A stretch of DNA of 64,000 bases from Desulfovibrionaceae bacterium (GTDB taxonomy: Bacteria > Desulfobacterota > Desulfovibrionia > Desulfovibrionales > Desulfovibrionaceae), in assembly GCA_015233395.1 (NCBI GenBank), contig JADFXV010000003.1, positions 1 to 64,000 on the forward strand, written 5' to 3'. Below the pieces are notes generated by a model. The model had not been told where the DNA came from and searched no databases. It saw nothing but the letters and a program-made list of their open reading frames with translations. Positions within the stretch are counted from its first letter, which is position 1. Each line of letters starts with the position of its first letter. The position numbers and the translations under genes are program-made. Below, piece by piece: positions 1-64,000 of this stretch.

Positions 1-3
1 TAG
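1..3 (+). other. Possible stop codon of an upstream gene (3' end only)
   Basis: The window opens with TAG, followed 5 bases later by the ATG of the GlfT2-like gene at 9. That ATG has no recognisable Shine-Dalgarno sequence, which would fit translational coupling to an upstream plus-strand gene ending here. Only the stop triplet is visible, so this is a guess from spacing. Confidence 0.25.
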
Positions 4-8
4 CGGCC

Positions 9-1838
9 ATGGAGATCTTGCAGCGCATCCTGCTTCCCGAGGCCGCCGACGTCTCCGGGCTTTACCTGCTGACCTGCGGGGCGCTGCGCTTGCGCCGGGA
101 CGCGCAAGGCTCCCGCCTGACGCTTGCGCCCGGCCAGACAGTCAGCGCCGATACCTATTTCAATTCCTATTACCAGCAGCACTACACCGCGCACACCGCC
201 GTGCGCCAGGCCAGCCTGCATCTGAGCCTAAGCGGCGACGTCGAGGTCGCGCTCGTGCGCTCGCGCTTCAATCTGGGCCGTCAGGTCGTGACGACGCGGC
301 GCTTCGCCGCCGCCCGGGCGGAGGAGCCGGTGGTCCTGGATATTCCCTGGGCCCCGGACTTGCCGGACGGGCCGGACGGGCCGGACGGGCAGGACGGGCG
401 GGTCTTTTTCGAGCTGACCGCCCACGGCGAGGCGGCGCTGCACGGCGGGTTCGTGGCCACGCAGCGGCCGGGCCGGACGGTGCGCCTGGCGGTGGTGGTC
501 ACCAACTACCGCCGCGACGAGTTCGTGATCGCCAACATCGCCCGGCTGCATGCCGATCCGCTGCTCGCGGGCAGCCTGGATTTTTACGTGATCGACAACG
601 GCGGCTCGCTTGACCCCGAGGCTTTCGGCGGCGCGCCGGTGAAGCTGGTGCGAAATCCCAACACCGGCGGGGCCGGGGGGTTCAGCCGGGGCATGATCGA
701 AGTCCTCGATGGCGGGCAGGCGAGCCATATTCTGGTCATGGACGACGACGTGATCGTCACCGGCGAGACGGTGCTGCGCACCCTGGCCTTTTTGCGCCAG
801 GCCGGGGACAAGACGGCCGTGGCCGGTTCGATGCTGGACATGGAAAAACCCCATTTCCTGCACGAGGCCGGGGCGCGCTGGAACTTCGGCGCGGACGTCG
901 ACCGGCCAAGCCCCTGGCGCATGATGCCGCTCAAGCACAAGCTCTACCTGCAACACCCGGGCGCGCTCGATTATCTGCTTTTCGAGGAGGCGAGCGACTA
1001 CGGGGCGTTCTGGTTTTTCGCCTTTCCGGCGGCCATGCCCGCGGCCCACGGTCTGTGCCTGCCGTTTTTCGTGCTCGGCGACGACATCGAATTCGGCCTG
1101 CGCTACACCAGGGCGTTTGGCGGTACGATCGCCGCCTTGCCCGGGGTCAGCGTGCGCCACGTCCCGTTTTATTCCAAGATCAACATGCTGTCGGTTTATT
1201 TCCTGCACCGCAACCTGGCCGCGATCAGCGCCGTCCACGACGGTTTTTCCGGCCCGGCCATGGCCGCGCGCCTGCTGCGCGACGCATTCAAGCATTTGTG
1301 CGCCTTCAATTACACGCAGATGCACTGGCAGGTCGCGGGGGTGAACGATTTCTTGCGGGGACCGGACAATCTGGCGCAAACCGACGTGAGCGCGTTGCGC
1401 GCGCGCGACGAGGCGTTCGCGAAAAAGTGGGACATCGCGCCGCGTCCGGTGGTCGCGGACACCGCGGCCCGGCCTTTCGACACCGAGCCTTCCGCCGGTT
1501 TCGCGCGCGGGCTGTTGCGCGCGCTCACTCTCGGCGGCCATCTCGTCCCCGCGGCGCTGCTTGACGCCAAACCGAGTCTGTACGTCACCCACCGGGTCGG
1601 GCAGTGGCGGGCGAACTTCGGCCATACCCGCAGCCATTGCCTGAACCGGGAGGTCCATTCCTGCCAGGAGCTGCCCATGCGGCGCTTGCTCGGGCTGACG
1701 CTTTTCGCCCGGGCCCTGGTCTGCGCCTGGCGGCTGGCCCTGGGCTTCTGGAAAATCCGCCGGGTCTGGCGGGAGCGCGCGGGCGAGATGGCCTCGGCGG
1801 CCTCTTGGCGAAGCCTGCTCGGCCTGGAGAAAGACTGA
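9..1838 (+). CDS. GlfT2-like family 2 glycosyltransferase
   Basis: Probable polymerising or extending glycosyltransferase related to the galactofuranosyltransferase GlfT2; cytoplasmic or membrane-peripheral. The 609-residue protein has a beta-rich N-terminal domain (about 1-155) and then a GT-A fold starting at VVVTNYRR (about 157). A DDD triad sits near residue 245 (the metal/UDP-binding DXD), a GDD(I)E motif near 358 and RHVPF near 380, in the order of the GlfT2 catalytic centre. The C-terminus is a basic, partly hydrophobic stretch (about 555-595) that could touch the membrane. A PDG repeat (residues 119-130) forms a linker before the GT domain. The donor (UDP-Galf or a dTDP/GDP-deoxysugar) cannot be read from sequence. 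It converges on the gene ending at 1867. Confidence 0.85.
   Translation: MEILQRILLPEAADVSGLYLLTCGALRLRRDAQGSRLTLAPGQTVSADTYFNSYYQQHYTAHTAVRQASLHLSLSGDVEVALVRSRFNLGRQVVTTRRFAAARAEEPVVLDIPWAPDLPDGPDGPDGQDGRVFFELTAHGEAALHGGFVATQRPGRTVRLAVVVTNYRRDEFVIANIARLHADPLLAGSLDFYVIDNGGSLDPEAFGGAPVKLVRNPNTGGAGGFSRGMIEVLDGGQASHILVMDDDVIVTGETVLRTLAFLRQAGDKTAVAGSMLDMEKPHFLHEAGARWNFGADVDRPSPWRMMPLKHKLYLQHPGALDYLLFEEASDYGAFWFFAFPAAMPAAHGLCLPFFVLGDDIEFGLRYTRAFGGTIAALPGVSVRHVPFYSKINMLSVYFLHRNLAAISAVHDGFSGPAMAARLLRDAFKHLCAFNYTQMHWQVAGVNDFLRGPDNLAQTDVSALRARDEAFAKKWDIAPRPVVADTAARPFDTEPSAGFARGLLRALTLGGHLVPAALLDAKPSLYVTHRVGQWRANFGHTRSHCLNREVHSCQELPMRRLLGLTLFARALVCAWRLALGFWKIRRVWRERAGEMASAASWRSLLGLEKD
363..398 (+). repeat. 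9-bp in-frame tandem repeat (four units) in the linker of the GlfT2-like gene
   Basis: Three perfect CCGGACGGG units are followed by one variant, CAGGACGGG. They encode PDG-PDG-PDG-QDG. The unit is a multiple of three, so gain or loss changes linker length without a frameshift. Confidence 0.85.
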
Positions 1839-1850
1839 GGCGCGCGCCTC
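1837..1850. terminator. Palindrome between convergent genes, possible bidirectional terminator
   Basis: GAGGCGCGCGCCTC is a perfect 14-bp palindrome overlapping the TGA of the plus-strand gene and lying 17 bp from the stop of the convergent gene. It has no T-tract and almost no loop, so intrinsic termination is only a possibility. Confidence 0.35.
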
Positions 1851-1866
1851 CCGGAGCTCGCCCGGC

Positions 1867-2916
1867 CTACCTTCGGACCATCCCCAGGCGCAGGCGCTCG
1901 ATCAATTCGCCGTGGGCTTTTTGCGGATTGAAATGCTCCCGGACGCAGGCCAGGGCGTTTTGGCCGACGCGCCGGCGCAAGGCGTCGTCGGTCAGCGCCC
2001 GGACCACGGCCCGGGCGAAGGTCGCGGCGTCCTCGCCCGGCATCACGGCTCCGGCGCAGCCCGGCGGCAGGGCGGCCAGTCCCCGGGAGCTGACCACGCA
2101 GGCCTTGCCGTACGCCATGGCCTCCACCAGCTTGATCTCCAGACCGCTGCCCACCCGAAGCGGCACGACGACCGCCTGGGCCGCGCCGTAGTAAGGGTCC
2201 AGATCGTCCAAGCGTCCGTGAAAGACCGTCTTCGGGTAGCTTTCCTTGAAGCGGCGCCCGATCGAACCGCAGACGTCAAGACTCGCCCCGGGCGCTTCGG
2301 CCAGCACCAGGGGCCAGGCCTCGCGCAGAAACCAGCGCAATCCGAAGACGTTGTGGTCCGCGTCGCTGCCGACGAACAGGCAGCGCCCGGGAATTTCCGG
2401 GTATGGGGTCGATTTTTCGAGCATGGAAAAAGGCGCCAGCACGACGGCGGCGTCCGGGGCCAGGCGCTGCAAAATCGCCGCTTCCTCGGGCTGGATGGCG
2501 ATGAGCAGACGGGCTTTGGAAAGCAGCGAGGCTTCCAGTTCCTCGGTCCAGACCATGCCGTCCATGGGCAGGCCTTCGCTTTGAAACGATTCAAAGCGCC
2601 GGCTGCGCACGTCGATGGTCAGGATCGCCGTGAGCGCGTCCCGGGGCAGGGCGTCCAGGATAGGGGCGAGATAGACGTAGTTGACGATCACCGCGTCCGG
2701 GGCGAAGGCGGCAAAGCGCGCCAGGGCTTGGTCGATCTCCGCCCGGGAGGCCAGGTCGTCCCAGGTGCGCAGCGGCGGGGTGGAGGGGACGTCAAGCAGG
2801 CTGAAGTCGAGTTCGACGCCGCCGGTTTCAAGGCCGCGCATCAGGTCGAGCAGGTAGGCGGCGTTGCCCCGGCAGCGCGGTTCGGCGGTGACGCGGCTTA
2901 TGATCTGCACTTTCAT
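1867..2916 (-). CDS. Glycosyltransferase, GT4 family
   Basis: Retaining GT-B glycosyltransferase expected to add one sugar to a surface glycan in the cytoplasm. The protein has 349 residues. The C-terminal nucleotide-sugar domain starts about residue 178 (FVGSDADHNVFGLRWF, 181-196). It carries RVGSGLEIKLVEAM (254-267), where the glutamates of the E-x7-E type motif contact the donor. The N-terminal domain is short and lacks clear signature residues, so acceptor and donor are unknown. The gene lies 20 bp downstream of the GT2 gene at 2937-3872 on the same strand and probably forms a two-gene unit with it. ATG start preceded by AAGGGG about 6 bases upstream. Confidence 0.85.
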   Translation of the reverse strand: MKVQIISRVTAEPRCRGNAAYLLDLMRGLETGGVELDFSLLDVPSTPPLRTWDDLASRAEIDQALARFAAFAPDAVIVNYVYLAPILDALPRDALTAILTIDVRSRRFESFQSEGLPMDGMVWTEELEASLLSKARLLIAIQPEEAAILQRLAPDAAVVLAPFSMLEKSTPYPEIPGRCLFVGSDADHNVFGLRWFLREAWPLVLAEAPGASLDVCGSIGRRFKESYPKTVFHGRLDDLDPYYGAAQAVVVPLRVGSGLEIKLVEAMAYGKACVVSSRGLAALPPGCAGAVMPGEDAATFARAVVRALTDDALRRRVGQNALACVREHFNPQKAHGELIERLRLGMVRR

Positions 2917-2936
2917 GGACGGCCCCTTGCAGCCCC

Positions 2937-3872
2937 TTACCCGGCCAGGCCGAGCAGGCCGCTGATGAAACCCAGTTTTCCGACGCGGTCGCAGGTGAAG
3001 TCGAAGCGCTCCCGGTCCGCCGCCGGCAGGCAGGCCAGCCAGATCCAGGAGGGTCTTTTCGCCAGACCGGCGGCGACGCGTAAGGCGGCCGACAGCCTGC
3101 CCGGCCAGGCGGTCTTGTTTTCGCGGACGTGCATGATGGCGTTTGAGACGCCTTGCCAGTAGCTGCGGCTGATGAACCAGCCTTCGCGCAGGCGCGCGGG
3201 CTGGATGGAATGCCTGACCAGCACGTCTGGGTGATAGAGGGTAATCAGGCCGTGGTCGTCGAGATAGCGGCTGACCAGGATTTCCTCGTTGGAGAGCAGT
3301 TTTTTCCCCTTGCGCCCGAGAAATTCCGGAAATCCTTTCGCTTCTTCGAGCACCCGCCTGGGGAAGGCCATGTTGGCCCCGGCGAAATGCTTGTCTTTGC
3401 CGATCGCAAGGGGCTTATCCCCCCAGTCGAGGATGGCCAGGCACATGGCCATGTGGTCGGAAAGCCAGGGCGGCCTCGGGGCTTCCCAGTGGGCTGCGAT
3501 CTTGCCGGCCACGCAGCCAGGCGTCGGGACGGCGGAGTCGAAGACCTCCAGGATGGCCGCAAGCCAGTCCGGTTGCGCCCGCGCGTCGTCGTCGAGAAAG
3601 GCGACGAATTCGCCGCGAGCCGCTTTCCAGCCGGTGTTGCGGGCGGCCGAGAGCCCGAGCCTGGGCTCGCGCAGGCAGCGAAAATGGGGAAGATGGCCGA
3701 ACTCGCCGGTCAGGGCCTCGAAGGTACCGTCGTCCGAGGCATTGTCCACGACCACGATTTCGGCTACCTGGGCCGGAAGGGTTTGCCGCGCCAGGCTGTC
3801 GACGGCCTGGAGGGCGTACGCTTTGCGGTTGTGGGTGCAGACAACGGCGCTGATGCGCGGGGTATTCACCAT
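2937..3872 (-). CDS. Glycosyltransferase, GT2 family
   Basis: Inverting GT-A glycosyltransferase of 311 residues. The N-terminus shows ISAVVCTHNRK (7-17) and VVDNASDDGT (41-50), the nucleotide-binding strand. FLDDDA (92-97) contains the DXD-type metal site. Residues beyond about 230 have no recognised motif and include an aromatic, hydrophobic patch near the C-terminus (WIWLACL). It is probably cotranscribed with the GT4 gene downstream. Its start codon lies only 20 bp from the start of the divergent methyltransferase gene at 3893, so its promoter must overlap that gene or be very compact. Confidence 0.85.
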   Translation of the reverse strand: MVNTPRISAVVCTHNRKAYALQAVDSLARQTLPAQVAEIVVVDNASDDGTFEALTGEFGHLPHFRCLREPRLGLSAARNTGWKAARGEFVAFLDDDARAQPDWLAAILEVFDSAVPTPGCVAGKIAAHWEAPRPPWLSDHMAMCLAILDWGDKPLAIGKDKHFAGANMAFPRRVLEEAKGFPEFLGRKGKKLLSNEEILVSRYLDDHGLITLYHPDVLVRHSIQPARLREGWFISRSYWQGVSNAIMHVRENKTAWPGRLSAALRVAAGLAKRPSWIWLACLPAADRERFDFTCDRVGKLGFISGLLGLAG

Positions 3873-3892
3873 TTCACTCCTGGGACAGGTTC

Positions 3893-4567
3893 ATGCGCCA
3901 CATCGTCGATGCGATTTTTAACGACTCCCCTCGCGTGCATCAAGGGGAAACCGAGACCAGGCGCGTCATTTCGCCTTCGGAAAGCATCCTGCCCGAGGCC
4001 GCGCTCCAAAGTCTCGCGGCCGGCGAGCCGGTCTGCTGGGGCATCGCCAAGGAGGCCGGCCTCTTTCTGTACGACGCCATAAAGCCCGGCTGGCGCACCC
4101 TGGAAACCGGCGCCGGACTATCCACGCTGGTCTTCGCCCTGGCCCGGGCGCGTCATATCGCCGTCACTCCCAACCCCGGCGAGGTGACGGCTATCAAGAA
4201 CTATGCCGCGGCCAAGGGAATCGGCCTCGGATCGGTGCGCTTCGTGGTCGCAAAATCCGAAGAATACCTGCCCAGGGCCAAACCCACCCCCCTGGACTGC
4301 GTGCTGATCGACGGCAAGCACGCTTTTCCCTGGCCCATGCTGGACTGGTTCTACACCGCCGGCCGGCTGCGCAAGGGCGGCCTGCTGGCGCTCGACGACC
4401 TGGCGCTGCCGGCGGTGGACGTGTTGCGCCGCTTCCTGGACGGCGACGAACGCTGGCGGGCGCGGGAGCGTTTCGCGGACAAAACAGCGGTCTACGTCAA
4501 AACGAGCGACACGGTCCACGACGTGGCCTGGCACATGCAGCGCTTTGGCCCGGCGGCGCCCGCATGA
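3893..4567 (+). CDS. SAM-dependent methyltransferase-like protein, class I fold
   Basis: Predicted cytoplasmic protein of 224 residues with a Rossmann methyltransferase core. TLETGAGLSTL (69-79) is the SAM-binding glycine loop. VLIDGKHAF (137-145) matches the acidic motif near the active site of O-methyltransferase-like enzymes, and LLALDDLALP follows the fifth strand. The target is unknown; a glycan hydroxyl or a sugar intermediate is likely from context. The stop overlaps the start of the next glycosyltransferase by four bases (ATGA), so the two are translationally coupled. No strong ribosome-binding site precedes the first ATG. A start downstream of it cannot be excluded. Confidence 0.7.
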   Translation: MRHIVDAIFNDSPRVHQGETETRRVISPSESILPEAALQSLAAGEPVCWGIAKEAGLFLYDAIKPGWRTLETGAGLSTLVFALARARHIAVTPNPGEVTAIKNYAAAKGIGLGSVRFVVAKSEEYLPRAKPTPLDCVLIDGKHAFPWPMLDWFYTAGRLRKGGLLALDDLALPAVDVLRRFLDGDERWRARERFADKTAVYVKTSDTVHDVAWHMQRFGPAAPA

Positions 4568-5613
4568 AACAGATCAAAATTCTTTTTTATTATCTCGTGC
4601 TGCGCAACACCGACCGCCCGCTGGCCGGGGCGAGCACCGCCCTGCTGCGCGCCGCCTCGCGGCTTGCGGCCGAGACGGACGCCTTCGAGATCGCGCTCAG
4701 CGGCGACGGCGTGACCCGGGCCGAGCGCCTGGGCGCCAATCTGCGCATCGATCCGCTGCCGCCGAAGGAGAACCGGGAGCAATTTCTCGCCGGTTTCGAC
4801 ATCGTCGTCTTCGCCAGCCACCTGGGCTTTTTCGACGGCCTGGCCAAGCCCGAGGGCGGCAAGTGGGCGCTCTGGCAGCATTGCTGGGAGCTCATGCCGG
4901 ACATCCCGCCCTCTCTGGGGTCGTTTGACCTCATCGTCGCCTCCTCGGCAATCCACAAAGACAACCTGGTCAAGCTCGGCTGCGCGGGCGAGCGCGTCCG
5001 GGTCATCTCCAATTTCGTGGAAACCGCCGATTTTCGCCCCGGGATTTTCGACTATTGCCCGTATTCCCTTGTGTATTCCGGCGCGCTCGTGCCGCACAAG
5101 GGCGTGCATATCCTGATCGAAGCGATGCGGCTGGTTGCGGCCCGCCGGCCCGAAGCGACGCTTGACGTCTACGGCGCGGCCGACATGTGGCTGGATTACG
5201 AAATCGGCTACGACGAGCGCTTAAAAAGCGCGGCGAAGGGTCTCCCGGTCGCCTTCCACGGGCCGGTCGCGCTCAACAGGGACATGCCCGGCGTGTTCCG
5301 CAGCCACAGCGTCTTTTGCCTGCCGTCGATCTGCGAGACCTTCCCCCTGACGGTCATCGAGGCCCAGGCCTGCGGCTGCATTCCGGTGGCGCACGACGCC
5401 GGGGGGACCAGGGCGGCCTTGATCGACGGCCAGACCGGCTTTCTCTATGCGCCAAACACCCCGGAGGCGCTGGCCGAGGCGATTCTGACGGCGTTTAATC
5501 GCATTCAGGGCGACCCGGATATCCGGAACCGGGCGGCGGCGCTTGTGGAGGCGCAATTTTCCGGCGCTCCCCAGACCCGCCTGCTCCTTGGCCTGCTGCG
5601 CGAGCTGGCCTAG
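4564..5613 (+). CDS. Glycosyltransferase, GT4 family
   Basis: Retaining GT-B enzyme of 349 residues. The donor domain begins with YSGALVPHKGVHIL (171-184), the typical strand and loop of GT4 proteins. It contains ICETFPLTVIEAQACG (256-271), with the two glutamates that bind the nucleotide-sugar. The N-terminal acceptor domain has HLGFF and WELMPDIP motifs of no assigned role. The gene is translationally coupled to the methyltransferase upstream (ATGA overlap). Its TAG stop shares the palindrome CTAG with the stop of the convergent epimerase gene, so the two coding regions overlap tail to tail by four bases. Confidence 0.88.
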   Translation: MKQIKILFYYLVLRNTDRPLAGASTALLRAASRLAAETDAFEIALSGDGVTRAERLGANLRIDPLPPKENREQFLAGFDIVVFASHLGFFDGLAKPEGGKWALWQHCWELMPDIPPSLGSFDLIVASSAIHKDNLVKLGCAGERVRVISNFVETADFRPGIFDYCPYSLVYSGALVPHKGVHILIEAMRLVAARRPEATLDVYGAADMWLDYEIGYDERLKSAAKGLPVAFHGPVALNRDMPGVFRSHSVFCLPSICETFPLTVIEAQACGCIPVAHDAGGTRAALIDGQTGFLYAPNTPEALAEAILTAFNRIQGDPDIRNRAAALVEAQFSGAPQTRLLLGLLRELA

Positions 5614-6545
5614 ACCAAGCCGCACGTCCCGCGCGCGGCCGCGCCGAGCATGTCGCGCAGGGTTTGCGTGAAATCCAGGTAGGGATGCTCCCCGGTCAGC
5701 GCGGCCAATTTGCGCGTTGAACCGGCGCTGCGGCCCGCGTTGCAGCCGGTCCCGGCCGTTTCCGGCGGGCATTGCTCGCGGATAACGGCGCTGGCCCCGG
5801 CCAGGCGCAGCATGTGCGTCAGCGCCGCGCGCACCGGCGTCTCGACGCCGGTGCACAGGTTGACGATCTGCCCGGCGGCTGCGGGCGCGAGGGCGAGTTT
5901 CAGGGCCAGTTCGGCCACGTCGCGCACGTCGATGAAATCGCGGCTGCCGCCGAGATCCCGGGTATGGACCACCGGTTCGCATTCGCCCCTGGCGATGGCC
6001 GCGATCCGGGCGGCGAAACGCCCGAGCGCCAGCTCTTCCGAAAGACCCGGGCCGATGACGTTAAAGGGCCTGGCCACGACCACGCACAGGCCCGAATCCT
6101 TCATGGCGAGCGCGGCCTCGGTCTGGCGCAGCTTGCTTGCGCCGTAAGCGGTCGCGGGCCGGCAGGGTTCGTCCTCGGCCACCGGCAGGCGGTCCGCCGG
6201 GACATCGCCGTATTCCGCGGCCGAGCCGAACACCACCACCCGGCATCCGGAAATTTCCGCTTGAGCCAGGGAGGTAAGCAGGGCGCGGGCGTAATCCTCG
6301 TTGACCGCCGTCAGGACGCCCGGGTCCGCGTCCCTGGTCCCGGCCAGGTGGAAGACCGCGTCCGGGCGGATGCGCGCGACGGCCCCGCGCATGGCGGCCA
6401 GGTCCGTGACCGAGCGCAGGCGGACGTGGGAGGCGGCAAGTCCCGGGCCAAGACCCATGGTGAACGTTTCATGCCCGAGCTCGCCAAGACGCGCTCGCAG
6501 CCGGCGGCCGCAAAACCCGCCCGCGCCGGTGAGAAGCGCTCTCAT
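5610..6545 (-). CDS. NAD(P)-dependent NDP-sugar reductase/epimerase, extended SDR (Rmd-like)
   Basis: Extended short-chain dehydrogenase of 311 residues, most like GDP-4-keto-6-deoxymannose reductases. The cofactor motif TGAGGFCG is at 6-13. A serine in FGSAAEYG (S108) and Y134-x3-K138 (AYGASK) form the catalytic triad, and ARPFNVIGPG lies near 160. It is the third gene of a minus-strand unit with the nucleotidyltransferase and LegB-like dehydratase upstream, overlapping the nucleotidyltransferase by four bases (ATGA). The expected role is reduction or epimerisation of the 4-keto sugar made by that dehydratase, giving an NDP-6-deoxyhexose. The nucleotide and stereochemistry are not readable. 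Confidence 0.8.
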   Translation of the reverse strand: MRALLTGAGGFCGRRLRARLGELGHETFTMGLGPGLAASHVRLRSVTDLAAMRGAVARIRPDAVFHLAGTRDADPGVLTAVNEDYARALLTSLAQAEISGCRVVVFGSAAEYGDVPADRLPVAEDEPCRPATAYGASKLRQTEAALAMKDSGLCVVVARPFNVIGPGLSEELALGRFAARIAAIARGECEPVVHTRDLGGSRDFIDVRDVAELALKLALAPAAAGQIVNLCTGVETPVRAALTHMLRLAGASAVIREQCPPETAGTGCNAGRSAGSTRKLAALTGEHPYLDFTQTLRDMLGAAARGTCGLV

Positions 6546-7258
6546 GATTCGGGCAGGAAGTCTTTTTTCATGGAATCAAAGATCTGGTTGGCGGTGTTGT
6601 AGTCGTCGATCCGGCCGATATCCAGCCAGAAACACGGTTCGCGGCGGCAGAAGACCTTTTCGCCGGCCCGGGCCAGCCTCATGAGCAGATCGGGCATGTC
6701 CAGGCGGACGTTTTTTTCGATATGCCCGGCGATCGCGGCCTTGTTCAAGACGTTGACGCCCATGCTCACCTCGTAGCGCAGGGTGGGCTTTTCGTCGTAG
6801 TCGATCAGCAGCCCCGCTTCGTCGGTGCGGATCACGCCGAAATCGACCGGGACCTCCCGGGGATGGACGGCGATGGTCGCGGCCTGGCCGCCTTCGCGGT
6901 GGACCGCGAACAGCCCGGCGAAATCGAGCGTGGTCAGGATGTCGCCGTTTAAGATCAGGAAATCGTCGTCCAGGCGATCAAAAGCCAGGGCGATGGGACC
7001 GGCCGTGCCCAGTTCGCGCTCCTCCAGGGAATAGGTGATTTTCAGCCCGTGCGGTCCGCCGTCGCCGAGCACCGCCTGGATGATGTGGTGCAGGTAGTTG
7101 ACCGCCAGGATCACCTCGGTAGCTCCGGCCCGCTTGAGCTGGCGCAAGATGATCGACAGGATCGAGGCGTCGCCGAGCGGCATCAGCGGCTTGGGCAGGA
7201 CGGCGGTGTAGGGCCGAAGCCTGGTTCCCTTGCCGCCGGCGAGTATCAAGGCTTGCAT
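6542..7258 (-). CDS. Sugar-1-phosphate nucleotidyltransferase (PtmE/GDP-mannose pyrophosphorylase-like)
   Basis: Enzyme of 238 residues that should couple NTP and a hexose-1-phosphate to make an NDP-sugar. The signature GGKGTRLRP is at 8-16, the substrate lysine in PKP at 22-24, and the metal-binding aspartate in LNGDIL at 103-108. The length fits the single-domain NTP_transferase family without a left-handed-helix acetyltransferase domain. The downstream reductase and upstream LegB-like dehydratase make a complete activation, dehydration and reduction set. GlcN-1-P guanylyltransferases of the legionaminic pathway (PtmE) and mannose-1-P guanylyltransferases are both plausible relatives. A run of seven A residues on the coding strand encodes Glu-Lys-Asn near residue 180. 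Confidence 0.85.
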   Translation of the reverse strand: MQALILAGGKGTRLRPYTAVLPKPLMPLGDASILSIILRQLKRAGATEVILAVNYLHHIIQAVLGDGGPHGLKITYSLEERELGTAGPIALAFDRLDDDFLILNGDILTTLDFAGLFAVHREGGQAATIAVHPREVPVDFGVIRTDEAGLLIDYDEKPTLRYEVSMGVNVLNKAAIAGHIEKNVRLDMPDLLMRLARAGEKVFCRREPCFWLDIGRIDDYNTANQIFDSMKKDFLPES

Positions 7259-7261
7259 GGC

Positions 7262-8251
7262 TTACACCCTGTAGCGCGACGGATCGTCCGGTCGCGGTTG
7301 GTTGGTGAAGAAAGCGATCGTTTGCGCCAGGCCCTCGGCCAGGCCGTGCTCGGGCTTCCAGCCGAGGGTGGCCAGGGCCTTGGCGTTGTCGCAGATGAGC
7401 TCAAACACCTCGCTCGCCTCCGGGCGCACCCGGCAGGGGTCGGTCACGAGGGGCTTGTCCAGGCCCATCAGGTCAAGGATGGTCCGGGCCAGTTCCCCGA
7501 TGCTCACCGCCCGCCCCGTGCCCAAATTGACCGGTTCGCCAAACGGGCAATCGGCCGCAGCCGCTTTGAGAAACCCGGCCGCCGTGTCCTTGACGTAGAG
7601 CAGGTCGCGCACGGGCGTAAGCGAACCGAGCCTGATTTCCGGGCAGCACAGCGCCTGGCCGATGATCGCCGGGATGACCGCCCGGGCCGACTGCCCCGGG
7701 CCGTAGGTGTTGAACGGCCGCACGATGACCACCGGCAGGCCGAAGCTGCGGTGGTAGCTCTCGGCGAGCTTGTCGGCGGCGATTTTCGAGGCGGAATAGG
7801 GCGATTGGCCCTGCAGGGGATGATTTTCGTCGATGGGCGCATACCTGGCCGTGCCGTAGACTTCCGAGGTGGAGGTCATCAGGCAGCGCGAGACGCCGTG
7901 GCGGCGCGCCGCCTCGAGCACGTTGAGCGAGCCTTCGATGTTCACCCGCAGGTAGCTGCGCGGGGCGACGTAGGAATAAGGAATGCCGATCAGGGCCGCC
8001 AGATGGATGACGACGTCCTGCCCGGCGGTCAGGCCGGCGACGAACTCGGCGTCCTCGATGGCGCCGGCTTCGATTCTCAGCGCCTCGCGCGTACGCGGCG
8101 TAAGATATTGGAGATTGCCCGCCGTGCCGTGCGAGGTGTAGCGGATCATGGCCGTGACCTCGGCCCCGGCGGCAAGCAGGGCTTCGCAGACATGGGCGCC
8201 GATGAAGCCGCCGGCGCCGGTGACCAAAACTTTTTTTCCGGAAAGATTCAT
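7262..8251 (-). CDS. NAD-dependent 4,6-dehydratase, LegB-like
   Basis: Extended SDR of 329 residues predicted to convert an NDP-hexose into its 4-keto-6-deoxy form. TGAGGFIG (11-18) binds NAD. ALIGIPYSYVAP (86-97) is highly characteristic of the LegB-type dehydratases that act on GDP-GlcNAc in legionaminic acid synthesis. STSEVYG (127-133) and Y152-x3-K156 complete the active site. It is the first gene of the three-gene unit ending at 5610, with three bases between it and the nucleotidyltransferase. No LegC/LegG/LegI partners are adjacent, so the product may instead go to a plain 6-deoxyhexose via the reductase. GGGAAC lies upstream of the ATG. Confidence 0.82.
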   Translation of the reverse strand: MNLSGKKVLVTGAGGFIGAHVCEALLAAGAEVTAMIRYTSHGTAGNLQYLTPRTREALRIEAGAIEDAEFVAGLTAGQDVVIHLAALIGIPYSYVAPRSYLRVNIEGSLNVLEAARRHGVSRCLMTSTSEVYGTARYAPIDENHPLQGQSPYSASKIAADKLAESYHRSFGLPVVIVRPFNTYGPGQSARAVIPAIIGQALCCPEIRLGSLTPVRDLLYVKDTAAGFLKAAAADCPFGEPVNLGTGRAVSIGELARTILDLMGLDKPLVTDPCRVRPEASEVFELICDNAKALATLGWKPEHGLAEGLAQTIAFFTNQPRPDDPSRYRV

Positions 8252-8263
8252 ACACTGTTCCCG

Positions 8264-9049
8264 TTACGAATTTCTGAAAAATATCGTGTTGTAAATTCCC
8301 TGGAACTGCGTGCCTTCCAGTTGCTTTTTCGATAAATTTGTCAAATCGTTGTCCACCGTAAATCCATTTTTTGCGATCGTCTCCAAAATTTCATCGGTAT
8401 CATTGTCTTTTTCAGATACTTCGATCAGCACCGACCGCAATCTCTGGTCTTGAAGAGTCTTTTGCATGCCGCGGACGACGGACAGCTCCAGGCCGTCGAT
8501 ATCTATCTTTATATGAGTGGGGAATTTGCATCGAAAGAAACTCCACAGGCTATCGACGGACGCGCTGATCACCCCTTGCCGGTGGACGGGTTTGAAATTT
8601 TCGCCCTTGTAGTCGATCGTTCCGCCGAAGGTGTGCATGGCGGGACCGGAAATCAGTTCATCGCTTATTTTACATAAGTCGTAGCTGTATGGATGCAAAT
8701 TCAATATGTCAAAAGTGACCTCGTTGGTCATTGCCAGGCAGCATGAAATGACTGAATCCGACAGTCCATTCATGTAGATATTATTGTTGAGCGAAGCAAA
8801 GTTCTGGGATTCCGGTTCTATGGCGTAAACCGTGCATTGTCCGTTGAAAGCTTTTCCGCAAAAAATGGAAAAAAGTCCGATATTGGCGCCAAGGTCATAG
8901 AAAACATCGTCGTTTTTAAAATATTTCAAAATCCATTGCAGGGTTTCCGGTTCTTTTGTCGCATACGTCTGCGCCCGGTACAGGTCGATCTCGGAAGAGA
9001 CGCCGAGCCGGATCGGATGGCCAAGGATGTCGCATTCGTGTTTTTTCAT
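8264..9049 (-). CDS. FkbM-family methyltransferase
   Basis: SAM-dependent O-methyltransferase of 261 residues, probably acting on a sugar hydroxyl. DLGANIGLF (52-60) is the SAM loop, YAIEPES follows at the end of strand 2, and the C-terminal IKIDIDGLEL and LIEVSE strands are typical of the FkbM fold. The gene is visibly AT-richer than its neighbours, with AAT/ATT/AAA-rich codon use, which suggests recent acquisition. AAGGA precedes the ATG. The 86-bp gap to the gene ending at 9136 separates it from that operon; downstream it runs 12 bp into the dehydratase. Confidence 0.85.
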   Translation of the reverse strand: MKKHECDILGHPIRLGVSSEIDLYRAQTYATKEPETLQWILKYFKNDDVFYDLGANIGLFSIFCGKAFNGQCTVYAIEPESQNFASLNNNIYMNGLSDSVISCCLAMTNEVTFDILNLHPYSYDLCKISDELISGPAMHTFGGTIDYKGENFKPVHRQGVISASVDSLWSFFRCKFPTHIKIDIDGLELSVVRGMQKTLQDQRLRSVLIEVSEKDNDTDEILETIAKNGFTVDNDLTNLSKKQLEGTQFQGIYNTIFFRNS

Positions 9050-9135
9050 GACGGGATTCCTTTTGAGACGATGTGGGCCGGGAAGCGCTCAAAGGCTCGC
9101 TCGCACGCGGCCTGCGGTCATGTTTCCTGCCCGGA

Positions 9136-11001
9136 TCATAAAAACGCGGCCAGGCCCGCCTCGCAAACGGGGCTGAACAGGCTCTCCATAATCTCCCGCC
9201 CTTGTTCGAGACGCAGGCGCGCCTGTTGCGGCCGCGCCGCGCACAGCCAGGCGAGAACCTCCGCGAGCTGCTCCGCGCTGCGAACCGTGTGGCACGCGTC
9301 CGGAAACCAATCCAGCTTGTTCATGTCCAGGCGTATCCGCGAACCGACGAACACCGGGACGCAGCCCATGGCCAGCGCCTCGTAGCAGACGCCGCTGCTG
9401 GTATAGAGCACCGCGTCCATGGACGGCAACAGTTCCGCGATGGACGTCTTCGTGATCGCGACCAAAGGCTCGGGCTCGCGGGCCAGCGTGTCCGCGATGG
9501 CCGCAACGTCGAGGCTGGACATGCTGGGATGGAATTTGACCCAGGCGCGCACGTCCGGCAAGTCGCGCAAGGCTTTTTGGAGCTTGGCCAGGCAGTCCGA
9601 AAGTTCCGCCTTGTCGATCGCCCCGACCACCAGCACGTTGCGCCGCGCCGCGTTCCAGTCGCGCTCCGGCGCGCGGTCGAAGAGGTGCTCGTGCCTGAGG
9701 GCTGCCGCGCTTGCGAGGCGCGAGGCGGGAAATCCCTCGCGGATGAAGATTTCTTCCCAGCGGCGGCCCGGAACCAGGAGCTTGTCCGGAAGGCGCCTCG
9801 CGGCGATGTCCTTGGGCGAGGGAACAAGACTGAGGTAGAGCCGGGAAAAGGGGACATGAAGATACGCCTTGGTCGTAATCTCGGGGAAGGCTTTTTTCAG
9901 TCCAAGCCGCAGCATCTTTTCCCAGGGCTGGTTTTCGTACAGATGCAACGCGCCGCGCAGCCGTATCGCGCGCGCGGCCAGGCAGCGGCCCAGGCGGCGA
10001 TATTTCAGGGCGAAGCATTGGCGGGACTTGGCCCGCTCCAGGCGCAAGGCGTCGGCGAATAGCGGTTCGACGTCGAGCCCGGCCAAGGTCAGCCGCCGGG
10101 TCCGCCGGGGCCGCCAGAACAGGGTCCGCAGGGCGTCGCAAGCGGCCTGGCCCAGGCCGAGGCAGTGTTCGGGGAAGACGGCGTCAAGGCCGCTTGCGGC
10201 GACGCCGGCGACGATGCGCTCAAACGGGCTGCTCCAGTCGAGCGCATTGACCAGGATAAGCGCCCGTTTGCCCCGGCGCCGGAGATAGTCCGGCAATGCG
10301 CCCCAGAAGGGATCGCTCAGGCTCGCCCGCGCCCGGCCCGGCCAGTCCGCATCGGCCCACACGGACAGGAGCAGGTCGTAAGACCCGGCGGCGGCAAGCG
10401 GCAGGCTGCGGCGCAAGACGGCCTTTTTGGCCCGCAGGTCCATGAGAAAACGGTGACGGCATTTCAGGGCTTGCAGCATCAGGCGAAGGCGCCTGGGCCA
10501 CGGCCAAAGGCCCGCAAAGGCGTCAAGCAACCGGTTGCCCGTCTTGAAGCGCACGTTCCAGCCCCTGCCTTGGGCGCATTTCCCCAGGACCAGGGCCAGC
10601 TCCGGATTTTCCACCAGAAAGATCAGGCCGGAGGATTTGTCCTCAAGCAATGTGAGCGCCGCAAGCAGGGCGCAGACGTCGTGGAACAGGCTGCTGGTGT
10701 AGGGATTGCGCTCGGCCAGGTCGCTGGCCTGCCATGCAAGGTCGTCCTCGCTGCCGGCGATGACCGCGTCGAGGGCGATGTATTCGGACCGGACGGCCAA
10801 GGCCGCAGCGCTCAAAAGTTCGCTCAGAGGCGCGCTTTCGCATTGGCCGGAAGCGGCGTTTAAGGCCGCATCGTGGTTGGCGGCGTCCTGGCCGAGATAA
10901 GCCAGCCGCGACCGCCCGGTGGCCGTCGGCGTCCAGAGCGCGGCCGGCAGCCAGGCGCCGGCGATGACCGCCGTGGGCGCGCTTTTTGCGTCGTCTTTCA
11001 T
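9136..11001 (-). CDS. Surface polysaccharide biosynthesis protein, possibly LIC13510 family
   Basis: Large cytoplasmic protein (621 residues), last gene of the seven-gene operon starting at 17078. The C-terminal 260 residues read like a GT-B donor domain: VVGAIDKAEL, VKFHPSMS, then AVLYTSSGVCYEAL (530-543) and GCVPVFVGS, which fits capsule or O-antigen transferases. The N-terminal part is rich in Arg, Leu and Trp and has no known motif. The overall organisation resembles the LIC13510-type surface carbohydrate protein first named from Leptospira; I am only moderately sure of that match. The start is the ATG at 11001, which overlaps the stop of the radical SAM gene (ATGA), rather than an in-frame start further upstream inside it. 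Confidence 0.6.
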   Translation of the reverse strand: MKDDAKSAPTAVIAGAWLPAALWTPTATGRSRLAYLGQDAANHDAALNAASGQCESAPLSELLSAAALAVRSEYIALDAVIAGSEDDLAWQASDLAERNPYTSSLFHDVCALLAALTLLEDKSSGLIFLVENPELALVLGKCAQGRGWNVRFKTGNRLLDAFAGLWPWPRRLRLMLQALKCRHRFLMDLRAKKAVLRRSLPLAAAGSYDLLLSVWADADWPGRARASLSDPFWGALPDYLRRRGKRALILVNALDWSSPFERIVAGVAASGLDAVFPEHCLGLGQAACDALRTLFWRPRRTRRLTLAGLDVEPLFADALRLERAKSRQCFALKYRRLGRCLAARAIRLRGALHLYENQPWEKMLRLGLKKAFPEITTKAYLHVPFSRLYLSLVPSPKDIAARRLPDKLLVPGRRWEEIFIREGFPASRLASAAALRHEHLFDRAPERDWNAARRNVLVVGAIDKAELSDCLAKLQKALRDLPDVRAWVKFHPSMSSLDVAAIADTLAREPEPLVAITKTSIAELLPSMDAVLYTSSGVCYEALAMGCVPVFVGSRIRLDMNKLDWFPDACHTVRSAEQLAEVLAWLCAARPQQARLRLEQGREIMESLFSPVCEAGLAAFL

Positions 11002-12509
11002 GCGGGCGCGGTCCCGCGCAGTTCTTCCTGCAAGGCGGCGAACATCGCCTGGCCTTCGGCAGTGGGCGATTCGGCCAGGGCGATCTCGGGATACCGGCTT
11101 TGGGGCAGCTTCACGTAGAGATTGAAGGTTCGCGCCAAGCCGCGCAAGGCGGCCTTCCACTCTTGGGGATAGGCCAGGGCCGTGTCGTCGGCGGCCGGGC
11201 TCCATTCGAGGTGGCTGTCTTCGTCCACCAGCCCCATGGCCCGGCAGCGATCGAAAAGCTCCGTGCCGCGATAGGGCGTGAAGATGAATACGTTGGACTC
11301 CAGGCTGGGATGGATCTCGTGGAGCGTCTTGTTGACCGCGATGGTTTCCATGATTTGTTCGCGGCTTTCGCCCGGGAAGCCGATGATGTTGTTGAGCGAG
11401 GCCCCCATGTTCAGATCGCGCAGGATTTCGGCCGCCTCGACAGCCTGCCGGGTCGAGTAGTTGCGCCGCAGGATCTCCCGGCGAAATTCCGGATTGCCGT
11501 GTTCGAGACCGAGGGTGAGCCAGTACAGCCCGACGTCCTTGAGGGCTTGCAGGCGCTTTTTCTCGACGGTTTCAAACCGGGTCTGGATCCAAAAAGGCAG
11601 CCGGATTTCGCGGTAGGCCGCAACGAAAGCGTCAAAGTCGGCGTCGTCCATGGCCAGGAAGGTTTCGCTGGAAAAGTAGATGAATTCCGGATCGTGCACG
11701 GCGATCTGATGCTGGAGCTGCTCGATGACGCGTTGCATGGACAGGTTGCGGAAATAAACGCCGGAGCCGCTCTGCTTGAAAAAACTTCGCAGGCGCGGCG
11801 CGGCGCAATAGGTGCATTGGAACGGGCAGCCGCGCGAGGTGACGATGTTGACCATCCGGTACAGACGGCCCTGCATCGGTTTGAGCATCAGCCTGGGATC
11901 AAAAAGCGTGTAGTCGGGATGGGGCAAGGCGGCCAGGTCGTGCAACGGCGCGGGTTCGGAGCGGACGACGCCGCCGGCGCGCTTGATCCACATGCCGGGA
12001 ACCTCGCCGGGATCGCCACGGCGGACGATATTGTCGACCAAAAGCCGCAGCGGCTCTTCGCCCTCGCCCAGGCAGATGGCGTCGAGGGAGGGTTCCTTGA
12101 TGGTCAGTTCCGGGGACAGGGTGGGAAAGACCCCCCCGGCCACGATGAAAATTTCCGGATGGCTGCGCTTGATCGCCTCGGCCAGCGCGACGCCGGTCCC
12201 GAAGGTGGGTTCCAGCAGGCTCAGGGCGGCTATTTGGGGCTTGAAGCCGCGCACTGCGGCGAGCAGATCCTCGATCATGTCGCCGGTGTTGTCCGCGAGG
12301 ATGTTTTCGTTGGCCACGGCCTTGGACATGCCTTTGCGGGCGCGGATGACGTTTTGGTTTTGCTCGCCTGGGGGGGGGTAGAAGGCCGTGTCGAAGACTC
12401 TGGCCTCGACTCCGTCGCGGCGGACCGAGGCGATGAGCGAGCCCAGGCCGGCGGGCAGCCCGGTCACCCGGTACTGGGTGGGGTACAAAAAAAGGACGCG
12501 CGGCGTCAT
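10998..12509 (-). CDS. Cobalamin-binding radical SAM protein
   Basis: Predicted B12-dependent radical SAM enzyme of 503 residues. The N-terminal cobalamin-binding Rossmann domain (about 1-165) begins VLFLYPTQ and contains IAALSLLEP and AGGVFPTL. The radical SAM core carries the 4Fe-4S ligands C228, C232 and C235 in GCPFQCTYC, followed by GLEHGNPE and IGFPGE strands. Such enzymes methylate unactivated carbons or rearrange carbon skeletons; in this operon a sugar or amino-sugar intermediate is the likely substrate. The start ATG at 12509 overlaps the preceding stop (TGATG). A run of nine C residues (12370-12378 on the plus strand as G) encodes three prolines at 45-47 and is a slippage-prone site. 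Confidence 0.82.
   Translation of the reverse strand: MTPRVLFLYPTQYRVTGLPAGLGSLIASVRRDGVEARVFDTAFYPPPGEQNQNVIRARKGMSKAVANENILADNTGDMIEDLLAAVRGFKPQIAALSLLEPTFGTGVALAEAIKRSHPEIFIVAGGVFPTLSPELTIKEPSLDAICLGEGEEPLRLLVDNIVRRGDPGEVPGMWIKRAGGVVRSEPAPLHDLAALPHPDYTLFDPRLMLKPMQGRLYRMVNIVTSRGCPFQCTYCAAPRLRSFFKQSGSGVYFRNLSMQRVIEQLQHQIAVHDPEFIYFSSETFLAMDDADFDAFVAAYREIRLPFWIQTRFETVEKKRLQALKDVGLYWLTLGLEHGNPEFRREILRRNYSTRQAVEAAEILRDLNMGASLNNIIGFPGESREQIMETIAVNKTLHEIHPSLESNVFIFTPYRGTELFDRCRAMGLVDEDSHLEWSPAADDTALAYPQEWKAALRGLARTFNLYVKLPQSRYPEIALAESPTAEGQAMFAALQEELRGTAPA
12370..12378 (-). repeat. Poly-C(9) tract inside the radical SAM gene
   Basis: Nine consecutive G on the plus strand are C9 in the coding strand, codons 45-47 (Pro-Pro-Pro) of the 503-residue radical SAM protein. 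A change of one or two bases would truncate the protein near residue 50. As written, the frame is open. Confidence 0.9.
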
Positions 12510-13453
12510 CACTTGCAGCCCTCCCGGTCCGGACCGCAGGGCGGGCGGCAGCCGCAAGCGGCGGGCTCGTCCGCCGCCCCGGCGTTCTCGCCGGCCTCGA
12601 TCGCGGCCAGGCACTCGATGAGGCCCTGGCCGAAATCGATGTTGACGTCCGAAGTCAGGTTGAACCCCGACGACGGTTTGTAGGAATACGGGGTCATGGT
12701 GTAGTGCGCGCCGTTGGAGGAGCCGCTGAGGTCGAACGTCAGCCCCTTGTCCCCCATGATCTCCCGGATCATAAGAAAGAGATCCGTAAAGCGCATGGTC
12801 TGATGCCCCACCAGGGTGAGGGGGCAATTGGCGAAGCGCTCTTCCAGGGCCTTGACGGACAGCCTGGCGGCGTCGCGGACGTGGATGTAGTTCCTGCGCT
12901 CCTCGCCCGTGCCCATGGCCAGGATGCGGTTCCCGGTGAGGGCTTGCTTGAGATAGCGATGGATGCTGTTGCGTTCGTCCGAGCGCGGCCCGTAGATCGT
13001 GCCGTAGCGCAGCACCGTGTAGTCCAGGCCGTAGTCGCGCTGGTACTGTTCCACGTAGAGCTCGGCCGCCTGCTTGGAGCAGCGGTAGAACCCGCCCTTC
13101 TCGGAATGCACGTAGATGGTGCTGGCGTAAAGAAACCGCTTGATCCCGGCCAGGCGCGCGCCCTCCAGGATGGTGGCGTTGCCCATGATGTTTTGCGCGA
13201 TGGTCTGGAGAGGCTGGGTGCTGGCGTCGTCTAAGTCGGCGACGCCGGCGAAATTATAGGCATGGTCCATGCCGCGAAGGCTTTCGGCGACCAGGTCCCG
13301 GTCGAGGATGTCGCCCACGATCATCCGCTGGTTTGCGCGCAGGTGCGGGGAGGGCCTGCGGTCGAAAATCGTCACCTCGTGGCCCGCGTCCGTCAGCGCG
13401 TCCGCCACGTGACTCCCCAGAAAGCCCGATCCGCCGAAGACGATGGTGTTCAT
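12509..13453 (-). CDS. NAD-dependent epimerase/dehydratase, extended SDR
   Basis: Sugar-nucleotide epimerase or dehydratase of 314 residues. FGGSGFLGSH (6-15) is the NAD-binding loop, YASTIYVHS holds the catalytic Ser/Thr, and Y123-x3-K127 (YRCSK) the catalytic Tyr and Lys; RYGTIYGPRS follows. It ends with a cysteine-containing tail (ACGCRPPC) that could bind metal but may be disordered. It overlaps both neighbours by a few bases in the operon. The substrate is unknown; with the aminotransferase, methyltransferase and cytidylyltransferase upstream it may act on the same activated compound. Confidence 0.82.
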   Translation of the reverse strand: MNTIVFGGSGFLGSHVADALTDAGHEVTIFDRRPSPHLRANQRMIVGDILDRDLVAESLRGMDHAYNFAGVADLDDASTQPLQTIAQNIMGNATILEGARLAGIKRFLYASTIYVHSEKGGFYRCSKQAAELYVEQYQRDYGLDYTVLRYGTIYGPRSDERNSIHRYLKQALTGNRILAMGTGEERRNYIHVRDAARLSVKALEERFANCPLTLVGHQTMRFTDLFLMIREIMGDKGLTFDLSGSSNGAHYTMTPYSYKPSSGFNLTSDVNIDFGQGLIECLAAIEAGENAGAADEPAACGCRPPCGPDREGCK

Positions 13454-14244
13454 ACGCTGGTTTCTCTCGGATGCGACAAAGGTTGAAGCGGGAATTTTCC
13501 CTGAAAGAGGTCCACGGGCAGGCGCAAAACGGCCTCGCCGGGTCCCTCGGGCTGGTCCGCGCGGGGTTTGTCCAGGCGAACCGTGCAGAAAACGAGTTTT
13601 TCGTACGGGGTGACGGCCGTGGGCGAGGGCTTGCCCCAGTACCCGTAGATTTCCAGGCGGCCGGGAGCCGGGTTTAAGCCGGAAAGCGCGGCCAGGGCTT
13701 CGTGGACGTTGAACACCACATAGTTGGCGGTCTCGCGGTCCGGCCCCTCGCCGCCTGGCCCGATCGGCTGGCGGCTGATCGCGATGTCGTTGACGCCTTG
13801 GCCGGGAGTGAGCCTGAGCGAGAGCGCCATGGCCCCGCCCGGGCGGACGCAGCGCCAGCAGGCGTCGATGATGTCCAAAGTCCGGACGTTCCAGTCGGCG
13901 CAGCTCAGGGAAACGACGGTGTCGAAACCGCCGGGAAATTCGAGTTCGAGGATGTCGCCATGCACGAAGGCCGCCGGGCAAGACAGCCCGGCCTCGCGCC
14001 TGGCGGTTTCGATCATGCCGGAATGGATGTCCACGCCGGTGTAATGCGCCGGGGCGGAGAATTCGCACAAGGCGCGTCCCAGCCCGCCCAGGGCGCAGCC
14101 CACGTCCAGAAGGCTTCCGAAGCCGCCGGGCCTGGCGGCCAGGCCTTCCAGAATGAAGCGTTCGGACGGATAGAACTGGTCCCAGCGCAGGCGTTGCTTC
14201 GTGAAATAGGCTTCAAGGGCGGCGCAAGAGTATCGCAGATTCAT
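13450..14244 (-). CDS. SAM-dependent methyltransferase, class I
   Basis: Methyltransferase of 264 residues. SLLDVGCALGGLG (44-56) is the SAM-binding motif I, followed by YTGVDIHSGMI (motif post-I) and VVSLSCADWN. It lies between the aminotransferase and the epimerase of the operon, overlapping the epimerase start by four bases and separated from the aminotransferase by 22 bp. I chose the ATG at 14244 over a TTG two codons upstream. The ribosome-binding site is weak for either, so translation may depend on coupling. Substrate unknown. Confidence 0.78.
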   Translation of the reverse strand: MNLRYSCAALEAYFTKQRLRWDQFYPSERFILEGLAARPGGFGSLLDVGCALGGLGRALCEFSAPAHYTGVDIHSGMIETARREAGLSCPAAFVHGDILELEFPGGFDTVVSLSCADWNVRTLDIIDACWRCVRPGGAMALSLRLTPGQGVNDIAISRQPIGPGGEGPDRETANYVVFNVHEALAALSGLNPAPGRLEIYGYWGKPSPTAVTPYEKLVFCTVRLDKPRADQPEGPGEAVLRLPVDLFQGKFPLQPLSHPRETSV

Positions 14245-14266
14245 AGCCAAAATCGCGATGCATTTT

Positions 14267-15334
14267 TTATTCCAGGCAGAGCGGACATTGCGTGAAGGCC
14301 TCCCAAAATCGCCGCATGCTGGCCTGCCCGCCCACGCTGACCCGGATGTGGCCGCGCAGCAGGGGATGGCCGAAGCCGCTTTTGACCAGAACGCCGCGTT
14401 CGCGCAGAGCCAGGGCCGTGTCCTGCGCTCGTTCTCCCAGGCGGATCAGGGTGAAGTTGCCGCGTATCGGGGTGAACGCGAGGCCCGCCCCGGACAGGCG
14501 CTCCGTCAGAAACCGTTTGCCTTGATGAAACGATTCCAGCATGGCGCTCATGGTCTGCGGTTCGTCCAGGAGGCGGCAGGCCACGTGCGCCGCCAGGGCG
14601 TTCACGTCGAAGGTGGGCTGGACCGCGCGCAAAGCGCGCAGGGCCGAAGGCTGGCCAAGCACGTAGCCGAGGCGCAAACCGGCCAGGCCGTAGAGTTTGG
14701 AGAAGGTGCGCAGGACCAGCAGGTTGTCCATGCTCCGCACCAGGGGCGCGACGGTCTGCGGCCAATAGGGGTGGTAGGCCTCGTCCACGACCGTGAGCAC
14801 GCCGAGGGCCGCCGCATGGTCGAGCAGGCGCGCCATGTCGTCGGCTTCGATCACGCTCCCGGTCGGGCTGGAGGGGGAAACGATCGCCAGCAGGCGGGTG
14901 CGGGCCGTGACGGCGGCCGTCAATTCCCGCGTGGGATAGGCAAAGTCGTCCGGGAAAGGCGCCGCGACCCCGGACGCCTGGTACTGCCCGAGATACACCG
15001 CATACATGCCGAAGGTGGGATGGGGATAGACCACCTCGTCGCCCGGGTCGAGATAGCCCTCATAGACCAGCCGGATCGCGGAATCGGAGCCGTTGGCCGG
15101 CAGGACGTGGTCCTCCGGCAGCCCCTCGATTGCGGCGATGCGCTGGGTCAGTCCGGCGTAGTTCGGGTAGCTGGCCAGCAGTTCCGGGGTGATCCCGGCC
15201 AGGGCGCGTTGCAAAAAATCGCCGGGCAGGCCTTCGGGGTTTTCGTTTAGGTCCAGGCGCAGCATTCCGGCGCGGCCGGACACCTCGGTCGCCAGGCGCT
15301 CGTGCCGCTGCAAATGCTCTCTGGGCTGGATCAT
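14267..15334 (-). CDS. PLP-dependent aminotransferase, HisC/CobD-like (class I/II)
   Basis: Fold-type I PLP enzyme of 355 residues, related to histidinol-phosphate aminotransferase and threonine-phosphate decarboxylase. LDLNENPEG opens the fold (28-36), SPSSPTGS is at 153-160, the PLP-ring aspartate is D184 in VVDEAYH, and the Schiff-base lysine is K213 in TFSKLYGLAGLRLGY. HisC itself is unlikely in this context. A role in making or breaking an amino-alcohol or amino-acid headgroup for the CMP-activated compound of this operon is a better guess. It starts at ATG 15334, overlapping the upstream stop as TAATG. Confidence 0.78.
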   Translation of the reverse strand: MIQPREHLQRHERLATEVSGRAGMLRLDLNENPEGLPGDFLQRALAGITPELLASYPNYAGLTQRIAAIEGLPEDHVLPANGSDSAIRLVYEGYLDPGDEVVYPHPTFGMYAVYLGQYQASGVAAPFPDDFAYPTRELTAAVTARTRLLAIVSPSSPTGSVIEADDMARLLDHAAALGVLTVVDEAYHPYWPQTVAPLVRSMDNLLVLRTFSKLYGLAGLRLGYVLGQPSALRALRAVQPTFDVNALAAHVACRLLDEPQTMSAMLESFHQGKRFLTERLSGAGLAFTPIRGNFTLIRLGERAQDTALALRERGVLVKSGFGHPLLRGHIRVSVGGQASMRRFWEAFTQCPLCLE

Positions 15335-16305
15335 TAGGAGCGCTTTCCCTCGGCTTTTTCGATCTGGGTGGTGCGCCAGGGGCAGCCGTCGCAGGCCGCA
15401 AGTTCATGCGACGCCAGCCGGCGGTGGATTTCCCGGGCCTTTTGCACCGTGGGGTCCAACCAGCAGTCCCGGATGGAGCGGGTCGCGGCCGAGCCCGGAG
15501 ACAGGAGCTTCAAATCGTCGTTGTTGCAGGGCATGACGTCGCCGTCCCAGGTGACGGTCATGCGCTGCCAGAGCTGCGGACAGGCGAAGGGGGCGGCCAG
15601 GCCCTTGCGCCGGTTGCGCACGTCGTTGAAATCCACGGCCCCGGCCTCGTCGGCCATTGTAAGCCAAAACCGGGAATACTCATCCAGATCGAGTCCGGGC
15701 AGCTTCACCGTCTGGACGCGCACCCGGGGAGTGACGGAGCCGAGCGCATCGCGCAGGTTCACCAGGGCCGTGAGATTTTTCGTGAGCAGGGAGAAGCGCG
15801 CGCCCCTGCGTCCGGCTTCGTAGGCCGCCGGGTCCACGCCCTCCACGGAGATGGAGATGCGGTCGAGCCCGGCGTCGATCATTCCGCGCGCGGCGGTTTC
15901 GTCCAGCAGCATGGCGTTGGTGTTGAAATAGACGTCGAGCGCTCCCTTGCGCTTGGCGTAGGCCACCATTTCGATCAGCCGGGGGTGGAGCAGGGGTTCG
16001 CCCCGGTAGCTGAACTTGACGCCGTACAGCTCGTGTTCGGCCGCTTCGTCGAGGATCCTGGCGAACAGCGAAAAGTCCATGTCCCCCAGGGCGGCGCCGG
16101 ACAGCGCCGGCCGCTTGTCGCAGAACACGCAATCCAGATTGCAGCGATTGGTGGCTTCCAGGTCCAGATGCAAGGGGAAATCGCGCAGATGGAAGGTCTC
16201 CGGATTCTCCATCCATTGCCGGCGGTATTCGAGATAGCGCGGCGAATCCGGCCCGGGCGTCTTCGTTCCCAGGGAGGTGAAATTCGCGTTCGGGGCCGGT
16301 TTCAT
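15334..16305 (-). CDS. Radical SAM/SPASM-type protein
   Basis: Radical SAM enzyme of 323 residues without a cobalamin domain. The cluster ligands are C55, C59 and C62 in RCNLDCVFC. A GEPLLHP motif follows the second strand, and a short cysteine-rich C-terminal extension (PCNNDD, then ACDGCPW near residue 310) resembles a truncated SPASM/twitch domain that binds a second Fe-S cluster. It is the second gene of the operon after a cytidylyltransferase, overlapping it by four bases (ATGA). Relatives often oxidise alcohols or amines or make C-C bonds on peptides and sugars. The substrate here is unknown. Confidence 0.82.
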   Translation of the reverse strand: MKPAPNANFTSLGTKTPGPDSPRYLEYRRQWMENPETFHLRDFPLHLDLEATNRCNLDCVFCDKRPALSGAALGDMDFSLFARILDEAAEHELYGVKFSYRGEPLLHPRLIEMVAYAKRKGALDVYFNTNAMLLDETAARGMIDAGLDRISISVEGVDPAAYEAGRRGARFSLLTKNLTALVNLRDALGSVTPRVRVQTVKLPGLDLDEYSRFWLTMADEAGAVDFNDVRNRRKGLAAPFACPQLWQRMTVTWDGDVMPCNNDDLKLLSPGSAATRSIRDCWLDPTVQKAREIHRRLASHELAACDGCPWRTTQIEKAEGKRS

Positions 16306-17078
16306 GCGCGGTCCGCCGGGGAATCGTAGGGCGTGGCCGTCTCGGAAAATCCGTTGGCCCGCAGCCAGAACTCCACGCCGGGCAGCTGCCAGGGATAGTC
16401 CACGTCCAGCCCGCCCCATTGCTTGAGGGGGTGTATCCTGCGCCCCATCCATTTTTGGGGCAAGAGGCCGTCGTGCAGATCCTCCAGGCAGCGCGGCCGC
16501 ACCACGGACACGCCCATGTCCGCGAACCAGACGTCGCCCTGGCTGTCGCGGTCGCAGGAGACGGCGGCGGGATCGCAGAACGCCTCCAAGGGCGCAAAGG
16601 GATGCAGAAGTTCGTCCGGGCCTACCTTGCGGGCGCGCAGCGGGCTCCACATGTTGTAGCACGATACGCTGACCGCGGAATCCAGGGAGGGATCGCCGCG
16701 CAGGGCGGCGACGCCCGCTTCGATGACGGGCGCCGTGATTGTGGCTGCGTTGGCCATGAGCAGCACCAGCAGTTCCAGCTCGCGGCCGGAATTTTGACAG
16801 TCGTTCTTGACGGCCTCGTAGGCGTGGAGGTAGGCGTCCTCGCCCAGGGCCTGGCGCGTGGCCAGCTCAGGCGGCCTGACGATGATGGAGGCGCCGTGTT
16901 CGCGGCCGATCGCCATGAGCTCTGCGTCATCGGTCGACAGGTAAACGATCTCCACGCTCGGGGCGCGCCTGGCGGCCAGGAGAGGATAGGCGGCGAGCGG
17001 GCGGCCCAAGACCGGGTGGACGTTCTTGCCGGGGAATCCGACACTGCCTTTGCGGCCGATACAAATGGCGGCAATCAT
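16302..17078 (-). CDS. Cytidylyltransferase, acylneuraminate cytidylyltransferase family
   Basis: First gene of the seven-gene operon. The 258-residue protein carries GRKGSVGFPGKN (8-19), the CTP-binding signature of the CMP-sialate/KDO synthetase family, with STDDAEL (44-50) and a late WQLPGVEFWL strand. It should activate a sugar acid, polyol phosphate or phosphonate with CMP. The pairing with a radical SAM protein and a HisC-like aminotransferase rather than a NeuB synthase argues against an ordinary sialic acid. AAGGAG lies 6 bases before the ATG at 17078, which decides this start. Confidence 0.8.
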   Translation of the reverse strand: MIAAICIGRKGSVGFPGKNVHPVLGRPLAAYPLLAARRAPSVEIVYLSTDDAELMAIGREHGASIIVRPPELATRQALGEDAYLHAYEAVKNDCQNSGRELELLVLLMANAATITAPVIEAGVAALRGDPSLDSAVSVSCYNMWSPLRARKVGPDELLHPFAPLEAFCDPAAVSCDRDSQGDVWFADMGVSVVRPRCLEDLHDGLLPQKWMGRRIHPLKQWGGLDVDYPWQLPGVEFWLRANGFSETATPYDSPADRA

Positions 17079-17098
17079 GGGAACTCCTTCTTCTTGGC

Positions 17099-17127
17099 CA
17101 TATACGCCATACGCTTTCGATAGGCAA
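17099..17127 (-). promoter_or_regulatory. Candidate sigma-70 promoter of the seven-gene operon
   Basis: On the minus strand TTGCCT (17127-17122), 17 bases, then TATATG (17104-17099). The -10 lies 21 bases before the ATG at 17078, leaving a short leader that contains the AAGGAG ribosome-binding site. Confidence 0.5.
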
Positions 17128-17139
17128 CCGATAGGCAAC
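17118..17139. repeat. Two perfect 11-bp direct repeats overlapping the -35 region
   Basis: CGATAGGCAAC occurs twice back to back (17118-17128 and 17129-17139). The first unit contains the candidate -35 hexamer of the operon reading left, so the pair could be an operator. No regulator gene is nearby. Confidence 0.7.
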
Positions 17140-17191
17140 CGGGAGACGCCGGGACGCTTGCGGGCGCAGCCGCGTCCCGACCGGCGCGCGG

Positions 17192-17225
17192 TTGACTTGC
17201 AAGGTGGAATGGTACAATTTTCGCA
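17192..17225 (+). promoter_or_regulatory. Candidate promoter (sigma-70 or sigma-54 type) of the LIC12162-like operon
   Basis: TTGACT (17192-17197), 15 bases, then TACAAT (17213-17218) preceded by TGG, an extended -10. The same stretch also fits a sigma-54 site: GG at 17211-17212, ten bases, GC at 17223-17224 within TGGTAC...TTCGCA. Both readings point left-to-right toward the gene at 17394. They are mutually exclusive as main promoters. Confidence 0.4.
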
Positions 17226-17393
17226 AGGGTATTCGGAAGGCGAATGGTTTGCGGATCGCACCGGACCAAAGGCCGCCCCGGCGTCCGGGACGCCGGCGAT
17301 TGTCTCGCGCAACCTTGACGGCGACACGATCACGGCCGGTCGCGCCGCCCTGCGTTTTTGAGAACGAGCCGGAACAGAGACGAGGAGCCTCGC

Positions 17394-19100
17394 ATGAAAC
17401 GGCTCATTGTAGGCCCGATCCCGGACGATTTCGATCCGGATTCGGACATCGCCGCCGGCCCCGGCTGTTTTCTCGGCCGCGAGGACGTTTTTCCCGGCTG
17501 GGAAGAACTCTCCTTTCCGGTCAGGGCCTTTCAAAACGACGCGGATTTCGAGGCCGCCGCGGCCATGACCGCTGCCTTCGCCGATTCGTTGGCGCGGGAG
17601 TATGTTCCCTATTTCAACGAGCAAAGCGGGACCGGCCACTCCTGGATTTTTTGGCGGCTGATGGCCATGCCTTGGCTGGTGTGCCTGGTCCAGACCGCCT
17701 ACGACCGCCAGCTTCTGGCCCTGGGCCTGGTCGCCCGGTACGGGGACGCGGCGCTTGAAGTCGATTTGCTCGACGACCGCTTTCCCAGGCGCTACCTGGA
17801 TTGCGGCGCCTTCGCCGACGGCACGTTGGACCCATGGTACAATTGGTGGGTGCTCTCCCGGGTTCTGGAAAAGATCCTTCCGCCCGCTTGGAGCGTGCGC
17901 CGGATCACCGCCCCAGAGCCGCCCGCTCCCGAGTTCGTCCCCCCGGCCCGCATCGTTCGCAAAGGCCTCGGCCGCTTCGTCAACGACCGGCGCTGCACTT
18001 GGCTTTACGGCTGCGACGCGCGGGACAGGACGATCTTTGGCGCGCTGTTGGCGCTACGGTCGCTTTTGCGGTTGCGGCCCAAACGGCCTGTCCGGTCCGG
18101 CCCGGCCGGCGTCCCTGCCGGCGAACCGGCCCGGATCGACTGGGTTCTCGATTTCGACCGCCTGTTGCGCCTGACCATGCCCGAGACCTTGAAAAACGTT
18201 TCGCGCCTGGCGACCGAGGACATCGCGGCCAAACCCGGTTCGGCGAATCTGGCCGGCCCGGATTTTTATTTCGTCGAGTGGCTCAAGTACCGCATGGCGT
18301 GCAAGGCCGAGGGCGGGGAGCGCATCATTTGCACCCAGCACGGCGGCGGGTACGGGGCCTTGCGGACGATGTCGTTCCCCCACATCATGGAGTATCGCCA
18401 GGACGCCTTCGTCACCTGGGGCTGGAAGGAGCACGGCGGCTATCCGGGCCGGTTCGTCCCGCTGCCCTCGCCGCTTTTGTCCAAGATCGCGAACGCGCAT
18501 CGCGAAAAAAACGACAAGCTGCTTTTCGTGGCCACCGGCCAGACCGCCTTTCGCGTGCGCCTGGACACCATGGCGGACAACGTCGCCTTCCTGCTCGACT
18601 ATCGCGCCTCGCAGCGACGTTTTTTTACGTCGATTCGCGGGGATATCCGGGAAAACGTCCTGTATCGGCCCTACTTCTCCTTTGACGCCTATTTCGACGA
18701 CGCCGGGCATATCAAGAAACATTTCCCGGATCTGCAACACCACCGGGGGGATCTGCACGCCGCCCTGCAAGACTGCAAACTGCTCGCGCTCGACAACCTG
18801 GGCACGACGTTTTATCTCGCCATGGCGGCGGACACCCCGACCGTGGCGTTTTGGAATCCGCTCTTTTTGCGCATGTACCCTCAGGCGGAAAAGTCCTTCG
18901 AGGCTCTCAGGCGCGCCGGAATCGTGGCCCACGGGCCGGACGAGGCGGTCTTGCGAATCAACGCGATCTGGGACGACGTCGGCGGCTGGTGGCGCAGCCC
19001 GGAAGTGCGCCGGGCGCGAAAAAAGTGGCTGGCCGAACACGCCCGGGCCTCGAAAATTTGGCGTTTCGCCTGGGCCTGGGAAATATTGAAACGCGGCTGA
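17394..19100 (+). CDS. LIC12162-family putative transferase
   Basis: Cytoplasmic protein of 568 residues belonging, from its motifs, to the LIC12162 family of surface-carbohydrate transferases. It has a long N-terminal region with HSWIFW (82-87) and a conserved CTQHGGGYG (313-321) followed by FPHIMEY and FVTWGW. Family members sit in O-antigen and flagellar glycan loci; the exact reaction is not established. The start at 17394 is preceded by GAGGAG about 8 bases upstream and is preferred to an earlier in-frame codon at 17358. The methyltransferase gene follows after 41 bp. Confidence 0.72.
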   Translation: MKRLIVGPIPDDFDPDSDIAAGPGCFLGREDVFPGWEELSFPVRAFQNDADFEAAAAMTAAFADSLAREYVPYFNEQSGTGHSWIFWRLMAMPWLVCLVQTAYDRQLLALGLVARYGDAALEVDLLDDRFPRRYLDCGAFADGTLDPWYNWWVLSRVLEKILPPAWSVRRITAPEPPAPEFVPPARIVRKGLGRFVNDRRCTWLYGCDARDRTIFGALLALRSLLRLRPKRPVRSGPAGVPAGEPARIDWVLDFDRLLRLTMPETLKNVSRLATEDIAAKPGSANLAGPDFYFVEWLKYRMACKAEGGERIICTQHGGGYGALRTMSFPHIMEYRQDAFVTWGWKEHGGYPGRFVPLPSPLLSKIANAHREKNDKLLFVATGQTAFRVRLDTMADNVAFLLDYRASQRRFFTSIRGDIRENVLYRPYFSFDAYFDDAGHIKKHFPDLQHHRGDLHAALQDCKLLALDNLGTTFYLAMAADTPTVAFWNPLFLRMYPQAEKSFEALRRAGIVAHGPDEAVLRINAIWDDVGGWWRSPEVRRARKKWLAEHARASKIWRFAWAWEILKRG

Positions 19101-19141
19101 AACGGGGGCGTTGCGCTCACGAATCGGCGCCGGAGGCGAGA

Positions 19142-20317
19142 ATGAATCTGGAGTATGTTCTTCGGGACTGCCCGGTCTGCGGCCGGTCCAACCGCGACCC
19201 GTTTTTTTGCGAAACGGTCACCCCGTTCATCGAGGGCAAACAGGTTCCGGTCTCGGTCAGCGTGACGGTCTGCGACGATTGCGGGCTGGTCTACAACGAC
19301 CGCGCGCCCTCGGCCGCAAGCCTCAAGCACGTCTACCGCTTCCTGTTCCGCACTCCCGTCGGGCGCAGCGAGCGCCATAAGAAAAAGAATCGCTCCCAGA
19401 TCGGCTTTCTGGCGCCGCATCTCGCGGCCTCGGGCGCGCTGGCGCTCGACGTGGGCAGCGCCCTGGACCCCTTTGCCGCGCAACTGCGGGAAATGGGGCA
19501 CGAGGCCTATGAGCTTGAGCCGTCCAAGGAGCTGGTGGAAAAATGCGCCCAGGGCGATCCCCGGGTCATCAATGCGGCGATCGAGGATTTCGACTCCCCG
19601 CTGCGCTTTGACCTGATCGCCCTGCGCGAGGTGTTCGAGCATCTTTCCGACCCCCTGGCCGCCCTGGATGTCGTTTCGCGCCACCTCGCCCCCCGGGGCC
19701 TCGCATACATCGACGTGCCCGACCTGGCCAGGGCGCATCCCTGCGGCGCGGAAAGCTATTTCAACTTCCTGCATCTGTGGCATTTCACCGAAACCTCGCT
19801 CGCCAATTTGGTGGCCAAGGCCGGATTCGCGGTCGTCGCCCGGCGCACCGATCCGGTCTACGAAAGCATCCGCCTGCTCCTGCAAAAAGATCCCGGCGCG
19901 GCGCGGGCTTGTTTTACCCCGGACGGCCGGGCCAGGGAGCTGATCGCGGACTATTTCGCGCTGGAGAGCCGGGAACTCGCCCTGGCGCGCGGGCAGTTGA
20001 CCGAACTTTTGAGCCGGGGAGGCAAGCTGGTCCTGTGGGGCGCGGGCTTTCGCACGGAAGCGCTGCTGCGCCGGTGCATTCCGGACCTGGCCGGCCGGGT
20101 GGACTGCTTGATCGATTCCGACCGGGCCAAGCAGGGAACCGACTTTTGCGGCAAGCGCATCCAGCCCCCGGCGTACTGCCTGACAACCGATTCGCCGGTG
20201 GTCATCTCCTCGAGCCCCTCCTCGGAGGAGGCGATCGAAAAGGCCATGCTGGACATGGGCGTCGCGCCCGGGCGCATCGTCAAGATGTTTGAGCACCGGG
20301 TCAGGCGCATCGCCTAG
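19142..20317 (+). CDS. C-methyltransferase-like protein with N-terminal zinc-binding domain
   Basis: Three-domain protein of 391 residues. Four cysteines (C10, C13, C44, C47) form an N-terminal zinc site. A class I SAM domain carries LDVGSALDP (102-110) and HLWHFTETSL near 215-224. A C-terminal Rossmann module has LVLWGAGFRTEAL near 300 and LIDSDRAKQG. This order matches sugar C-methyltransferases (TylC3/NovU type), which add a methyl to a 4-keto sugar nucleotide, so it probably makes a branched deoxysugar. An active-site HEF/HEH-type motif is not obvious, so activity is inferred. Confidence 0.8.
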   Translation: MNLEYVLRDCPVCGRSNRDPFFCETVTPFIEGKQVPVSVSVTVCDDCGLVYNDRAPSAASLKHVYRFLFRTPVGRSERHKKKNRSQIGFLAPHLAASGALALDVGSALDPFAAQLREMGHEAYELEPSKELVEKCAQGDPRVINAAIEDFDSPLRFDLIALREVFEHLSDPLAALDVVSRHLAPRGLAYIDVPDLARAHPCGAESYFNFLHLWHFTETSLANLVAKAGFAVVARRTDPVYESIRLLLQKDPGAARACFTPDGRARELIADYFALESRELALARGQLTELLSRGGKLVLWGAGFRTEALLRRCIPDLAGRVDCLIDSDRAKQGTDFCGKRIQPPAYCLTTDSPVVISSSPSSEEAIEKAMLDMGVAPGRIVKMFEHRVRRIA

Positions 20318-20341
20318 CAGCCCGTCGAAAAACGGGCTGCT
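20316..20341 (+). terminator. Strong hairpin at the end of the C-methyltransferase gene
   Basis: AGCAGCCCGT and ACGGGCTGCT form a perfect 10-bp stem around a 6-base loop CGAAAA. The stem overlaps the TAG stop (20315-20317). No T-tract follows, so it may work as a Rho-assisted or 3'-protecting hairpin. Confidence 0.55.
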
Positions 20342-20361
20342 GCGCGCCAGGGATGGCGCGC
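20342..20361. terminator. Second hairpin directly downstream
   Basis: GCGCGCC and GGCGCGC form a 7-bp stem with loop AGGGAT immediately after the first hairpin. It lies between convergent genes, so it could serve either strand. Two stacked hairpins mark the boundary of the AT-rich insert. Confidence 0.45.
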
Positions 20362-20385
20362 CGGATTCGGGAGGCCGGGATTCTT

Positions 20386-21675
20386 TTAATCCAGTGTGCT
20401 CAATAAGCCGGCGTCAAGCAGCGTCTTCACCACGGGGAATAAATCGTCCAAAGGCTTGTTCAGCCGGTTGCTGATGTCGATAAGGTCGTTGTCTCCGTCG
20501 GCGTATGTGATAAAATCCAGCATTGTTTTGACGGGAGCGGCGGAATTCAAGAAACTGACCGTGGGATAGAGTCCTCTTTTTCCGAGTTGAGGCTCGCAAA
20601 AGCAATTGATTTGATATTTTTTGTTTTTTTCAACTGCGATAAGACATTTTTTTATCAGTTGATATGACTCGCTCAGCGCCTTGGGTGTGACGAAATCGAG
20701 ATTGTCGAGCGAGGTGTGATACTGCGGATACGAGCCAAATTTTCTGCGGCATAACGTCACCAAAGGCAAATCGACGCCCGGGCTGCAATATTGACTCTCG
20801 TCGCTGCCGCGATCCAAGAAAGAATATTGTATGAAATCAGGATAACAAGTGGAAAGAATGTTGTTTGCAACCTTGTCGGCGTACGAATTCCCGTATCGCG
20901 AGGCGATGTAGGAATAGCCCGATTCGTCGCCCAGGCAGGTAAGATTGAACCCGGCGACCACTCTGCTTTTCAATTCCTGCAAATTCCGGCTGAGATACGT
21001 GATGGCGCCGATCGTCTCCGGCACAAAAATCATCCTGTACGTATAACGGCGCGGTTTAGAAGCGAGCCATTTCCCGATATACGAAAGAACCACGGGTCCG
21101 GACAGTTCGTTGTTTGCAAGCGAGGGATGGCATATATATGTAGACAGAAATACTTCTTTGTCGCTCTCTCCCGGTATGATATATTCCCCATAGGTCAGGT
21201 TTCCCGCGTCGAGAGTGCTTTTTATCACGACGTGATATTTTTCCTCCGTCAGCTTTTGGCGTTCATTGTGGGAAACGCAGAAGCCCCAAGTCTCATTGTA
21301 GTATGATGTCACATACGGTATCGCCTCGGGTTGTTCCGGGAGGCTGTAGAGGTGCTCGTTCAATTCTTCCAAGGTGACGATTTTGTCTGTCGGGACAGAA
21401 TATCCAACAATATGCAAGTTGTTTATTTGAAAGTCTATTACGTTGTTTCCGTTCATATCCTCAACATACGCATCGAAAATGTTCCATTCCTTTGGAATGG
21501 TCCAGTCGAACACTTTTGTTCCCGAAGGAACTTCATACGTTTTGACAGGGATAACATCCTGTATGCGTCGTAATGTCTGGCGGACTCCCTCGCCGGTAAT
21601 GCTTCTGCAAATCGGAAAAAGATCCTGCATCAATTGATGCATGTCGGGTCCAAAATCGCGGCTACTCGATTCCAT
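20386..21675 (-). CDS. DUF4910/M28-like aminopeptidase-type protein
   Basis: Predicted cytoplasmic metallopeptidase-fold protein of 429 residues. The M28-like core contains CHPSLANNELSG (182-193), where the histidine and asparagine lie at metal-binding positions, and DRGSDESQYC near 305, both typical of DUF4910 proteins. The last 100 residues look like a winged-helix domain (TMLDFITYADGDNDLI...). DUF4910 proteins recur in polysaccharide loci, where their substrate is unknown; a role in cleaving or forming an amide on a sugar is speculation. The start is ATG 21675 with GGAG 7 bases upstream, preferred to a TTG two codons earlier. AT-rich, like its neighbour. Confidence 0.75.
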   Translation of the reverse strand: MESSSRDFGPDMHQLMQDLFPICRSITGEGVRQTLRRIQDVIPVKTYEVPSGTKVFDWTIPKEWNIFDAYVEDMNGNNVIDFQINNLHIVGYSVPTDKIVTLEELNEHLYSLPEQPEAIPYVTSYYNETWGFCVSHNERQKLTEEKYHVVIKSTLDAGNLTYGEYIIPGESDKEVFLSTYICHPSLANNELSGPVVLSYIGKWLASKPRRYTYRMIFVPETIGAITYLSRNLQELKSRVVAGFNLTCLGDESGYSYIASRYGNSYADKVANNILSTCYPDFIQYSFLDRGSDESQYCSPGVDLPLVTLCRRKFGSYPQYHTSLDNLDFVTPKALSESYQLIKKCLIAVEKNKKYQINCFCEPQLGKRGLYPTVSFLNSAAPVKTMLDFITYADGDNDLIDISNRLNKPLDDLFPVVKTLLDAGLLSTLD

Positions 21676-22573
21676 CGGCAACTCCGTTCACGGCTTCAAC
21701 CACGAAGGCCGAACATAAAAACACGTCGCGCCAGTTGGATGGCGCATGCTCGAGTTTGACCGCCTCCTTGCGGAAGAGCTCAGGATGGTCTTTTTCAAGA
21801 TACGGCATGGCGGGATGGTAATGATACCATAAGAGCCGTATATTGGTGAACTGATGCTTTTGAAACAGCTCCGTGACCTCAAAGGGATTGTGAAACCGCG
21901 ACAAAACCGCCTCGGGTTCCGTCCCCGCTCCGACGGAATCTTCCCTGGGCGGCATATCCATGCGCAGGCGGGATTCCAAGTCGCTCAAGACGGCGTCTTT
22001 TAACGTCTGATCCACTCCGGAAAGCAAATCGTTCACTATAAAGTCAGCCGTGTAGCGATTGAAGGTGAAGAGAGAGAAAAGTTTGTTTCTGAATTCGATA
22101 AACACTTTTCCGCCAGGCTTCACGAGCGTTGCAATATTTTCCAATACAAAATCGTCGTTTTCAATATGGGGCATGACTCCCATGGCCATGAGCGCGTCGA
22201 ATTTGCCGTTTTTTAATACGTGGATGTATGTTGTCGGGTCCTGTATGTCTCCCCAGAAGATCTGCTCGGGGCTCAGTCCCTGTTTTTTCAAGGTCTCCTT
22301 GGACTTCTTGACCATTTCCCTTGAAATATCGAAGCCCCAGACGTCAACGCCGGTTTTGGCCAAAGTGGACAACGGCGTTCCCTCGCCTACGCCGATCTCA
22401 ATCACCCTGTTGATGTCTTCACGGGAAAACGAATTGAGCAGAAGCTGCAAGCGGAAATAATTGGCCGGGTATCCTTTGGCCGTATCATGCAATTTCTCCC
22501 GGTCGTATTGTTCGTGATAGATCCCGGCTGCTTCATCGTAATGTTTGCCGACAGATTTTTTTTTGTCAGTCAT
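21662..22573 (-). CDS. SAM-dependent methyltransferase, class I
   Basis: Methyltransferase of 303 residues with VIEIGVGEGT (57-66), FDISREM and LMAMGVMPHI as motifs I, post-I and II. The C-terminal 100 residues carry aromatic and charged strands that could bind an acceptor. It overlaps the DUF4910 gene by 14 bp, so the two form a coupled unit. Codon use is visibly AT-richer than the flanking genes. The start region contains nine consecutive A residues (22556-22564, codons 4-6, Lys-Lys-Lys), a slippage-prone position right after the start codon. Substrate unknown. Confidence 0.8.
   Translation of the reverse strand: MTDKKKSVGKHYDEAAGIYHEQYDREKLHDTAKGYPANYFRLQLLLNSFSREDINRVIEIGVGEGTPLSTLAKTGVDVWGFDISREMVKKSKETLKKQGLSPEQIFWGDIQDPTTYIHVLKNGKFDALMAMGVMPHIENDDFVLENIATLVKPGGKVFIEFRNKLFSLFTFNRYTADFIVNDLLSGVDQTLKDAVLSDLESRLRMDMPPREDSVGAGTEPEAVLSRFHNPFEVTELFQKHQFTNIRLLWYHYHPAMPYLEKDHPELFRKEAVKLEHAPSNWRDVFLCSAFVVEAVNGVADGIE
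22556..22564 (-). repeat. Poly-A(9) tract at codons 4-6 of a methyltransferase
   Basis: Nine T on the plus strand, A9 on the coding strand, encoding three lysines directly after MTD. Slippage here would abolish the protein at its start. Confidence 0.9.
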
Positions 22574-22654
22574 GGCGTCCTCCGCTTGGTGATGTCATAT
22601 GAGCAAAAACAATCGATGCAGTATGCGCGGCGCGAATTGGATCAAGTGTGACGT

Positions 22655-24616
22655 TCAGGGCGCCGGGGAGATGGAAAACGACAGCGCCGGCAGGGGAGGA
22701 CGGTCCTCGCCCAGGCAGGTTTCGTCCACCTCGCCCGCAGTCAGCTCCAGGCGGAAAAAAAACAGGTCGCCGAACGTCCTGTAGCTCACAAGTCCGACCG
22801 AGGCGGCCTGGGATTTCGGGACGGCGATGCGAAGCCGGAGCGCATCGTCGCCGACGTCCACCCAGCCGCCGGTCATGCCCAGGCAGTCGCGGGCGGAAAC
22901 CAGAAAAGACACCGGGTTGCCGTGATCGACCTCGGCCTGGTCCAGACGGAAAATCTCGGGCGCATAGCCGCCGTTTTGCGTGGCGAAGGACAGGCGTTCG
23001 GCGTTGAAGGCCCGGGGAAAAAGGGTCACGTGCCCATAGCGCGCCAGGCCGAGCGGCAGCTTCTCCCAGGCGAAGGCGTGCTCGACGTCGATTCGGGCCA
23101 GCCGCTTGTCGACGCGCACGGTTTTGCGGATCGGCCCGAGCGGGGTTGCGATATCGCAGGCCAGGACGACGGTTTCGCCGCCGATGAGTATTTGCGGCTC
23201 CACGCGGCTTAAGTCGGCGATTTTGGGTTTGCCCAGGCGGTGCAGGACGAAATGCCCGGTGTAGAAATCGGCCCCGAAGGCGATATCGTCGAAATAGCCG
23301 TGGTCGAGCGTGCCGGCCAGGTATTCGGGCGACAATCCGGGAAAGCGCAGGGCGTCGATCGCCAGGCCCTTGTCGCGGTTGAGCCTGACTTCGATCTCTT
23401 CGCCTTTGACCGTGAGAAACCGGCCCGACTCCTCGACCTGGTCCCGGCGTCCGGCGGGCGCGAACGCGGGCCCAGGCGGCTTTTCCTCGCGGGCCGCCAA
23501 GCCCAGCCGGTCTTCAAGCGCGGCGATCCGGCCCAGATACCCTTGCCAGCGTTTTTCGGTGATATGGGTGCGCCAGTCGCTGCCCCACAGCAGGCACAGT
23601 TCGCGCCAGAGATCGTCGTCGCGCGGATGACGGTCCCTGAGGGTTTCGTAGATCCGGTGGCAGGCGGAATTGACGCGAAGATCGTCGCGGCCCGTGACCG
23701 CCCAGCGCAGGATGTTGTATTTTCCCTGCTTCTTGACCGGGATGGGGTTTTGCGGCGTTTGCAGGGTCAGGCGATTGCCCGCTCCGGGCTCGCCAAGCAA
23801 GGCGGGAAGCTCGCTCATCCCGAGGAAATAGAAGCGGTCGTCCCGGGCCAGGAGCCTAAGCAGGGTCTCGATGCGGACCCATTCCCCCTCACCGGCCAGG
23901 GGCGGGTCGGTATGGTGCCGGCCCGGCCTGAAATCGAACACCTCGGCGTCGCTGCCGTACAGGGGGAAGACCCGGGGGGTCTCGGCGAGATGGCCGGTCA
24001 GATAGGCGAGGTGTTCCTCGAGATCGATCTGCCCGTGGGCGTAGCGCTGGAATTTCTGGAAAGCGATGCAGCGGTTCCAGATCAGGGGGATCTTCGCGCC
24101 GCAAGCGCCGGCGGCGTATTGGGGCAGGTAGCCCATCTCCGGGTCCCAGCCGGGGTGGTGGCTGGCCGGATTTTCCCACTCCATGACGATCGAGCGGTAT
24201 CCCGCCGGCGGGTAGAGTTCGATCAGTCCGCCGGAATAGGCTTGCTCGTTGAGCAGAGCCGTTTCCGGGCGCAAGCCGAGCAAACGCTCGTAGACTTGGG
24301 CGCCCAGCCGCAGGTTGGCTTCGTTGACCGCGGCCGGAACCAGCGGGCCGATGATCTGATTGTAGCCGCTGCCGATGAAGGTCACCAGGCCGCTTTGCGC
24401 CAGTTCGCGCAACCGTTCGATCAGGCCGGGGTCGAGAGCGGCGATGATTTCAAGGGTCAGCCCCGAGGCCTCGATGCCCAGGGGCAGGCCGAGGCGTGAG
24501 CACAAATCGACGAGCGCCCCGTAGCAACGGGCGACGACCTGCGGCCGCATGTGCTCCTCGATCGAGGAATAGGCCAGGTTGCAGTGGAAAAAGGCGTACA
24601 GCCCGAGCCGTTTCAT
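22655..24616 (-). CDS. Glycoside hydrolase family 57-like protein
   Basis: Cytoplasmic protein of 653 residues with a GH57-type (beta/alpha)7 barrel in the first 350 residues. It begins FFHCNLAYSS (9-18) where amylolytic GH57 enzymes have a HQP motif. LLNEQAYS and YGSDAEVFDF sit where the nucleophile and acid/base segments are expected. The last 250 residues are beta-rich. GH57 enzymes cut or transfer alpha-glucans. In a glycan operon this one more likely acts as a transferase or trims an intermediate; no signal peptide is present. It is the last gene of the minus-strand unit and overlaps the isomerase by four bases (ATGA). Confidence 0.75.
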   Translation of the reverse strand: MKRLGLYAFFHCNLAYSSIEEHMRPQVVARCYGALVDLCSRLGLPLGIEASGLTLEIIAALDPGLIERLRELAQSGLVTFIGSGYNQIIGPLVPAAVNEANLRLGAQVYERLLGLRPETALLNEQAYSGGLIELYPPAGYRSIVMEWENPASHHPGWDPEMGYLPQYAAGACGAKIPLIWNRCIAFQKFQRYAHGQIDLEEHLAYLTGHLAETPRVFPLYGSDAEVFDFRPGRHHTDPPLAGEGEWVRIETLLRLLARDDRFYFLGMSELPALLGEPGAGNRLTLQTPQNPIPVKKQGKYNILRWAVTGRDDLRVNSACHRIYETLRDRHPRDDDLWRELCLLWGSDWRTHITEKRWQGYLGRIAALEDRLGLAAREEKPPGPAFAPAGRRDQVEESGRFLTVKGEEIEVRLNRDKGLAIDALRFPGLSPEYLAGTLDHGYFDDIAFGADFYTGHFVLHRLGKPKIADLSRVEPQILIGGETVVLACDIATPLGPIRKTVRVDKRLARIDVEHAFAWEKLPLGLARYGHVTLFPRAFNAERLSFATQNGGYAPEIFRLDQAEVDHGNPVSFLVSARDCLGMTGGWVDVGDDALRLRIAVPKSQAASVGLVSYRTFGDLFFFRLELTAGEVDETCLGEDRPPLPALSFSISPAP

Positions 24617-25455
24617 GGCGCGACGCTTGAAGCCGCCGGGGCGGGCGTGAAATCGCCCATGACGCTTCTGACGAAGTCCACTTCCGCCGCGAGCAGCCCG
24701 GCCCCGAGCCGGCCGGTGGGGATGACCCCCTCCAGGACGATGTTGACGCTGTCGAGCCGGCCAAGGGACGAAAGCCAGCCCCGGGTGAGCTCGGTGTCGA
24801 ATTGGACCAGGGAGTGGTTCGTCTCAAAACCCTCGGGCATGGCGCGCGGGTCGTAGAAATTCCCGGTCTGGGACAAGTGGATCTCGATGATCCTCGCGGC
24901 GAAGGCGTCGAGATAGGCCGCAAGCCCGGGTTCCCCGGCCGACAGCATTTCCTGGACGTGGGCCGTGTCCGGCACGAAGCCGAGAAAGTCGTGGGCCGCG
25001 AGCAGGGCTTCAATCTCGGCGAAGGTCTTGCCCCGGCGCGAAATTTTGCCCATGCCTTCCACGGCCACGTAGCATGTTTCCGAGGCCAGCGCGGCCAGGG
25101 GGGCGAAATCCGTGACCAGGTCGGGGTGGAAACAGTAGCCGGCGATGTTCGGGCAGGCCTTGTGCGCCCGGGCGAGCAGCGCCAGGGCGCCCTCGGTGTA
25201 GGCGTTGCAGCCGAAGGGGAGCTCGTAGGTGGAATGGGGGTGGATCAGCACGGTCTCAAACGAGCGGGCCAGGACGGCCAATTCTTCGATGACCGCGTCG
25301 CCGTTCGATAAAAAAAAGCGGTGGTTGAGCGTGATCTGGCAGCCGGCGCGAAGGGGCGCGACCAGCTCGGCGCAACGGCGCCGGACGTCGGACGGCCCCT
25401 GCCCGGGTTCGGGCAGAACCCCGGCGTCGTGCAGGAAGAGCTCAAACGGGGCCAT
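24613..25455 (-). CDS. Sugar phosphate isomerase/epimerase-like TIM barrel
   Basis: Xylose-isomerase-like TIM-barrel protein of 280 residues. Candidate divalent-metal ligands occur in the family's order: HPHS near 72, FHPD, VEGMG, DTAHVQE, EIHLSQ and a late VLEGVIP. The family includes isomerases, epimerases and dehydratases acting on keto sugars and inositols. It is flanked by the GH57 gene downstream (four-base overlap) and the ATP-grasp gene upstream (14-base overlap), so it belongs to the same pathway. The reaction is not known. Confidence 0.72.
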   Translation of the reverse strand: MAPFELFLHDAGVLPEPGQGPSDVRRRCAELVAPLRAGCQITLNHRFFLSNGDAVIEELAVLARSFETVLIHPHSTYELPFGCNAYTEGALALLARAHKACPNIAGYCFHPDLVTDFAPLAALASETCYVAVEGMGKISRRGKTFAEIEALLAAHDFLGFVPDTAHVQEMLSAGEPGLAAYLDAFAARIIEIHLSQTGNFYDPRAMPEGFETNHSLVQFDTELTRGWLSSLGRLDSVNIVLEGVIPTGRLGAGLLAAEVDFVRSVMGDFTPAPAASSVAP

Positions 25456-26686
25456 CGTGACCTCCAGGCCGTCTGGTGTTGAAGATCACTTCCGAGACCG
25501 CCTGCCTGGCGCGCGCGTCGGCCTCGTCGATCGTGGCGCCCACGGTCATGACGCAGCCGCCCCGGCGGGTATGGTCGGTCACGGCCTGCACGGCGTCGCC
25601 CGGGCCGAGGCTGAGGCGTTTGAGCACGATCCAGGGATGTCTGGACAGTTCCTCGTAGCCGGAGACGGACTCAATCAGGCCGGGTTCGGGGAAGAAAAAG
25701 CGGATGGCGACCGGCTGGCCGGGTTTGGGCAACAGGTCTTCCCGGCGCACGGGCTCGCCCACGGCCTGGAGGATGGCCTGCCTGGCCAGGTCGATCCCGG
25801 CGGCGATCGGGATGGAATCCGTGGCCGCGTAGCCGCCGCCCAGGCGGGCGGTGACCTCCAGGATCGTCACCTGGCCGCCGGACAAGACCAGATCGGCCTT
25901 GATGGGGCCGTTTTCAATGCCCATGGCCTCGGCGGCGCTCTGCATCGCCGCGCGCATGGCTTGCGCCTGCCCGGCGCTGAAGCGGCCCGGGAGCCAGCCG
26001 CCGTTTTCGATCACGTGAGGCGCGTAGCGGTCGAGATATTCGTAGTTGCGTCCGGAAAACATGGCGATCAGGGCCTCGCCGTCAAGCACCAGGCCCTCGG
26101 CGCTGACCTGGTCGCCTTCCACGAATTTTTGCGCCAGCACCCGGCCCTCGTCGCACATGGCCCGGGAGCGGGCGAAAAGCGCGGCCGCGTCCGAGCGCCG
26201 CGTGATCCGGAAAACGCCGCGCGCCCCCCGGTTGTCCGTGGGCTTGACGATGACCGGCAGGCCGCTCCGGCCGATGAAGGCGTCCAAGTCCTCGGGAGAC
26301 TCGACCTCGCGGCCTTCGGGAACGTTCAGGCCGCGTTCGCGAAAGAGGTCGTATTGCAGCCGTTTGTTGGCGGCGATGCGGGCCGAGTGCAAGGAGACGC
26401 CGGGAAGCCCCAGGGCCAGGGCGGCGGCGGCCACGGTGACTGGCGCGTCGTTGGCGATGGTGATCACCCCGCTGATCGGGCGCTCGCCGTGGGAGGCGAG
26501 GGCGGCGCGCACGGTGGCGTCCGGATCGCGGGTGCTGGCGATCAGGACCCGGTCGGCGAAGGCGAACCCCGGGGCGCCCGGGTTTTGATCCGAGCCGGTG
26601 ACTGAAAGCCCCATGTCGAGCGCCAGCCTATACAGCGGGACCTGTTCTTGTCCGGCGCCGACGATGAGCAGTCGTTTCGAACGCAT
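25442..26686 (-). CDS. ATP-grasp ligase
   Basis: Predicted carboxylate-amine or carboxylate-thiol ligase of 414 residues. An N-terminal Rossmann-like preATP-grasp domain (VGAGQEQVPLYRLA, 9-22) is followed by the ATP-grasp core with VIVKPTDNRGARGV near 145-158, and a late LEVTARLGGGY near 285 that holds metal-binding residues. The remaining C-terminus carries a further small domain. Such enzymes link an amino acid or a carboxylate to an amine through an acyl phosphate; here they could acylate an amino sugar. It stops 14 bases inside the isomerase and starts six bases after the SDR gene. Confidence 0.78.
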   Translation of the reverse strand: MRSKRLLIVGAGQEQVPLYRLALDMGLSVTGSDQNPGAPGFAFADRVLIASTRDPDATVRAALASHGERPISGVITIANDAPVTVAAAALALGLPGVSLHSARIAANKRLQYDLFRERGLNVPEGREVESPEDLDAFIGRSGLPVIVKPTDNRGARGVFRITRRSDAAALFARSRAMCDEGRVLAQKFVEGDQVSAEGLVLDGEALIAMFSGRNYEYLDRYAPHVIENGGWLPGRFSAGQAQAMRAAMQSAAEAMGIENGPIKADLVLSGGQVTILEVTARLGGGYAATDSIPIAAGIDLARQAILQAVGEPVRREDLLPKPGQPVAIRFFFPEPGLIESVSGYEELSRHPWIVLKRLSLGPGDAVQAVTDHTRRGGCVMTVGATIDEADARARQAVSEVIFNTRRPGGHDGPV

Positions 26687-26692
26687 GCGCGC

Positions 26693-27421
26693 CTAGACCC
26701 AGGCCCCGCCGTTGACCGAAACGGTCTGGGCGGTCATGTAGGAGGATTCGTCCGAGGCCAGGTACACGGCCGCCCCGGTCATTTCCTCGTAGGTGGCGAA
26801 GCGCTTGAGGAGCATGAGCGACAGCGCGGTTTCGCGCACCGCGGGCGACATGGTCTTTTCCGTGAACTCGCCGCCGATCACGCCCGGGGACAGGCAGTTG
26901 ACGCAGATCCCGCGTGGTCCCAGAAACCGGGCCAGATTGTGGGTTAGGGCCATGAGCGCCGCCTTGGCGCAGGCGTAGGAGGGAGTCCTTGGACCGCCGT
27001 ACTGTCCGGAGAGCGAGCCGATGTTGATGATGCGGCCCTTGTCGGCGATGAAGGGCAGAACCTCCTGGCAACAGCGGAAGACTCCGGTCAAATTGACGTC
27101 GATCACCTCGGACCATTCGGCGTCGGTCTGCTTGTCGAAGTCGTTGGTCCGGTTGACGCCCGCGTTGTTCACCAGGATGTCCAGCCGGCCGTAAACCGCC
27201 ACGGTCTTTTCATAGACCGCGCGGATCATGCCCCGGTCGCGCACGTCAAGAGGCATGACCAGCGCGGCGCCGATGTCCTTGGCCAGTTCGTGCGCCGCGC
27301 CCTCGTTTTTGGAATAGGTCACGGCGACCTTGCAGCCTTCGCGGGCAAAGGCCCGGGCGATGGCCGCGCCGAGTCCCCGGCTGGAACCGGTGACCACGGC
27401 GACTTTGTCTTGTAATCGCAC
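26693..27421 (-). CDS. Short-chain dehydrogenase/reductase (PtmA/FabG-like)
   Basis: Classical SDR of 242 residues. TGSSRGLGAA (11-20) binds NAD(P), VNNAGVN is present, and the catalytic serine in NIGSLSG is followed by Y-x3-K in SYACAKAAL. PtmA-type SDRs occur beside CMP-sugar synthetases in flagellar glycosylation islands, which is the closest contextual match; FabG is less likely because no fatty-acid gene is near. It starts at GTG 27421, with AAGGAG 9 bases upstream formed inside the end of the transaldolase gene. Confidence 0.82.
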   Translation of the reverse strand: MRLQDKVAVVTGSSRGLGAAIARAFAREGCKVAVTYSKNEGAAHELAKDIGAALVMPLDVRDRGMIRAVYEKTVAVYGRLDILVNNAGVNRTNDFDKQTDAEWSEVIDVNLTGVFRCCQEVLPFIADKGRIINIGSLSGQYGGPRTPSYACAKAALMALTHNLARFLGPRGICVNCLSPGVIGGEFTEKTMSPAVRETALSLMLLKRFATYEEMTGAAVYLASDESSYMTAQTVSVNGGAWV

Positions 27422-27424
27422 GGG

Positions 27425-28114
27425 TTATGCTCCTTGTTTGAGGCACGTCGATTCGTATTCCTGGCGCAGTTCGGGCGAAAGTTTGCACCAGCTTTGCATG
27501 AATTCGCGTTCGCCCAGGAAAAACATGGGGTTGTTGTAGACCTTTTCCCAGGTCGAGGGCGGCACGGTCAAGGCGTCGGCCGGGGCTTCGATGGCCTCCA
27601 CCAGATATTTCGGATTGCGGATGGACGCGGCCAGGATCTTGCTCGCCGAGCCCATGTTGTCCACGATGCGCCGCGCCTGGGCGATCATGGGGATGTTGTC
27701 CAGGCCGAAGTCCTCCACCCGGGCCACGAACAAGCTGATGTATTCGCTGCCGAGCTTGATGAAGGGCACCGCCTGGGAAGCGTGGAAGACCAAGGTGACG
27801 TTGACCCTGATTCCTTTTTTCTTCAACTCTTTGGCGCACAAAAAGCCTTTGCGGTCGGCCGGGATCTTGATCAGGATGTTGTCGCCCAGGGCGTTGAGCT
27901 TGACCGCCTGCTCGATCATCGCGGCCGGGTCGTCGAGCGTGACCTCGACCGAGATCGGGCCGCCCACCACGGCGGCGATGTCCTTGATCCGCCGGATCGG
28001 GTCCATGCCGCCCTGGCCGAGCAGGGCCGGGTTGGTGGTCACGCCGTCGACCAGGCCCAGAGCTTGCCAATGCTCGATTTCCGCGAGATCGGCGGTGTCG
28101 AGAAAGAATTCCAT
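27425..28114 (-). CDS. Transaldolase/fructose-6-phosphate aldolase-like enzyme
   Basis: Small class I aldolase of 229 residues in the FSA/TalC family. GVTTNPALLGQGG is at about 24-36, the Schiff-base lysine lies in ILIKIPADRKG near 85, and FHASQAVPF and SLFVARVEDFG follow. It should make or break a C-C bond between a dihydroxyacetone-type donor and an aldehyde. In an operon with a cytidylyltransferase and a keto-acid reductase it may build the carbon skeleton of an unusual sugar. Start ATG 28114 with GGAG 6 bases upstream; an in-frame start at 28174 overlaps the next gene and lacks one. Confidence 0.82.
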   Translation of the reverse strand: MEFFLDTADLAEIEHWQALGLVDGVTTNPALLGQGGMDPIRRIKDIAAVVGGPISVEVTLDDPAAMIEQAVKLNALGDNILIKIPADRKGFLCAKELKKKGIRVNVTLVFHASQAVPFIKLGSEYISLFVARVEDFGLDNIPMIAQARRIVDNMGSASKILAASIRNPKYLVEAIEAPADALTVPPSTWEKVYNNPMFFLGEREFMQSWCKLSPELRQEYESTCLKQGA

Positions 28115-28148
28115 AGCGTCTCCGTAAAGGCGGCGTCCGCCGCCGGGG

Positions 28149-29171
28149 TCAGGGTTGGTCGAAGAAAACCCCAAGCGAGGCGCCGACCTCGCCGATGATT
28201 TCGTGGCTGCGTTCGTCGAGCTCCACGCCGGAGGCGCCGAAGGTCTTCAGGTTTTCCCGTTCGATCTCGCCCGGCAAAAGGACGTGCGCGGCCCCTTCGG
28301 CCTTGGCCGATCCGGCGACGAGGCCGCAGAGCAGGTCCATGTCGGCGTCAAAATCCGCCTTGGGCCGAAACAGGTCCGGCTTGAGGGCCAAAAAGCTCAC
28401 GCCGTTGCCTTCCTTGTAGCCCGGAAACACCGAGCAGCGCGCGCCCGTGAAGACCCCGCCCATGATCTCAAGGAACAGGGCCAGGGCCGAGCCCTTGTGG
28501 CCGCCCATGGGCAGAATCGAGCCGCCGTCGTAGAAATCGTTCGGATCGGCCGTGGGCAGGCCGCGCTTGTCCTGGATCAGGCCTGGGCCGACGGTCGCGG
28601 ATTTGTTGCGGGCCACGTTGAGCTTGCCCTCGGCGATCGAGGCCGAGGCGAAATCGATTTCGAGGTCTCGGCCGGGGACGGAACAGGCCAGCGGATTGGT
28701 CCCGAAAATGCGTTCGCGCCCGCCGAACGGGGCCACGTTCGGGCCGCCGCCGTTGCAGAAGGCCAGGGCCAGAAAGCCTTTTTCCGCAGCCATGGCGGTG
28801 TAGTCGCCCAGTCTGCCGACATGGTAGAGGTCGCGGCAGCCGACCAGGGCCAGGCCGGTCTCCCCGGCCTTGCGCAAGGCTGTGTCCACGGCGAAGGCGG
28901 CGCAGACTTGGCCGAAACCCCGGTTGCCCGTGACCAGGGCGTGGGCCGGGCCCTCAAAGGCCACGGCCGGATCGGCGCCGGGGACAAGATCGCCCGAGCG
29001 CGCGGCCTTGACGTACTGGTTGATGCGCAAAACGCCGTGCGAGGCGTGTCCGGTCAGGTTGGCGTGGACCAGGCGCGTGGCCACGAACGCGGCTTTGTCT
29101 TGCGGAGCCCCGATGGCCAGAAACACCCTGCGCGTGAAATCGCGTAAACGGCCGGAATCGACGACAGGCAT
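28149..29171 (-). CDS. Ldh2/malate dehydrogenase family oxidoreductase
   Basis: NAD(P)-dependent 2-hydroxyacid dehydrogenase of the Ldh2/YlbC/ComC type, 340 residues. The catalytic-histidine segment HASHGVLRINQY is at about 42-53, with FCNGGGPNVAPFGG and GHKGSALALFLEIMGG further on. The family reduces 2-keto acids such as pyruvate, sulfopyruvate or ureidoglycolate. Its role here could be reduction of the keto acid of an ulosonic-acid-like sugar or supply of a hydroxyacid. It overlaps the cytidylyltransferase upstream as TGATG. The 34-bp gap to the transaldolase has no terminator. Confidence 0.82.
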   Translation of the reverse strand: MPVVDSGRLRDFTRRVFLAIGAPQDKAAFVATRLVHANLTGHASHGVLRINQYVKAARSGDLVPGADPAVAFEGPAHALVTGNRGFGQVCAAFAVDTALRKAGETGLALVGCRDLYHVGRLGDYTAMAAEKGFLALAFCNGGGPNVAPFGGRERIFGTNPLACSVPGRDLEIDFASASIAEGKLNVARNKSATVGPGLIQDKRGLPTADPNDFYDGGSILPMGGHKGSALALFLEIMGGVFTGARCSVFPGYKEGNGVSFLALKPDLFRPKADFDADMDLLCGLVAGSAKAEGAAHVLLPGEIERENLKTFGASGVELDERSHEIIGEVGASLGVFFDQP

Positions 29172-29905
29172 CAGGTTTTCTCCTTGTTGTCCCGGTTTGA
29201 AAGTTGCGAGTAGGCCGCCTCGGCCACCAGCAGATCGATGGGGCGGTCGATGTCGATGGAATAGATCGGATCGCGCATCATCAGGGGAAGGATCACGTCC
29301 CCGGAAACGGAATTCTTTTCAAATACGGCCGAGGGCCTGACGATGTCGAGCACGCCGTTGTGCCAATAGACCTTGGGCAACAGCTGGCGGGACATGTTCC
29401 AGGATTCGACGCCGTCAAGCCGGACGAAGGGAGCGAGGTAGCCGCCTTCGATGTTCCAGAGCTTGTACGGGGTGATGACGCTTTCGTTGACCGTGCGCAG
29501 GCAGTCGGCCTCCGGGTGGGCGCGCATCAGCTTGAGGCCTTCTTCGATCAGCCCGGCCGGGCGCAGCGGCGAGGTGGGCCGCAGCTGGACCACCAGCTCC
29601 GGGACAAACCGTTCGTTGTCGCGCAGCCACTCAAGGGCATGGCGGAAGACCGGATAATCCTGGACATGGTCGCGGGCCAACTCCTCCGGCCGCATGAACG
29701 GAACCTCGGCCCCGAAACTTCGCGCCGCCTCGGCGATCTCCGGGTCGTCGGTGGAGACGATGGTGCGTTCGACCAGCGGGCAGGCCAGGGAATACGCGAT
29801 GGAATGCGCGATCAGCGGCTTGCCGCCGAGCAGCGCGATGTTCTTCCTGGGGATGCCCTTGGAGCCGCCCCGGGCGGGAATCAGCGTGACGACGCGCGCG
29901 CTCAC
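29171..29905 (-). CDS. CMP-sugar synthetase, acylneuraminate cytidylyltransferase family
   Basis: Protein of 244 residues with the complete CTP signature LIPARGGSKGIPRKN (8-22) and STDDPEI (52-58), then VQLRPTSPLR (110-119), all typical of NeuA, PseF and PtmB. It should attach CMP to a nonulosonic or related sugar acid. It sits in the operon with SDR, aldolase and Ldh2 enzymes, which may build its substrate. GTG start at 29905 overlaps the stop of the radical SAM gene (GTGA). It differs from the PseF copy at 35894, so it probably serves a second activated sugar. Confidence 0.86.
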   Translation of the reverse strand: MSARVVTLIPARGGSKGIPRKNIALLGGKPLIAHSIAYSLACPLVERTIVSTDDPEIAEAARSFGAEVPFMRPEELARDHVQDYPVFRHALEWLRDNERFVPELVVQLRPTSPLRPAGLIEEGLKLMRAHPEADCLRTVNESVITPYKLWNIEGGYLAPFVRLDGVESWNMSRQLLPKVYWHNGVLDIVRPSAVFEKNSVSGDVILPLMMRDPIYSIDIDRPIDLLVAEAAYSQLSNRDNKEKT

Positions 29906-31350
29906 GGAGCCTCCGCGATTTCAAGGCCCGGCAGCAAGGAGGGGTCAAGACTGCATCCCTTGGCCACGGCGCCCGAGATCGAAGCGCGAAGCGAGGCGTC
30001 AAGCGGCTCCACCGCGTCCTTGAAAATCAGGATGGCCAGGTCGCGACGCGGGTCGTTCGAGCGCAGGTCGGCCAGGCAAAACGATTCGCCCGTGCGCTGC
30101 TTTTCCCGCAAAAACGCGGCCAGGCCGGAGTCAAGGGCAAAGGCGTTGGCCCAGCGCACATTGACGGTGGTGAAGCCGTCCTCCTGCCGGAAGCGGATTC
30201 TTTCGGGCGCGACGAAGCGTTCGCCCGCATCGATGGCTCGCAGGATTGCGCCCGGCAGAACCGGCTTGTAGGGCTTGCGCACGCCGCCTACGCCCTCGAA
30301 CAAAGGGTCGGGGCCGGACAACTCGCCAAAATAGGCGTAGGCGGCGCTGCGGCAGCCCGAGGCGCAAACGCCCAGATAGGCGCAACCCGCGCATTCTCCG
30401 TGGAGATAGCCGCCGTCGCGCCAGGCCCGCATGGCCTGAAACACCTCGCCGATCCCCTGGGTGAACACGTTGCCGTAGGAACGCTCTTCGTGGGTGCAGG
30501 CGCGGGCCGAGCCGTCCGCGCCGACGCACATGCGGTTGCCCCGCTGCGCCGGGCAGCCCCGGCCGACGAAATCCTCGTACAGCTCCAGATCCTCCAGAAA
30601 ACACAGGGGGTAGCTGATGAGCGTGCCGACGCCGATCCCGAAATCGCGTTTGACCGCCAATATCTGCGCCAGAACCTCGCGGGCGGCGCGTTTTTCCAGG
30701 CGCAGGTCGGTGGCCCGCACGTCCTTGACCCGGACCGAGGGGACCAGGCGGGTGGCGAAGAGCCGCTGCGCGCCCAGTTCGGCGCACAGCCGGCCGGTCT
30801 CGTACACGTGATCCTTGTTCGGCTCGGAGACGATCATGTTGACGCTGACCCGGATATCCGCCGCTCTTGCGGTTTTGACGCCGCGCTTGATCTTCTCCAG
30901 CGCGCCCTTGGAATTGACCATGTAATCGTTGGTTTCGGCATGGCGGGAATTGAGGCTGGTGAGCACGTGGTCGAGGCCGGCGTCGCGCAGCCGGGCGGCC
31001 TTCCCGGCGGTCAAAAGCATCAGGTTGGAATTGACGCTGGTGGAAAGGCCCGCCTCGGTGAAACGCTTGAGGGCGTAAACCAGGGTGTCAAAGCGCAGCA
31101 GCGGTTCGCCGCCGGTGAGAACCACGTGGAAGACGCCCTCGGCCAGAATTTTTTCGGCCAGCAGGTCGATGTCCCGGGGCTCCAGTCCGGCGGCCGGCGC
31201 GGCGTCTTCACCGCGCCAAAAATTGTAGCAGTGCCGGCATTTCATGTTGCACCCCGAGGTCAGCTCGAGGTTGATCATGATCGGCGCGGACAGGAGTTTT
31301 GGGTCGAAGGCGTCGCAGGGTACGCGCGAAGCGGGATCGCTGCCCATCAT
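29902..31350 (-). CDS. Radical SAM/SPASM protein with C-terminal extension
   Basis: Radical SAM protein of 482 residues. C34, C38 and C41 (GCNMKCRHC) bind the catalytic cluster, and GGEPLL follows. A SPASM region at about 265-345 carries a row of cysteines ending in ECAGCAYLGVCASGC, which should hold two auxiliary 4Fe-4S clusters. The last 110 residues (VRWANAFALDSGLAAFL...) look like a small winged-helix module comparable to PqqD-type domains; that part is uncertain. SPASM enzymes modify peptides, anaerobically mature sulfatases or oxidise sugar alcohols. The substrate here is unknown. Two ATG codons lie side by side (31350, 31347). Confidence 0.8.
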   Translation of the reverse strand: MMGSDPASRVPCDAFDPKLLSAPIMINLELTSGCNMKCRHCYNFWRGEDAAPAAGLEPRDIDLLAEKILAEGVFHVVLTGGEPLLRFDTLVYALKRFTEAGLSTSVNSNLMLLTAGKAARLRDAGLDHVLTSLNSRHAETNDYMVNSKGALEKIKRGVKTARAADIRVSVNMIVSEPNKDHVYETGRLCAELGAQRLFATRLVPSVRVKDVRATDLRLEKRAAREVLAQILAVKRDFGIGVGTLISYPLCFLEDLELYEDFVGRGCPAQRGNRMCVGADGSARACTHEERSYGNVFTQGIGEVFQAMRAWRDGGYLHGECAGCAYLGVCASGCRSAAYAYFGELSGPDPLFEGVGGVRKPYKPVLPGAILRAIDAGERFVAPERIRFRQEDGFTTVNVRWANAFALDSGLAAFLREKQRTGESFCLADLRSNDPRRDLAILIFKDAVEPLDASLRASISGAVAKGCSLDPSLLPGLEIAEAP

Positions 31351-31401
31351 GCAAGACCGCCGGTGAACCGGGCGGCCTTAGGGCGGCCGCTTCGGATTGG
31401 A

Positions 31402-31428
31402 TTGCCGCAATTATCCCAAAATAGGGCC
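31402..31428 (-). promoter_or_regulatory. Possible promoter upstream of the radical SAM/SPASM gene
   Basis: On the minus strand TTGTCA, 15 bases, then GATAAT preceded by TGG, an extended -10. The spacing is short for sigma-70, but the same arrangement recurs at two other places in the window. The position is approximate to a few bases. Confidence 0.3.
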
Positions 31429-31494
31429 GCTGACAAGGCGGCGGGCCGTTTGGCGCCTGCGAACGGCTGGATTTTCAGGCGGTCGTGCATCGCT

Positions 31495-32397
31495 TCACCT
31501 CTCCCAAAGAGACGGATTGAGTAACCGCGTAGGCATCCCCGGAAGGTTGCGCCACCAGAGCTCGACCAGTTCGGCCGGAAGCGGCCGGTCTTGAAACAGG
31601 CGCAGGTTCTCTTCGAGCTGCGCTTGGTCCTGCACGCCCATGACCAGGATCGCCTCCGGAAAAGTCTGGGCCACGACCCGGATGCAAAAGGCCTTGAAGT
31701 CCAGGCCGCGCCCGGCGGCGAAATCCTTGGCCGGGCGCAGGAAGCCCGCGGCCCAGTCCATGTTCGCGCGCTCAAGTCCCGGGCCGTCGAGCAACAACAG
31801 GCCTTGCAGGTAAATCGAGCGGGCAAAGACCGTAACCGCGTTTTGTCTGGCCTCGCCGGCCAGATCGGCCTCGATCCAGCGTTTGTCCAGGACGTTGACC
31901 GGAACCTGGACGATGTCCACCTCGGGCTCGCGCATCCAGTCCAGGGCTTGCTTCGGCTCGTAGCTGGAAATGCCGAACCGCCGGATCAGCCCGTCGCGCT
32001 TGAGCTCGGACACGGCCCGCAGAAGGCCCGGGCGCGAGCCTTGGTCCACCGCGCGATGCAGCATAAGCCCCCACAGGCTCTCGGCGCCAAGACGCGTAAG
32101 CGACGCGGCCACGGCCCGGCGTAGCGCCCCGGGCGCGGCGCACGCGAAATCCGGGGGCAGCTTGGTGATCACCCGGGCGTGCGGGGCCTGGCCGCCGCCC
32201 AGGGCTTGGCCCACGATCGCCTCGCTTTCGCCGTAGGCGAAGGCGGTGTCGAAAAAGCGCGCCCCCCTCGCGTACGCCAGCCGCAACAAGGCTGCGGCCG
32301 CTTCCCGGTCCGGGCGTCCGGCGAAGTTGGCCACGCCGTAGTCAAGGCCGAGCTGGACCGTGCCCAGGCAAAAACGGCCGAGGATGTCTTCTTGCAC
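31495..32397 (-). CDS. Aldo/keto reductase
   Basis: NADPH-dependent aldo/keto reductase of 300 residues. The catalytic tetrad is visible: D and Y in FFDTAFAYGESEA (about 45-57), K in VITKLPPDF, and H in LWGLMLHRAVD. It reduces an aldehyde or ketone, and the neighbouring sugar genes suggest a keto-sugar or its open-chain form. GTG start at 32397, nine bases after the stop of pseC, so it is probably cotranscribed with the pse genes upstream. A 144-bp gap separates it from the radical SAM gene. Confidence 0.85.
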   Translation of the reverse strand: MQEDILGRFCLGTVQLGLDYGVANFAGRPDREAAAALLRLAYARGARFFDTAFAYGESEAIVGQALGGGQAPHARVITKLPPDFACAAPGALRRAVAASLTRLGAESLWGLMLHRAVDQGSRPGLLRAVSELKRDGLIRRFGISSYEPKQALDWMREPEVDIVQVPVNVLDKRWIEADLAGEARQNAVTVFARSIYLQGLLLLDGPGLERANMDWAAGFLRPAKDFAAGRGLDFKAFCIRVVAQTFPEAILVMGVQDQAQLEENLRLFQDRPLPAELVELWWRNLPGMPTRLLNPSLWER

Positions 32398-32406
32398 CGC
32401 TGTCGC

Positions 32407-33546
32407 TCACAATGCGGCCAGGGCGCTCGCAAGCGCCGCAATGACCCGCTCTTGCTGGTTTTGGGTCAGATCCGGAAAAATCGGCAGGGACAAGATCCGC
32501 TCGAAGGCCTGTTCGGCCGCCGGGCACAGTCCCTCGCCCAAGCCGAACGCGCGCCGGTAAAACGGCTGCAAATGCACCGGGATGTAGTGCACGTTGACCC
32601 CGACGCCGCTTTGCCTGAGCGTGGCGAACACCCGGTCGCGATCGGCGCGCCCGAAGCCGTCGCCGAGTTTGACGACGTAGAGGTGATAGGCGTGCGCGAC
32701 GCCTTGGGCCACGGACAGCGGTTTGATCCGGTCCATGCCCGCGAGTTCGCGGTCGTAGCGCGCGGCGATTTCGCGGCGCCTGTCCACGAAGGCCCCAAGC
32801 CTGGCGAGCTGGCTGAGTCCCAAGGCGCAGGCGATGTCCGAAATGCGGTAGTTGAAGCCGGGTTCGTGGATTTCGTAGGTGTAGGAGGCGGCGCTTTCGC
32901 GATCGGCGAAGCTCGTGGTCATGCCGTGGTTGCGGAAGCGCCGCACGCGCTCGAGAAGCTGCGGATCGGCGGCGGTGACCATGCCGCCCTCGCCGGTGGT
33001 GATGTGCTTGACCGGATGAAAGCTGAAGGCCGAGAGATCGGCCATGGCCCCGGCCATGACGCCGTCGCGCGAGGCGCCCAGGGAATGGCAGGCGTCGGCG
33101 ACCAGCGCCAGGCCCCGAGATCGGGTAAGCGCGCCGAGGGCCGCGTAATCGCAGGGCTGCCCGGCGTAATCCACGGCGATGACGGCCTTGGTGCGCGCGG
33201 TGATGCGCCGCGCGACCGAGCGCGGATCGATGAGCAGGGCGCCTGGCTCGACGTCGGCGAACACCGGGGTCGCGCCCTGATAGACCACGCAGTTGGCGGT
33301 GGCGGCGAAGGTCATCGCCGGGACGATCACCTCGTCGCCCGGGCCCACGCCAAGCGCGTGCATGATGGCGTGGAGCGCGGCCGTGCCGCTGCTCACGGCC
33401 GCGGCCCCGTTCGCCGTGACGGCGTCCGCGAAGGCGCGCTCGAAGTCCGCGACGCGCGGCCCGCAGGTCAGCCAGCCCGAGCGCAGGGTTTCGACCACCG
33501 CCTGGATGTCGCGTTCGTCCATGCCGTGCCGGCCGTAAGGAATCAT
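32407..33546 (-). CDS. pseC: UDP-4-amino-4,6-dideoxy-N-acetyl-beta-L-altrosamine transaminase
   Basis: DegT/DnrJ/EryC1-family PLP aminotransferase of 379 residues, the second step of pseudaminic acid synthesis: it aminates C4 of the keto sugar made by PseB. The internal-aldimine lysine is K180 in FHPVKHITTGEGG, with VSSGTAALH at 51-59 and DACHSLGA near 151. It starts at 33546, overlapping the pseB stop by four bases (ATGA). The pseB-pseC pairing is characteristic of flagellar and surface pseudaminic acid pathways, which supports the assignment over other DegT enzymes. Confidence 0.9.
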   Translation of the reverse strand: MIPYGRHGMDERDIQAVVETLRSGWLTCGPRVADFERAFADAVTANGAAAVSSGTAALHAIMHALGVGPGDEVIVPAMTFAATANCVVYQGATPVFADVEPGALLIDPRSVARRITARTKAVIAVDYAGQPCDYAALGALTRSRGLALVADACHSLGASRDGVMAGAMADLSAFSFHPVKHITTGEGGMVTAADPQLLERVRRFRNHGMTTSFADRESAASYTYEIHEPGFNYRISDIACALGLSQLARLGAFVDRRREIAARYDRELAGMDRIKPLSVAQGVAHAYHLYVVKLGDGFGRADRDRVFATLRQSGVGVNVHYIPVHLQPFYRRAFGLGEGLCPAAEQAFERILSLPIFPDLTQNQQERVIAALASALAAL

Positions 33547-34520
33547 GAGGCCAGCATGCTCTTGAGCTCGTCGATGCCGAGCTTCCAGGCGTTGGTGTTG
33601 GAACAATACTCGAAGCCCTCGGGGACCGGGACGCTGCCCGCCAGCGCGAAATCGCGGGCAAAGAACCGGAAGGCCGGCTTGATGAGGTAGAAATCCGGAA
33701 ATTCGACGGTGTTTGGGGCCTCGTCGCGCGGGATCATGATCTCGTGGAGCTTTTCCCCGGGGCGGACGCCGACGATTTCGACGCGGCAATCCGGGGCCAC
33801 CGCCTTGGCCAGATCCAGAATGTTCATGCTCGGGATCTTGGGTATGAAGGTCTCAGCCCCGACCATGCGGCCGATCGAGGAGAGCACGAAGTCCACGCCC
33901 TGTTGCACGGTGATCCAGAACCGGGTCATCTCGGGATGGGTGACCGGAATGACGCCCGACGGGCGCAGTTCGCGAAAAATCGAGACCACGCTGCCCCGGC
34001 TGCCGATGACGTTGCCGTAGCGCACCACCGAGAATTTGGTCTCCCCGGAGCCCACGTAGGCGTTGGCGGCGATAAAGAGCTTATCCGAACACAATTTGGT
34101 CGCGCCGTAGAGGTTCAGGGGATTGACCGCCTTGTCCGTGCTCAGGGCGATGACCTTTTTCACGCCGAGGTCGATGGCCGCGTCGATGATGTTGGTCGCC
34201 CCGATGATGTTGGTCTTGATCGCCTCGTAAGGGTTGTATTCCGCCGTGGGCACCTGTTTGAGCGCGGCGGCGTGGATGATGACGTCGACGCCGGCGAAGG
34301 CGCGCCGCAGGCGGTCCTTGTCGCGCACGTCGCCGATGAAGTAGCGCACGGCCGGATATTGCGATTCCGGAAAACGGCGGGCCATGTCGAATTGCTTGAG
34401 TTCGTCGCGGCTGAAAACGATGACCTTCTTGGGCTTGTGGCGCAACAGCAGGGTTTCGACGCATTTGCCGCCAAAAGACCCGGTGCCGCCGGTGATCAGG
34501 ATCACTTTTCCGTCTATCAT
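33543..34520 (-). CDS. pseB: UDP-N-acetylglucosamine 4,6-dehydratase (inverting)
   Basis: First enzyme of the pseudaminic acid pathway: removes water and inverts C5 of UDP-GlcNAc. The 325-residue extended SDR has TGGTGSFGG (10-18), EYNPYEAIKTNI (94-105), ALSTDKAVNP (125-134) and the catalytic Y138-x3-K142, all standard for PseB. Its length is that of FlaA1/PseB enzymes without membrane segments, not of the large membrane-bound WbpM type. It lies 24 bp downstream of the degenerate cytidylyltransferase, in one minus-strand unit with pseF. Confidence 0.92.
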   Translation of the reverse strand: MIDGKVILITGGTGSFGGKCVETLLLRHKPKKVIVFSRDELKQFDMARRFPESQYPAVRYFIGDVRDKDRLRRAFAGVDVIIHAAALKQVPTAEYNPYEAIKTNIIGATNIIDAAIDLGVKKVIALSTDKAVNPLNLYGATKLCSDKLFIAANAYVGSGETKFSVVRYGNVIGSRGSVVSIFRELRPSGVIPVTHPEMTRFWITVQQGVDFVLSSIGRMVGAETFIPKIPSMNILDLAKAVAPDCRVEIVGVRPGEKLHEIMIPRDEAPNTVEFPDFYLIKPAFRFFARDFALAGSVPVPEGFEYCSNTNAWKLGIDELKSMLAS

Positions 34521-34544
34521 GAGGAGCCGCCCTTGGTTTGGTTT

Positions 34545-35897
34545 TTAAGTTAACAATACGGATTCGTTGTTTTTTAAGGCCCGCAACTTGGCGAGGTATT
34601 TGAGCCGGTCAAACGCCCCGTTGATGTGAACGGACCGGGTCCGGGGCACGACGCAGTAGCCGGCCCGGGACTCCGCCAGGATGCCGTCAAGGCCGGAGAG
34701 CGCCTCTTGACGCGCGATCAGAAACGATCCGTCCGGCTCGTAGACCTCGGGAAACTGCTGACGGCCCTGGATGATTTCGCCCGTGTCGCAGCGCACGGGC
34801 CGCCCGTTCTCGTCGAAGCGCCACTGCTGCGGGTCGTGGGGAAAATTGTCCCCGTACACGCAAAAGTCCGAAGCCACCTCGACCCGCTGGCAGGCAAGGC
34901 CGTCGCAATCGTCCGGGAGACCCGGCAGGCGAACCGGGTCAAGCTCCCCTGGGTCTTCGATCTCCAGGCTCTCCAGGATGCGTCCGGACCGCAAGGCGGC
35001 CAGGCGGTAGCGCGTCCGGCCGGACAAGCCGGGGCCGAAGAGCCGTCCCGGCAGAAGAAAGAGATCTTTCCCCGCCTCCTTTTTCACGATGCAGGCCATT
35101 TCCGGGCCGGCCGGGGCAAAAGGGGCGACCGCGACGGCCGCGGCGTCCGGGGGAAGGCCGTCTAACAGTTCGGCCGCAACGAGCAGGCGGGCGAAAAGCC
35201 CATCGGAAGTGAGCCACAGGGTCTGGCGCTCTTCAAACGAGTCCGGCTCGCTCAGGGCGGTCAGGACGTCGCGGCGCTCGCTGTAACGCAACGTGCGCGT
35301 GTAGAGTCCGGCAGGCGATGCGGGACCATCCAGGAAGCGCGACGGCAGCAGAAAGGGCCGGGTGGCGCGGTAGCGTCCCGGGGGGAGCTGCGGCAGGACG
35401 AAATCTGGGTCGAGGAAGGCCGCCAGGCGGACGGACGACGGTTTGGACTTGAACAGGGCCTTGAGCTGGCAGGGATGATCCAGGCTTTGTACGACGCTGA
35501 GCAGGACGCTCGAATCGCCGGAGGCGAATCGAGCGATGGCTTGGCCGATGGCCTGGCCGATGATCCGGCTGGACAGCAAAGGATTGGCGAAGTCCACGCG
35601 CATGACGTCGCTTGCGGCCGGGATATCAAGCGCGGCGAGCGCTCCCGGCGGCGGCAAAAGCGCCGCGAGCGCGCGCGGCGCGCCGGCTTCGGGCGCGGGC
35701 CAAGGCGGGCACAAGCGGATATCGAGCCTTGGCCGCGCCAATTGTTCGGCCCAGGCGGCGTTCGTGGCCAGCACGACCCGGTCAAGGCCGGCGGCGGCGA
35801 GCAGGTTGTCGAGCGCGAGCCCAAGCAGCCGGAGTCCTTCGTCCGAGGGCCAGAAGCGGTCGTCTTCCGGGAAAAAAGCGGGCACGACCGCGATCAT
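34545..35897 (-). CDS. Degenerate cytidylyltransferase-like protein
   Basis: Protein of 450 residues whose ends resemble CMP-sialate synthetases but which lacks their CTP loop: the N-terminus reads MIAVVPAFFPEDDRFW where PARGGSKG is expected. The middle keeps weak family features (VMRVDFANPLLSS near 125), and the C-terminus has RQQFPEVYEPDGSFLIARQE and RSVHINGAFDRL, the distal end of the NeuA fold. It is about 200 residues longer than the usual 230. Catalysis with CTP looks unlikely; a regulatory subunit, an altered specificity or a nonfunctional paralogue are options. It overlaps pseF by four bases (ATGA). Confidence 0.6.
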   Translation of the reverse strand: MIAVVPAFFPEDDRFWPSDEGLRLLGLALDNLLAAAGLDRVVLATNAAWAEQLARPRLDIRLCPPWPAPEAGAPRALAALLPPPGALAALDIPAASDVMRVDFANPLLSSRIIGQAIGQAIARFASGDSSVLLSVVQSLDHPCQLKALFKSKPSSVRLAAFLDPDFVLPQLPPGRYRATRPFLLPSRFLDGPASPAGLYTRTLRYSERRDVLTALSEPDSFEERQTLWLTSDGLFARLLVAAELLDGLPPDAAAVAVAPFAPAGPEMACIVKKEAGKDLFLLPGRLFGPGLSGRTRYRLAALRSGRILESLEIEDPGELDPVRLPGLPDDCDGLACQRVEVASDFCVYGDNFPHDPQQWRFDENGRPVRCDTGEIIQGRQQFPEVYEPDGSFLIARQEALSGLDGILAESRAGYCVVPRTRSVHINGAFDRLKYLAKLRALKNNESVLLT

Positions 35898-36586
35898 CGG
35901 CTCGGTCCGCCGGTAAAATCGAACAGGCCGCCGCGAATGATCTCCTCGGCGAGATAAAAATCTTCGAACGTGTCGATGTCCACATCGTACACCGGGTCCT
36001 CGACGACGTGCAGGTAGGTCTTGTTTTCGGTTGCCGGCGCGAGCAGGCCTCCCTGGAGCAGGCCCGTGGCGCGGTAATACGTTTTCCCCGGATGTTTGCG
36101 GGAAAGGCCCGGCCGGTCCAGCAGGGGCGCCAGGTTGCCGTTGCGGGCGGAAAAGACGCTCGACGGGTCGTGGACGCGGCGCACGACGCTGGAGACATGG
36201 CTGTACCCCTGTCCGAGCTTGCCCGTCAGGGCGCGGATGAGCGCCGGGGTGCGGAAGGGATGCGTCGGAAACATGACGAGTACGGCGTCCGGGCGGTAGC
36301 CTTGGGCGGCCAGCGATTTTTCGACATGGCCGACGGCGTCGGAGAGCAGGGCGCAGTCCGTGGCCAGGCCCTTGGGCCGCAAAAAGGGGACTTCGGCGCC
36401 GCATTCGCGGGAAATCGCGGCGATTTCCCGGTCGTCGGTGCTCACGACCAACCGGTTGATGCATCCGGAAAGTATGGCGGCCTCGATGGTGTAGGCGATC
36501 AGCGGTTTGCCGCAAAGCGGCCGGATGTTTTTTCCGGGCACTCCCTTGGACCCGCCGCGCGCCGGAACGATTGCCAGTACTTCCAT
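35894..36586 (-). CDS. pseF: Pseudaminic acid cytidylyltransferase
   Basis: CMP-sugar synthetase of 230 residues, with the intact signature IVPARGGSKGVPGKNI (6-21), VSTDDREI (49-56) and VMFPTHPFR (104-112). From position beside pseB and pseC its substrate is most likely pseudaminic acid, making the CMP-activated donor; the sequence alone does not separate it from other nonulosonic acids. First gene of the unit pseF - degenerate copy - pseB - pseC - aldo/keto reductase. No ribosome-binding site stands out. Confidence 0.82.
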   Translation of the reverse strand: MEVLAIVPARGGSKGVPGKNIRPLCGKPLIAYTIEAAILSGCINRLVVSTDDREIAAISRECGAEVPFLRPKGLATDCALLSDAVGHVEKSLAAQGYRPDAVLVMFPTHPFRTPALIRALTGKLGQGYSHVSSVVRRVHDPSSVFSARNGNLAPLLDRPGLSRKHPGKTYYRATGLLQGGLLAPATENKTYLHVVEDPVYDVDIDTFEDFYLAEEIIRGGLFDFTGGPSR

Positions 36587-36661
36587 TGTTTCTATCCGAG
36601 TCCGCCTGGGCTAAGGCCCTGCGCGATCCCGAAACCGGCGGACGAGCAGGCTCGGGGGGCG

Positions 36662-36689
36662 TTCATAAATAAAGCAAGAGATATGCCAA
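36662..36689 (-). promoter_or_regulatory. Candidate sigma-54 promoter of the pse operon
   Basis: On the minus strand TTGGCATATCTCTTGCT (36689-36673) has GG at -24 and GC at -12 exactly ten bases apart, and TGGCA plus TTGC agree with the consensus over nearly all defined positions. An alternative sigma-70 reading is TTGGCA, 16 bases, TATGAA. The site is about 85 bases before the pseF start. No enhancer-binding site can be named. Confidence 0.45.
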
Positions 36690-36700
36690 ATCCAGCCAGG

Positions 36701-37663
36701 TCAGGTCGCCTTGACGGCGTGCAGTTCCAGCGACGTGGGCGGCAGGGTGCCGGTTTGCACGAGATGGTCGTCCAAAAACTTGAGGAACCGGGCCAGGGCG
36801 TACCGGTTTTTCCCTCGCAGGCCGCCGATGAGCTTGTCGATGAAGGCGTCGGAAAAGCGCTTCTCCCGTATGGCGAAGAGCGCGCCGACCTGGGCGATGA
36901 TGGTCTGAGCGTCGTCGGTGGATTTATCCATCGGCGACTGCGCGTGATCGTCCTCCAGGGTGTATTCCCGGAAGATTTTGTCCACTGCGGACTCCCACTC
37001 GGAGGCAGTCCAGGTCCGGTCGAGCTTGGTCTCGAATTTCTCCCAGGTCGGCAGGACCAGGCGCAAAATGGCCGCCATCCGCGCCGATTCGCGGGTGAAA
37101 TGCCGGCGCACCGGCTCGGACAGGAGCAGGTACCCGCCGGGCTTGAGCCAGGAGCGCGCCTTGGCGAGCACGCCCGCGAGATCGGGCAGATGGTGCAGGC
37201 TGCGGAAGAAAACCACGCTGTCGAAGCATTCCCTGTCCCACTCGATGTCCGCGACATCGGCGCACACGTATTGGAGCGAACCGAAGGATTCGCGATACGG
37301 ATTTTGGTCTTTGAATCGTTCGGCGATGGCGATGTTTTCCGGGGAAAGGTCCAGGCCCACGACGTCCAGGCCGTACCGGGCCATTTCAAGCGACAAAAGA
37401 CCGTAGCCGCAGCCCAGTTCCAGCACCCGTCCGCCGCGCTCCCGGGCCAGGTCGATGACAAAGCGCAGCTTGGGCATCCAGTGGATGTCCACGAACTTCG
37501 GATCGCGCCAGACGTTGTTGTAGAACCAGGGCACCCGGCGCAAACGCCTCAGGTCCGGCACGAAGCCGTGGGCCAGGCGGTCCTTCGCCCTTTTGTCGAA
37601 GGCGGTCTTTTCGCCTTCGATGAGCGCCCGCGCGCCGTGGGCCGGTTTTGATCCGCCTTCCAT
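36701..37663 (-). CDS. SAM-dependent methyltransferase, class I
   Basis: Methyltransferase of 320 residues. LELGCGYGLLSLEMA is the SAM-binding motif I near residue 77, followed by VVGLDLSPENI and VVFFRSLHHLP. The C-terminal half has no recognised acceptor-binding domain. It lies between the pyruvyl transferase gene (upstream on the same strand, 60-bp gap) and pseF (114-bp gap with a promoter candidate). Target unknown; O- or N-methylation of a sugar is likely from context. Confidence 0.8.
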   Translation of the reverse strand: MEGGSKPAHGARALIEGEKTAFDKRAKDRLAHGFVPDLRRLRRVPWFYNNVWRDPKFVDIHWMPKLRFVIDLARERGGRVLELGCGYGLLSLEMARYGLDVVGLDLSPENIAIAERFKDQNPYRESFGSLQYVCADVADIEWDRECFDSVVFFRSLHHLPDLAGVLAKARSWLKPGGYLLLSEPVRRHFTRESARMAAILRLVLPTWEKFETKLDRTWTASEWESAVDKIFREYTLEDDHAQSPMDKSTDDAQTIIAQVGALFAIREKRFSDAFIDKLIGGLRGKNRYALARFLKFLDDHLVQTGTLPPTSLELHAVKAT

Positions 37664-37723
37664 GCCTCATCCTTTCCGCTCAAGCCGTCCCGGTTGGAAC
37701 CGTGCCATAAAACGCCCGTCCGC

Positions 37724-38998
37724 TCAAGGATGGGCGGCAGGCGGGACTTTTTCCTCGCCTTTTTTCGCGTTCATGATCGCGATGATGGCGTCGACCTGGG
37801 ACTTGGCGCGTTCGCGCAGGCGCGGCATGGTTTGGGCCAGGCTGGCGGCGTGGCGTTCTCGGTTTTCCCAGGTGGTCCGCACCGCCCGGGCCAGTTCCTC
37901 GACTCCGTCCTCGGTGAAGCTGCTGTAGCAGCCGGTCAGGCCCAGGTCCTCGACGAAGGGCTTGAACTGCCAGGGATGTCCGGTGCTCAGGGCGTGGACC
38001 GGCTTGTCGTAGACCGCCCCGAAGATGCAGGCGTGGCGGCGGTTGGAGACGATCATGTCGATGCCCCGGTAGAGCGAGAGCGTCTCGGTCAGGCTCATGT
38101 CCCGGTCCACCAGATGGATGTCCGCCCGGTGGCGCATCTTGTCCATGAAGACCTTGGCCACGTAGCGGTCGTCCTCGTTGATGTTGTCGATGTTGTAGGT
38201 GCAGTTGGGGATGACCAGCAGGTCGGCGTCGAGGACCTCGACCAGGCGGTCGCAGAATTGGGCCATCTTTTCGGCCAGGCGCGCGAATTCGGGTTCGTCC
38301 CAAACCCAGTACATGTGCCGGAAGGACACGCCGACCACGTTTTTGCGCCCAAAGGCGATCCCTTGCTCGCGCAGGATGGCGCGCCCCAGTTCGGGATCCT
38401 GGACCGGGTCGATGCCGTAGGCCGGATCGCCGAAAACCTGGATGTGCTCGCCGGTCGCGCCGAGGTCCGCGAGCACGCCCTTGTAGAATTGTTCGCGGCA
38501 GGTCACCAGCGCGGCGTTCGAGCACAGGAATCTGGCCATCTGGGCGGTGATCTCGAGCTTGGGCGGGTGGCCGTGGACCCCGTAGAGCACGTAGGGCTTG
38601 TTCATGAAGATCGCCAGCGTGGCCACCAGGCTGGAATAGGACACCACGCCGCGCAGAAACGAGCTCGCCGAAACCTCCATGAAGGAATTGCCGCCGATGA
38701 CCACGATATCGCAGCCGGCCATTTCTTCGCGGATCGCGTCCAGATGGTTCCGGCCGTCGCCGCGGTTAAAGCCGTAGAAATATCGGCCCAGGCTCTGCTC
38801 CCGGGAATCGTGCTCGAAATTCTTGATCGAGCGGATGCCGTATTCCTCGTCGTAGCCGCCTTGGGGGTGGCGGGCCAGGAACACGATTTCGCAGTCGATG
38901 CGCTCATGCAGGGTCTGGGTCAGGTTGTAGAGCATGGCGTCGTCGCCCATGTTCTTGACGCCGTATGTGCTTGCTCCGGCGAGCAGGACTTTCTTCAT
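37724..38998 (-). CDS. Polysaccharide pyruvyl transferase family protein (WcaK/CsaB-like)
   Basis: Protein of 424 residues in the family that adds a ketal-linked pyruvate to sugar hydroxyls, using PEP. ASTYGVKNMGDDAML (9-23) fits the N-terminal GT-B strand and loop of pyruvyl transferases. IVVIGGNSFME and SNRRHACIFG (with the conserved arginine and histidine near 325) and FKPFVEDLGL occur in the expected order. It would make a negatively charged glycan. The start at 38998 has GGAGGA 6 bases upstream; an in-frame start at 39031 lacks one. Confidence 0.82.
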   Translation of the reverse strand: MKKVLLAGASTYGVKNMGDDAMLYNLTQTLHERIDCEIVFLARHPQGGYDEEYGIRSIKNFEHDSREQSLGRYFYGFNRGDGRNHLDAIREEMAGCDIVVIGGNSFMEVSASSFLRGVVSYSSLVATLAIFMNKPYVLYGVHGHPPKLEITAQMARFLCSNAALVTCREQFYKGVLADLGATGEHIQVFGDPAYGIDPVQDPELGRAILREQGIAFGRKNVVGVSFRHMYWVWDEPEFARLAEKMAQFCDRLVEVLDADLLVIPNCTYNIDNINEDDRYVAKVFMDKMRHRADIHLVDRDMSLTETLSLYRGIDMIVSNRRHACIFGAVYDKPVHALSTGHPWQFKPFVEDLGLTGCYSSFTEDGVEELARAVRTTWENRERHAASLAQTMPRLRERAKSQVDAIIAIMNAKKGEEKVPPAAHP

Positions 38999-39087
38999 GC
39001 TTCCTCCCGTGGGCGACGCCCGCGAGGCCACAATGTTCGGGTGGGCAGGCCGCGCGCGGGGGCCGGGCGGTCTGCGTGGAGGGAAAA

Positions 39088-39128
39088 GGGCGGCCGGCCG
39101 CCCGGACGGCCGGCCCGAGCCGGGCCGG
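39088..39128. repeat. Two adjacent GC-rich inverted repeats
   Basis: GGGCGGCCGGCCGCCC (39088-39103) is a perfect 16-bp palindrome. CCGGCCCG (39110-39117) pairs with CGGGCCGG (39121-39128) around a 3-base loop. They lie about 100 bp upstream of the minus-strand start, not downstream of a gene, so a terminator role is not obvious. Confidence 0.8.
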
Positions 39129-39221
39129 TCCCATGTTCATCTTTTCGGACGCGGCGGCGAAAAGTTAAGTTCGCTCACGGATGTTCGCAACTCGCCGTCA
39201 TGGCTGGTATCACAGGATATC

Positions 39222-39229
39222 GGGGGGGG
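39222..39229. repeat. Poly-G(8) tract upstream of a promoter candidate
   Basis: Eight G residues 35 bases upstream of the candidate -35 hexamer at 39265. Length change here could alter promoter spacing or activator access, but it is outside the core promoter. Confidence 0.85.
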
Positions 39230-39264
39230 CAAGCGACCGGGCCGGAATCCGGGAGCGCCCGTGA

Positions 39265-39294
39265 TTGACGGCGGGCGGGGATTGACCATATACG
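39265..39294 (+). promoter_or_regulatory. Candidate sigma-70 promoter for the genes at 39352 and 39784
   Basis: TTGACG (39265-39270), 18 bases, TATACG (39289-39294), 57 bases before the ATG at 39352. A 7-bp inverted repeat, CGCGGAT (39293-39299) and ATCCGCG (39310-39316), covers the -10 end and expected start and could be an operator or a leader hairpin. Confidence 0.42.
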
Positions 39295-39351
39295 CGGATG
39301 CTTGCCCATATCCGCGCGAGAAGGCTCCGGGCCGCGCCGAGGATGCAGCCG

Positions 39352-39747
39352 ATGTCCGCACCAAACGCCCTCATCGTCGGAACCGCTCCGATCCAAAACG
39401 TGCGCCAGTGCCTAGGCGACTTCCGGGCCATATTCGACGACCACGACTTGCACGTCCTGCTCAAACCCGGGTTGACTCTCGACACCGCGCACAACGCGAC
39501 CGTGCATCCGCTTGCCGGCTCCATCGGCCGCTTCAACCTGCGTCAGTTTTCGCTTTTCAGGCGGCTTGCGCCCGCGCGGGTGGTCATCGTCTGCGGGCAG
39601 ACTTTTTGGCATCATAACGTGCTGCGGGCCGTTCTGTGCTGGTCGCGGGTCTGCGGCCTGAAACCGAAAATGTCCGTTTTCGTCGAGCGCTCCCTGCTTT
39701 TCGACGGCCTCAGGGGAATGATCGACGACGAATTCGTCGATTTTTGA
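39352..39747 (+). CDS. Small unrecognised protein
   Basis: Protein of 131 residues that I do not recognise. It begins with a Rossmann-like strand (ALIVGTAPIQNVRQCL, 5-20), continues through DHDLHVLLKPGLTLD, and ends in an acidic tail (MIDDEFVDF). It could be a truncated glycosyltransferase-like domain, but nothing proves it. GAGG lies 8 bases before the ATG at 39352; an in-frame ATG at 39343 is an alternative. It sits 36 bp upstream of a B12-radical SAM gene on the same strand and downstream of a promoter candidate, so it is probably the first gene of that unit. Confidence 0.55.
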   Translation: MSAPNALIVGTAPIQNVRQCLGDFRAIFDDHDLHVLLKPGLTLDTAHNATVHPLAGSIGRFNLRQFSLFRRLAPARVVIVCGQTFWHHNVLRAVLCWSRVCGLKPKMSVFVERSLLFDGLRGMIDDEFVDF

Positions 39748-39783
39748 CCGGGACCCGTCCCGGCGCGGGAGCGAAAAATACGC

Positions 39784-41400
39784 ATGCGCATCGCCATCAT
39801 CACCACGCCGACCCGCAGCCGCAGCCCGAACTACTCCGTTCCTCTCGGCGCGATCTATCTTGCCGCCTACGTCGAGCGGCTCGGCCATGAGGTCGTCGTC
39901 TTCGACGCCGCCCGTTTCCGCTGGCCCAGGGAAAAGCTCTGCGAGCTCGTGGCCGCGTTCAAGCCGGACGTGATCGGGATCAGCGCCATCATCACCGCCT
40001 ACCGCTACGTCATCGACATTTCCAAGGCGCTCAAGGCGGCCCTGCCGCATACGCCCATCGTGCTCGGCGGACATATCACCATCAACAACGACGCCCTTTG
40101 CTTCGCGCACATGGCCGTCGACTATCTGATCCACGGCTACGGCGAAATCGCCTTTGAAAAACTGCTCGACCATCTGGCCGGAACCTACCCGATCGAAAAT
40201 ATCCCCGGCGTAAGCCGCCGGCTCGGCCCGGGCTTTTGCGCCAACCCCGGCCGGGACTACGTCGAGGACATCAACACCCTGCCTTTGCCCGCCTACCATC
40301 TCGTGGATTACGCGCACTACCAGGACATCAATTCGCGCGACGCCTACCTTTTGCCCTACCTCGAACGCATCGGCGCAACCCTTGGAGACGCCAAGGCCCG
40401 GGTGGGCGGCCTGCTTGTGGCCCTGGGCTGCACCGGCCGCTGCGCCTTTTGCGTGCACGAGCAGGAGTACGTGGGCATCAAGTATTTCAATATGGACTAT
40501 GTGGAGCGCCACATCCGCCATCTGTACGGCGTCTACGGATGCAGAGTGCTCGGCATCGGCGAGGAAATGGCCTTCTCAAACATGAAACGGGTGCGCGAGT
40601 TCTGCGCCCTGATCCGGGAGCGCTTCCCGGACGTCTATTGGGAAGCGGCGACGCGGGCGACATACATCTCCCCGGAGATGATCGCCGAGCTGGAACGAAG
40701 CAATTGCTATGCGGTGAGATACGGTTTCGAGTCGGGCTCGGACCGCATCTTGACCATCATGCAAAAGGGCGTGACCGGCGCGCAAAACGTCCGGGCCGCG
40801 CAATTGGCCGGCCAAAGCCTGATGACCCTGGCGGTGAGCGCCATGGTCGGCAACGTGGGGGAAACAGGCGAAACGATCGCCGAAACCGAGGCCGCCATAC
40901 GGCAGGCCAATCTCGGAATGACCACCGGGGTGTTTTTCACCACCCCGTATCCGGGCGGGCGGATCTGGGATTGGGCCGTGGAGCGCGGGCTGATCGCCGA
41001 CGTCCACGCGTATCTTCTCGATATCTCCAACCGCGACGCCGGCGATTTCCGGGTCAACCTGACCGAATATCCCGGCTGGATCGTCAAGCTCTGGCACGAG
41101 CGCATCGGCCGGGCCATCCGCAACACCCCGGCCAGCCTGGCCCAGTGTCCCCCGGTCCAACCGGCCGGATTGCGCGAGAAATGGCGAACCTGGAAAATGG
41201 AGGCCGCCTACCGGTTCAAGCTGGCGTTGGCCGGGCTCTATTGCGGTCTTTACGACCGGCTCAAACGGCGTTTCCCCGGGCTCATCGGCCGCAGCCGCGC
41301 CTTTGCGACCGACAAGCGCGGCGCGCTCCTGCCAAGGAATTTGATCCTGGGCAGGCCGCAACGGTCGCGGACCGCCGCCCCAGCCGAACCGTCCCGCTGA
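39784..41400 (+). CDS. Cobalamin-binding radical SAM protein
   Basis: B12-radical SAM enzyme of 538 residues. The cobalamin-binding domain covers about 1-150 (PLGAIYLAAYVERLG at 20-34, VLGGHITINND at 93-103). The radical SAM core has C216, C220 and C223 in GCTGRCAFC, a GIGEEMAFSN strand, FESGSDRIL and a GNVGETGETIAE motif. The C-terminal 150 residues are rich in arginine and tryptophan and have no known domain. The likely reaction is C-methylation or another radical transfer on a lipid or sugar. It ends 30 bp from the convergent gene at 41431. Confidence 0.82.
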   Translation: MRIAIITTPTRSRSPNYSVPLGAIYLAAYVERLGHEVVVFDAARFRWPREKLCELVAAFKPDVIGISAIITAYRYVIDISKALKAALPHTPIVLGGHITINNDALCFAHMAVDYLIHGYGEIAFEKLLDHLAGTYPIENIPGVSRRLGPGFCANPGRDYVEDINTLPLPAYHLVDYAHYQDINSRDAYLLPYLERIGATLGDAKARVGGLLVALGCTGRCAFCVHEQEYVGIKYFNMDYVERHIRHLYGVYGCRVLGIGEEMAFSNMKRVREFCALIRERFPDVYWEAATRATYISPEMIAELERSNCYAVRYGFESGSDRILTIMQKGVTGAQNVRAAQLAGQSLMTLAVSAMVGNVGETGETIAETEAAIRQANLGMTTGVFFTTPYPGGRIWDWAVERGLIADVHAYLLDISNRDAGDFRVNLTEYPGWIVKLWHERIGRAIRNTPASLAQCPPVQPAGLREKWRTWKMEAAYRFKLALAGLYCGLYDRLKRRFPGLIGRSRAFATDKRGALLPRNLILGRPQRSRTAAPAEPSR

Positions 41401-41430
41401 GGCGGGAAAAATCCGGCGCCGCACCGCCCT

Positions 41431-42663
41431 TCAGACGAGATACCGGCAGATGCGCTTGCCGGCGTCGTCGGACACGAACAAGATCCTTTCTCCCCCGATC
41501 AAGGCGGTCGACAGGGCGCTGATAATGATGTCCGCGGACAGTCCCAGGTCTTTGAAACGTGTCCGGTAGAATGCTCGTCCGCCGAGTTCGGCCTTGCACA
41601 CGAGGTCGTCGCCGGAAGTGAAGAACACGCTGTCGCCAAGCGCCGCGAATTTGTAGACCGGTCTGAAGAATGCCGCTTCCTGCGCGTAGGCAAAGCCGTC
41701 GCCCCGGTCGCTGAGCGCGCTAAGCAGGCAGGTGGCGTCGCTGAGCATGACCCGGTCCCGGACCGTCGCGATCCAGCACGGGGTGCTCAGGGAGGCGGTG
41801 TCAAGCGTTTGCGGCGGGCGGTCCGGCTCGCCGGGAGTGAAAGAAACCACCGAACGCGCGGCGCCCTCCGGGTCGGTGCAAATCGCATAGACTTTTCCCC
41901 GCCAGGCGCAGGCGGAGATCGGCAGCAAGCCGCCCGTGTCTCCCGGTCGCCCCGCCTGCGGATCGTGCACGGCGATTTCCGTAAGGTCGCGGTCGTATTC
42001 GCGCATCTGGAAGCGCTGCTTGTCCAGGGTCCAAATCCGCCCGCCCCGGTCCTCGAACAAGGCGATGATGGTCTCGAAATCGTGTTCGGCCTCGCTTACG
42101 ATCTCAAAATCCGGAGTCAGGGCGTACAGGCGGCGGGCGAGTTGGTCTGAGAAATACAGGCGCCGGCCGTCGGCGCTCGCAGTGAGAAAGGAATAGCTCA
42201 GCCAGCGGTCCTTGCTCACGGGCGGCAAGGTTTCGAGGCGGACAAATTGCTGCAAGGCCAGGGCCTCTGAGCGGCTTTCCGGGACGCCGGCCAGCCTGGC
42301 CAGGACGGCCAGGCACTCCCGGTCCCGGGGGGCGTCGCCAAGGACTTCGCGGCAGCATTCAAGCGCCGCCAAGGCGTCGCCGCGCTCAAGGCGCTCGGAG
42401 GCGAAACGCCGCCAGGCGGCGAGATCTTCCTCGCCCGGCCCGGCGTGGAGCGCCTCCCGGCAATCGCACAGATCGTCGCGCAGGCGCTCGGTGAACCAGC
42501 GCCCCGCGGTTTGCGTCTGCTCCGGATCGCTTTGGGCCAGGGCCCGCAGGAGGCTGCGCTGCTCGTCGATCGCGTTCGCCAGCCCACTCGCCCCGGCGGC
42601 CCGGTTCCGGACGAAGGCCGCAAACGCCGCGTCTGCCGGCTCCTGGCGACTTTCCTCGGTCAT
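41431..42663 (-). CDS. Unrecognised protein: helical N-terminus and propeller-like C-terminus
   Basis: I do not recognise this 410-residue protein. Residues 1-140 are helical and rich in Ala, Arg and Glu, with repeats spaced like tetratricopeptide units (LERGDALAALECCREVLGDA). Residues about 150-405 are beta-rich with recurring blade-like strands (SADGRRLYFSDQLARRLYALTPDF, split here only in description; also GGRIWTLDKQRF and WRGKVYAICTDPEG), as in SMP-30 or NHL-type propellers. There is no signal peptide or membrane segment. It lies 22 bp downstream of the methyltransferase gene on the same strand. Its role may be scaffolding or sugar binding; this is a guess. Confidence 0.55.
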   Translation of the reverse strand: MTEESRQEPADAAFAAFVRNRAAGASGLANAIDEQRSLLRALAQSDPEQTQTAGRWFTERLRDDLCDCREALHAGPGEEDLAAWRRFASERLERGDALAALECCREVLGDAPRDRECLAVLARLAGVPESRSEALALQQFVRLETLPPVSKDRWLSYSFLTASADGRRLYFSDQLARRLYALTPDFEIVSEAEHDFETIIALFEDRGGRIWTLDKQRFQMREYDRDLTEIAVHDPQAGRPGDTGGLLPISACAWRGKVYAICTDPEGAARSVVSFTPGEPDRPPQTLDTASLSTPCWIATVRDRVMLSDATCLLSALSDRGDGFAYAQEAAFFRPVYKFAALGDSVFFTSGDDLVCKAELGGRAFYRTRFKDLGLSADIIISALSTALIGGERILFVSDDAGKRICRYLV

Positions 42664-42685
42664 GACAGCTCGCCTCGGCCCGGGG

Positions 42686-43567
42686 TTACCGTTTGCGGCC
42701 CACGGGGCTGAGCCAGTAGGGCTTGGCCAGGATGTCCACGACCTCGAGGCGCTTGTGCCGCGGCAGGGCGCGGAAGCGCTCGATGAAGCCGGGATTGGCG
42801 GAATAGGCGGCGGCGTCCAGAGGGATGTCCTGGTTGTAGTAGTCGGTCAGGCGCAAAAGCTCGAAGCCGGCATTTTCGAACCATTGGCCGAGTTCGGCCA
42901 GTTGGATGTGGCGCTCGTGGACGTTCAGGAATTCGTCCACGACCCAGTCGTCGTCGTCGATGCGAACCGGCGGCTCGGTTCTGTGCTTGATGAGCGGATC
43001 GCCGTCGATCCATTCGCGGACCACCTTGATTTTTTCGGCGAAGTTGAACCTGTCGTCGATGAACTCGGCGATCAGCTTGCGGTGCATGTTGCGCTCGATG
43101 TTGCCGTACAGGCCGTACACCCCGACCCGGATGAATCCGCCCGGTTTGACCTGGGCGGCGACGTTGGCGAAGGCCGCCTCGGGATCGGCCGTATGGTGCA
43201 AAACGCCCCAGGAATAGGCCATGTCGAAGGGCGCGTCGGCTTTATAGTCCAGGACGCTGGCCTGGAGGAAATCGACGTTGGTCAGCCCCTTTTCCGCGAC
43301 GTACTCGCGGGCGATCTGCAGCGAGGCCGGGGTGAGATCCACTCCGAGAAACGTCGCCTCCGGAATGGCGCGGGCGATGTCGCACAGCATCGCCCCGGTG
43401 CCGCAGCCCGCGTCCAGGATGCGTTTTCCGGCCAGGCTTTCGCCCTTTTCGGCGAACAGGCCGCGAATGAACTCGCCGTACATGACGTAGGTTCCCCGGC
43501 GGCATTTCGGGGGGAAGGGGTGGGCGCAGTACATTTTTTGAACGCTCGATTCGATTTCCTGTCTCAT
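42686..43567 (-). CDS. SAM-dependent methyltransferase, class I
   Basis: Methyltransferase of 293 residues. ILDAGCGTGAMLCDIA (about 50-65) is motif I, FLGVDLTPASL post-I, and MAYSWGVLHH motif II. The second half is an unusual acceptor domain with paired Trp and Tyr and no close signature. The N-terminus MRQEIESSVQKMYCAHPFPP contains a PFPP/W-type motif seen in methyltransferases of glycan loci. It sits between the asparagine-synthase-like gene and the unrecognised propeller-like gene. Target unknown. Confidence 0.82.
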   Translation of the reverse strand: MRQEIESSVQKMYCAHPFPPKCRRGTYVMYGEFIRGLFAEKGESLAGKRILDAGCGTGAMLCDIARAIPEATFLGVDLTPASLQIAREYVAEKGLTNVDFLQASVLDYKADAPFDMAYSWGVLHHTADPEAAFANVAAQVKPGGFIRVGVYGLYGNIERNMHRKLIAEFIDDRFNFAEKIKVVREWIDGDPLIKHRTEPPVRIDDDDWVVDEFLNVHERHIQLAELGQWFENAGFELLRLTDYYNQDIPLDAAAYSANPGFIERFRALPRHKRLEVVDILAKPYWLSPVGRKR

Positions 43568-43644
43568 GGGGTTCTCTTTTCTCGTTTATTTCCGGATGCG
43601 CGTCCGGTACGCCTTGATCCGAGCCGTGCCGTGCCTGCCGTGAC

Positions 43645-45024
43645 CTAGCCGTCGAGCAGCTTTTCCACTCCGGAGAAGCCGTATTTCCGTTCGTGATAGG
43701 GGAATCCGAGTTCCTTCATGCGGTTGGCCAGGGGCGCCTTGCCCTCGCCGCCGTCGCATTTGAGGCTGGGGTGGAGATAGAGAAATTGCTGCACCGCTTC
43801 GGGATCGAGCAGCGGGTAGCGGCCCTCCATGCAAAAAAGGCTCGCCACCCGCTCCACCCCGCCCAGGAAGATGCGCAGCCAGCCGCCGCCGAAATTGTTC
43901 CAGGGGCCGGTGACGGTGTCCCAGCGTCCCTTGAGCTGGGACCAGACCGGGTTCTGGTGCGGGTTGTGGAAGTCCGCGTAGACTTCGTCGCCGCCGCTGC
44001 CGAAGATGCCGATCTTGCGGCCGGCGCTTTTGGCCTTGGCGGCGATGATGCCGATGGCGATCACCCCGCCGTTGTACCGGAAATCGGCGTCGTGGCCGTA
44101 TACGATTTCCGGGTTCAGGGGGTTCTTGAGGTAGTAGGGGTCGAGCTTTTCCAGGAAGTAGCTCCGCATTTCGAGGCTTTCCGCAAGCGTCGGGTCGATG
44201 CTCTCCACCTCGATCCCGCGCGCCGCGAGGTACTCAAAGCGCCCGGCCAGCACCTCCTTGTCCTCGCCCGCCGGCATGGAATAGACGTGGAATTTGGCCC
44301 CGAGGTCGGCCAGTTCCGCGGCCACGGCGCCCGAGTCGTGGCCCGAACTCAGGCTGACGAAGCAGGGCCAACGGATGTTTTGCGAGCGCTTGATGAGCGA
44401 TGTGCGGAAGGCTTCGGTCCAGCGGTCGTAGGTTTTCACCGCTTGCTTGTCGAACACGAAATGACGGATCGGCTCTTCCACCGCCACCGTGAAATCGCTC
44501 AGGTTCACCACCAGCCTGGTGTTGTACGGCAGGATCTTGACCTCGGCCTTCTGGCCGCATTTGGCCACCGTGGTCTCGTAGGTGCCGGCGATGAAATAGT
44601 CCGGGCCGAGCTGGTAGTACAAAGGCTTGGTGCCCATGGGGTCGACGGCGACGACCGCCTGGCCCTTGACCTTGTCGTGAACGACCACGGCGTACTCGCC
44701 GTCGATCAATTCGAAGCGGTCCGGTCCGTATTCCTTGATGTGGGCGGTCAGGTAGTCGGTGTCGGAGTAGCCCATGTGGTAGTTGAGGTAGTCGTTGTAG
44801 ATCTCGCCGTTGAAAAGCAGCATGAAGTCATCGGTCACCACCGGCTGTTCGCGGTAGCCGGTGATGCTCAGCAGCGTGTGCACGGCCAGGAATTTTTTTC
44901 CCCGCTCGGTGTTGGTCTTGTCCGGACCGCGCATGTTGATGGTCTCGACGATGCGGGGATGGCTGTCCTCCACGGCCGCCATGACCTTGGGGTTAGAAGA
45001 GTAAGCGAAAAAAATGCCGCACAT
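43645..45024 (-). CDS. Asparagine synthase-like amidotransferase
   Basis: Glutamine-dependent amidotransferase of 459 residues. The N-terminal class II glutaminase has the nucleophile Cys2 (MCGIFF), MRGPD at 31-35 and FNGEIYN at 71-77. The synthetase domain carries the ATP-pyrophosphatase loop as SSGHDSG (226-232) instead of the usual SGGxDSS, and FGSGGDEVY near 375. It is shorter than AsnB (about 550). Relatives in O-antigen loci (WbpG/WbpS types) amidate or aminate sugars, so it probably transfers ammonia to a sugar carboxylate rather than making asparagine. GGAGG precedes the ATG at 45024. Confidence 0.8.
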   Translation of the reverse strand: MCGIFFAYSSNPKVMAAVEDSHPRIVETINMRGPDKTNTERGKKFLAVHTLLSITGYREQPVVTDDFMLLFNGEIYNDYLNYHMGYSDTDYLTAHIKEYGPDRFELIDGEYAVVVHDKVKGQAVVAVDPMGTKPLYYQLGPDYFIAGTYETTVAKCGQKAEVKILPYNTRLVVNLSDFTVAVEEPIRHFVFDKQAVKTYDRWTEAFRTSLIKRSQNIRWPCFVSLSSGHDSGAVAAELADLGAKFHVYSMPAGEDKEVLAGRFEYLAARGIEVESIDPTLAESLEMRSYFLEKLDPYYLKNPLNPEIVYGHDADFRYNGGVIAIGIIAAKAKSAGRKIGIFGSGGDEVYADFHNPHQNPVWSQLKGRWDTVTGPWNNFGGGWLRIFLGGVERVASLFCMEGRYPLLDPEAVQQFLYLHPSLKCDGGEGKAPLANRMKELGFPYHERKYGFSGVEKLLDG

Positions 45025-45056
45025 CACATCCTCCGGTGACAGGCTGCGCCCGTAGT

Positions 45057-46469
45057 CTAGCTCGCCTGGGCGGGCTCGCCCGCGGCCGCGATCTTGGGCG
45101 GGGCGGAGAGTTGCCCCTTGGCCAGTTTGTTCGGGACCACGACGTTCAAAAAATGGTCGATCGGGGCGTTGCGCCGCCAATCCTCGTAATAGGCCATCAT
45201 GCCGTGCCGCTGGCACAAGGAGACGACCTCGGCCTCGTTGAAGATCAGGATCGGGCTGTGGCAGCGCAGGTAGGCTTCCATCTGCGCCAGCCGTTTTTCC
45301 TGCCGGCTGAAATCCTTGGCGTCAAAAAGTCCCGGGGCGGGAGTTTCCTCGAAACGGGCCGATCCGCTGGGGGCGATGAAGCCGTCGGGGAAGTCGCCGC
45401 GCTCCACGAAGTATTTGTACGCCCAGGTTCCCCGGAAGGGAGCGTAATGCAGCCATTGGGTGACCCGGGGCTTGGGCACGCGCGAGACGATGTCCACGGC
45501 CCGGGAGTGGGCCTCGGGAGTGTCGCCCGGCAGGCCGATGATCATGTTCAGCCTCGGGATCAGTCCGGCTTCCTGGATCAGCGCCACCGCGCGCCAGATG
45601 GTTTCGAGGGTCTCGCCCTTGCGCATGTAGCGCAGGACGTCGCCGTCCACGCCGTCCACGCCGATGGAGAGTTCCTCCAGGCCCAGGTATTTGAGCCGGT
45701 CGAGAAAAGGCCGGTTGATCTGGTCGGCCCGGACGTTGAACACGCTCACCTTGTACGGGTAGCCCCGGCGGATGTAGCCGTCCAGAAAGGCCATGGCGTG
45801 GTCGAGATCGGTGGTGAAGGCGTCGTCGGTCACCGCGATGCGTTCGAGTTTGGGGTATTTGGCCTCAAGCTCGTCGAGTTCGTTCCAGAAAACGTCGTCC
45901 AGGGGGCGGGGCCGCCAGCGGTTGCCGTGCAGCTTGGTCGAGGCGCAAAAGCAGCAGTTGTAGTTGCAGCCGCGCGAGGTGAACACCGGGTAGCTGATCA
46001 TTTTTTCGGCGCTCATCAGGACGCTGAAGTCGGGCCGCTGGATCGCCTCGGCCAGGCCGAAGCGGATCACCCGGTCGGGACTGGCCAGGATTTCCCGGAA
46101 ACGGCGGTCGCATTCGCCGATGATGATTTTGGAAAAACGCCGGTCGCCGGCCAAAAGATCCCAGTAGGCGGACACGTGCGGCCCGCCGATCCAGATGGGG
46201 ATGCCCATTGCGAAAGCGGCGTCGAGAACGGCCTGGGTTTCCGGGAGCAGCCAGCCGAGCGAAACGAGAGAGGCGCACAAAATATCGGGTTTTTCGATCG
46301 CGAGCAGCTCCGCGGCGGAATGCTCAAGCCCGGGATCGAAGTGGTAGTCGGCGATGAAGACCTCGTGTCCCGCCTCCAGGATGTCCCTGGCCAGGATGCC
46401 CAGGCCGGCGTGGGGCAGTTCGCCGGTGGTGTCGTCGATGACCCCGTGTTTCCAGAGCATAATCTTCAT
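45057..46469 (-). CDS. Cobalamin-binding radical SAM protein
   Basis: B12-radical SAM protein of 470 residues. Cobalamin domain about 1-130 (GLGILARDILEAGHEV at 22-37, PIWIGGPHVS at 91-100). The cluster ligands are C168, C172 and C175 in GCNYNCCFC; a fourth cysteine (C173) lies between them. FNVRADQINRPF and IIGLPGDTPEAH are core strands. The C-terminus, near 380-440, has a REDCHSP-like segment CHSPILIFN. It is 32 bp upstream of the asparagine-synthase-like gene, so both may act on one substrate. Start ATG 46469 with AAAGG 10 bases upstream. Confidence 0.82.
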   Translation of the reverse strand: MKIMLWKHGVIDDTTGELPHAGLGILARDILEAGHEVFIADYHFDPGLEHSAAELLAIEKPDILCASLVSLGWLLPETQAVLDAAFAMGIPIWIGGPHVSAYWDLLAGDRRFSKIIIGECDRRFREILASPDRVIRFGLAEAIQRPDFSVLMSAEKMISYPVFTSRGCNYNCCFCASTKLHGNRWRPRPLDDVFWNELDELEAKYPKLERIAVTDDAFTTDLDHAMAFLDGYIRRGYPYKVSVFNVRADQINRPFLDRLKYLGLEELSIGVDGVDGDVLRYMRKGETLETIWRAVALIQEAGLIPRLNMIIGLPGDTPEAHSRAVDIVSRVPKPRVTQWLHYAPFRGTWAYKYFVERGDFPDGFIAPSGSARFEETPAPGLFDAKDFSRQEKRLAQMEAYLRCHSPILIFNEAEVVSLCQRHGMMAYYEDWRRNAPIDHFLNVVVPNKLAKGQLSAPPKIAAAGEPAQAS

Positions 46470-46512
46470 AAACTGGCGCCTTTCGGTTTGAGCGGCCGTT
46501 TGGGAAAACGAT

Positions 46513-47568
46513 TCAGGGCTCGCGGCGTTCGGACAGGCCGAGCGCCGCAAGGATTTCGCCGGCGATGCGTTCGGCCCCGCGGCCGTCGACCGGGCTGTTG
46601 AACGTCTTGCCGCGCGGCAAAATCGCAGTCAGGCCGCCGGCGATGCGTGAGGGCGTCGCCTCGGCGGCCAGGCCGAGAATGACCCCGCAGCCATGCTCTT
46701 GCAACGGCCGTGCCGATTCCATGTGGTCCGGGGTGAGACAGATCATGGCCGTATACACCCCAAGCGCGGCGAATTCGTACGCCGTGACTCCGAACGAGAT
46801 CAGCCCGGCGTCCGCCCCCCGGATCAGCGCCGCCATATCGACGGGCCGGCTGACGAGCCGGATGCGCGACGGGTTTTGCCGCGCCAAGCGTTCAAGTTCC
46901 TCCCGGCGCCCGAAACCCGGGCCGAGAGCGACTGCGGCTCGAAAGCCGGCCTCAAGCTCCAGCAGCCCCCGCACGGCGATCAGGGTCAAGCCGGCCGGAT
47001 CGCCGCCGCCCATGCTGACGGCCAGCAGCGGCGGGGAGTTGACGCTCCGGGGACCGGGTTGCCTGAATTCGGGACGCAGCAAAACCCAATCGAAGCCCTG
47101 GCGCAACCGGCCTTGAAAACCGGTCCAGTCCATCCGTTCAAGCCGCGGCGACGGAGGATAGTAGGCCAGGTCGGCAAAAAGCCTGGCGTCGCCGGGATTG
47201 TCGATAACCACGATCAAGACGCCTTTGCGCCTGGCCAGGCGAAGCGTGCGCGCCGGAAAATCGTCGCGCGCGTCGCAGACGAGCGCCCGGGCGCCGGTGG
47301 ATTCCAAGACGCGCTCCATCCAGCCGGCGTAATCGGCCTCTTCCCCGGCCGCCGGAGGGAGCATCTCAAAGCCCGCGGCGGCGACGGCCCGGCTCGCCAG
47401 TTCGTCTAGGCGCGAGGCGAACACCGGCCGGACCCGGCCGCCAAGGCGCAGCTCCCCGGCCAAGGCCAGGCAGCGCGTCATATGGCCCAGGCCAAGGGTC
47501 GCCGAGGCGTCGCACCGGATGACCACGGCCGTCGCCGCGTCGCCCGCGAAAGCCTGGGCCGCGCCCAC
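46513..47568 (-). CDS. pseG: UDP-2,4-diacetamido-2,4,6-trideoxy-L-altrose hydrolase (PseG/SpsG family)
   Basis: Nucleotide-sugar hydrolase with a MurG-like GT-B fold, 351 residues. It releases UDP to give the free hexose used by NeuB/PseI. The signature RCDASATLGLGHMTRC (18-33) includes the catalytic histidine (H29), followed by SMGGGDPAG near 180 and GVTAYEFAALGVY near 265. The start is the GTG at 47568, which overlaps the TAG of the upstream gene (TAGTG). This rules out earlier in-frame codons inside that gene. With the two upstream genes it reproduces the spsE-spsF-spsG order of Bacillus spore-coat synthesis. Confidence 0.82.
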   Translation of the reverse strand: MGAAQAFAGDAATAVVIRCDASATLGLGHMTRCLALAGELRLGGRVRPVFASRLDELASRAVAAAGFEMLPPAAGEEADYAGWMERVLESTGARALVCDARDDFPARTLRLARRKGVLIVVIDNPGDARLFADLAYYPPSPRLERMDWTGFQGRLRQGFDWVLLRPEFRQPGPRSVNSPPLLAVSMGGGDPAGLTLIAVRGLLELEAGFRAAVALGPGFGRREELERLARQNPSRIRLVSRPVDMAALIRGADAGLISFGVTAYEFAALGVYTAMICLTPDHMESARPLQEHGCGVILGLAAEATPSRIAGGLTAILPRGKTFNSPVDGRGAERIAGEILAALGLSERREP

Positions 47569-48347
47569 TAGCGGCCTTCCTCGGGCGAAGCCAGCCCGCG
47601 AGCGTCCTCGGCCAGGGATTTCAGGTAGCCCTCGTTCGGGACGATGTGGGCGTTGAGCGCCGCGATTTCCGGGCGCCTGGACAGCAGGGCCACAATATCG
47701 GCCGTCGAAAATATTTCCCCGGCAGCGTAAAGTTCGTCGTAGACGGCCGACAGCAGGGCGTAATCGGCCGGTTCGTCCAGGGTCCAGCGGTGGTGCGCCA
47801 GGCCGGAGAATTTTTCCAGGCCGCCGATGCGGAAACGCTCCGGCCGGTTGATCAGATACGGACCGACGTGCTCGCGCTCGGACGGCAGGGCGGCTTCTTT
47901 CCAGGCCGCCGTGAGAGCGGCCAGGGAATAGACCGTGCAGTCCAGGCCGTCGGGAAATTCTCCGGCCAGGCCGTAAACGTCGAAGCCTCCGGCGAGAAAC
48001 CCCTCGACCACCTCGTCGACCACGGCCGGATCGATGACCGGACAGTCCCCGGTGACGCGCGCCACCGGGTCGGCCCGGTGCGCGACGGCGGCGCGGTAAT
48101 AGCGGTCCAGGACGTCGCGCTCCGACCCCCGGAAACAGGAAACCCGGTTCTCGGCGCAAAACCGCTCGACGGCGTCGTCGGCCGGTCCGGCGGTGGTGGC
48201 CACGACGATCCCGGCCAGGGAGCGGCAACGCGCCAGGCGGTCGAGGATGTGCCCCAGCGCCGGCCTGCCGGCCAGCGGCATGAGGACCTTGCCCGGCAGG
48301 CGGGTTGAGCCCATGCGGGCCTGGACGATGGCGACCGGCCGGCTCAT
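47568..48347 (-). CDS. spsF: SpsF-family cytidylyltransferase-like protein
   Basis: Protein of 259 residues with IVQARMGSTRLPGK (7-20), the variant CTP/nucleotide loop of SpsF, and VARVTGDCPVIDP near 93-105. It presumably activates the sugar acid made by NeuB with CMP, though the family is less well characterised than PseF. Its start (48347) overlaps the NeuB stop by four bases (ATGA), and its stop overlaps the PseG start, so the three are a coupled set. The loop differs from the other cytidylyltransferases in the window, so the two types probably use different substrates. Confidence 0.8.
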   Translation of the reverse strand: MSRPVAIVQARMGSTRLPGKVLMPLAGRPALGHILDRLARCRSLAGIVVATTAGPADDAVERFCAENRVSCFRGSERDVLDRYYRAAVAHRADPVARVTGDCPVIDPAVVDEVVEGFLAGGFDVYGLAGEFPDGLDCTVYSLAALTAAWKEAALPSEREHVGPYLINRPERFRIGGLEKFSGLAHHRWTLDEPADYALLSAVYDELYAAGEIFSTADIVALLSRRPEIAALNAHIVPNEGYLKSLAEDARGLASPEEGR

Positions 48348-49222
48348 TTGCGCGCCCACTCCTGCCTGACCGCCAGGGTCGGCCGCAGACCGTCGCCGGG
48401 ATCGGCGCGCCAGGCGACGTCGCCCGCCTCCCCTGGAGCCGGCCGCTTGATCCCGTCGCCGTCGGCGGCAAGGCCGTCGCGCACGTCCCGGATGACCTGC
48501 GCGATCCGGCCGGGCAGCCAGCAATGGCCGCTTTGGAATTCGGCCCCGGCGCCGTCGAGGTCGAGATGAAACTCCACCAGCTCGGCCCCGTGGGCGTGCA
48601 CCGCCCGGTGGATCACGCCGGGACTGGCCGTATGGTCGGACCAGCCGGCCTTGCAGCCGAAGGCGCGGCGCAAAAAGCCGATGGCGCTCAGGTTGGCCTC
48701 GGCGGGCTTTGCGGGATAGCCGGAAACGCAGTGCAAAAGGACCGGGCCGGGACAACCGGCCTCGCGCGCGGCGGCGACGGCCGCTTCGATCTCCCCGGGC
48801 ACGGCCATGCCCGTGGACAGAATCAACTCAATGCCCGTGGCCGCGCAGGCGCGCGCCAGCGCAAGCCAGTTGAGTTCGTAGGAGGCGATCTTCAGGAAAT
48901 CGACATAGGGCGCAAGCTCGCCCACGGCCTCAAGATAAAAGGGCGTGCAGCCGAAAGCCAGGCCCCGGCTTTTGGCCCGCGCGGCCAGTTCCGGGATGAT
49001 CGCAAGGGGCAGTTCCCAGGCCTTGCGCCGGCGCAGTTTTTCGCTTTTCGCCAGGACTTCGGGAGCAAACAGCGAATCGATCCGGAAGAGCTGGAATTTC
49101 ACGGCGTCGCAACCGGCGTCCGCAGCCGCGTCGATCAAGGCCAGGCACCGCTTCGGGTCCTGGTTGTGGTTGCTTGAAACCTCGGCGACAAAGCGCACGG
49201 GAGCGGCGATTTTATGACTCAC
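48344..49222 (-). CDS. N-acetylneuraminate/pseudaminate synthase family protein (NeuB/PseI/SpsE)
   Basis: Condenses PEP with a hexosamine to make a nonulosonic acid; TIM-barrel aldolase-like enzyme of 292 residues. EVSSNHNQD (14-22), DAVKFQLF (38-45), a KIASYEL segment near 135 and LSTGMA near 155 fit the family. It is about 50 residues shorter than PseI and NeuB because the C-terminal SAF (antifreeze-like) domain is missing; the end reads RPAPGEAGDVAWRADPGDG instead. It is the only PEP-condensing synthase in the window. GTG start, GGGAA about 9 bases upstream. Confidence 0.82.
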   Translation of the reverse strand: MSHKIAAPVRFVAEVSSNHNQDPKRCLALIDAAADAGCDAVKFQLFRIDSLFAPEVLAKSEKLRRRKAWELPLAIIPELAARAKSRGLAFGCTPFYLEAVGELAPYVDFLKIASYELNWLALARACAATGIELILSTGMAVPGEIEAAVAAAREAGCPGPVLLHCVSGYPAKPAEANLSAIGFLRRAFGCKAGWSDHTASPGVIHRAVHAHGAELVEFHLDLDGAGAEFQSGHCWLPGRIAQVIRDVRDGLAADGDGIKRPAPGEAGDVAWRADPGDGLRPTLAVRQEWARK

Positions 49223-49232
49223 GGCCGTTTCC

Positions 49233-50540
49233 CTATTCCGGCGTCAGCCGGACAAAACCGGCGTGAGCGACGGGAGTGCTCAAAAGCGCGGCCGGGTCCG
49301 TCGCGGCCATGGCGGCGAAGACCTCGTCCACGGCCTGGCCGTAAGCGGACACGTCGTCCAGGGCATGGGCCAGGCAGGGTTTGAACTGGCGATAGCCGAG
49401 AAAGCCCCGCGCGAGCATGGCGATGGTGAAAAAGGTGGCCCGCTCGCGGGAATATTCGCCCGGAAAATCAAGGTGGCACAGACTCGGCAGGCCGGAGACG
49501 CGCACGCTAAGGCCGTGTCTGTCCGCCGCTCCGCGCCACAGCGTTTGGACCGCCCGGCCGATCGCGCAGATATGCTCGGCGGCGTTTTCCCGGACGTATT
49601 TGCCGATGGTGGCCAGGGCTGCGGCCGGGCCGACGCGCTCGGTCCAGTTGGTGCTCGATATGAAGGTGGTCTGCGCCGCCTCCATGACCTCCCGGCGGCC
49701 GATCACCGCGGCCATGGCGTAGCCGTTGGCCATGGACTTGGCGAACACGGCCATGTCCGGCGCCACGCCGTAGCGCAGATGGATGCCGCCGGCGTTCATG
49801 CGGAAGGCGCTGGTGATCTCGTCGAAGATGAGGGTCGCGCCGATGCGGCCGGCGGTCGCGACCAGGCTGTCGAGATATTGACGCGGGGCTTCCTCACCCC
49901 TGGCCGGTTCGACGACGATGGCCGCGATTTCGCGCTCCCGGCCCGCGATCTTCTCGTGCAGCGCCGCGATGTCGTTGAAGAAAAATGGAATGGCCGTGCC
50001 GGCGAGCCCCTTGGGGACGCCGTTTGGGGCCAGCCCCGGCAGCAACTGGCCGTCCAGGGCGTCGCCGTCCAGGTTGGCCGCCAGATACCAGTCCATCCAG
50101 CCGTGATAGCCGCTGAACAGGACCGTGTCCCGGCCGGTGGCCGCCCGGGCGATGCGCACGGCCATGGCCATGGCTTCGCCGCCGCTTCTGGCGTAGCGGA
50201 CCATGTCGGCCCAGGGGTGCATGGTCGTGAGCAGTTCGGCCAGGGCGACTTCTTCCGGGCAGTTCAGCGAAGTGGCCACCCCGTTTCGCACGGCCGCAAC
50301 GACCGCGTCGTCCACCTCGTCGTCGGCGTAGCCCAGGATCACCGCGCCGACGCCGAGGATGCTCATGTCGGTGTAGGCGTTGCCGTCCAGATCCCAGACG
50401 CGCGTTCCCTTGGCCTTGGAAAAGTAGGCCGGCCAGACGCCCGGGGCCATCATCTCCGGGCGTTTGGACAGAAGCTGCGCGCCGCCGGGGATGAGTCTCT
50501 TGGCTTTGTCGTAGAGGCTTTGGGTCTTGTTCGCCGTCAC
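49233..50540 (-). CDS. Class III PLP aminotransferase, glutamate-1-semialdehyde aminomutase-like
   Basis: Fold-type I PLP enzyme of 435 residues. The PLP lysine is K268 in FAKSMANGYAMAAV; FDEIT at 239-243 binds the ring nitrogen; YARSGGEAMA (116-125) anchors the phosphate. It resembles HemL, but its place directly upstream of NeuB and SpsF suggests it aminates a sugar or hydroxyacid for the glycan, not tetrapyrrole synthesis. GTG start at 50540 with AGGAGG 9 bases upstream. First gene of the pseG-spsF-neuB unit. Confidence 0.82.
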   Translation of the reverse strand: MTANKTQSLYDKAKRLIPGGAQLLSKRPEMMAPGVWPAYFSKAKGTRVWDLDGNAYTDMSILGVGAVILGYADDEVDDAVVAAVRNGVATSLNCPEEVALAELLTTMHPWADMVRYARSGGEAMAMAVRIARAATGRDTVLFSGYHGWMDWYLAANLDGDALDGQLLPGLAPNGVPKGLAGTAIPFFFNDIAALHEKIAGREREIAAIVVEPARGEEAPRQYLDSLVATAGRIGATLIFDEITSAFRMNAGGIHLRYGVAPDMAVFAKSMANGYAMAAVIGRREVMEAAQTTFISSTNWTERVGPAAALATIGKYVRENAAEHICAIGRAVQTLWRGAADRHGLSVRVSGLPSLCHLDFPGEYSRERATFFTIAMLARGFLGYRQFKPCLAHALDDVSAYGQAVDEVFAAMAATDPAALLSTPVAHAGFVRLTPE

Positions 50541-50660
50541 CGCGAAAACCTCCTGGCCGCGCCTGGCGCCGCCGGGCGCGGCGCGGACCGCGCTTGCGGT
50601 TCAGTTCGATTGCGAGAGGATTGTTTCATAAGGGCTGGCGCGACAAAGTCGACGATGCAA

Positions 50661-50687
50661 ATTATCACAACCGGCGAAGGCAGTCAA
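50661..50687 (-). promoter_or_regulatory. Candidate promoter of the class III aminotransferase operon
   Basis: On the minus strand TTGACT (50687-50682), 15 bases, GATAAT (50666-50661) preceded by TGT, an extended -10. It would give a leader of about 115 bases before the GTG at 50540. Confidence 0.4.
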
Positions 50688-50880
50688 AAACGTTCGTCCG
50701 GGAAAGCGTCCGGCAGGCCTCGCCGCCCGGGCTCTTGCCGGGTTGTTCGCAATTTTGTAGAGTGGCCGCATGGGCGCTGTCCTTCAGCGGCGTCCGCCGC
50801 CGGAGCAATCATTCGTACATTGAATGGTATCGGCGCAATTCGTGAAAGCTTTAGGCTTGCATTACTCCGTCAGTCCTGGC

Positions 50881-50910
50881 CTGGCCCGGTCTGGCCCAGT
50901 CTGGGCCGGG
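50881..50910. repeat. 10-bp imperfect tandem repeat
   Basis: CTGGCCCGGT, CTGGCCCAGT and CTGGGCCGGG follow one another, just upstream of the sigma-54-like site at 50918. They could bind a regulator or be a simple-sequence expansion. Confidence 0.6.
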
Positions 50911-50917
50911 TCGCAAC

Positions 50918-50931
50918 GGCCGATTTTTTGC
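50918..50931 (+). promoter_or_regulatory. Sigma-54-like promoter element of the dehydrogenase operon
   Basis: GG (50918-50919), ten bases, GC (50930-50931) within CGGCCGATTTTTTGCAA; TTGCA agrees with the -12 consensus. The predicted start is about 55 bases before the GTG at 50999. GG-N10-GC occurs by chance in GC-rich DNA, so this is suggestive only. Confidence 0.33.
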
Positions 50932-50998
50932 AAGCGTTCATCGTAAAACATTCACCGGGTAAATATTTCCGGGCACAGCGGAAAGGACGCGCCAGGCC

Positions 50999-51916
50999 GT
51001 GAAAGTAGCCATCACCACCTCCAGTTTCGCCACGTACTGCGACGAGCCGCTCAAGCTCCTGCAACGCGCCGGATGCCAGCCCGTGCTCAATCCCCACGGC
51101 CGCAAGCTGACCGCCGGGGAAGCCGCCGACCTGCTGCGGGGCTGCGTGGGCGTGGTGGCCGGAACCGAACCGCTCACCGAGGCGGTTCTGGCCGGACTAC
51201 CCGAACTGCGCGCCATTTCGCGCTGCGGCGTGGGACTCGACAACGTCGATCTTGCGGCGGCCGCGCGGCTTGGCGTTAAGGTGCGCAGCACCCCGGACGC
51301 CCCGACCGCAGCCGTGGCGGAATTGACCCTCGGCCTGATCCTCGACCTGCTGCGCCGCATTTCTCTTTCGGACCGGCTGCTGCGCCAGGGCGTCTGGCGC
51401 AAAAACATGGGCTCGCTGCTTCTGGGCAAGCGGGTCGGCCTGGTCGGTTTCGGCCGCATAGGCCAGGCGGTGGCGAGGCTGGCAGCCTCTTTCGGCGCCG
51501 CAGCCGCCTACGCCGATCCGGCAGTTACGGACGCGGGCGCTCCCAGGATGGAGCTTGGCGACTTGCTCGCCTGGGCCGACATCGTCAGCTTGCATTGCAG
51601 CGCGGGCGAACACTGCGCGCTCATCGGCGAGGCGCAGCTGGCCTTGATGCGTCCCGGGGCGCTGCTGATCAACTGCGCCCGGGGCGGCCTGGCGGACGAA
51701 CGGGCGCTTGCGGCCGCCCTGCGGCAAGGGCGCCTGGCCGGCGCGGCCCTGGACGTGTTCGGCCGCGAGCCGTACGCCGGGGAGCTTACCTCCCTGGACA
51801 ACGTGGTCTTGACCCCGCATGTGGGCTCCTACGCCCGGGAGGCGCGCATCGCCATGGAAACCGAGGCGGCGCGCAATCTTGTGGACGCCCTGCTCGGGCA
51901 AGGGGACGCGCCCTGA
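50999..51916 (+). CDS. D-isomer-specific 2-hydroxyacid dehydrogenase (phosphoglycerate dehydrogenase-like)
   Basis: NAD-dependent oxidoreductase of 305 residues. VGFGRIGQAVA (near 146-156) binds NAD. The catalytic residues appear in order: R in NCARGG, E in FGREPY, H in LTPHVGSYA. It is shorter than SerA because it lacks the ACT/regulatory domain. In this neighbourhood it probably oxidises a phosphorylated or free hydroxyacid for glycan assembly. GTG start at 50999 with AAAGGA 11 bases upstream. The HAD gene follows within six bases. Confidence 0.85.
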   Translation: MKVAITTSSFATYCDEPLKLLQRAGCQPVLNPHGRKLTAGEAADLLRGCVGVVAGTEPLTEAVLAGLPELRAISRCGVGLDNVDLAAAARLGVKVRSTPDAPTAAVAELTLGLILDLLRRISLSDRLLRQGVWRKNMGSLLLGKRVGLVGFGRIGQAVARLAASFGAAAAYADPAVTDAGAPRMELGDLLAWADIVSLHCSAGEHCALIGEAQLALMRPGALLINCARGGLADERALAAALRQGRLAGAALDVFGREPYAGELTSLDNVVLTPHVGSYAREARIAMETEAARNLVDALLGQGDAP

Positions 51917-51921
51917 AAACC

Positions 51922-52548
51922 ATGGCTCCGAAAGTGGTCATCATGGACTGCGACGGCGTTATTTTGGAGTCCGTGGACGTCAAGACCCGGGCCTTCGCCG
52001 CTTTGTTCGCCGCATACGGCCCCGAGACGGCGGACCAAGCCGTCGCCCATCACCTGCGCAACGGCGGGATCAGCCGTTTCGAAAAATTCCGTTTCGTCTA
52101 CCGGGAACTGCTTCGCCGGCCGCTTTCGCCGCAGCTCGAACAAGAGCTCGGGGAGCGCTTCACGCATTTGTGCTTCGAAGGGGTTCTGGCCGCCGGATTC
52201 GTGCCCGGGGCCATGGAGTTCATTGCGGCGGCCGGGCGGGTCGTCCCGCTCTACGTGGCCTCGGGCGCGCCCGAGGAGGAATTGCGCTCCATTTTCGAGG
52301 CCAGGGACCTGGCGCGGCATTTCCGGGGCGTTTTCGGTTCGCCCGCGACCAAGCCGGAGATCATCGAGCGCATTTTGGCCCTGGAGGGCGCTTCGCCCGG
52401 CCAGGCGGTCATGATCGGCGACAGCGCCACCGACCTGGAGGCCGCGCTGGCCGCCGGGACCGGCTTTTTCGGCCGGGGAGAATTTCCCGGGAAACCCTGC
52501 GCCCCGGATCTCTTCGGGTTGTTTAACCGCCTGTTCCCCGCTGTCTAG
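51922..52548 (+). CDS. HAD-superfamily hydrolase (phosphoglycolate phosphatase-like)
   Basis: Phosphatase of 208 residues with the four HAD motifs: nucleophile D in IMDCDGVI (7-14), S in VASGAP near 110, K in ATKPEI near 142, and MIGDSATDLEAA near 164. It has an alpha-helical cap between motifs I and II, as in subclass I phosphatases. It could dephosphorylate the sugar acid or the product of the upstream dehydrogenase. The first ATG is at 51922. AAGGGGA lies 8 bases before an in-frame CTG at 51913 but about 17 before the ATG, so the true start may be unusual. Confidence 0.8.
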   Translation: MAPKVVIMDCDGVILESVDVKTRAFAALFAAYGPETADQAVAHHLRNGGISRFEKFRFVYRELLRRPLSPQLEQELGERFTHLCFEGVLAAGFVPGAMEFIAAAGRVVPLYVASGAPEEELRSIFEARDLARHFRGVFGSPATKPEIIERILALEGASPGQAVMIGDSATDLEAALAAGTGFFGRGEFPGKPCAPDLFGLFNRLFPAV

Positions 52549-52569
52549 GCCGCCGGAAAAGGTTCTCTC

Positions 52570-53361
52570 GTGCCGCGTCGTCCCCTGGTTTCAGTCATCA
52601 TCCCGACATACAACCGGGCGCAATTGCTCCGGGAGGCGATTTCCTCGGTCCTGGCCCAGACTTGCCAGGATTTCGAGATTCTCGTGGCCGACGACGGCTC
52701 AAGCGACAATACCGGGCAGGCCGTGGCCGCCATCGCCGACCCGAGGATCGTCTATATCCCGCTTGCGCGCTCCGGCCGTCCGGCCGTGCCCCGCAACGCC
52801 GCCATGGCGCGCGCCCGGGGACGCTACCTGGCCTTTTTGGATTCCGACGACCTGTGGCTGCCGGGCAAGCTGGCCCTGCAGACCCAGGCGATGGCCGCGC
52901 GGCCCGGCCTGCTGGCCGTGGCCGCGAACGTCGGCATTCTGCCCGGCGGTCCTGAAAAGGCCCAGGACAGAAGCGGCGACGAGCTCGTCTCGTTCGACGC
53001 CCTGGCCGGCATGCAAACCTGGCTGGCCAATTCCACGGTGCTGCTGGACGCCGCCGTGCCGGAACTGATCGGCCCTCTCGACGAGGACCCGGCGCTGCGC
53101 GGGACCGAGGACCACGACTATTGGCTTCGAATCCTGCGCCACCGCGACGTTTCGATTCTCAACATGGCCGAGGTCCTGGCCGGCTACCGGCTGCACGGGG
53201 ACAATCTGCTGGGAGCCCTCATGGGCGAAAAGACGCTGCGCATGCTCGCGCGGATTTACCGCAAACACCTTGATTTCAGGCCCGGACTGCTGGGCGGGCG
53301 GCTTGAGCAGATCGAGGCCGAGCTTTCCCTGACCGGCAAGACGTCAGGCGGCGGCGCGTGA
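52570..53361 (+). CDS. Glycosyltransferase, GT2 family
   Basis: GT-A glycosyltransferase of 263 residues. VSVIIPTYNRAQLL (6-19), LVADDGSSDNT (38-48) and FLDSDDLWL (near 92-100) are the standard strand, nucleotide and DXD motifs. The C-terminal end is short, as in GT2 transferases of O-antigen loci. GTG start at 52570. Last gene of the three-gene plus-strand unit beginning at 50999, and convergent with the paralogue gene that ends at 53381. Confidence 0.87.
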   Translation: MPRRPLVSVIIPTYNRAQLLREAISSVLAQTCQDFEILVADDGSSDNTGQAVAAIADPRIVYIPLARSGRPAVPRNAAMARARGRYLAFLDSDDLWLPGKLALQTQAMAARPGLLAVAANVGILPGGPEKAQDRSGDELVSFDALAGMQTWLANSTVLLDAAVPELIGPLDEDPALRGTEDHDYWLRILRHRDVSILNMAEVLAGYRLHGDNLLGALMGEKTLRMLARIYRKHLDFRPGLLGGRLEQIEAELSLTGKTSGGGA

Positions 53362-53380
53362 CGAAGACGGCCGGGCCGCT

Positions 53381-55177
53381 TTACTCCACTTTCCCCGCCA
53401 AATCCAAGGCCAGTTCCGTCAGGACCGGCACATCCAGATCGTAGTTCCCGGCATTGAGATAATCCGCCTCGTCTTGCTCGTTGACCGGCGGCGCGCACAC
53501 CCACCCGGCGGCGTTTTCGCGGGCTATGGGCGCAAAGGGGACGGGTTGCGTCACATCCGGGGCCAGTCCCATGATTTTGCGCGGGCCGTGCAGGATGCCG
53601 GGCAGATTGGCGATGTTGGGGAAGGTCAAACCGTTGCCGTAGGCGATGATGCAGAAGTCCGCGAGATGGACGCAGACCACGCTCTCGTGCAGCGCAAGCG
53701 CGGTGGCGTCGAAAACGTCCAGCTCCCGGGGGAGCCGCTCCCGGATGCCCGCAAGCGTCTCGCGTTCCCAGGACGGCGCGCCGTCGAAGATCACCCCCAG
53801 GCCGGGATGGCGCGTAAAGAGCGCCCGGATCACCTCCGGATAGCCCTCGACCTGGCCGCGCCAGGCCCGGCGGCGGCTGCGCAGGGAGATCCAGAGCACG
53901 AGGGAGTGGCGCTTGCGGAAGGCGGCCGCGCGCGCCAAAAAGCCGGCCGGGCATTTTTGCCGCGAGATTCGAAGCAGCCGCCGGGCGAACGCGTCGGTGA
54001 CGGGGGAAAGGTCGCTTGCGAGAAAGCACAGGGCGTTGCCGCCTAAGGCGCGCCGGAAGGTTTCGGCGGCGGCGCGTTCCTCGCTCGCGGCCACGGCCGA
54101 GACGACCTCGACGCCGCGAAATAGTTTGGCCAGATCGTAGGGGTCGTGGCGGGCGGCCAGCACGCGCTTGATCCGGCCGCCCAGAACCCGGCTTTTCTCC
54201 AGGCGCGAAAGGGCGGTCGCCTCCCAGTTGAGGTGCTCGCCGTATTGGTTGATGACCCCGGTGAGGGCCGTTAGTTCGCGCGGCGTTTCCCCGGCGAGGT
54301 AGGCGGCGACGGCCTGCGGGTAGTACAGGCACAGGCGCTTGAAATCGTCGGCCGTCCGCGCGTAGCGCTTTGGGGCGAAGGCCTTGTCCAGGCCCGGTTC
54401 GTACCCCAGGTGGTTGCGCGCGATGAACTCGCCTTGCGGCGCATACAGCCCGTAAACGCCCTCTCCGTAGACTCCGGACATCAGGAAATATTCGAGGCAG
54501 CAGACGAAGCGGTAGAACACCACGCCGCCGAAGTCCGGCCCGGCGACCGGAAAGGACTGATCCGTGGCGGCCGGCCGGCCGCAGACCGGGCAAAACGAGA
54601 ACGCCTGTCCGTGGCGCAGGATCTGGTCCATGACCGGGCGCCATGCGTCGCCGCGCCCGCGCCAGACGAGCGGGGCGGCGGCGCGCAGCCGCCTTTCGGT
54701 TTCCGGCGAGCGGTTGAAGTTTTTGGACAGGGCCGAGGCGTCGATGTTCAGGCCGGCCAGAACTTCACGCGAGTCTTCAAGACGCATCGCGTCGGCGAAA
54801 ACGTAGGGCTTGGAGGCGAGCAGGTAAAACGGATCGCCGGGGTCCAAAAGATCGATGAAGACCGGATTGCGCTTGCGCCGCGCCGCCCGCAAAAGCAGGG
54901 GGGCCGCGCCGTCGTCGAGCCCCCACAGCAGGCAGGCGTCGATGGATTCAAGGAAGGCCTCCGGATCGCCTTGCCGCGCATACCCCTGGTCCTGGCGTTT
55001 TTCGTCAGGCGCGAAGATGGCCCTCACGTCGACTCCGTCCAGCAGCCCCTTCATGTTCCCGCAGAAGCGGCCGAACTGGGCCGGGTAGACGCCCACGCGC
55101 CGGCCGGCCAAGGCGCGGCGCAGGGCGTCAAGCCTGTCGCGGATCGCGTCCAGCAGGATCAAGGGCGGCCCCCGCAA
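53381..55177 (-). CDS. Unrecognised large paralogue 1 of the 590-residue family (divergent copy)
   Basis: First of three homologous proteins I cannot assign to a known family. This copy has 598 residues. It keeps the N-terminal GRRVGVYPAQFGRF (25-38) and the ESIDACLLWG segment, a CPVCG zinc-type pair near 196, and HPGLGVIFDGAP followed by a GNGLTF segment near the end. It has lost two motifs the other copies share: GH..RNE and SPHGN, here YGEHLNWE and AYGNG. No ATG or GTG start fits; TTG at 55177 (or 55162) is the only start in frame. It lies 13 bp after the upstream radical SAM gene and is probably cotranscribed with it. Confidence 0.7.
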   Translation of the reverse strand: MRGPPLILLDAIRDRLDALRRALAGRRVGVYPAQFGRFCGNMKGLLDGVDVRAIFAPDEKRQDQGYARQGDPEAFLESIDACLLWGLDDGAAPLLLRAARRKRNPVFIDLLDPGDPFYLLASKPYVFADAMRLEDSREVLAGLNIDASALSKNFNRSPETERRLRAAAPLVWRGRGDAWRPVMDQILRHGQAFSFCPVCGRPAATDQSFPVAGPDFGGVVFYRFVCCLEYFLMSGVYGEGVYGLYAPQGEFIARNHLGYEPGLDKAFAPKRYARTADDFKRLCLYYPQAVAAYLAGETPRELTALTGVINQYGEHLNWEATALSRLEKSRVLGGRIKRVLAARHDPYDLAKLFRGVEVVSAVAASEERAAAETFRRALGGNALCFLASDLSPVTDAFARRLLRISRQKCPAGFLARAAAFRKRHSLVLWISLRSRRRAWRGQVEGYPEVIRALFTRHPGLGVIFDGAPSWERETLAGIRERLPRELDVFDATALALHESVVCVHLADFCIIAYGNGLTFPNIANLPGILHGPRKIMGLAPDVTQPVPFAPIARENAAGWVCAPPVNEQDEADYLNAGNYDLDVPVLTELALDLAGKVE

Positions 55178-55190
55178 GCGGGCCGGCCGC

Positions 55191-56672
55191 TCACGCCGGC
55201 CCTGCCTGCCCGGCCGGCGCGGGCTTTCGCCAAAAGTTCTTGTCGACGAACAACAGTTCGAAGCGGCCGCGAACGAGGCTCTTGAGCAGGCGGCCCAGGG
55301 TCAACAGGCAGCCGAAGGCTCCGGATTTCTTGTACATCGCCTTCCAGCGCCAGGGCGCGAGATAGATGCTGGCGAAGGCGTCGTTTTGCAGGGCGATCAA
55401 ATCCTCGGGAGAAAAGCCGCCCACCTTCATGACCGCCGTATTGTACCGGCGGAAGGAGGCGAAATCCTTTTTGATGAGTTCAAGGCCGTGTTCCCCGGCC
55501 AGGGACATTTTGTAGAGCTCGGTGCCGGGATAGGGCACGGCGATGCTGATGTTGGCCTGCTTGATTCCCTTGGACCAGCGCAGGTACGACAGGGTGCGCT
55601 TGATGGAGTCCAGGGTTTCCCCGGGCAGGCCGATCATGCAGGAATTGAGCGTTTCGACGCCGTACTTGTTGGTCAGCTTGTTCGCCTTTTCGTAGGCCTC
55701 CAGGGGAACGCCCTTGCGCATGATCTCGCGCACGCGCGGATCGGCCGATTCCAGGCCAAACGAGATCCGGACCATGCCGGCGGCCGCCAGGGCGGCCACG
55801 ATCTCTTCGTCCACCAGGTTGGCCCGGGTGCTGCCTTCGAAGGTGATGTCCAGATTCTGCTCGACGATCTGGCGGCAGATCGAAAGGATATGGCCCTTGT
55901 CCAGGGTCAGGGTGTCGTCTAAAAACATGAAGTGGCGGGTGCCGAAGCGCTCAACGACCCCTTTGATTTCCGCGATTACCTTGGCGGGCGAGCGTTTGCG
56001 CACCGTGCGGCCGAAGACGTCGGTGCTGCAGAAGATGCAGTGGAAAGGGCAGCCGCGCATTGTCATGATCGGGGTGAAGCGCTTGCGCCCGGTTTTCAGG
56101 GAGCCGAGCATGTATTTGTCCATGTGCAGCAGATGCCTGGCGGGCACGGGCAGGGAGTCGATGTCCGTGACCGGGTCGGCCTGGCCGGTGAACACGATCG
56201 CGCCGTCCTTGCGGTACATGATCCCCTTGACCCCGGCCGGTTCGCCCCCGGCGGCGAGGGTCTCAAGCAGGGCGGGAAAGGACTGTTCGGCCTCGCCGAT
56301 GCAGGCGTAGTCGAAGCAGGGCGCGAAGGCTTCCTGTTTGAGGATGGTGATGTGCGGCCCGCCGAGCACCAGGGGGACGAGCGGGAAGCGCTCCTTGAAC
56401 AGCTCGGCGCAGCGGCGCGCCACGTGGAAAAACGGGGTCGTCGCGGTCAGGCCGATCGCGTCCGGGGCAAAAGCCTTCACCCGCCGGGCCACGGCCTCGT
56501 TGTCCAGGTTTTCGGCCTGGGCGTCGATGATCGCCGCTTCGTGGCCGCTCGCCTCCGCAATGGCCGCAAGCATGGCCAGATTGAGGGGCTGGTAGACCGC
56601 CCCGCGCTTGGCGAAAACGGAAAACAGGCCGTATTCGCCGGTCCATCTGGGAAAAACGAACAGGATTTTCAT
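55191..56672 (-). CDS. Cobalamin-binding radical SAM protein
   Basis: B12-radical SAM enzyme of 493 residues. Cobalamin domain about 1-150 (YQPLNLAMLAAIAEASGHE at 27-45, VLGGPHITILK at 102-112). Cluster ligands C208, C212 and C215 in GCPFHCIFC; ISFGLESADPRV and CMIGLPGETLDS are core strands. The C-terminus is basic with a W-rich tail. It belongs to the class of P-methylase/hopanoid-type radical SAM proteins by architecture only. ATG 56672 with GAGG 6 bases upstream, rather than an earlier ATG at 56690. Paired with paralogue 1. Confidence 0.85.
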   Translation of the reverse strand: MKILFVFPRWTGEYGLFSVFAKRGAVYQPLNLAMLAAIAEASGHEAAIIDAQAENLDNEAVARRVKAFAPDAIGLTATTPFFHVARRCAELFKERFPLVPLVLGGPHITILKQEAFAPCFDYACIGEAEQSFPALLETLAAGGEPAGVKGIMYRKDGAIVFTGQADPVTDIDSLPVPARHLLHMDKYMLGSLKTGRKRFTPIMTMRGCPFHCIFCSTDVFGRTVRKRSPAKVIAEIKGVVERFGTRHFMFLDDTLTLDKGHILSICRQIVEQNLDITFEGSTRANLVDEEIVAALAAAGMVRISFGLESADPRVREIMRKGVPLEAYEKANKLTNKYGVETLNSCMIGLPGETLDSIKRTLSYLRWSKGIKQANISIAVPYPGTELYKMSLAGEHGLELIKKDFASFRRYNTAVMKVGGFSPEDLIALQNDAFASIYLAPWRWKAMYKKSGAFGCLLTLGRLLKSLVRGRFELLFVDKNFWRKPAPAGQAGPA

Positions 56673-56707
56673 GCCGCCTCTTGCTTGCATGGATTACGCC
56701 GCGCCCC

Positions 56708-56736
56708 AATATGGAGCTTATCGCCGCGGTTTTCAA
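56708..56736 (-). promoter_or_regulatory. Candidate sigma-70 promoter of the radical SAM/paralogue 1 pair
   Basis: On the minus strand TTGAAA (56736-56731), 17 bases, CATATT (56713-56708), with about 35 bases between the -10 and the ATG at 56672. Confidence 0.42.
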
Positions 56737-56853
56737 TGCCGATTCTCAAAGCAAGAATCCTGCCAGGCCGTGCCGAGGAAAATACCGGCCGGGAGCGGCC
56801 CCTATCTGGACAGCCCGGGGCTTGGCAGGCATAAGAAGAGAGCCGTCCCGGCC

Positions 56854-56897
56854 ATATTTGGGCCGCATTTGGGCCGTATTTGGGCAGCATTTGGGAG
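56854..56897 (+). repeat. Four 11-bp tandem repeats directly upstream of paralogue 2
   Basis: The unit is RYATTTGGGCC with small changes: ATATTTGGGCC, GCATTTGGGCC, GTATTTGGGCA, GCATTTGGGAG. The last unit ends in GGGAG, which is the ribosome-binding site of the gene starting at 56904, so the array supplies the translation signal. Unit number could affect leader length. Confidence 0.88.
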
Positions 56898-56903
56898 AAA
56901 TCC

Positions 56904-58667
56904 ATGTACGTGACAGAGCGTTTACGCGAAAAACTGGGCGATCTTGTCCGGGCCCTCTCCGGCTGCCGGGTCGGCGTGTACGCCGCCGATTTCGGCCGGT
57001 TCAACCGCAATCTCAAGGAGTATCTCGCCGGGCTCGACGTCGCGGCCATCTATCTGCCGGCCAAGCGCAACTACGATCAAGGATTTCCTCCGGAGCGCGA
57101 CATGGAGCGCTTCCTCGCCGGGATCGACTGCCTCTTGCTGTGGGGCGACGACGAGGTGACTCTGGAATTGGTTCAGACCGTCATCGACGGCGGCAACCGC
57201 ATCCGGGTGGTCAACGCCTTGCGCCGGGGACATCCTTTGTCTCTTTTGAACGCCGAAAAATCCTACCGTCGGGCGGCGCTTGACGCCTGGCCGTCGACCC
57301 GGGAGGAACTGCAGGCCGTCGACGGCCTGAGCAAGGCGCTCCTTGAAACCACGGCGCGGGGCCGAGCCTGGGGCGAACAGCCGCCGCAGATCGTTGCCGG
57401 GCTATTGCCCTTTGACCAAGCCGTAATGCACTACCGCGGGGTGTCGGCGGCATGCCCGGCCTGCGGCCGCGCCCTGCGTACGGTGAAATCCTTCGTGATT
57501 CCCGATCCGGCGAGGCACTACAGCACAATTTTCTATCATTTCGAGTGCCACGAGGAATTTTACCTCATCAAGGAGCCCTACGGCCTGGTCGGCGTCTATT
57601 TCCCCGTCCGGGAACTCTTTTTGAGCTTCATCGACTCGAAAAGCTGGCATGGCGTCAACAAGTACTACGAGAAAATGTGCAATGATCTCATCGATATATT
57701 CAAGACGTATGTCTTGTACGCCATGGAGGAAGTGGAAGCGTACATGCAAAACGCCGGGCCGTCGAAGGTTTTGGCCCTGATCGGAGATTTTTCGAGTTTC
57801 GGCCACTACGTGCGCAACGAACTGGCCGGGGTGCAGAAGATCATCGACGCCGGGGCGCTGGACAGGATCGACGCCTGGATCATAGGGAAAAACGACCACT
57901 TGCAGGTACGGCGGATTTTTCCCGAACTGTCCGCCGCGCGCAAAGTCTTCGGGATGGACGCCAAACGCATGGAGATGGAGACCTTTCGCGCCTGCTTTGC
58001 AGACAACGCGTGCGCCATGCTGGTTCATTACATCGGCGGTTTGTGCGACTTGCTGGCAAAGAGAATCGACCATAACCACGCCCGGCGCCACGTTGCGGCG
58101 GCGGTCGCGCAGCAGGTCGCCCAGGCGAAAAAACATTGGCCTCTCGTGTATGTCACCCTGCGCATCAAGCGCTGCTGGATATCCCAGGCAAAGGGCCTGG
58201 CCCTGATCCTCAACGCCCTGTTTGAAGAGCATCCCGGACTGGCGGTGGTCTTCGACGGCCTGCCCTACGAGCAAGACATTTTAAGCGACGTTCTTGGGCA
58301 ATTAGACCCCGGCATCGAGGCGTTTGACGCCCTGCATTGCACCAAGGCCGACACCCTGTTTTGGGGGAGCAATATCGACCTGCACATCTCCCCCCACGGC
58401 AACGGCAACTATTTCACCCTGATCCCCAACAAGCCGGGGGTGGTGCATGCGAACAAACAGTTTCTGGACATGTATCTCATCCCCGGACAAGACGGCTTCG
58501 TTGCGCCGAGTCCCAGGGAAAACCCCGCGCCCTGCCTGGCGGTGTACCCGGTTTGGGAAGACGACGAGCCCGATCTGCACCAGTGCGACTACGATCTCGA
58601 TTGGCGGCAGGTGCTCGCGGCGGCCAGGCGCATCCTGAATCTGATCCCCAGGCGCGACCGCGCCTGA
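56904..58667 (+). CDS. Unrecognised large paralogue 2 of the 590-residue family
   Basis: Best-conserved of the three copies (587 residues). Motifs in order: CRVGVYAADFGRFN (21-34), LAGIDCLLLWGDDE (71-84), CPACG with C184 and C187 and a third cysteine C215 in HFECHEEFY, FGHYVRNELAGVQ (299-311), HPGLAVVFDGLP (443-454), LHISPHGNGNYFT (493-505) and PSPRENPAPC (535-544). The last part resembles the HG loop of GT-B or GT61-type transferases, which fits a glycosyltransferase, but I cannot name the family. No signal peptide or membrane segment. Start ATG 56904 with GGGAG 6 bases upstream. Followed 33 bp later by a radical SAM gene. Confidence 0.72.
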   Translation: MYVTERLREKLGDLVRALSGCRVGVYAADFGRFNRNLKEYLAGLDVAAIYLPAKRNYDQGFPPERDMERFLAGIDCLLLWGDDEVTLELVQTVIDGGNRIRVVNALRRGHPLSLLNAEKSYRRAALDAWPSTREELQAVDGLSKALLETTARGRAWGEQPPQIVAGLLPFDQAVMHYRGVSAACPACGRALRTVKSFVIPDPARHYSTIFYHFECHEEFYLIKEPYGLVGVYFPVRELFLSFIDSKSWHGVNKYYEKMCNDLIDIFKTYVLYAMEEVEAYMQNAGPSKVLALIGDFSSFGHYVRNELAGVQKIIDAGALDRIDAWIIGKNDHLQVRRIFPELSAARKVFGMDAKRMEMETFRACFADNACAMLVHYIGGLCDLLAKRIDHNHARRHVAAAVAQQVAQAKKHWPLVYVTLRIKRCWISQAKGLALILNALFEEHPGLAVVFDGLPYEQDILSDVLGQLDPGIEAFDALHCTKADTLFWGSNIDLHISPHGNGNYFTLIPNKPGVVHANKQFLDMYLIPGQDGFVAPSPRENPAPCLAVYPVWEDDEPDLHQCDYDLDWRQVLAAARRILNLIPRRDRA

Positions 58668-58700
58668 CGCTCGAAGCCGCACTTCAAATGTGGAGTTTTT

Positions 58701-60272
58701 ATGAAAATTGTAATGATACAGATCGATCTAGTGCTCGGCTCTCGAATTTTGCTGAGTGTGCTTGGGCAAAGCGGCTACGAAGTCAAGTCGTTGCAGATAA
58801 TCATAAAATATATAGATGCGTTGTCGAGTGAAGATCTGGAAATAATTTATGAGTATGTTTCCGATGCCGATGTCGTCGGGCTGTCGTTCAATTCTTTTTA
58901 TGCAGTCCAGGGGGAAATTTTATGCCGCTATATAAAGTCAAAATCATCGAAGCATACGATTATTTGCGGTGGATATCACGCCACCGCAATGCCGGAAGCC
59001 GTCCTTGAGTATGCCGATATTGTCATTTTGTACGAGGCTGAAAAAGCGTTGCCCGCCGTCTTGGAATCGCTCGGCGATATGGCGGAGGTGGAGAAGATTC
59101 CCGGCGTCCTGACAAAAAATAAAAAAGGGAAACAATATCATTGTTCTCCCGAGATCGTTTGGGATCTGGATTCGTTGCCGTTCCAATCGCTCGATACGGA
59201 AAAAATACAGTATTTTTCCAAAGAGAAAGGAATTTATACCCCCGATGTAACCAATCTCTTCGTGGACAATGAAAAGCGATACATGATTCTTGGTTCTCGT
59301 GGATGTCCATTTTTTTGTACATACTGCTCCAATCATTTGTATCATTCTTTCGACAAGCGAATATTGAAGGTACGCAAGAGGTCGGTCAAGAATATTGTCG
59401 ATGAAATGAAGTGGGCGACGAAAATGGGCTTTGAATCGTTTTATATCGCCGACGACAATTTTTTTTCGTTTCATATTGAAGAGATTGAAGAGTTTTGTAA
59501 ATTATATGAAGATACAAAAAAGCCCTTCTCCGTCAGTGGTGTGAATCCGAACAATTTCAGGGATAAAAAATCCGAAAAAAAATTACAGTTGTTGCTGGGT
59601 TGCGGCCTGTCGGACGTGCGGGTCGGGATTCAAAGCGGCAGCGACAAGACATTGAAACGTTTCAATCGAGGTTATAAAGCAGCCGAATTGGCCGACTTGC
59701 TGCGGCCGATCGACGCGCATCGCGATACGATTTTCCCCGCTCCTCGGGACAAGTTGCATGTCGCTCTCGACTTTATTTGCGACTCTCCCTGGGAAAACAC
59801 GGAGGATAAACAGGCGACCGTCAGATTGGCGAATACGGTTCTTAAGCAATTCACGATATTTTTTTACACGCTCATTTATCTTCCGGGAACGAAATTGTAT
59901 CTCGATGCGCTTGAGAGCGGCCAGATCACGGATCATGTGAAAGAGATCTTCCATAGGGGAATTGCCGGAGTCGAAGATAATCCGACAAATCGCTTGTTGT
60001 TTTTGGTCGGGATACTGAAAGAGCGCGGACTATCTATCGACGATGAAGTGTTGGAGCATCTTTTTGATTTGTCATTTGCCGATGAAAAGCTATTCGTATC
60101 GATAGTGGATAATATGATTTCCATTGTAAATGGCGTCGAAAGCCATCATCATGTGGATCTGAAGCACGGCGCCATTCATCCGTATCTGACGGGATTCAAT
60201 GCGTGGACGAAGCAGACCGGAGAAATTGGCAAAAAAGTTCTTTTCAGAAGTTATCATCAGCCCTACGGCTAG
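58701..60272 (+). CDS. Cobalamin-binding radical SAM protein, AT-rich
   Basis: B12-radical SAM protein of 523 residues. Cobalamin domain about 1-135 (LSFNSFYAVQGE at 61-72, IICGGYHATAMPE at 87-99). C202, C206 and C209 in GCPFFCTYC bind the cluster; FYIADDNFFS and VRVGIQSGSDKTL are core strands. Codon use is clearly AT-richer than that of paralogue 2 just upstream, pointing to a different origin. It starts 33 bp after paralogue 2 with GGAG before the ATG and is probably cotranscribed. It converges on the third paralogue gene. Confidence 0.85.
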   Translation: MKIVMIQIDLVLGSRILLSVLGQSGYEVKSLQIIIKYIDALSSEDLEIIYEYVSDADVVGLSFNSFYAVQGEILCRYIKSKSSKHTIICGGYHATAMPEAVLEYADIVILYEAEKALPAVLESLGDMAEVEKIPGVLTKNKKGKQYHCSPEIVWDLDSLPFQSLDTEKIQYFSKEKGIYTPDVTNLFVDNEKRYMILGSRGCPFFCTYCSNHLYHSFDKRILKVRKRSVKNIVDEMKWATKMGFESFYIADDNFFSFHIEEIEEFCKLYEDTKKPFSVSGVNPNNFRDKKSEKKLQLLLGCGLSDVRVGIQSGSDKTLKRFNRGYKAAELADLLRPIDAHRDTIFPAPRDKLHVALDFICDSPWENTEDKQATVRLANTVLKQFTIFFYTLIYLPGTKLYLDALESGQITDHVKEIFHRGIAGVEDNPTNRLLFLVGILKERGLSIDDEVLEHLFDLSFADEKLFVSIVDNMISIVNGVESHHHVDLKHGAIHPYLTGFNAWTKQTGEIGKKVLFRSYHQPYG

Positions 60273-60351
60273 CCGCCTTCGTGAAATATGAACAAAGCGG
60301 AAAAGTTAAAAACTGTACGCTTCCGGCAATACCGTCGATTCGTGCTTGGCC

Positions 60352-62136
60352 TCAGCCGCCCGGCGTGCTTTTGCGGCCGAGGTCGCGGCGCGGCAGCATG
60401 GCCAGCAGCCGTTTGACCGCTTCCAGCGCCTCGCGCCAGTCCAGTTCGTAATCGCGCAGATACAGGTTGGCCTCGGCGGTTTCCGCAACCGGATACACCG
60501 CCAGGCACGGGGCCGGATTTTCTCTCGGGTTGGGACAGACCAGGCCGCCGCCAAGGCGCTCGGCGTACAAATCGAGAAAGGCGGCGTTGGAGTGCACTAC
60601 GCCTGGAACATTGGCCAGGGTGGTGAAGGTGGTGGTGTTGCCGTGGGGGCTTAGGTGCAAATCGACGCAAAACGCCCAGTAATAGGAGTCGGCGATGCGT
60701 TTGTGCAGGGCGTTGAACACGCCGGCGCGCGGCGTCAGCTTGGCCGCGATGGCCTTGAAAACAGGCGCCATGTCCGGCAGGCCGTCGAACACCACGCCCA
60801 GATCCGGATAATCCTCGCTCAAGGCGTTGATGATGTTGGCCAGTCCCTCGGCCTGGCTCGTCCAGCCCCGTTTGTCGCGCAGGCTGATCCAGATCAGCGG
60901 CCAGTGCCTGGACAGGGCCAGACTCGCCTCTTCGTGGGTCGGCAGGGTGACCTTGCGATCGACGTAATTTTCCTTGAGCAACCTGGCCAGGGCGCCGGTG
61001 AGCAGGCCGCTATAGAAGGGGAAAAAGGCGCAGGACCGGCTTTGCAGCACAAAGGAGAAAATTTCCGTCGCCCGGCGCTTGTCGTCCTTGGCCTCGATGG
61101 AACGCAGTCCGGAGAGTTCCGGAAAGACCGCGCCGATGTCGAGATAGTCGTATTTGTCGACGATCCAGCGGTCCACGTTGGCCGCAAGCCCGCTCGCGAC
61201 GATTTGGCGCACCCCGGCGATTTCGTTGCGCATGTGGTGGCCCAGGCTCTCGAAGGCCCCGGTCAGGCCGGCGACGAGCGTGGCCCCGCCGTCGTTTCGA
61301 TAGCTCTCGGCCAGGTCGAGATAGTAGAGCAGGTATGTTTTCAGGCTGGTCAGCAGGCGGGCGATCTGGACCGCGTTGTACGACATGGGGAGTTGGACGT
61401 CGCCTGGGCGCAGCATGGTGATAAAAAGCTCTTTTTCCGGGAAATAATGGGCGACCATGCGGAAGGGGTCGCGGACCAGAAAAAATTCGCCGTGGCACTG
61501 AAAATGGTAAAAAATCAAATAGTACTGATGCGAGGGGTGGGGCGCGACGAAAGAGCGCGTCGTCCGGCAGGTTTCGCCGCAGACCGGACAGACGGCCCGG
61601 GCCTTGCGGTCCATGACGATGCGGCGTTCGAAAAGGGAAAGCCCATCCAGGCCGTCTGGGGCGTCGGGTGAGTCGGGCGCGGCCGCTGCGGCGTTGGCCG
61701 CAAGATGCTCGCCGGCGAGGCCGTATCGTTCAAGGTCCGCTCCAGCCGCGAGCAGTTCCTCGAAAACGCGGATTGTAAGCCGTCCGTTGTACAGCAGGCC
61801 GCGCGGCTCGTTCGGGTTCAGGGCGTCGATGACCGCGATCTCGCGGCCGGGCTCCCGCGCGCGGCGCTGGATTTCGCAGGCCAGGTCGTCGACGCCAAGC
61901 AGCAGGATCGCGTCGATGTCCCGGAAAAAATCGTCCAGGTCGCGCCGGGGCGTAAAGCCGTGGTCGCGGTGATGGTCCATGGGCAGATAGACGGCCGTTA
62001 CGTCGATCCCGCGCAGCAGGCTCGCGAGCGAGGCGTTGAAACGGCCGAAATCGGCGGGATACAACCCCACCCTGCGCCCGGCCAGCGCGCTTTGCAGCGT
62101 TTCCAGGTTGCGGCGCGGCAGGCGGGTCAAATGCAT
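60352..62136 (-). CDS. Unrecognised large paralogue 3 of the 590-residue family
   Basis: Third copy, 594 residues. Conserved blocks: GRRVGLYPADFGRFN (20-34), FRDIDAILLLGVDD (71-84), CPVCGETCR with C183 and C186, HFQCHGEFF with C214, LGHHMRNEIAGVR (298-310), YPDLGVVFDGLP, LHLSPHGNTTTF and PNPRENPAPC near the end. A short linker before the zinc site (PDSPDAPDGLDG) is unique to this copy. The start is ATG 62136 with AGGGA 6 bases upstream; frames that begin further out overlap the promoter. It has its own near-consensus promoter, unlike copies 1 and 2, which follow or precede radical SAM genes. Confidence 0.72.
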   Translation of the reverse strand: MHLTRLPRRNLETLQSALAGRRVGLYPADFGRFNASLASLLRGIDVTAVYLPMDHHRDHGFTPRRDLDDFFRDIDAILLLGVDDLACEIQRRAREPGREIAVIDALNPNEPRGLLYNGRLTIRVFEELLAAGADLERYGLAGEHLAANAAAAAPDSPDAPDGLDGLSLFERRIVMDRKARAVCPVCGETCRTTRSFVAPHPSHQYYLIFYHFQCHGEFFLVRDPFRMVAHYFPEKELFITMLRPGDVQLPMSYNAVQIARLLTSLKTYLLYYLDLAESYRNDGGATLVAGLTGAFESLGHHMRNEIAGVRQIVASGLAANVDRWIVDKYDYLDIGAVFPELSGLRSIEAKDDKRRATEIFSFVLQSRSCAFFPFYSGLLTGALARLLKENYVDRKVTLPTHEEASLALSRHWPLIWISLRDKRGWTSQAEGLANIINALSEDYPDLGVVFDGLPDMAPVFKAIAAKLTPRAGVFNALHKRIADSYYWAFCVDLHLSPHGNTTTFTTLANVPGVVHSNAAFLDLYAERLGGGLVCPNPRENPAPCLAVYPVAETAEANLYLRDYELDWREALEAVKRLLAMLPRRDLGRKSTPGG

Positions 62137-62204
62137 GGTCGGTCCCTGGGGGTGTATCGTTCGGGGAGCGCGCGCTGCGGCGCGACATGATTGCGGCGCT
62201 CCCA

Positions 62205-62232
62205 AGTATAGCCAAGCCCGTTTCGCTGTCAA
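62205..62232 (-). promoter_or_regulatory. Near-consensus sigma-70 promoter of paralogue 3
   Basis: On the minus strand TTGACA (62232-62227), 16 bases, TATACT (62210-62205). It is the strongest promoter match in the window. The expected start is about 60 bases before the ATG at 62136. Confidence 0.68.
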
Positions 62233-62332
62233 TCCGAAGCCGGTCGCGGCGGTGATTAACTTTGTCCGGGAATTGGTCTATGCGTGGGGCGGGAGCGCAT
62301 CGCCGCCCCGCACTCCAACCCGCGAGGCCGCC

Positions 62333-63901
62333 ATGCCGAGCATCGATCATCTCGCCGGCCGTCACGTCGTCATCGACAAGCGCAAGGGCCAATACGTCTG
62401 CTTTCCCGACGTCTTGTGCTCGACGACCAGGCGGCTGATCGCCGTGTACCGCGAAGCGGACACGCACGTGGCCGGGCGTTGCGCCATCCTGTATAAAATC
62501 AGCGGCGACCTCGGGCGAACCTGGTCCAAGGCGCGCTATCTCAACGAGCATGCCGGCCATTGCCCGCGCATCTCCACGCTTGGCGACGGGTCGGTGGCGA
62601 TCATCGACGACATGACCAACACCGTCTTTTACGGCGACGCGTCCCTTGACTCCTTCACCCCCCGGCCCTACGCCGGGGCGCACATTCCCCTGGCCGACCG
62701 GCTGCTCGAATTGCCCGGCGGGGCGCTTTTCACCACCGGCCACACCCACCGGGGGACTTTTCCCCATCCCAAGACCAGGCAGCCGACCTCGGAGCAGATG
62801 GGCTACGTCTCGGAAAACCGGGGCCAGGATTTCCATCCCCTTTCGGTGGTGGCCTACGACCGCAATCTGGTCTTGTGCGAGGCGTCGGTGGTCAGGCTGC
62901 CAAGCGGCGAGCTGTACGCGCTGATGCGCGAGAACAGCTTCGTTTACGAGCCGATGTATTCCTGCCGCAGTTTCGACGACGGCCGCACCTGGAGCCGGCC
63001 CGCGCCGACGCGGCTGATCGGCCACCGCCCGACCGTGGGCCTGACCCGCGAGGGCAAGCTGCTCGTGACCTATCGCAACGTCGGCCCGGACCCGGGCACG
63101 GCCGCCTGGCTTGGCGACGCTTCCGATCTGGACGGCGATTTCGCGGTCCACGGCCGCACGCCGTCTCCGGACAACCCCAGGCTGACAAGCGAAGGCCTGC
63201 TCATCGAGAACGCTTCGGGCAAGTTCGCTCCGGCGCGCTATGCGCTTAGGCCCCTGACCGATCCCGAGCGGGCCCGGGCGACGCTTGCCTGCGAGGTCAG
63301 GGTGGACCGGGCGGGGAAAAACGGCTGCGGCGTGCTCCTTGGCGGCTGGTGGCGGCTTTTTCCGGACCGCATCGAACCGCCGGACACGGGCGGCGCGCGC
63401 GCCCCCTCCATCGCGCTGCGGCGCGGGCGGTTTCACGAGCTGCGCTTCGTCTACGACAAGGGGCGCGCGACCCTGTACGTGGACAACGAGAAAAAGATCC
63501 GGATCGAGGTCGACGCCAACAGCGCCAACGCGCGGCCGATCGTCTTCGGAACCCAGTCGTTCACGGAGCATAACCACGGCCGCCATATCTGGCGCACGGT
63601 CGCCCTCGCCATCGACGAGCCGGAGTACGCCCGCAAATACCGCTTCCACTGGGACTGGCGCGACGGCCTGCCCGACGCCTACGCCCGGGCCCGGGTGCTG
63701 GAGCTCAAGAACGCGCGCTTTTGCACCTCGGGCGATTTCGGCTATTCCGGCTGGACGCAATTGCCGGACGGACGGTTTTTTTGCGCCTACCACCACAACG
63801 AGGGCGGCAAAAGAAGCTACCGCTCCGGATTCGACAGCTTCGTCATGGGCAGCTGGTTTTCAGAGGAAGATTTCGGCAAGCAAGGAGACGTCGCCCGATG
63901 A
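62333..63901 (+). CDS. Sialidase-like protein with BNR/Asp-box repeats and LamG-like domain
   Basis: Predicted six-bladed propeller protein of 522 residues related to exo-sialidases. Two perfect Asp boxes (S-x-D-x-G-x-T-W) are at 57-64 (SGDLGRTW) and 213-220 (SFDDGRTW), a degenerate one (SGDFGYSGW) is near 490. RLIAVYREADT and LCEASVVRLPSGELY hold candidate active-site residues. A beta-sandwich insert at about 300-400 (ELRFVYDKGRATLYVDNEKK) looks LamG-like. No signal peptide, so it should be cytoplasmic. It could hydrolyse or bind a nonulosonic acid. GAGG precedes the ATG at 62333. Confidence 0.75.
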   Translation: MPSIDHLAGRHVVIDKRKGQYVCFPDVLCSTTRRLIAVYREADTHVAGRCAILYKISGDLGRTWSKARYLNEHAGHCPRISTLGDGSVAIIDDMTNTVFYGDASLDSFTPRPYAGAHIPLADRLLELPGGALFTTGHTHRGTFPHPKTRQPTSEQMGYVSENRGQDFHPLSVVAYDRNLVLCEASVVRLPSGELYALMRENSFVYEPMYSCRSFDDGRTWSRPAPTRLIGHRPTVGLTREGKLLVTYRNVGPDPGTAAWLGDASDLDGDFAVHGRTPSPDNPRLTSEGLLIENASGKFAPARYALRPLTDPERARATLACEVRVDRAGKNGCGVLLGGWWRLFPDRIEPPDTGGARAPSIALRRGRFHELRFVYDKGRATLYVDNEKKIRIEVDANSANARPIVFGTQSFTEHNHGRHIWRTVALAIDEPEYARKYRFHWDWRDGLPDAYARARVLELKNARFCTSGDFGYSGWTQLPDGRFFCAYHHNEGGKRSYRSGFDSFVMGSWFSEEDFGKQGDVAR

Positions 63902-64000
63902 ACATTCTGCTCGTCGCGCCCCGCTATACGGCGTACATGTATCCGCTGGGCATCGCCTACGTCTGTTCCGCTCTCAAGGCGGCCGGGCATGAGGTGCACG
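63898..64000 (+). CDS. Cobalamin-binding radical SAM protein, 5' end only
   Basis: Partial gene running off the window. The 34 visible codons read MNILLVAPRYTAYMYPLGIA followed by YVCSALKAAGHEVH, the typical first strand and helix of a cobalamin-binding domain. It overlaps the sialidase stop by four bases (ATGA), so the two are translationally coupled. The radical SAM core is not visible, so the call rests on the N-terminus only. Confidence 0.6.
   Translation, partial: MNILLVAPRYTAYMYPLGIAYVCSALKAAGHEVH

Follow-up and report, generated by a model that had tools for sequence, protein, structure and literature searches.

A transaldolase-containing gene cassette beside nonulosonic-acid genes in a Desulfovibrionaceae bacterium: a candidate kit for unusual sialic-acid-like surface sugars

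The gene row and its nonulosonic-acid neighbours

The window analysed here is the whole of a 64,000-nucleotide stretch of DNA from a Desulfovibrionaceae bacterium (contig JADFXV010000003.1, positions 1 to 64,000). It contains eight genes, all on the minus strand, at the positions given by an earlier sequence-only reading, which had described them as following one another with overlaps or small gaps. This layout was borne out: from the radical SAM gene to the GH57 gene the spacing stays between -14 and +34 bases throughout, with values in order of transcription of -4 (radical SAM/CMP synthetase), -1 (CMP synthetase/Ldh2), +34 (Ldh2/transaldolase), +3 (transaldolase/SDR), +6 (SDR/ATP-grasp), -14 (ATP-grasp/TIM-barrel) and -4 (TIM-barrel/GH57). 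The GC content of the eight genes is 0.83-0.87 at third codon positions versus 0.40-0.50 at second positions, a contrast which indicates that they are coding. The row runs on upstream to 36586, and a gene for a NeuB-family synthase is located approximately 12 kb upstream of the row and outside it. The features are:

22655..24616, minus: GH57-like protein, 653 aa, core (PF03065, 45.6 bits, N-terminal part only)
24613..25455, minus: TIM-barrel protein, ketose-3-epimerase-like, 280 aa, extension (AlphaFold2 model; no Pfam match)
25442..26686, minus: ATP-grasp ligase with LAL_C2 domain, 414 aa, core (Pfam)
26693..27421, minus: SDR reductase, 242 aa, core (family match; conservation in nine other loci)
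27425..28114, minus: transaldolase of the TAL/FSA family, 229 aa, core (PF00923, 149.7 bits)
28149..29171, minus: Ldh2-type 2-oxo/2-hydroxy acid dehydrogenase, 340 aa, extension (PF02615, 309.6 bits)
29171..29905, minus: CMP-acylneuraminate-type cytidylyltransferase 1, 244 aa, extension (PF02348, CTP_transf_3)
29902..31350, minus: radical SAM protein, 482 aa, extension (PF04055)
31495..32397, minus: aldo/keto reductase, missing from the earlier list (PF00248)
32407..33546, minus: PseC-type aminotransferase, with its start deduced from the model match (TIGR03588, 437.3 bits; cut-off 423.5)
33543..34520, minus: PseB-type UDP-GlcNAc 4,6-dehydratase (TIGR03589, 488.6 bits; cut-off 407.75)
34545..35891, minus: 447-aa protein (no Pfam or NCBIfam match)
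35894..36586, minus: cytidylyltransferase 2, PseF-like (PF02348; PseF model 130.7 bits, under cut-off)
36701..37663, minus: SAM methyltransferase, extension (PF08241)
48344..49222, minus: SAF-less NeuB-family synthase, 292 aa, probable partner (PF03102, 181.4 bits)
49233..50540, minus: class III aminotransferase adjoining NeuB, probable partner (PF00202)

With its linked NeuB-family synthase and two CMP-acid synthetases (CTP_transf_3) in the row, the region has the hallmarks of a nonulosonic-acid locus, and the previous statement that NeuB is lacking was wrong. The window shares PseB, PseC and PseF-like cytidylyltransferases with the pseudaminic acid pathway (PseB-C-H-G-I-F). However, while PseB and PseC exceed their curated cut-offs, the synthase falls short of the curated PseI model (148.1 of 340.25 bits), cytidylyltransferases 1 and 2 stay below the PseF cut-off (126.8 and 130.7 of 205.7 bits), and the transaldolase, SDR, ATP-grasp and GH57 genes are additional. 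PseB and PseC are also present in G626, L069 and L070; a second cytidylyltransferase lies nearby in the window and G626 (Pfam), and by the look of its sequence G628 has an SpsF-like one.

Core cassette, optional extension and their spread

Our comparison set comprised the window genome and nine other genomes with homologues (metagenome-assembled genomes, titled as eight groups), ten in all. Locus counts are lower bounds, since the contig scan by exact peptide patterns kept 80 of 153 relatives. G812 and G785 were left out of the counts as presumed repeats of L065 and L073. The transaldolase gene adjoins the SDR gene in all nine other loci, with an ATP-grasp orthologue close to the SDR gene in eight of them, the ninth stopping at a contig edge, and all nine genomes have a GH57 homologue, eight of them on the cassette contig. 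The SDR is the most conserved core gene (68-74% identity in the nine other loci), the next relatives being 43% identical over the C-terminal half only. Its orthologues are rare, occurring in 2/395 genomes of the phylum, 1/150 of the class of G632 and 3/48 of the order of G299, and the 71 lower-ranking SDR loci (L074-L144) had no other cassette homologue except a 32% PseB match in L139. In the GH57-like protein, which matched the 4-alpha-glucanotransferase 1k1w at E=1.9e-12, H11, N13, E49, E124, D223 and E225 are identical in 10/10 sequences; E124 and D223 represent the conserved Glu and Asp of the GH57 type, and their position in the motifs suggests a catalytic role. The ATP-grasp protein had been read as a ligase that could attach an amino acid, and it is indeed of the carboxylate-amine ligase type: it has a LAL_C2 domain, and the solved structures nearest to it are those of L-amino acid ligases and of a PurD-like protein.

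The SAF-less NeuB subfamily was found in seven of the ten cassette genomes, the six other members being 58-60% identical and all encoded on the cassette contig. PF08666, the C-terminal SAF domain of canonical NeuB/PseI, matched none of the seven while it matched the G299 control, and the subfamily carries a 'GAEFxxGHCWLP' motif at a place where the sequence of the SAF-bearing relative differs. This subfamily is not obligatory for the cassette, since in G625, G629 and G633 the cassette is present with a NeuB merely 35-36% alike, and the cassette also accompanies SAF-bearing NeuB (G299/G629). Homologues of the class III aminotransferase occur in L067, L071 and L072 (62-66%) and of the aldo/keto reductase in L067 and L071.

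A second block, consisting of Ldh2, cytidylyltransferase 1, radical SAM, TIM-barrel and methyltransferase genes, was present in three of the ten genomes (window, L066 and L068), each with a dedicated NeuB on the same contig. Transaldolase, Ldh2 and cytidylyltransferase had been put forward as a functional trio, and our neighbourhood survey showed that they are inherited together in these three genomes, so the lack of co-inheritance named as counting against the proposal did not occur. However, the trio is an optional extension, and we rejected it as the core because Ldh2 had no match at E<=1e-10 in the seven other genomes with the transaldolase-SDR-GH57 cassette. The earlier interpretation as a whole is thus partly supported. 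Ldh2 adjoins cytidylyltransferase 1 in all three extended loci, its best solved match is a sulfolactate dehydrogenase, and across 247 genomes of the order only relatives below 40% were detected. Cytidylyltransferase 1 is 63% identical to its counterpart in L068 and 46% to that in L066, and the radical SAM protein, 52-53% identical to both, occurred in 1/85 and 1/80 genomes of the L066 and L068 groups, respectively. The methyltransferase is 56% identical to homologues in both loci, where they adjoin the radical SAM gene. The TIM-barrel protein, which has orthologues in L066 and L068, matched no Pfam or NCBIfam model, and its profile had no PDB sequence match; its AlphaFold2 model (pLDDT 82) is nearest to ketose 3-epimerases (D-tagatose 3-epimerase, Z 21.6, 2.8 A, 240 residues). 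E133, D163, H166, H193 and E242 are invariant in the three sequences, and we take E133, D163, H193 and E242 to be the Glu/Asp/His/Glu metal ligands by analogy with the D-tagatose 3-epimerase site, which together with the fold predicts a ketose 3-epimerase-like activity.

A flagellin gene lies beside L069 and L070, and Maf was found in six of the ten cassette genomes and not in the window genome. Viral contigs gave no SDR or GH57 match, plasmids gave no SDR match at E<=1e-60 and only distant relatives of Ldh2 and the radical SAM protein, and the transaldolase query against genome contigs returned no match. Overall, the row has the appearance of a kit, spread by horizontal transfer, for building or decorating a surface sugar that is sialic-acid-like but unusual.

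Transaldolase lineages and active site

For the family tests the transaldolase sequence included one codon before the ATG (28115-28117). The protein has the TAL_FSA domain with K85, D6, N28, Glu59 and Phe131, features that predict a MipB/TalC-type transaldolase activity, and its active-site residues match those in all 28 other transaldolases. The earlier label 'FSA-type' holds for the subfamily, and E. coli FsaA indeed shares the TAL/FSA family and the Schiff-base lysine. However, of Gln59, Tyr131 and Lys85, the residues expected of FSA, only Lys85 is retained, while positions 59 and 131 are Glu and Phe, as in transaldolases, in 10/10 cassette proteins. A role of these residues in FSA is described in PMC13259622. 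Glu59/Phe131 make a free-dihydroxyacetone aldolase (FSA) activity of the cassette enzyme less likely.

In our trees TAL-A formed a separate long branch (100/100), the lineage into which the window transaldolase falls. Its joint grouping with TAL-B, which would fit one common origin of the two, was weak (81/87) in trees with long branches. The same SDR family is found beside both lineages, and the window ATP-grasp protein groups with two TAL-B loci (100/100), as if TAL-A and TAL-B were exchangeable beside the one SDR family. No second transaldolase was detected in G000 at E<=1e-30, so the window enzyme may also have a housekeeping share, and G299 has another transaldolase (36%) elsewhere in its genome. 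A transaldolase, usually an enzyme of central metabolism, appears to have been recruited here to alter the carbon chain of a sugar.

Proposed scheme, related systems and meaning

A search of 72,556 plasmids gave a single record that matched GH57, and this record alone also exceeded 60% to NeuB: Solidesulfovibrio carbinolicus pDCAR1 (NZ_CP026539), for whose glycan locus we found no published study. Like the window, this locus encodes PseB, PseC, GH57 (42%), ATP-grasp (39%), SDR (45%), PseF and NeuB (63%), with no Ldh2 annotated within the 41 kb shown. In contrast to the cassette, a split transketolase stands in place of the transaldolase, a replacement shown at this one locus only, and the SDR is a different one. 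Similar gene content is reported for sfmABCDE of Shewanella oneidensis, with a 290-aa NeuB-domain protein, IlvB as the C-C bond-forming enzyme, SDR, methyltransferase and ATP-grasp, PseB/PseC homologues lying elsewhere in the genome (PMC3765264). This operon differs in having IlvB for transaldolase and, as described there, no GH57, Ldh2, radical SAM or TIM-barrel gene. Loss of sfm alters flagellin mass, and the 274-Da nonulosonic acid bears a 236-264-Da group (PMC3765264).

A comparable arrangement of C-C enzyme and reductase acting on a sugar is YerE/YerF, the branched-sugar pair of yersiniose synthesis, in which a ThDP enzyme acts on a CDP-keto sugar before the reductase, although this pair has no transaldolase. 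In literature outside subscription papers and preprints, searches found nothing on transaldolase with nonulosonic acid, on transaldolase with cytidylyltransferase and flagellin glycosylation, or on Ldh2 and others in this context; those on transaldolase with pseudaminic acid yielded only O-GlcNAcylation, and titles for transketolase with flagellin glycosylation indicated nothing on the subject.

We tentatively favour a reading in which the row belongs to a nonulosonic-acid glycan locus and the cassette modifies the sugar. Starting from the observed gene content, co-inheritance, families, conserved active sites and single transketolase replacement, we infer every reaction, substrate and product as follows. 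The SAF-less NeuB would condense phosphoenolpyruvate with an aldose from PseB, PseC and others, and the cytidylyltransferases would activate its product with CMP. The transaldolase would take dihydroxyacetone, a three-carbon unit, from a ketose phosphate and pass it to an acceptor aldehyde, the SDR would reduce the newly formed ketone, and the ATP-grasp enzyme may join a carboxylate and an amine in an amide bond. GH57, which has no evident role in the scheme, might act on a glycosyl bond by cleavage or transfer. Where the extension is present, the ketose may be epimerised by the TIM-barrel enzyme, with further steps perhaps added by Ldh2, the methyltransferase, the radical SAM protein and cytidylyltransferase 1. 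The slot of ketol-transferase and reductase would thereby lengthen the carbon chain in the glycan. Where a locus has a Maf gene, flagellin is the suggested recipient; no Maf turned up in the window genome, so a surface polysaccharide is the more likely target there.

Alternatively, the aldose for NeuB could come from transaldolase and SDR, joined in extended loci by the TIM-barrel epimerase, and the product would be an ulosonic acid whose chain length is unusual rather than a decorated pseudaminic-like acid. The missing SAF domain and the altered motif of the NeuB subfamily suggest a different acceptor, and the TIM-barrel model is nearest to ketose 3-epimerases. However, PseB/PseC, the usual hexosamine precursor suppliers, are also present in the window and three other loci, and some cassettes go with SAF-bearing NeuB, which makes precursor supply rather unlikely. 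A narrowed form of the earlier proposal, in which a second CMP-activated acid arises independently of NeuB through Ldh2 and cytidylyltransferase 1 of the extended form, with Ldh2 perhaps oxidising an aldonic acid to a 2-keto acid that cyclises before activation, would account for the adjacency of the two genes, the restriction of Ldh2 to the extended loci and the further cytidylyltransferases in the window, G626 and G628. It is unlikely given the dedicated NeuB in all three extended loci and the lack of a close Ldh2 relative with a sugar-acid substrate. Moreover, CMP synthetases of this kind use the anomeric keto group, which reduction by Ldh2 would destroy.

That the C-C enzyme, SDR and Ldh2 build a hydroxy acid, which the ATP-grasp enzyme attaches to the amino group of the nonulosonic acid, appears quite improbable, since a transaldolase yields a ketose, not an acid, and Ldh2 is missing from 7/10 genomes, even though LAL_C2 and the related L-amino acid ligases fit such a role, as does the separate 236-Da group with extra methyls of the Shewanella glycan (PMC3765264). 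Finally, family membership, unaltered active-site residues and its sole detection in G000 would suit an ordinary pentose-phosphate transaldolase placed in the glycan locus by chance, but the same SDR adjoins it in ten genomes of distant groups, TAL-A is a separate branch and G299 has another transaldolase, so we give this very little credence.

Extending the favoured reading, these loci might represent a widespread unrecognised class of sialic-acid-like sugars made via a modular chain-extension slot, with a frame of NeuB, GH57, ATP-grasp and PseB/PseC and an interchangeable pair, a generalisation that we regard as doubtful. Depending on whether the slot holds a transaldolase, a transketolase or an IlvB-type enzyme, each paired with a matching reductase, the sugar would gain three carbons, two carbons or two carbons as acetyl, and by swapping one gene pair a strain would change the carbon skeleton of its surface sugar. 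The transketolase case represents one locus, and the IlvB case reflects gene content as described in one paper (PMC3765264).

Nonulosonic acids cover flagella and cell surfaces, where immune systems and phages recognise them, and the usual account of their variety is that different acyl and amino groups are placed on a nine-carbon skeleton that does not change. A transaldolase or transketolase at work in these loci would mean that this skeleton varies too, and would provide new enzymes with which to make sugar acids of higher carbon number. The work yields defined gene pairs, together with a host available in culture (Solidesulfovibrio carbinolicus) and, in Shewanella sfm, an analogue that is genetically tractable.

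The gene row and its extended form

All eight genes named in the sequence-only reading are present on the minus strand (22655-31350), and their families were confirmed by Pfam except for that of the TIM-barrel protein, which matched no Pfam or NCBIfam model. Its predicted structure (mean pLDDT 82) was closest to D-tagatose/D-psicose 3-epimerases (Z 21.6, rmsd 2.8 Å, 240 residues aligned), and UlaE was ranked first by Foldseek. Neighboring genes from the radical SAM gene to the GH57 gene are spaced by -14 to +34 bases, and upstream the row extends through PseC and PseB, both above the curated model cut-offs, and a 447-aa protein to a second, PseF-like cytidylyltransferase. The features needed here are:

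26693-27421, minus strand: SDR reductase
27425-28114, minus strand: transaldolase
31495-32397: aldo/keto reductase
34545-35891: 447-aa protein between cytidylyltransferase 2 and PseB, no Pfam or NCBIfam match
35894-36586: cytidylyltransferase 2, PseF-like
48344-49222, same strand as the row: NeuB-family synthase (PF03102), 292 aa, without SAF domain

Directly downstream of GH57, a DUF4910 protein and a methyltransferase (20386-22573) have a GC content of about 52%, compared with about 65% in their surroundings, which suggests a recent separate acquisition. Farther along the window, 53381-55177 and 56880-58667 encode, on opposite strands, proteins of 598 and 595 aa that are alike at their starts and lack a Pfam match; a B12-binding radical SAM gene sits between them.

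A methyltransferase, the radical SAM protein, cytidylyltransferase 1 (at 29171), Ldh2 and the TIM-barrel protein are all encoded in the window and in two related loci, L066 and L068, whose proteins share 56%, 52-53%, 46-63%, 46-52% and 35-38% identity, respectively, with those of the window; the gene order from radical SAM to TIM-barrel is identical in L066 and the window. The radical SAM protein was found in one of 85 genomes in the order of the cassette genome G626 and in one of 80 in the phylum of G628, these being G626 and G628 themselves. The proposed trio of transaldolase, Ldh2 and cytidylyltransferase 1 is thus indeed co-inherited in these three loci, but its central role was not borne out, as a genome-wide search (E<=1e-10) returned no Ldh2 match in the remaining seven of the ten cassette genomes. 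Since the extension genes are limited to three of these genomes, the trio is an add-on to a core.

The core cassette and its two transaldolase types

This core cassette consists of transaldolase, SDR, ATP-grasp and GH57. Scanning with the SDR yielded nine loci at 74-91% identity across its C-terminal half, the next relatives being at 43%; against the whole SDR they share 68-74%, with only part of the gene present in L073. All nine are contigs of metagenome-assembled genomes, whose possibly imprecise titles name Proteobacteria, Desulfobacteraceae, Acidobacteria, Krumholzibacteriota, Deltaproteobacteria (two), Campylobacteraceae, Acidimicrobiia and Nitrospirae. The transaldolase adjoins the SDR in all nine, and an ATP-grasp gene lies within about 3 kb of it in eight; in the ninth, L073, the contig stops inside the SDR, and another contig of the same genome carries ATP-grasp followed by GH57. 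GH57 occurs in all nine genomes (on the cassette contig in eight), and its catalytic-type residues are kept in 10/10.

The cassette transaldolases fall into type A (window, L065, L069, L072 and L073; 57-59% identity to that of the window; support 100/100) and type B (L066, L067, L068, L070 and L071; 34-38%; 100/97), which were joined against 28 other transaldolases with a support of just 81/87 and a program warning of long branches. In the ATP-grasp tree the window groups with L066 and L068 (100/100), and in the SDR tree with L066 (95/97), all of these partners carrying type B. These trees are most simply read as an exchange of the transaldolase in one lineage, implying that both types perform the same job. 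Lys85, Asp6 and Asn28 are kept in both. Phe in place of Tyr is a mark of transaldolases rather than of free-DHA aldolases. At the positions of Gln59 and Tyr131 of E. coli FsaA, all ten cassette enzymes and all 28 others have Glu and Phe; both residues have a role in FSA, according to PMC13259622.

NeuB and a proposed exchangeable carbon-carbon enzyme

The sequence-only reading had assumed a route without NeuB, a premise that fails, as the genome encodes two NeuB proteins (PF03102), one of them inside the window, where it adjoins a class III aminotransferase and lies upstream of the row, roughly 12 kb from its beginning. None of the seven members of its subfamily has a SAF domain, which is present in the control NeuB of genome G299. 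Relatives at 58-60% identity occur in six other cassette genomes, each on the cassette contig, and adjoin GH57 in G626 and G628. The link between NeuB and the cassette is strong but not absolute, since the best NeuB of G625, G629 and G633 is just 35-36% identical to that of the window. In an independent control set of 72,556 plasmid records NeuB matches were found in 89, one above 60%, and this record was also the sole one with a GH57 match.

Among side observations, the viral-collection contig L190 (1-4513), whose genes look phage-like, encodes a 290-aa NeuB that shares 56-57% identity with the cassette subfamily and is preceded by an SpsF-like cytidylyltransferase. Many further viral-collection contigs (L191-L206) carry NeuB relatives at 33-47% next to PseB and/or PseC homologues, and in L199 split-transketolase homologues lie close to NeuB and an aminotransferase. 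NeuB is fused to about 340 extra residues in G628 (L171, 1498-3390), and an SpsF-like cytidylyltransferase to a GT28-C-like part in G626 (L163, 7215-9008).

The plasmid with both the NeuB and the GH57 match is pDCAR1 of Solidesulfovibrio carbinolicus, which carries PseC, PseB, GH57 (42%), SDR (45%), PseF and NeuB (63%), as well as an ATP-grasp protein with 39% identity to that of the window and 51% to those of L067 and L071. It also has a two-subunit transketolase and two methyltransferases, whereas the annotation of the 41 kb covered here lists no transaldolase. Its PseG-like protein was so labeled here on a weak Pfam match only, and a DUF4910 gene is present too. What transketolase, transaldolase and IlvB-type enzymes have in common is the transfer of a ketol or acyl unit of two or three carbons. 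By the gene content given in PMC3765264, sfmABCDE of Shewanella oneidensis (290-aa NeuB-domain protein, IlvB, SDR, methyltransferase and ATP-grasp protein) resembles the cassette, with IlvB where the latter has transaldolase. According to the same source, the flagellin carries a 274-Da nonulosonic acid and a further 236-264-Da group, and loss of sfmA-D moves it to about its unmodified mass. Since the three enzymes take the same place and each is accompanied by an SDR, we suggest a constant frame (NeuB, GH57, ATP-grasp and PseB/PseC) with an exchangeable carbon-carbon enzyme; the transketolase exchange is seen in a single locus.

Proposed chemistry and target

We tentatively favor the explanation that the cassette is a ketol-transfer and reduction system, which would alter the carbon chain of either a nonulosonic sugar or a substituent on it. 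A ketol unit would be transferred to a putative acceptor and the product then reduced, and the ATP-grasp enzyme may perform an amide ligation before or after these steps. Among the weakest points of this scheme are the single transketolase locus and GH57, which has no obvious task in it despite its kept residues. In the extended form, the earlier NeuB-free route through cytidylyltransferase 1 and Ldh2 would be most natural with Ldh2 as an oxidase, and we regard this route as unlikely. Literature searches combining transaldolase with nonulosonic or pseudaminic acid, and transketolase with flagellin glycosylation, found nothing on the subject as judged by title, most subscription papers lying outside their reach.

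With regard to the target of the sugar, Maf glycosyltransferases were detected in six of the ten cassette genomes, and flagellin genes adjoin the cassette in L069 (from its sequence) and L070. Because no Maf match was found in the genome of the window (nor in G626, G627 and G631) and several glycosyltransferases are present within the window, a surface polysaccharide would be the more likely target in this bacterium.

Follow-up and report, generated by a model that had tools for sequence, protein, structure and literature searches.

Three proteins encoded in the window, meaning the whole stretch of 64,000 nucleotides that was analysed, are most probably paralogs in an undescribed and rare family of GT-B glycosyltransferases, which are probably cytosolic. 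The bacterium is a sulfate reducer, and the relevant features of the surface-sugar gene cluster that encodes the three proteins are as follows.

47568..50540, minus strand: nonulosonate-type cassette, part of the same island as the three copies (CTP_transf_3 cytidylyltransferase, PF02348, E 1e-25; NeuB, PF03102, E 2.5e-53; class-III aminotransferase, PF00202, E 2e-34)
52570..53361, plus strand: GT2 glycosyltransferase adjoining copy 1 (PF00535, E 9e-31)
53381..55177, minus strand: family copy 1, 598 residues from a TTG start, the most diverged copy (ORF, alignment, BLASTP and tree)
55191..56690, minus strand: B12-binding radical SAM enzyme, upstream partner of copy 1 (PF02310, E 2.6e-23; PF04055, E 5.1e-27)
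56904..58667 (alternative start 56880), plus strand: family copy 2, 587 residues, for which an AF2 model was obtained
57801..57809, plus strand: candidate catalytic-base loop G300-H301-Y302 of copy 2 (conservation and model)
58251..58259, plus strand: F450-D451-G452 (FDG) of copy 2 (conservation; model strand 447-451)
58701..60272, plus strand: B12-binding radical SAM enzyme downstream of copy 2 (PF02310, E 1.4e-10; PF04055, E 3e-15)
60352..62136, minus strand: family copy 3, 594 residues, sister of copy 2, without a co-oriented radical SAM partner
62036..63901, plus strand: BNR/sialidase-like ORF, divergent from copy 3 (PF13088, E 3.2e-9)

An earlier note on this DNA had proposed that copies 1 and 2 are each paired in an operon with a B12-radical SAM gene, and the ORF coordinates bear this layout out. 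One such gene lies directly upstream of copy 1, with about 13 bp between it and the TTG start, and the other directly follows copy 2 after a 33-bp gap. The stretch surrounding this second gene has a lower G+C content. Copy 3, said to lie beside a sialidase/radical SAM pair, is indeed adjoined on the opposite strand by the BNR/sialidase-like ORF, after which comes a B12-radical SAM gene. As called mechanically, this ORF overlaps copy 3, and its true start is thus probably located further in.

The kinship of the three proteins, of 587 to 598 residues, is real and far beyond chance in pairwise BLASTP: copies 2 and 3 share 40% identity over 587 residues (447 bits, E 1e-155), and copies 1 and 2 share 30% over 581 residues (213 bits, E 1e-65). 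The motif set that had been ascribed to all of them holds in part. The alignment places G[RC]RVG.Y.A.FGRF, ID..LL.G.D, CPxCG with one distal cysteine, the [HY]P.L.V.FDG.P stretch and REN in every copy. Three further motifs are confined to copies 2 and 3: copy 1 has YGEHLNWE in place of GH..RNE, IAYGN in place of SPHGN, and RENAAGW in place of RENPAPC. In copy 1 the aligned histidine is one residue off, and both RNE and SPHGN are lost; with several motifs gone, this copy may be inactive. A recent tandem triplication was rejected, given that copies 2 and 3 are sisters and copy 1 branches apart, in a tree with open forks and long branches.

For none of the three copies did Pfam or NCBIfam return anything under E 0.1, or PHROG any match, and PDB sequences gave no credible match to copy 2 alone or to the family profile. 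The copies thus indeed resist assignment to a known family in these searches, and literature searches found no description of one. A first search of the genome contigs, with three rows, found nothing. A phage origin was rejected, as there is no phage match, no viral contig and no PHROG for the copies; the Enterobacter relative has a weak PHROG match (E 4e-4). Two memberships raised earlier did not survive comparison. First, the GT61 profile PF04577 matched neither the copies nor the relatives tested (hmmscan), and no PF04577 protein was found at E 1e-5 across six Desulfovibrionaceae genomes; GT61 is also absent among the PDB matches listed for the copy 2 model, although such absence does not exclude likeness. 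Second, the Maf/DUF115 profile PF01973 had no hmmscan match in the same proteins, and hhalign with five Maf proteins aligned 42 columns only, at a probability of 0.7%. A comparison with GT4-type profiles gave nothing.

Relatives occur in other Desulfovibrionaceae, in Microcoleus and Acetobacteraceae, on Methylobacterium plasmids, and on capsule plasmids of E. coli and Enterobacter; for the Enterobacter capsule protein, hhalign shows true homology across 371 columns (E 4.6e-21). Conservation was counted over 16 members from Desulfovibrionaceae, cyanobacteria, alphaproteobacteria and gammaproteobacteria. In the family alignment, D451, G452 and P511 (copy 2 numbering) are kept in 16/16, H301, W425 and D492 in 15/16, R423 in 14/16, and E539 in 14/14. 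These positions would supply a polar residue in the first loop of the N-lobe and conserved donor-site loops in the C-lobe, as expected of a GT-B transferase. Another reading, very improbable in our view, is that the proteins are catalytically dead, serving as GT-B sugar-binding, scaffold or regulatory proteins, and that copies 1 to 3 diverged freely. The displaced histidine and missing SPHGN of copy 1 would fit it, as would the poor modelling of some conserved loops, but members only 20-30% identical retain H301, R423, W425, D451, D492 and E539, positions at which one would expect drift if the protein were dead.

The CPxCG zinc-type site, which had been listed among the family features, is not one. 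C-x2-C and the distal cysteine are present in the seven Desulfovibrionaceae members aligned, whereas the same position reads CPFTG in Microcoleus, SPVDG in Acetobacteraceae and, within Desulfovibrionaceae, CPFSG in genome G342. The site is absent outside Desulfovibrionaceae and in this one member within it, which rules out a family-wide zinc site. N-terminal TPR repeats are present in the G342 relative, and Microcoleus relatives appear to have them too.

An AlphaFold (AF2) model of copy 2 (pLDDT 75.8, pTM 0.78), built on an alignment of seven sequences, predicts an N-terminal Rossmann-like domain (about residues 1-105), a linker, a CPxCG beta domain (about 180-241) and a GT-B catalytic region (about 288-583). 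In this predicted structure, two Rossmann lobes face each other and can be superposed on known GT-B enzymes. Among the matches listed, the closest is WaaF (1psw; VIA Z 16.2, rmsd 4.3, 246 residues aligned over model residues 288-583), WaaC (2h1h) scores Z 13.9, and the top Foldseek match is the GT9 protein 3tov (E 1.6e-5); the matches at rmsd 4 span both lobes. The model sets G300-H301-Y302 where the first N-lobe helix begins, after strand 288-293, and FDG where the second C-lobe strand (447-451) ends. Loops 500-506 and 536-539, which hold conserved residues, have pLDDT values below 50. Sugar C-methyltransferase and GDP-mannose dehydrogenase domains resemble the N-terminal domain weakly (Z 5.8-7.5). 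Its identity as a PglD-type sugar sensor was rejected, since the structural likeness is weak and a profile comparison with neighbouring sensor-like domains was unconvincing.

Against a GT-B transferase stand the lack of any characterised member or profile match to a known glycosyltransferase family, and the fact that several UDP-GlcNAc 2-epimerases score Z 12-14 against the model, being enzymes of the same GT-B fold that transfer no sugar. The family could thus comprise sugar-nucleotide epimerases or hydrolases, UDP-GlcNAc 2-epimerase-like or PseG-like, that make precursors without transfer, and several of its loci contain nonulosonate genes; enzymes of this kind take part in nonulosonate pathways. 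We regard this as improbable: the best two-lobe matches are the glycosyltransferases WaaF and WaaC, and no member tested matches a Pfam epimerase. Moreover, the sugar pathways differ among lineages (CDP-dideoxyhexose, UDP-pentose, CMP-sugar), so that a common epimerase would not be needed by all of them.

The family usually adjoins genes that make an activated sugar, and the sugar differs from one bacterial group to the next. On three Methylobacterium plasmids, an annotated UDP-glucuronate decarboxylase directly follows the family gene, with a 4-bp overlap in one case. In Methylobacterium radiotolerans the family protein is WP_012329524.1 and its operon partner WP_012329523.1. The G342 member has genes nearby for a glucose-1-P cytidylyltransferase, a CDP-glucose 4,6-dehydratase and RfbH, each scoring above its NCBIfam cut-off. 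Capsule loci of E. coli and Enterobacter have NeuB, a cytidylyltransferase and an IMPase near the family gene, and NeuB and a cytidylyltransferase share the island of the copies in the window. With the predicted structure, these nucleotide-sugar contexts in several independent lineages support the transferase idea voiced in the earlier note.

The recurrence of the radical SAM pairing, for which a survey was proposed there, stands for proximity within Desulfovibrionaceae and fails in loci from other groups. Five of six Desulfovibrionaceae genomes have their nearest B12 domain 0.06-9 kb from a family member, each such interval being only about 1-4% of the genome, and copies 1 and 2 as well as the member in genome G093 directly adjoin a B12-radical SAM gene. 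By contrast, the sixth genome, G342, has its nearest B12 domain at a distance of about 18 kb, and the loci examined from other bacterial groups contain no B12-radical SAM gene. Nor are the partners orthologous by sequence comparison, with identities of 23-25% (23% over 274 residues between those of copies 1 and 2), and since 8 of the roughly 59 genes of the island encode B12-radical SAM enzymes, two of three copies would adjoin one by chance with P 0.06, which puts adjacency within the island near chance. A fixed gene pair was rejected on these grounds, and a dedicated two-gene module does not follow from the proximity. It is rather unlikely that, as the earlier note had suggested, a single modification module is made up of a family member and the B12-radical SAM enzyme beside it, although such a module would be compatible with a GT-B transferase.

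If the proteins are GT-B transferases, the catalytic unit would be the last 300 residues or so. The conserved histidine after the first N-lobe strand is the likely general base, and the C-lobe motifs R-x-W, FDG-x-x-x-E, D...G-x-G...N-K-P-G and R-E-N would bind the nucleotide sugar. As for the N-terminal part, it would be a lineage-specific accessory: Rossmann-like and cysteine-rich in several Desulfovibrionaceae, TPR in G342 and apparently in Microcoleus, and other sequences elsewhere. To guess donor and acceptor from the neighbouring genes, the copies probably add sugars made by the island, of nonulosonate or heptose types, to a surface glycan or glycoprotein, possibly after alteration by the B12-radical SAM enzymes. 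A broader proposal, which we hold to be doubtful, is a new CAZy-level family in which one core with an interchangeable N-terminal targeting domain serves different nucleotide-sugar pathways. In Desulfovibrionaceae, flagellin or other surface acceptors would receive from it sugars that B12-radical SAM enzymes have altered, and the resulting glycans would contain undescribed C-branched or deoxygenated sugars.

If the GT-B transferase reading is true, glycosyltransferases gain a family absent from Pfam, NCBIfam and PHROGs, and a likely role falls to 'hypothetical proteins' encoded by capsule loci of E. coli and by Methylobacterium plasmids, as the family gene may encode the missing transferase of the polysaccharide pathway in these loci. 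Should the link to B12-radical SAM enzymes be functional, Desulfovibrionaceae islands would be a place to seek unusual sugars.

Among known systems, the GT9 heptosyltransferases WaaF and WaaC (PF01075) are predicted to be closest in fold. GT9 membership was nevertheless rejected. PF01075 had no hmmscan match in copies or relatives, and hhalign with eleven GT9 proteins was not significant (E 0.15, probability 0.4%). In that non-significant alignment, the R-C-W of the family falls on the K-C-W of the first GT9 C-lobe loop, and FDGxxxE near GGPxE. Where GT9 has a G-D loop after strand 1 (G16-D17, invariant in the GT9 alignment), the family has a histidine for the catalytic aspartate; D-x-G-x-x-H (D276, G278 and H281, also invariant) is replaced by x-G-x-G...N-K-P-G, and the family has extra N-terminal domains. 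The non-hydrolysing UDP-GlcNAc 2-epimerases align over about residues 286-583 of the copy 2 model, but show no sequence-family match, and the gene contexts need no single epimerase. Maf/DUF115 genes, unrelated by profile, share genomes with the family, one copy lying about 8-22 kb from a family member in G097, G093 and G121. The E. coli and Enterobacter plasmid proteins WP_024195960.1 and WP_181239555.1, annotated 'hypothetical protein' and also uncharacterised, are true homologs over the core from ABC-transporter capsule loci, but have a different N-terminal part without CPxCG. Finally, the Caulobacter flagellin O-glycosyltransferase FlmG, of about 596 residues, works with a nonulosonate pathway and combines an N-terminal interaction domain with a C-terminal GT-B domain of about 288 residues (PMC7591256). 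The window copies, likened to it by description rather than by sequence, have a Rossmann-like N-terminal domain with no TPR match, whereas the family resembles FlmG in size and modular build, with N-terminal TPR in the G342 relative and apparently in Microcoleus.

The three paralogous proteins of the surface-glycan island are encoded by the following open reading frames, with products within 587–598 aa:

53381-55177, minus strand: copy 1
56904-58667, plus strand: copy 2
60352-62136, minus strand: copy 3

Sequence identity is 40% between copies 2 and 3 over their full length (447 bits, E 1e-155) and 30% between copies 1 and 2 across 581 residues (213 bits, E 1e-65), which bears out the three-copy family described in the earlier note. 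A genome search found three members in total, namely these copies. Most of the motifs quoted for the family are present in all three, but GH..RNE, SPHGN and RENPAPC are limited to copies 2 and 3 and read YGEHLNWE, IAYGN and RENAAGW in copy 1. The absence of a known family also holds: no copy had a Pfam or NCBIfam match below E 0.1 or a PHROG match, and among PDB sequences copy 2 retrieved no match and the family profile none that was credible.

Profile searches detected members in 6/348 genomes of the class, every one from Desulfovibrionaceae; in the phylum sample beyond this family no convincing member was found (one search gave two weak partial matches, another none). Scanning genome contigs added members from Microcoleus and from one MAG each of Microcoleaceae and Acetobacteraceae, and searching plasmids added Methylobacterium, E. 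coli and Enterobacter. Alignment of the Enterobacter member to the family profile spans 371 columns (E 4.6e-21), and the core of the relatives tested matched no Pfam family. The E. coli relative (L008:6702-8525) is complete in 3 of 5,426 complete genomes, plasmid-borne and within a capsule locus every time; the one plasmid typed is IncX1/IncY.

The part common to the family is the C-terminal ~430 residues, whereas the N-terminus varies. It is Rossmann-like in the window copies and in two other Desulfovibrionaceae genomes (G093 and the Humidesulfovibrio G097), short in two more (G027 and G121), and made of TPR repeats in a further one (G342). Microcoleus appears, by eye, to have TPR repeats there too, and its core is followed by a methyltransferase-like domain. 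The Microcoleus fusion is a single protein of 1075–1081 aa (L015:8801-12028, L016:2980-6225), its gene lying downstream of a DUF288/STELLO-type-like gene (by eye). Next to the Acetobacteraceae member, L017:3121-4782 encodes a protein containing a stretch that resembles the putative cysteine peptidase DUF1796 (by eye), and the N-terminal regions of these two neighbours seem similar. As for the proposed zinc-type site, the CPxCG pair and the distal cysteine are retained in seven aligned Desulfovibrionaceae members, with a Cys/His 1–3 residues further on as a possible fourth ligand. They are lost in G342 and outside Desulfovibrionaceae, so metal binding would be a local feature at most.

AlphaFold2 was run on copy 2, with six relatives in the input alignment. 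In the copy 2 model (pLDDT 75.8, pTM 0.78), residues 288–583 are predicted to adopt a GT-B fold, closest to E. coli WaaF (Z 16.2, rmsd 4.3, 246 aligned) and then to WaaC (Z 13.9), followed by UDP-GlcNAc 2-epimerases (Z 12–14) and PimA and BshA (11–12). The top Foldseek match is a GT9 protein (E 1.6e-5). The N-terminal part, modelled separately (pLDDT 66.5, pTM 0.46), begins with a putative Rossmann-like domain whose weak matches (Z 5.8–7.5) include C-terminal domains of sugar C-methyltransferases and GDP-mannose dehydrogenase. Among 16 members (residues numbered as in copy 2), D451, G452 and P511 are invariant, H301, W425 and D492 are conserved in 15 and R423 in 14; E539 is conserved in 14/14. 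The sole H301 exception is copy 1, whose His sits one residue later. In the model, H301 starts the first N-lobe helix, immediately past the first strand, where GT9 enzymes carry a catalytic Asp and plant UGTs a catalytic His; it is the candidate base. The R-x-W motif is placed in the first C-lobe loop and was aligned by hhalign, non-significantly (E 0.15), on the K-x-W of GT9, whose Lys contacts the donor phosphate in WaaC.

A surface-glycan island spans the window and a further 17 kb of its contig (C92), with NeuB, cytidylyltransferases, aminotransferases, GT2 and eight B12-binding radical SAM genes. It also holds:

C92:70496-72327: heptose-type kinase and nucleotidyltransferase genes (by eye)

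An asparagine-synthetase-like amidotransferase gene (by eye) adjoins the B12-radical SAM gene 45057-46550, and the pair (43645-46550) is possibly a further tailoring unit. Elsewhere, an annotated UDP-glucuronate decarboxylase gene lies 3' of the family gene (-4 to +18 bp) on three Methylobacterium plasmids. Genes for glucose-1-P cytidylyltransferase, CDP-glucose 4,6-dehydratase and RfbH are close to the G342 member, and transposase-like remnants intervene. The E. coli and Enterobacter members belong to an ABC-transporter capsule locus that also encodes NeuB, cytidylyltransferase and IMPase, and ~1.5 kb upstream of the Microcoleus member is a gene that by eye resembles GDP-mannose dehydratase. 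Nucleotide-sugar genes are thus common to the loci while the sugar type differs, as would be expected of transferases that share a family but change donors.

The fixed pairing with B12-radical SAM genes fared less well in the neighbourhood survey. Proximity does recur, the nearest B12 domain being 0.06–9 kb from a member in 5/6 Desulfovibrionaceae genomes, an interval spanning ~1–4% of each of those genomes, and ~18 kb off in G342. However, no B12-radical SAM gene occurred in the 5–21 kb examined around members of other groups. Among the partner enzymes, identity is 23% between those of copies 1 and 2 (274 aa) and 25% between those of the G093 member and copy 1. With 8 such genes among the island's ~59, the probability that two of the three copies adjoin one and share its orientation is 0.06, approximate because the island gene list was chosen by GC3 and by eye. 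What the survey supports is an association of the family with radical SAM-rich glycan islands, not specifically a dedicated gene pair. The radical SAM enzymes might act on a sugar by methylation, deoxygenation or some other reaction. This island (C92:10998-79288) accounts for 8 of the 13 B12-binding-domain genes in the genome (~1 per 9 kb), and contig C33 of G097 holds a comparable crowd (9/13). G+C falls to 55.8% at 56001-60000, against ~65% around, and the B12-radical SAM gene adjoining copy 2 (58701-60272) may be a recent arrival given this dip; a second dip (56.2%) occurs at 20001-24000. The B12-radical SAM enzyme next to the G093 member (L011:10773-13055) is extended at its C-terminus by a long region containing CPSCG...CPAC and Rossmann-like segments; this accessory arrangement recalls the family N-terminus.

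Taken as a whole, the family appears to behave as a GT-B glycosyltransferase closest to GT9 in fold. The earlier suggestion of a GT-B or GT61 transferase survives in its first part, as a predicted fold; membership in GT9, GT61 and Maf (DUF115) failed in sequence tests, and we therefore class the proteins as GT-B with the family unassigned. Homology, residue conservation, occurrence and gene contexts are direct observations; the GT-B fold is a prediction, and sugar transfer, the His as base and the donor are inferred. The acceptor could be a polysaccharide, a lipid or flagellin. A protein acceptor is possible, since Maf genes lie roughly 8–22 kb from a member in three genomes and the modular layout resembles that of FlmG (PMC7591256).
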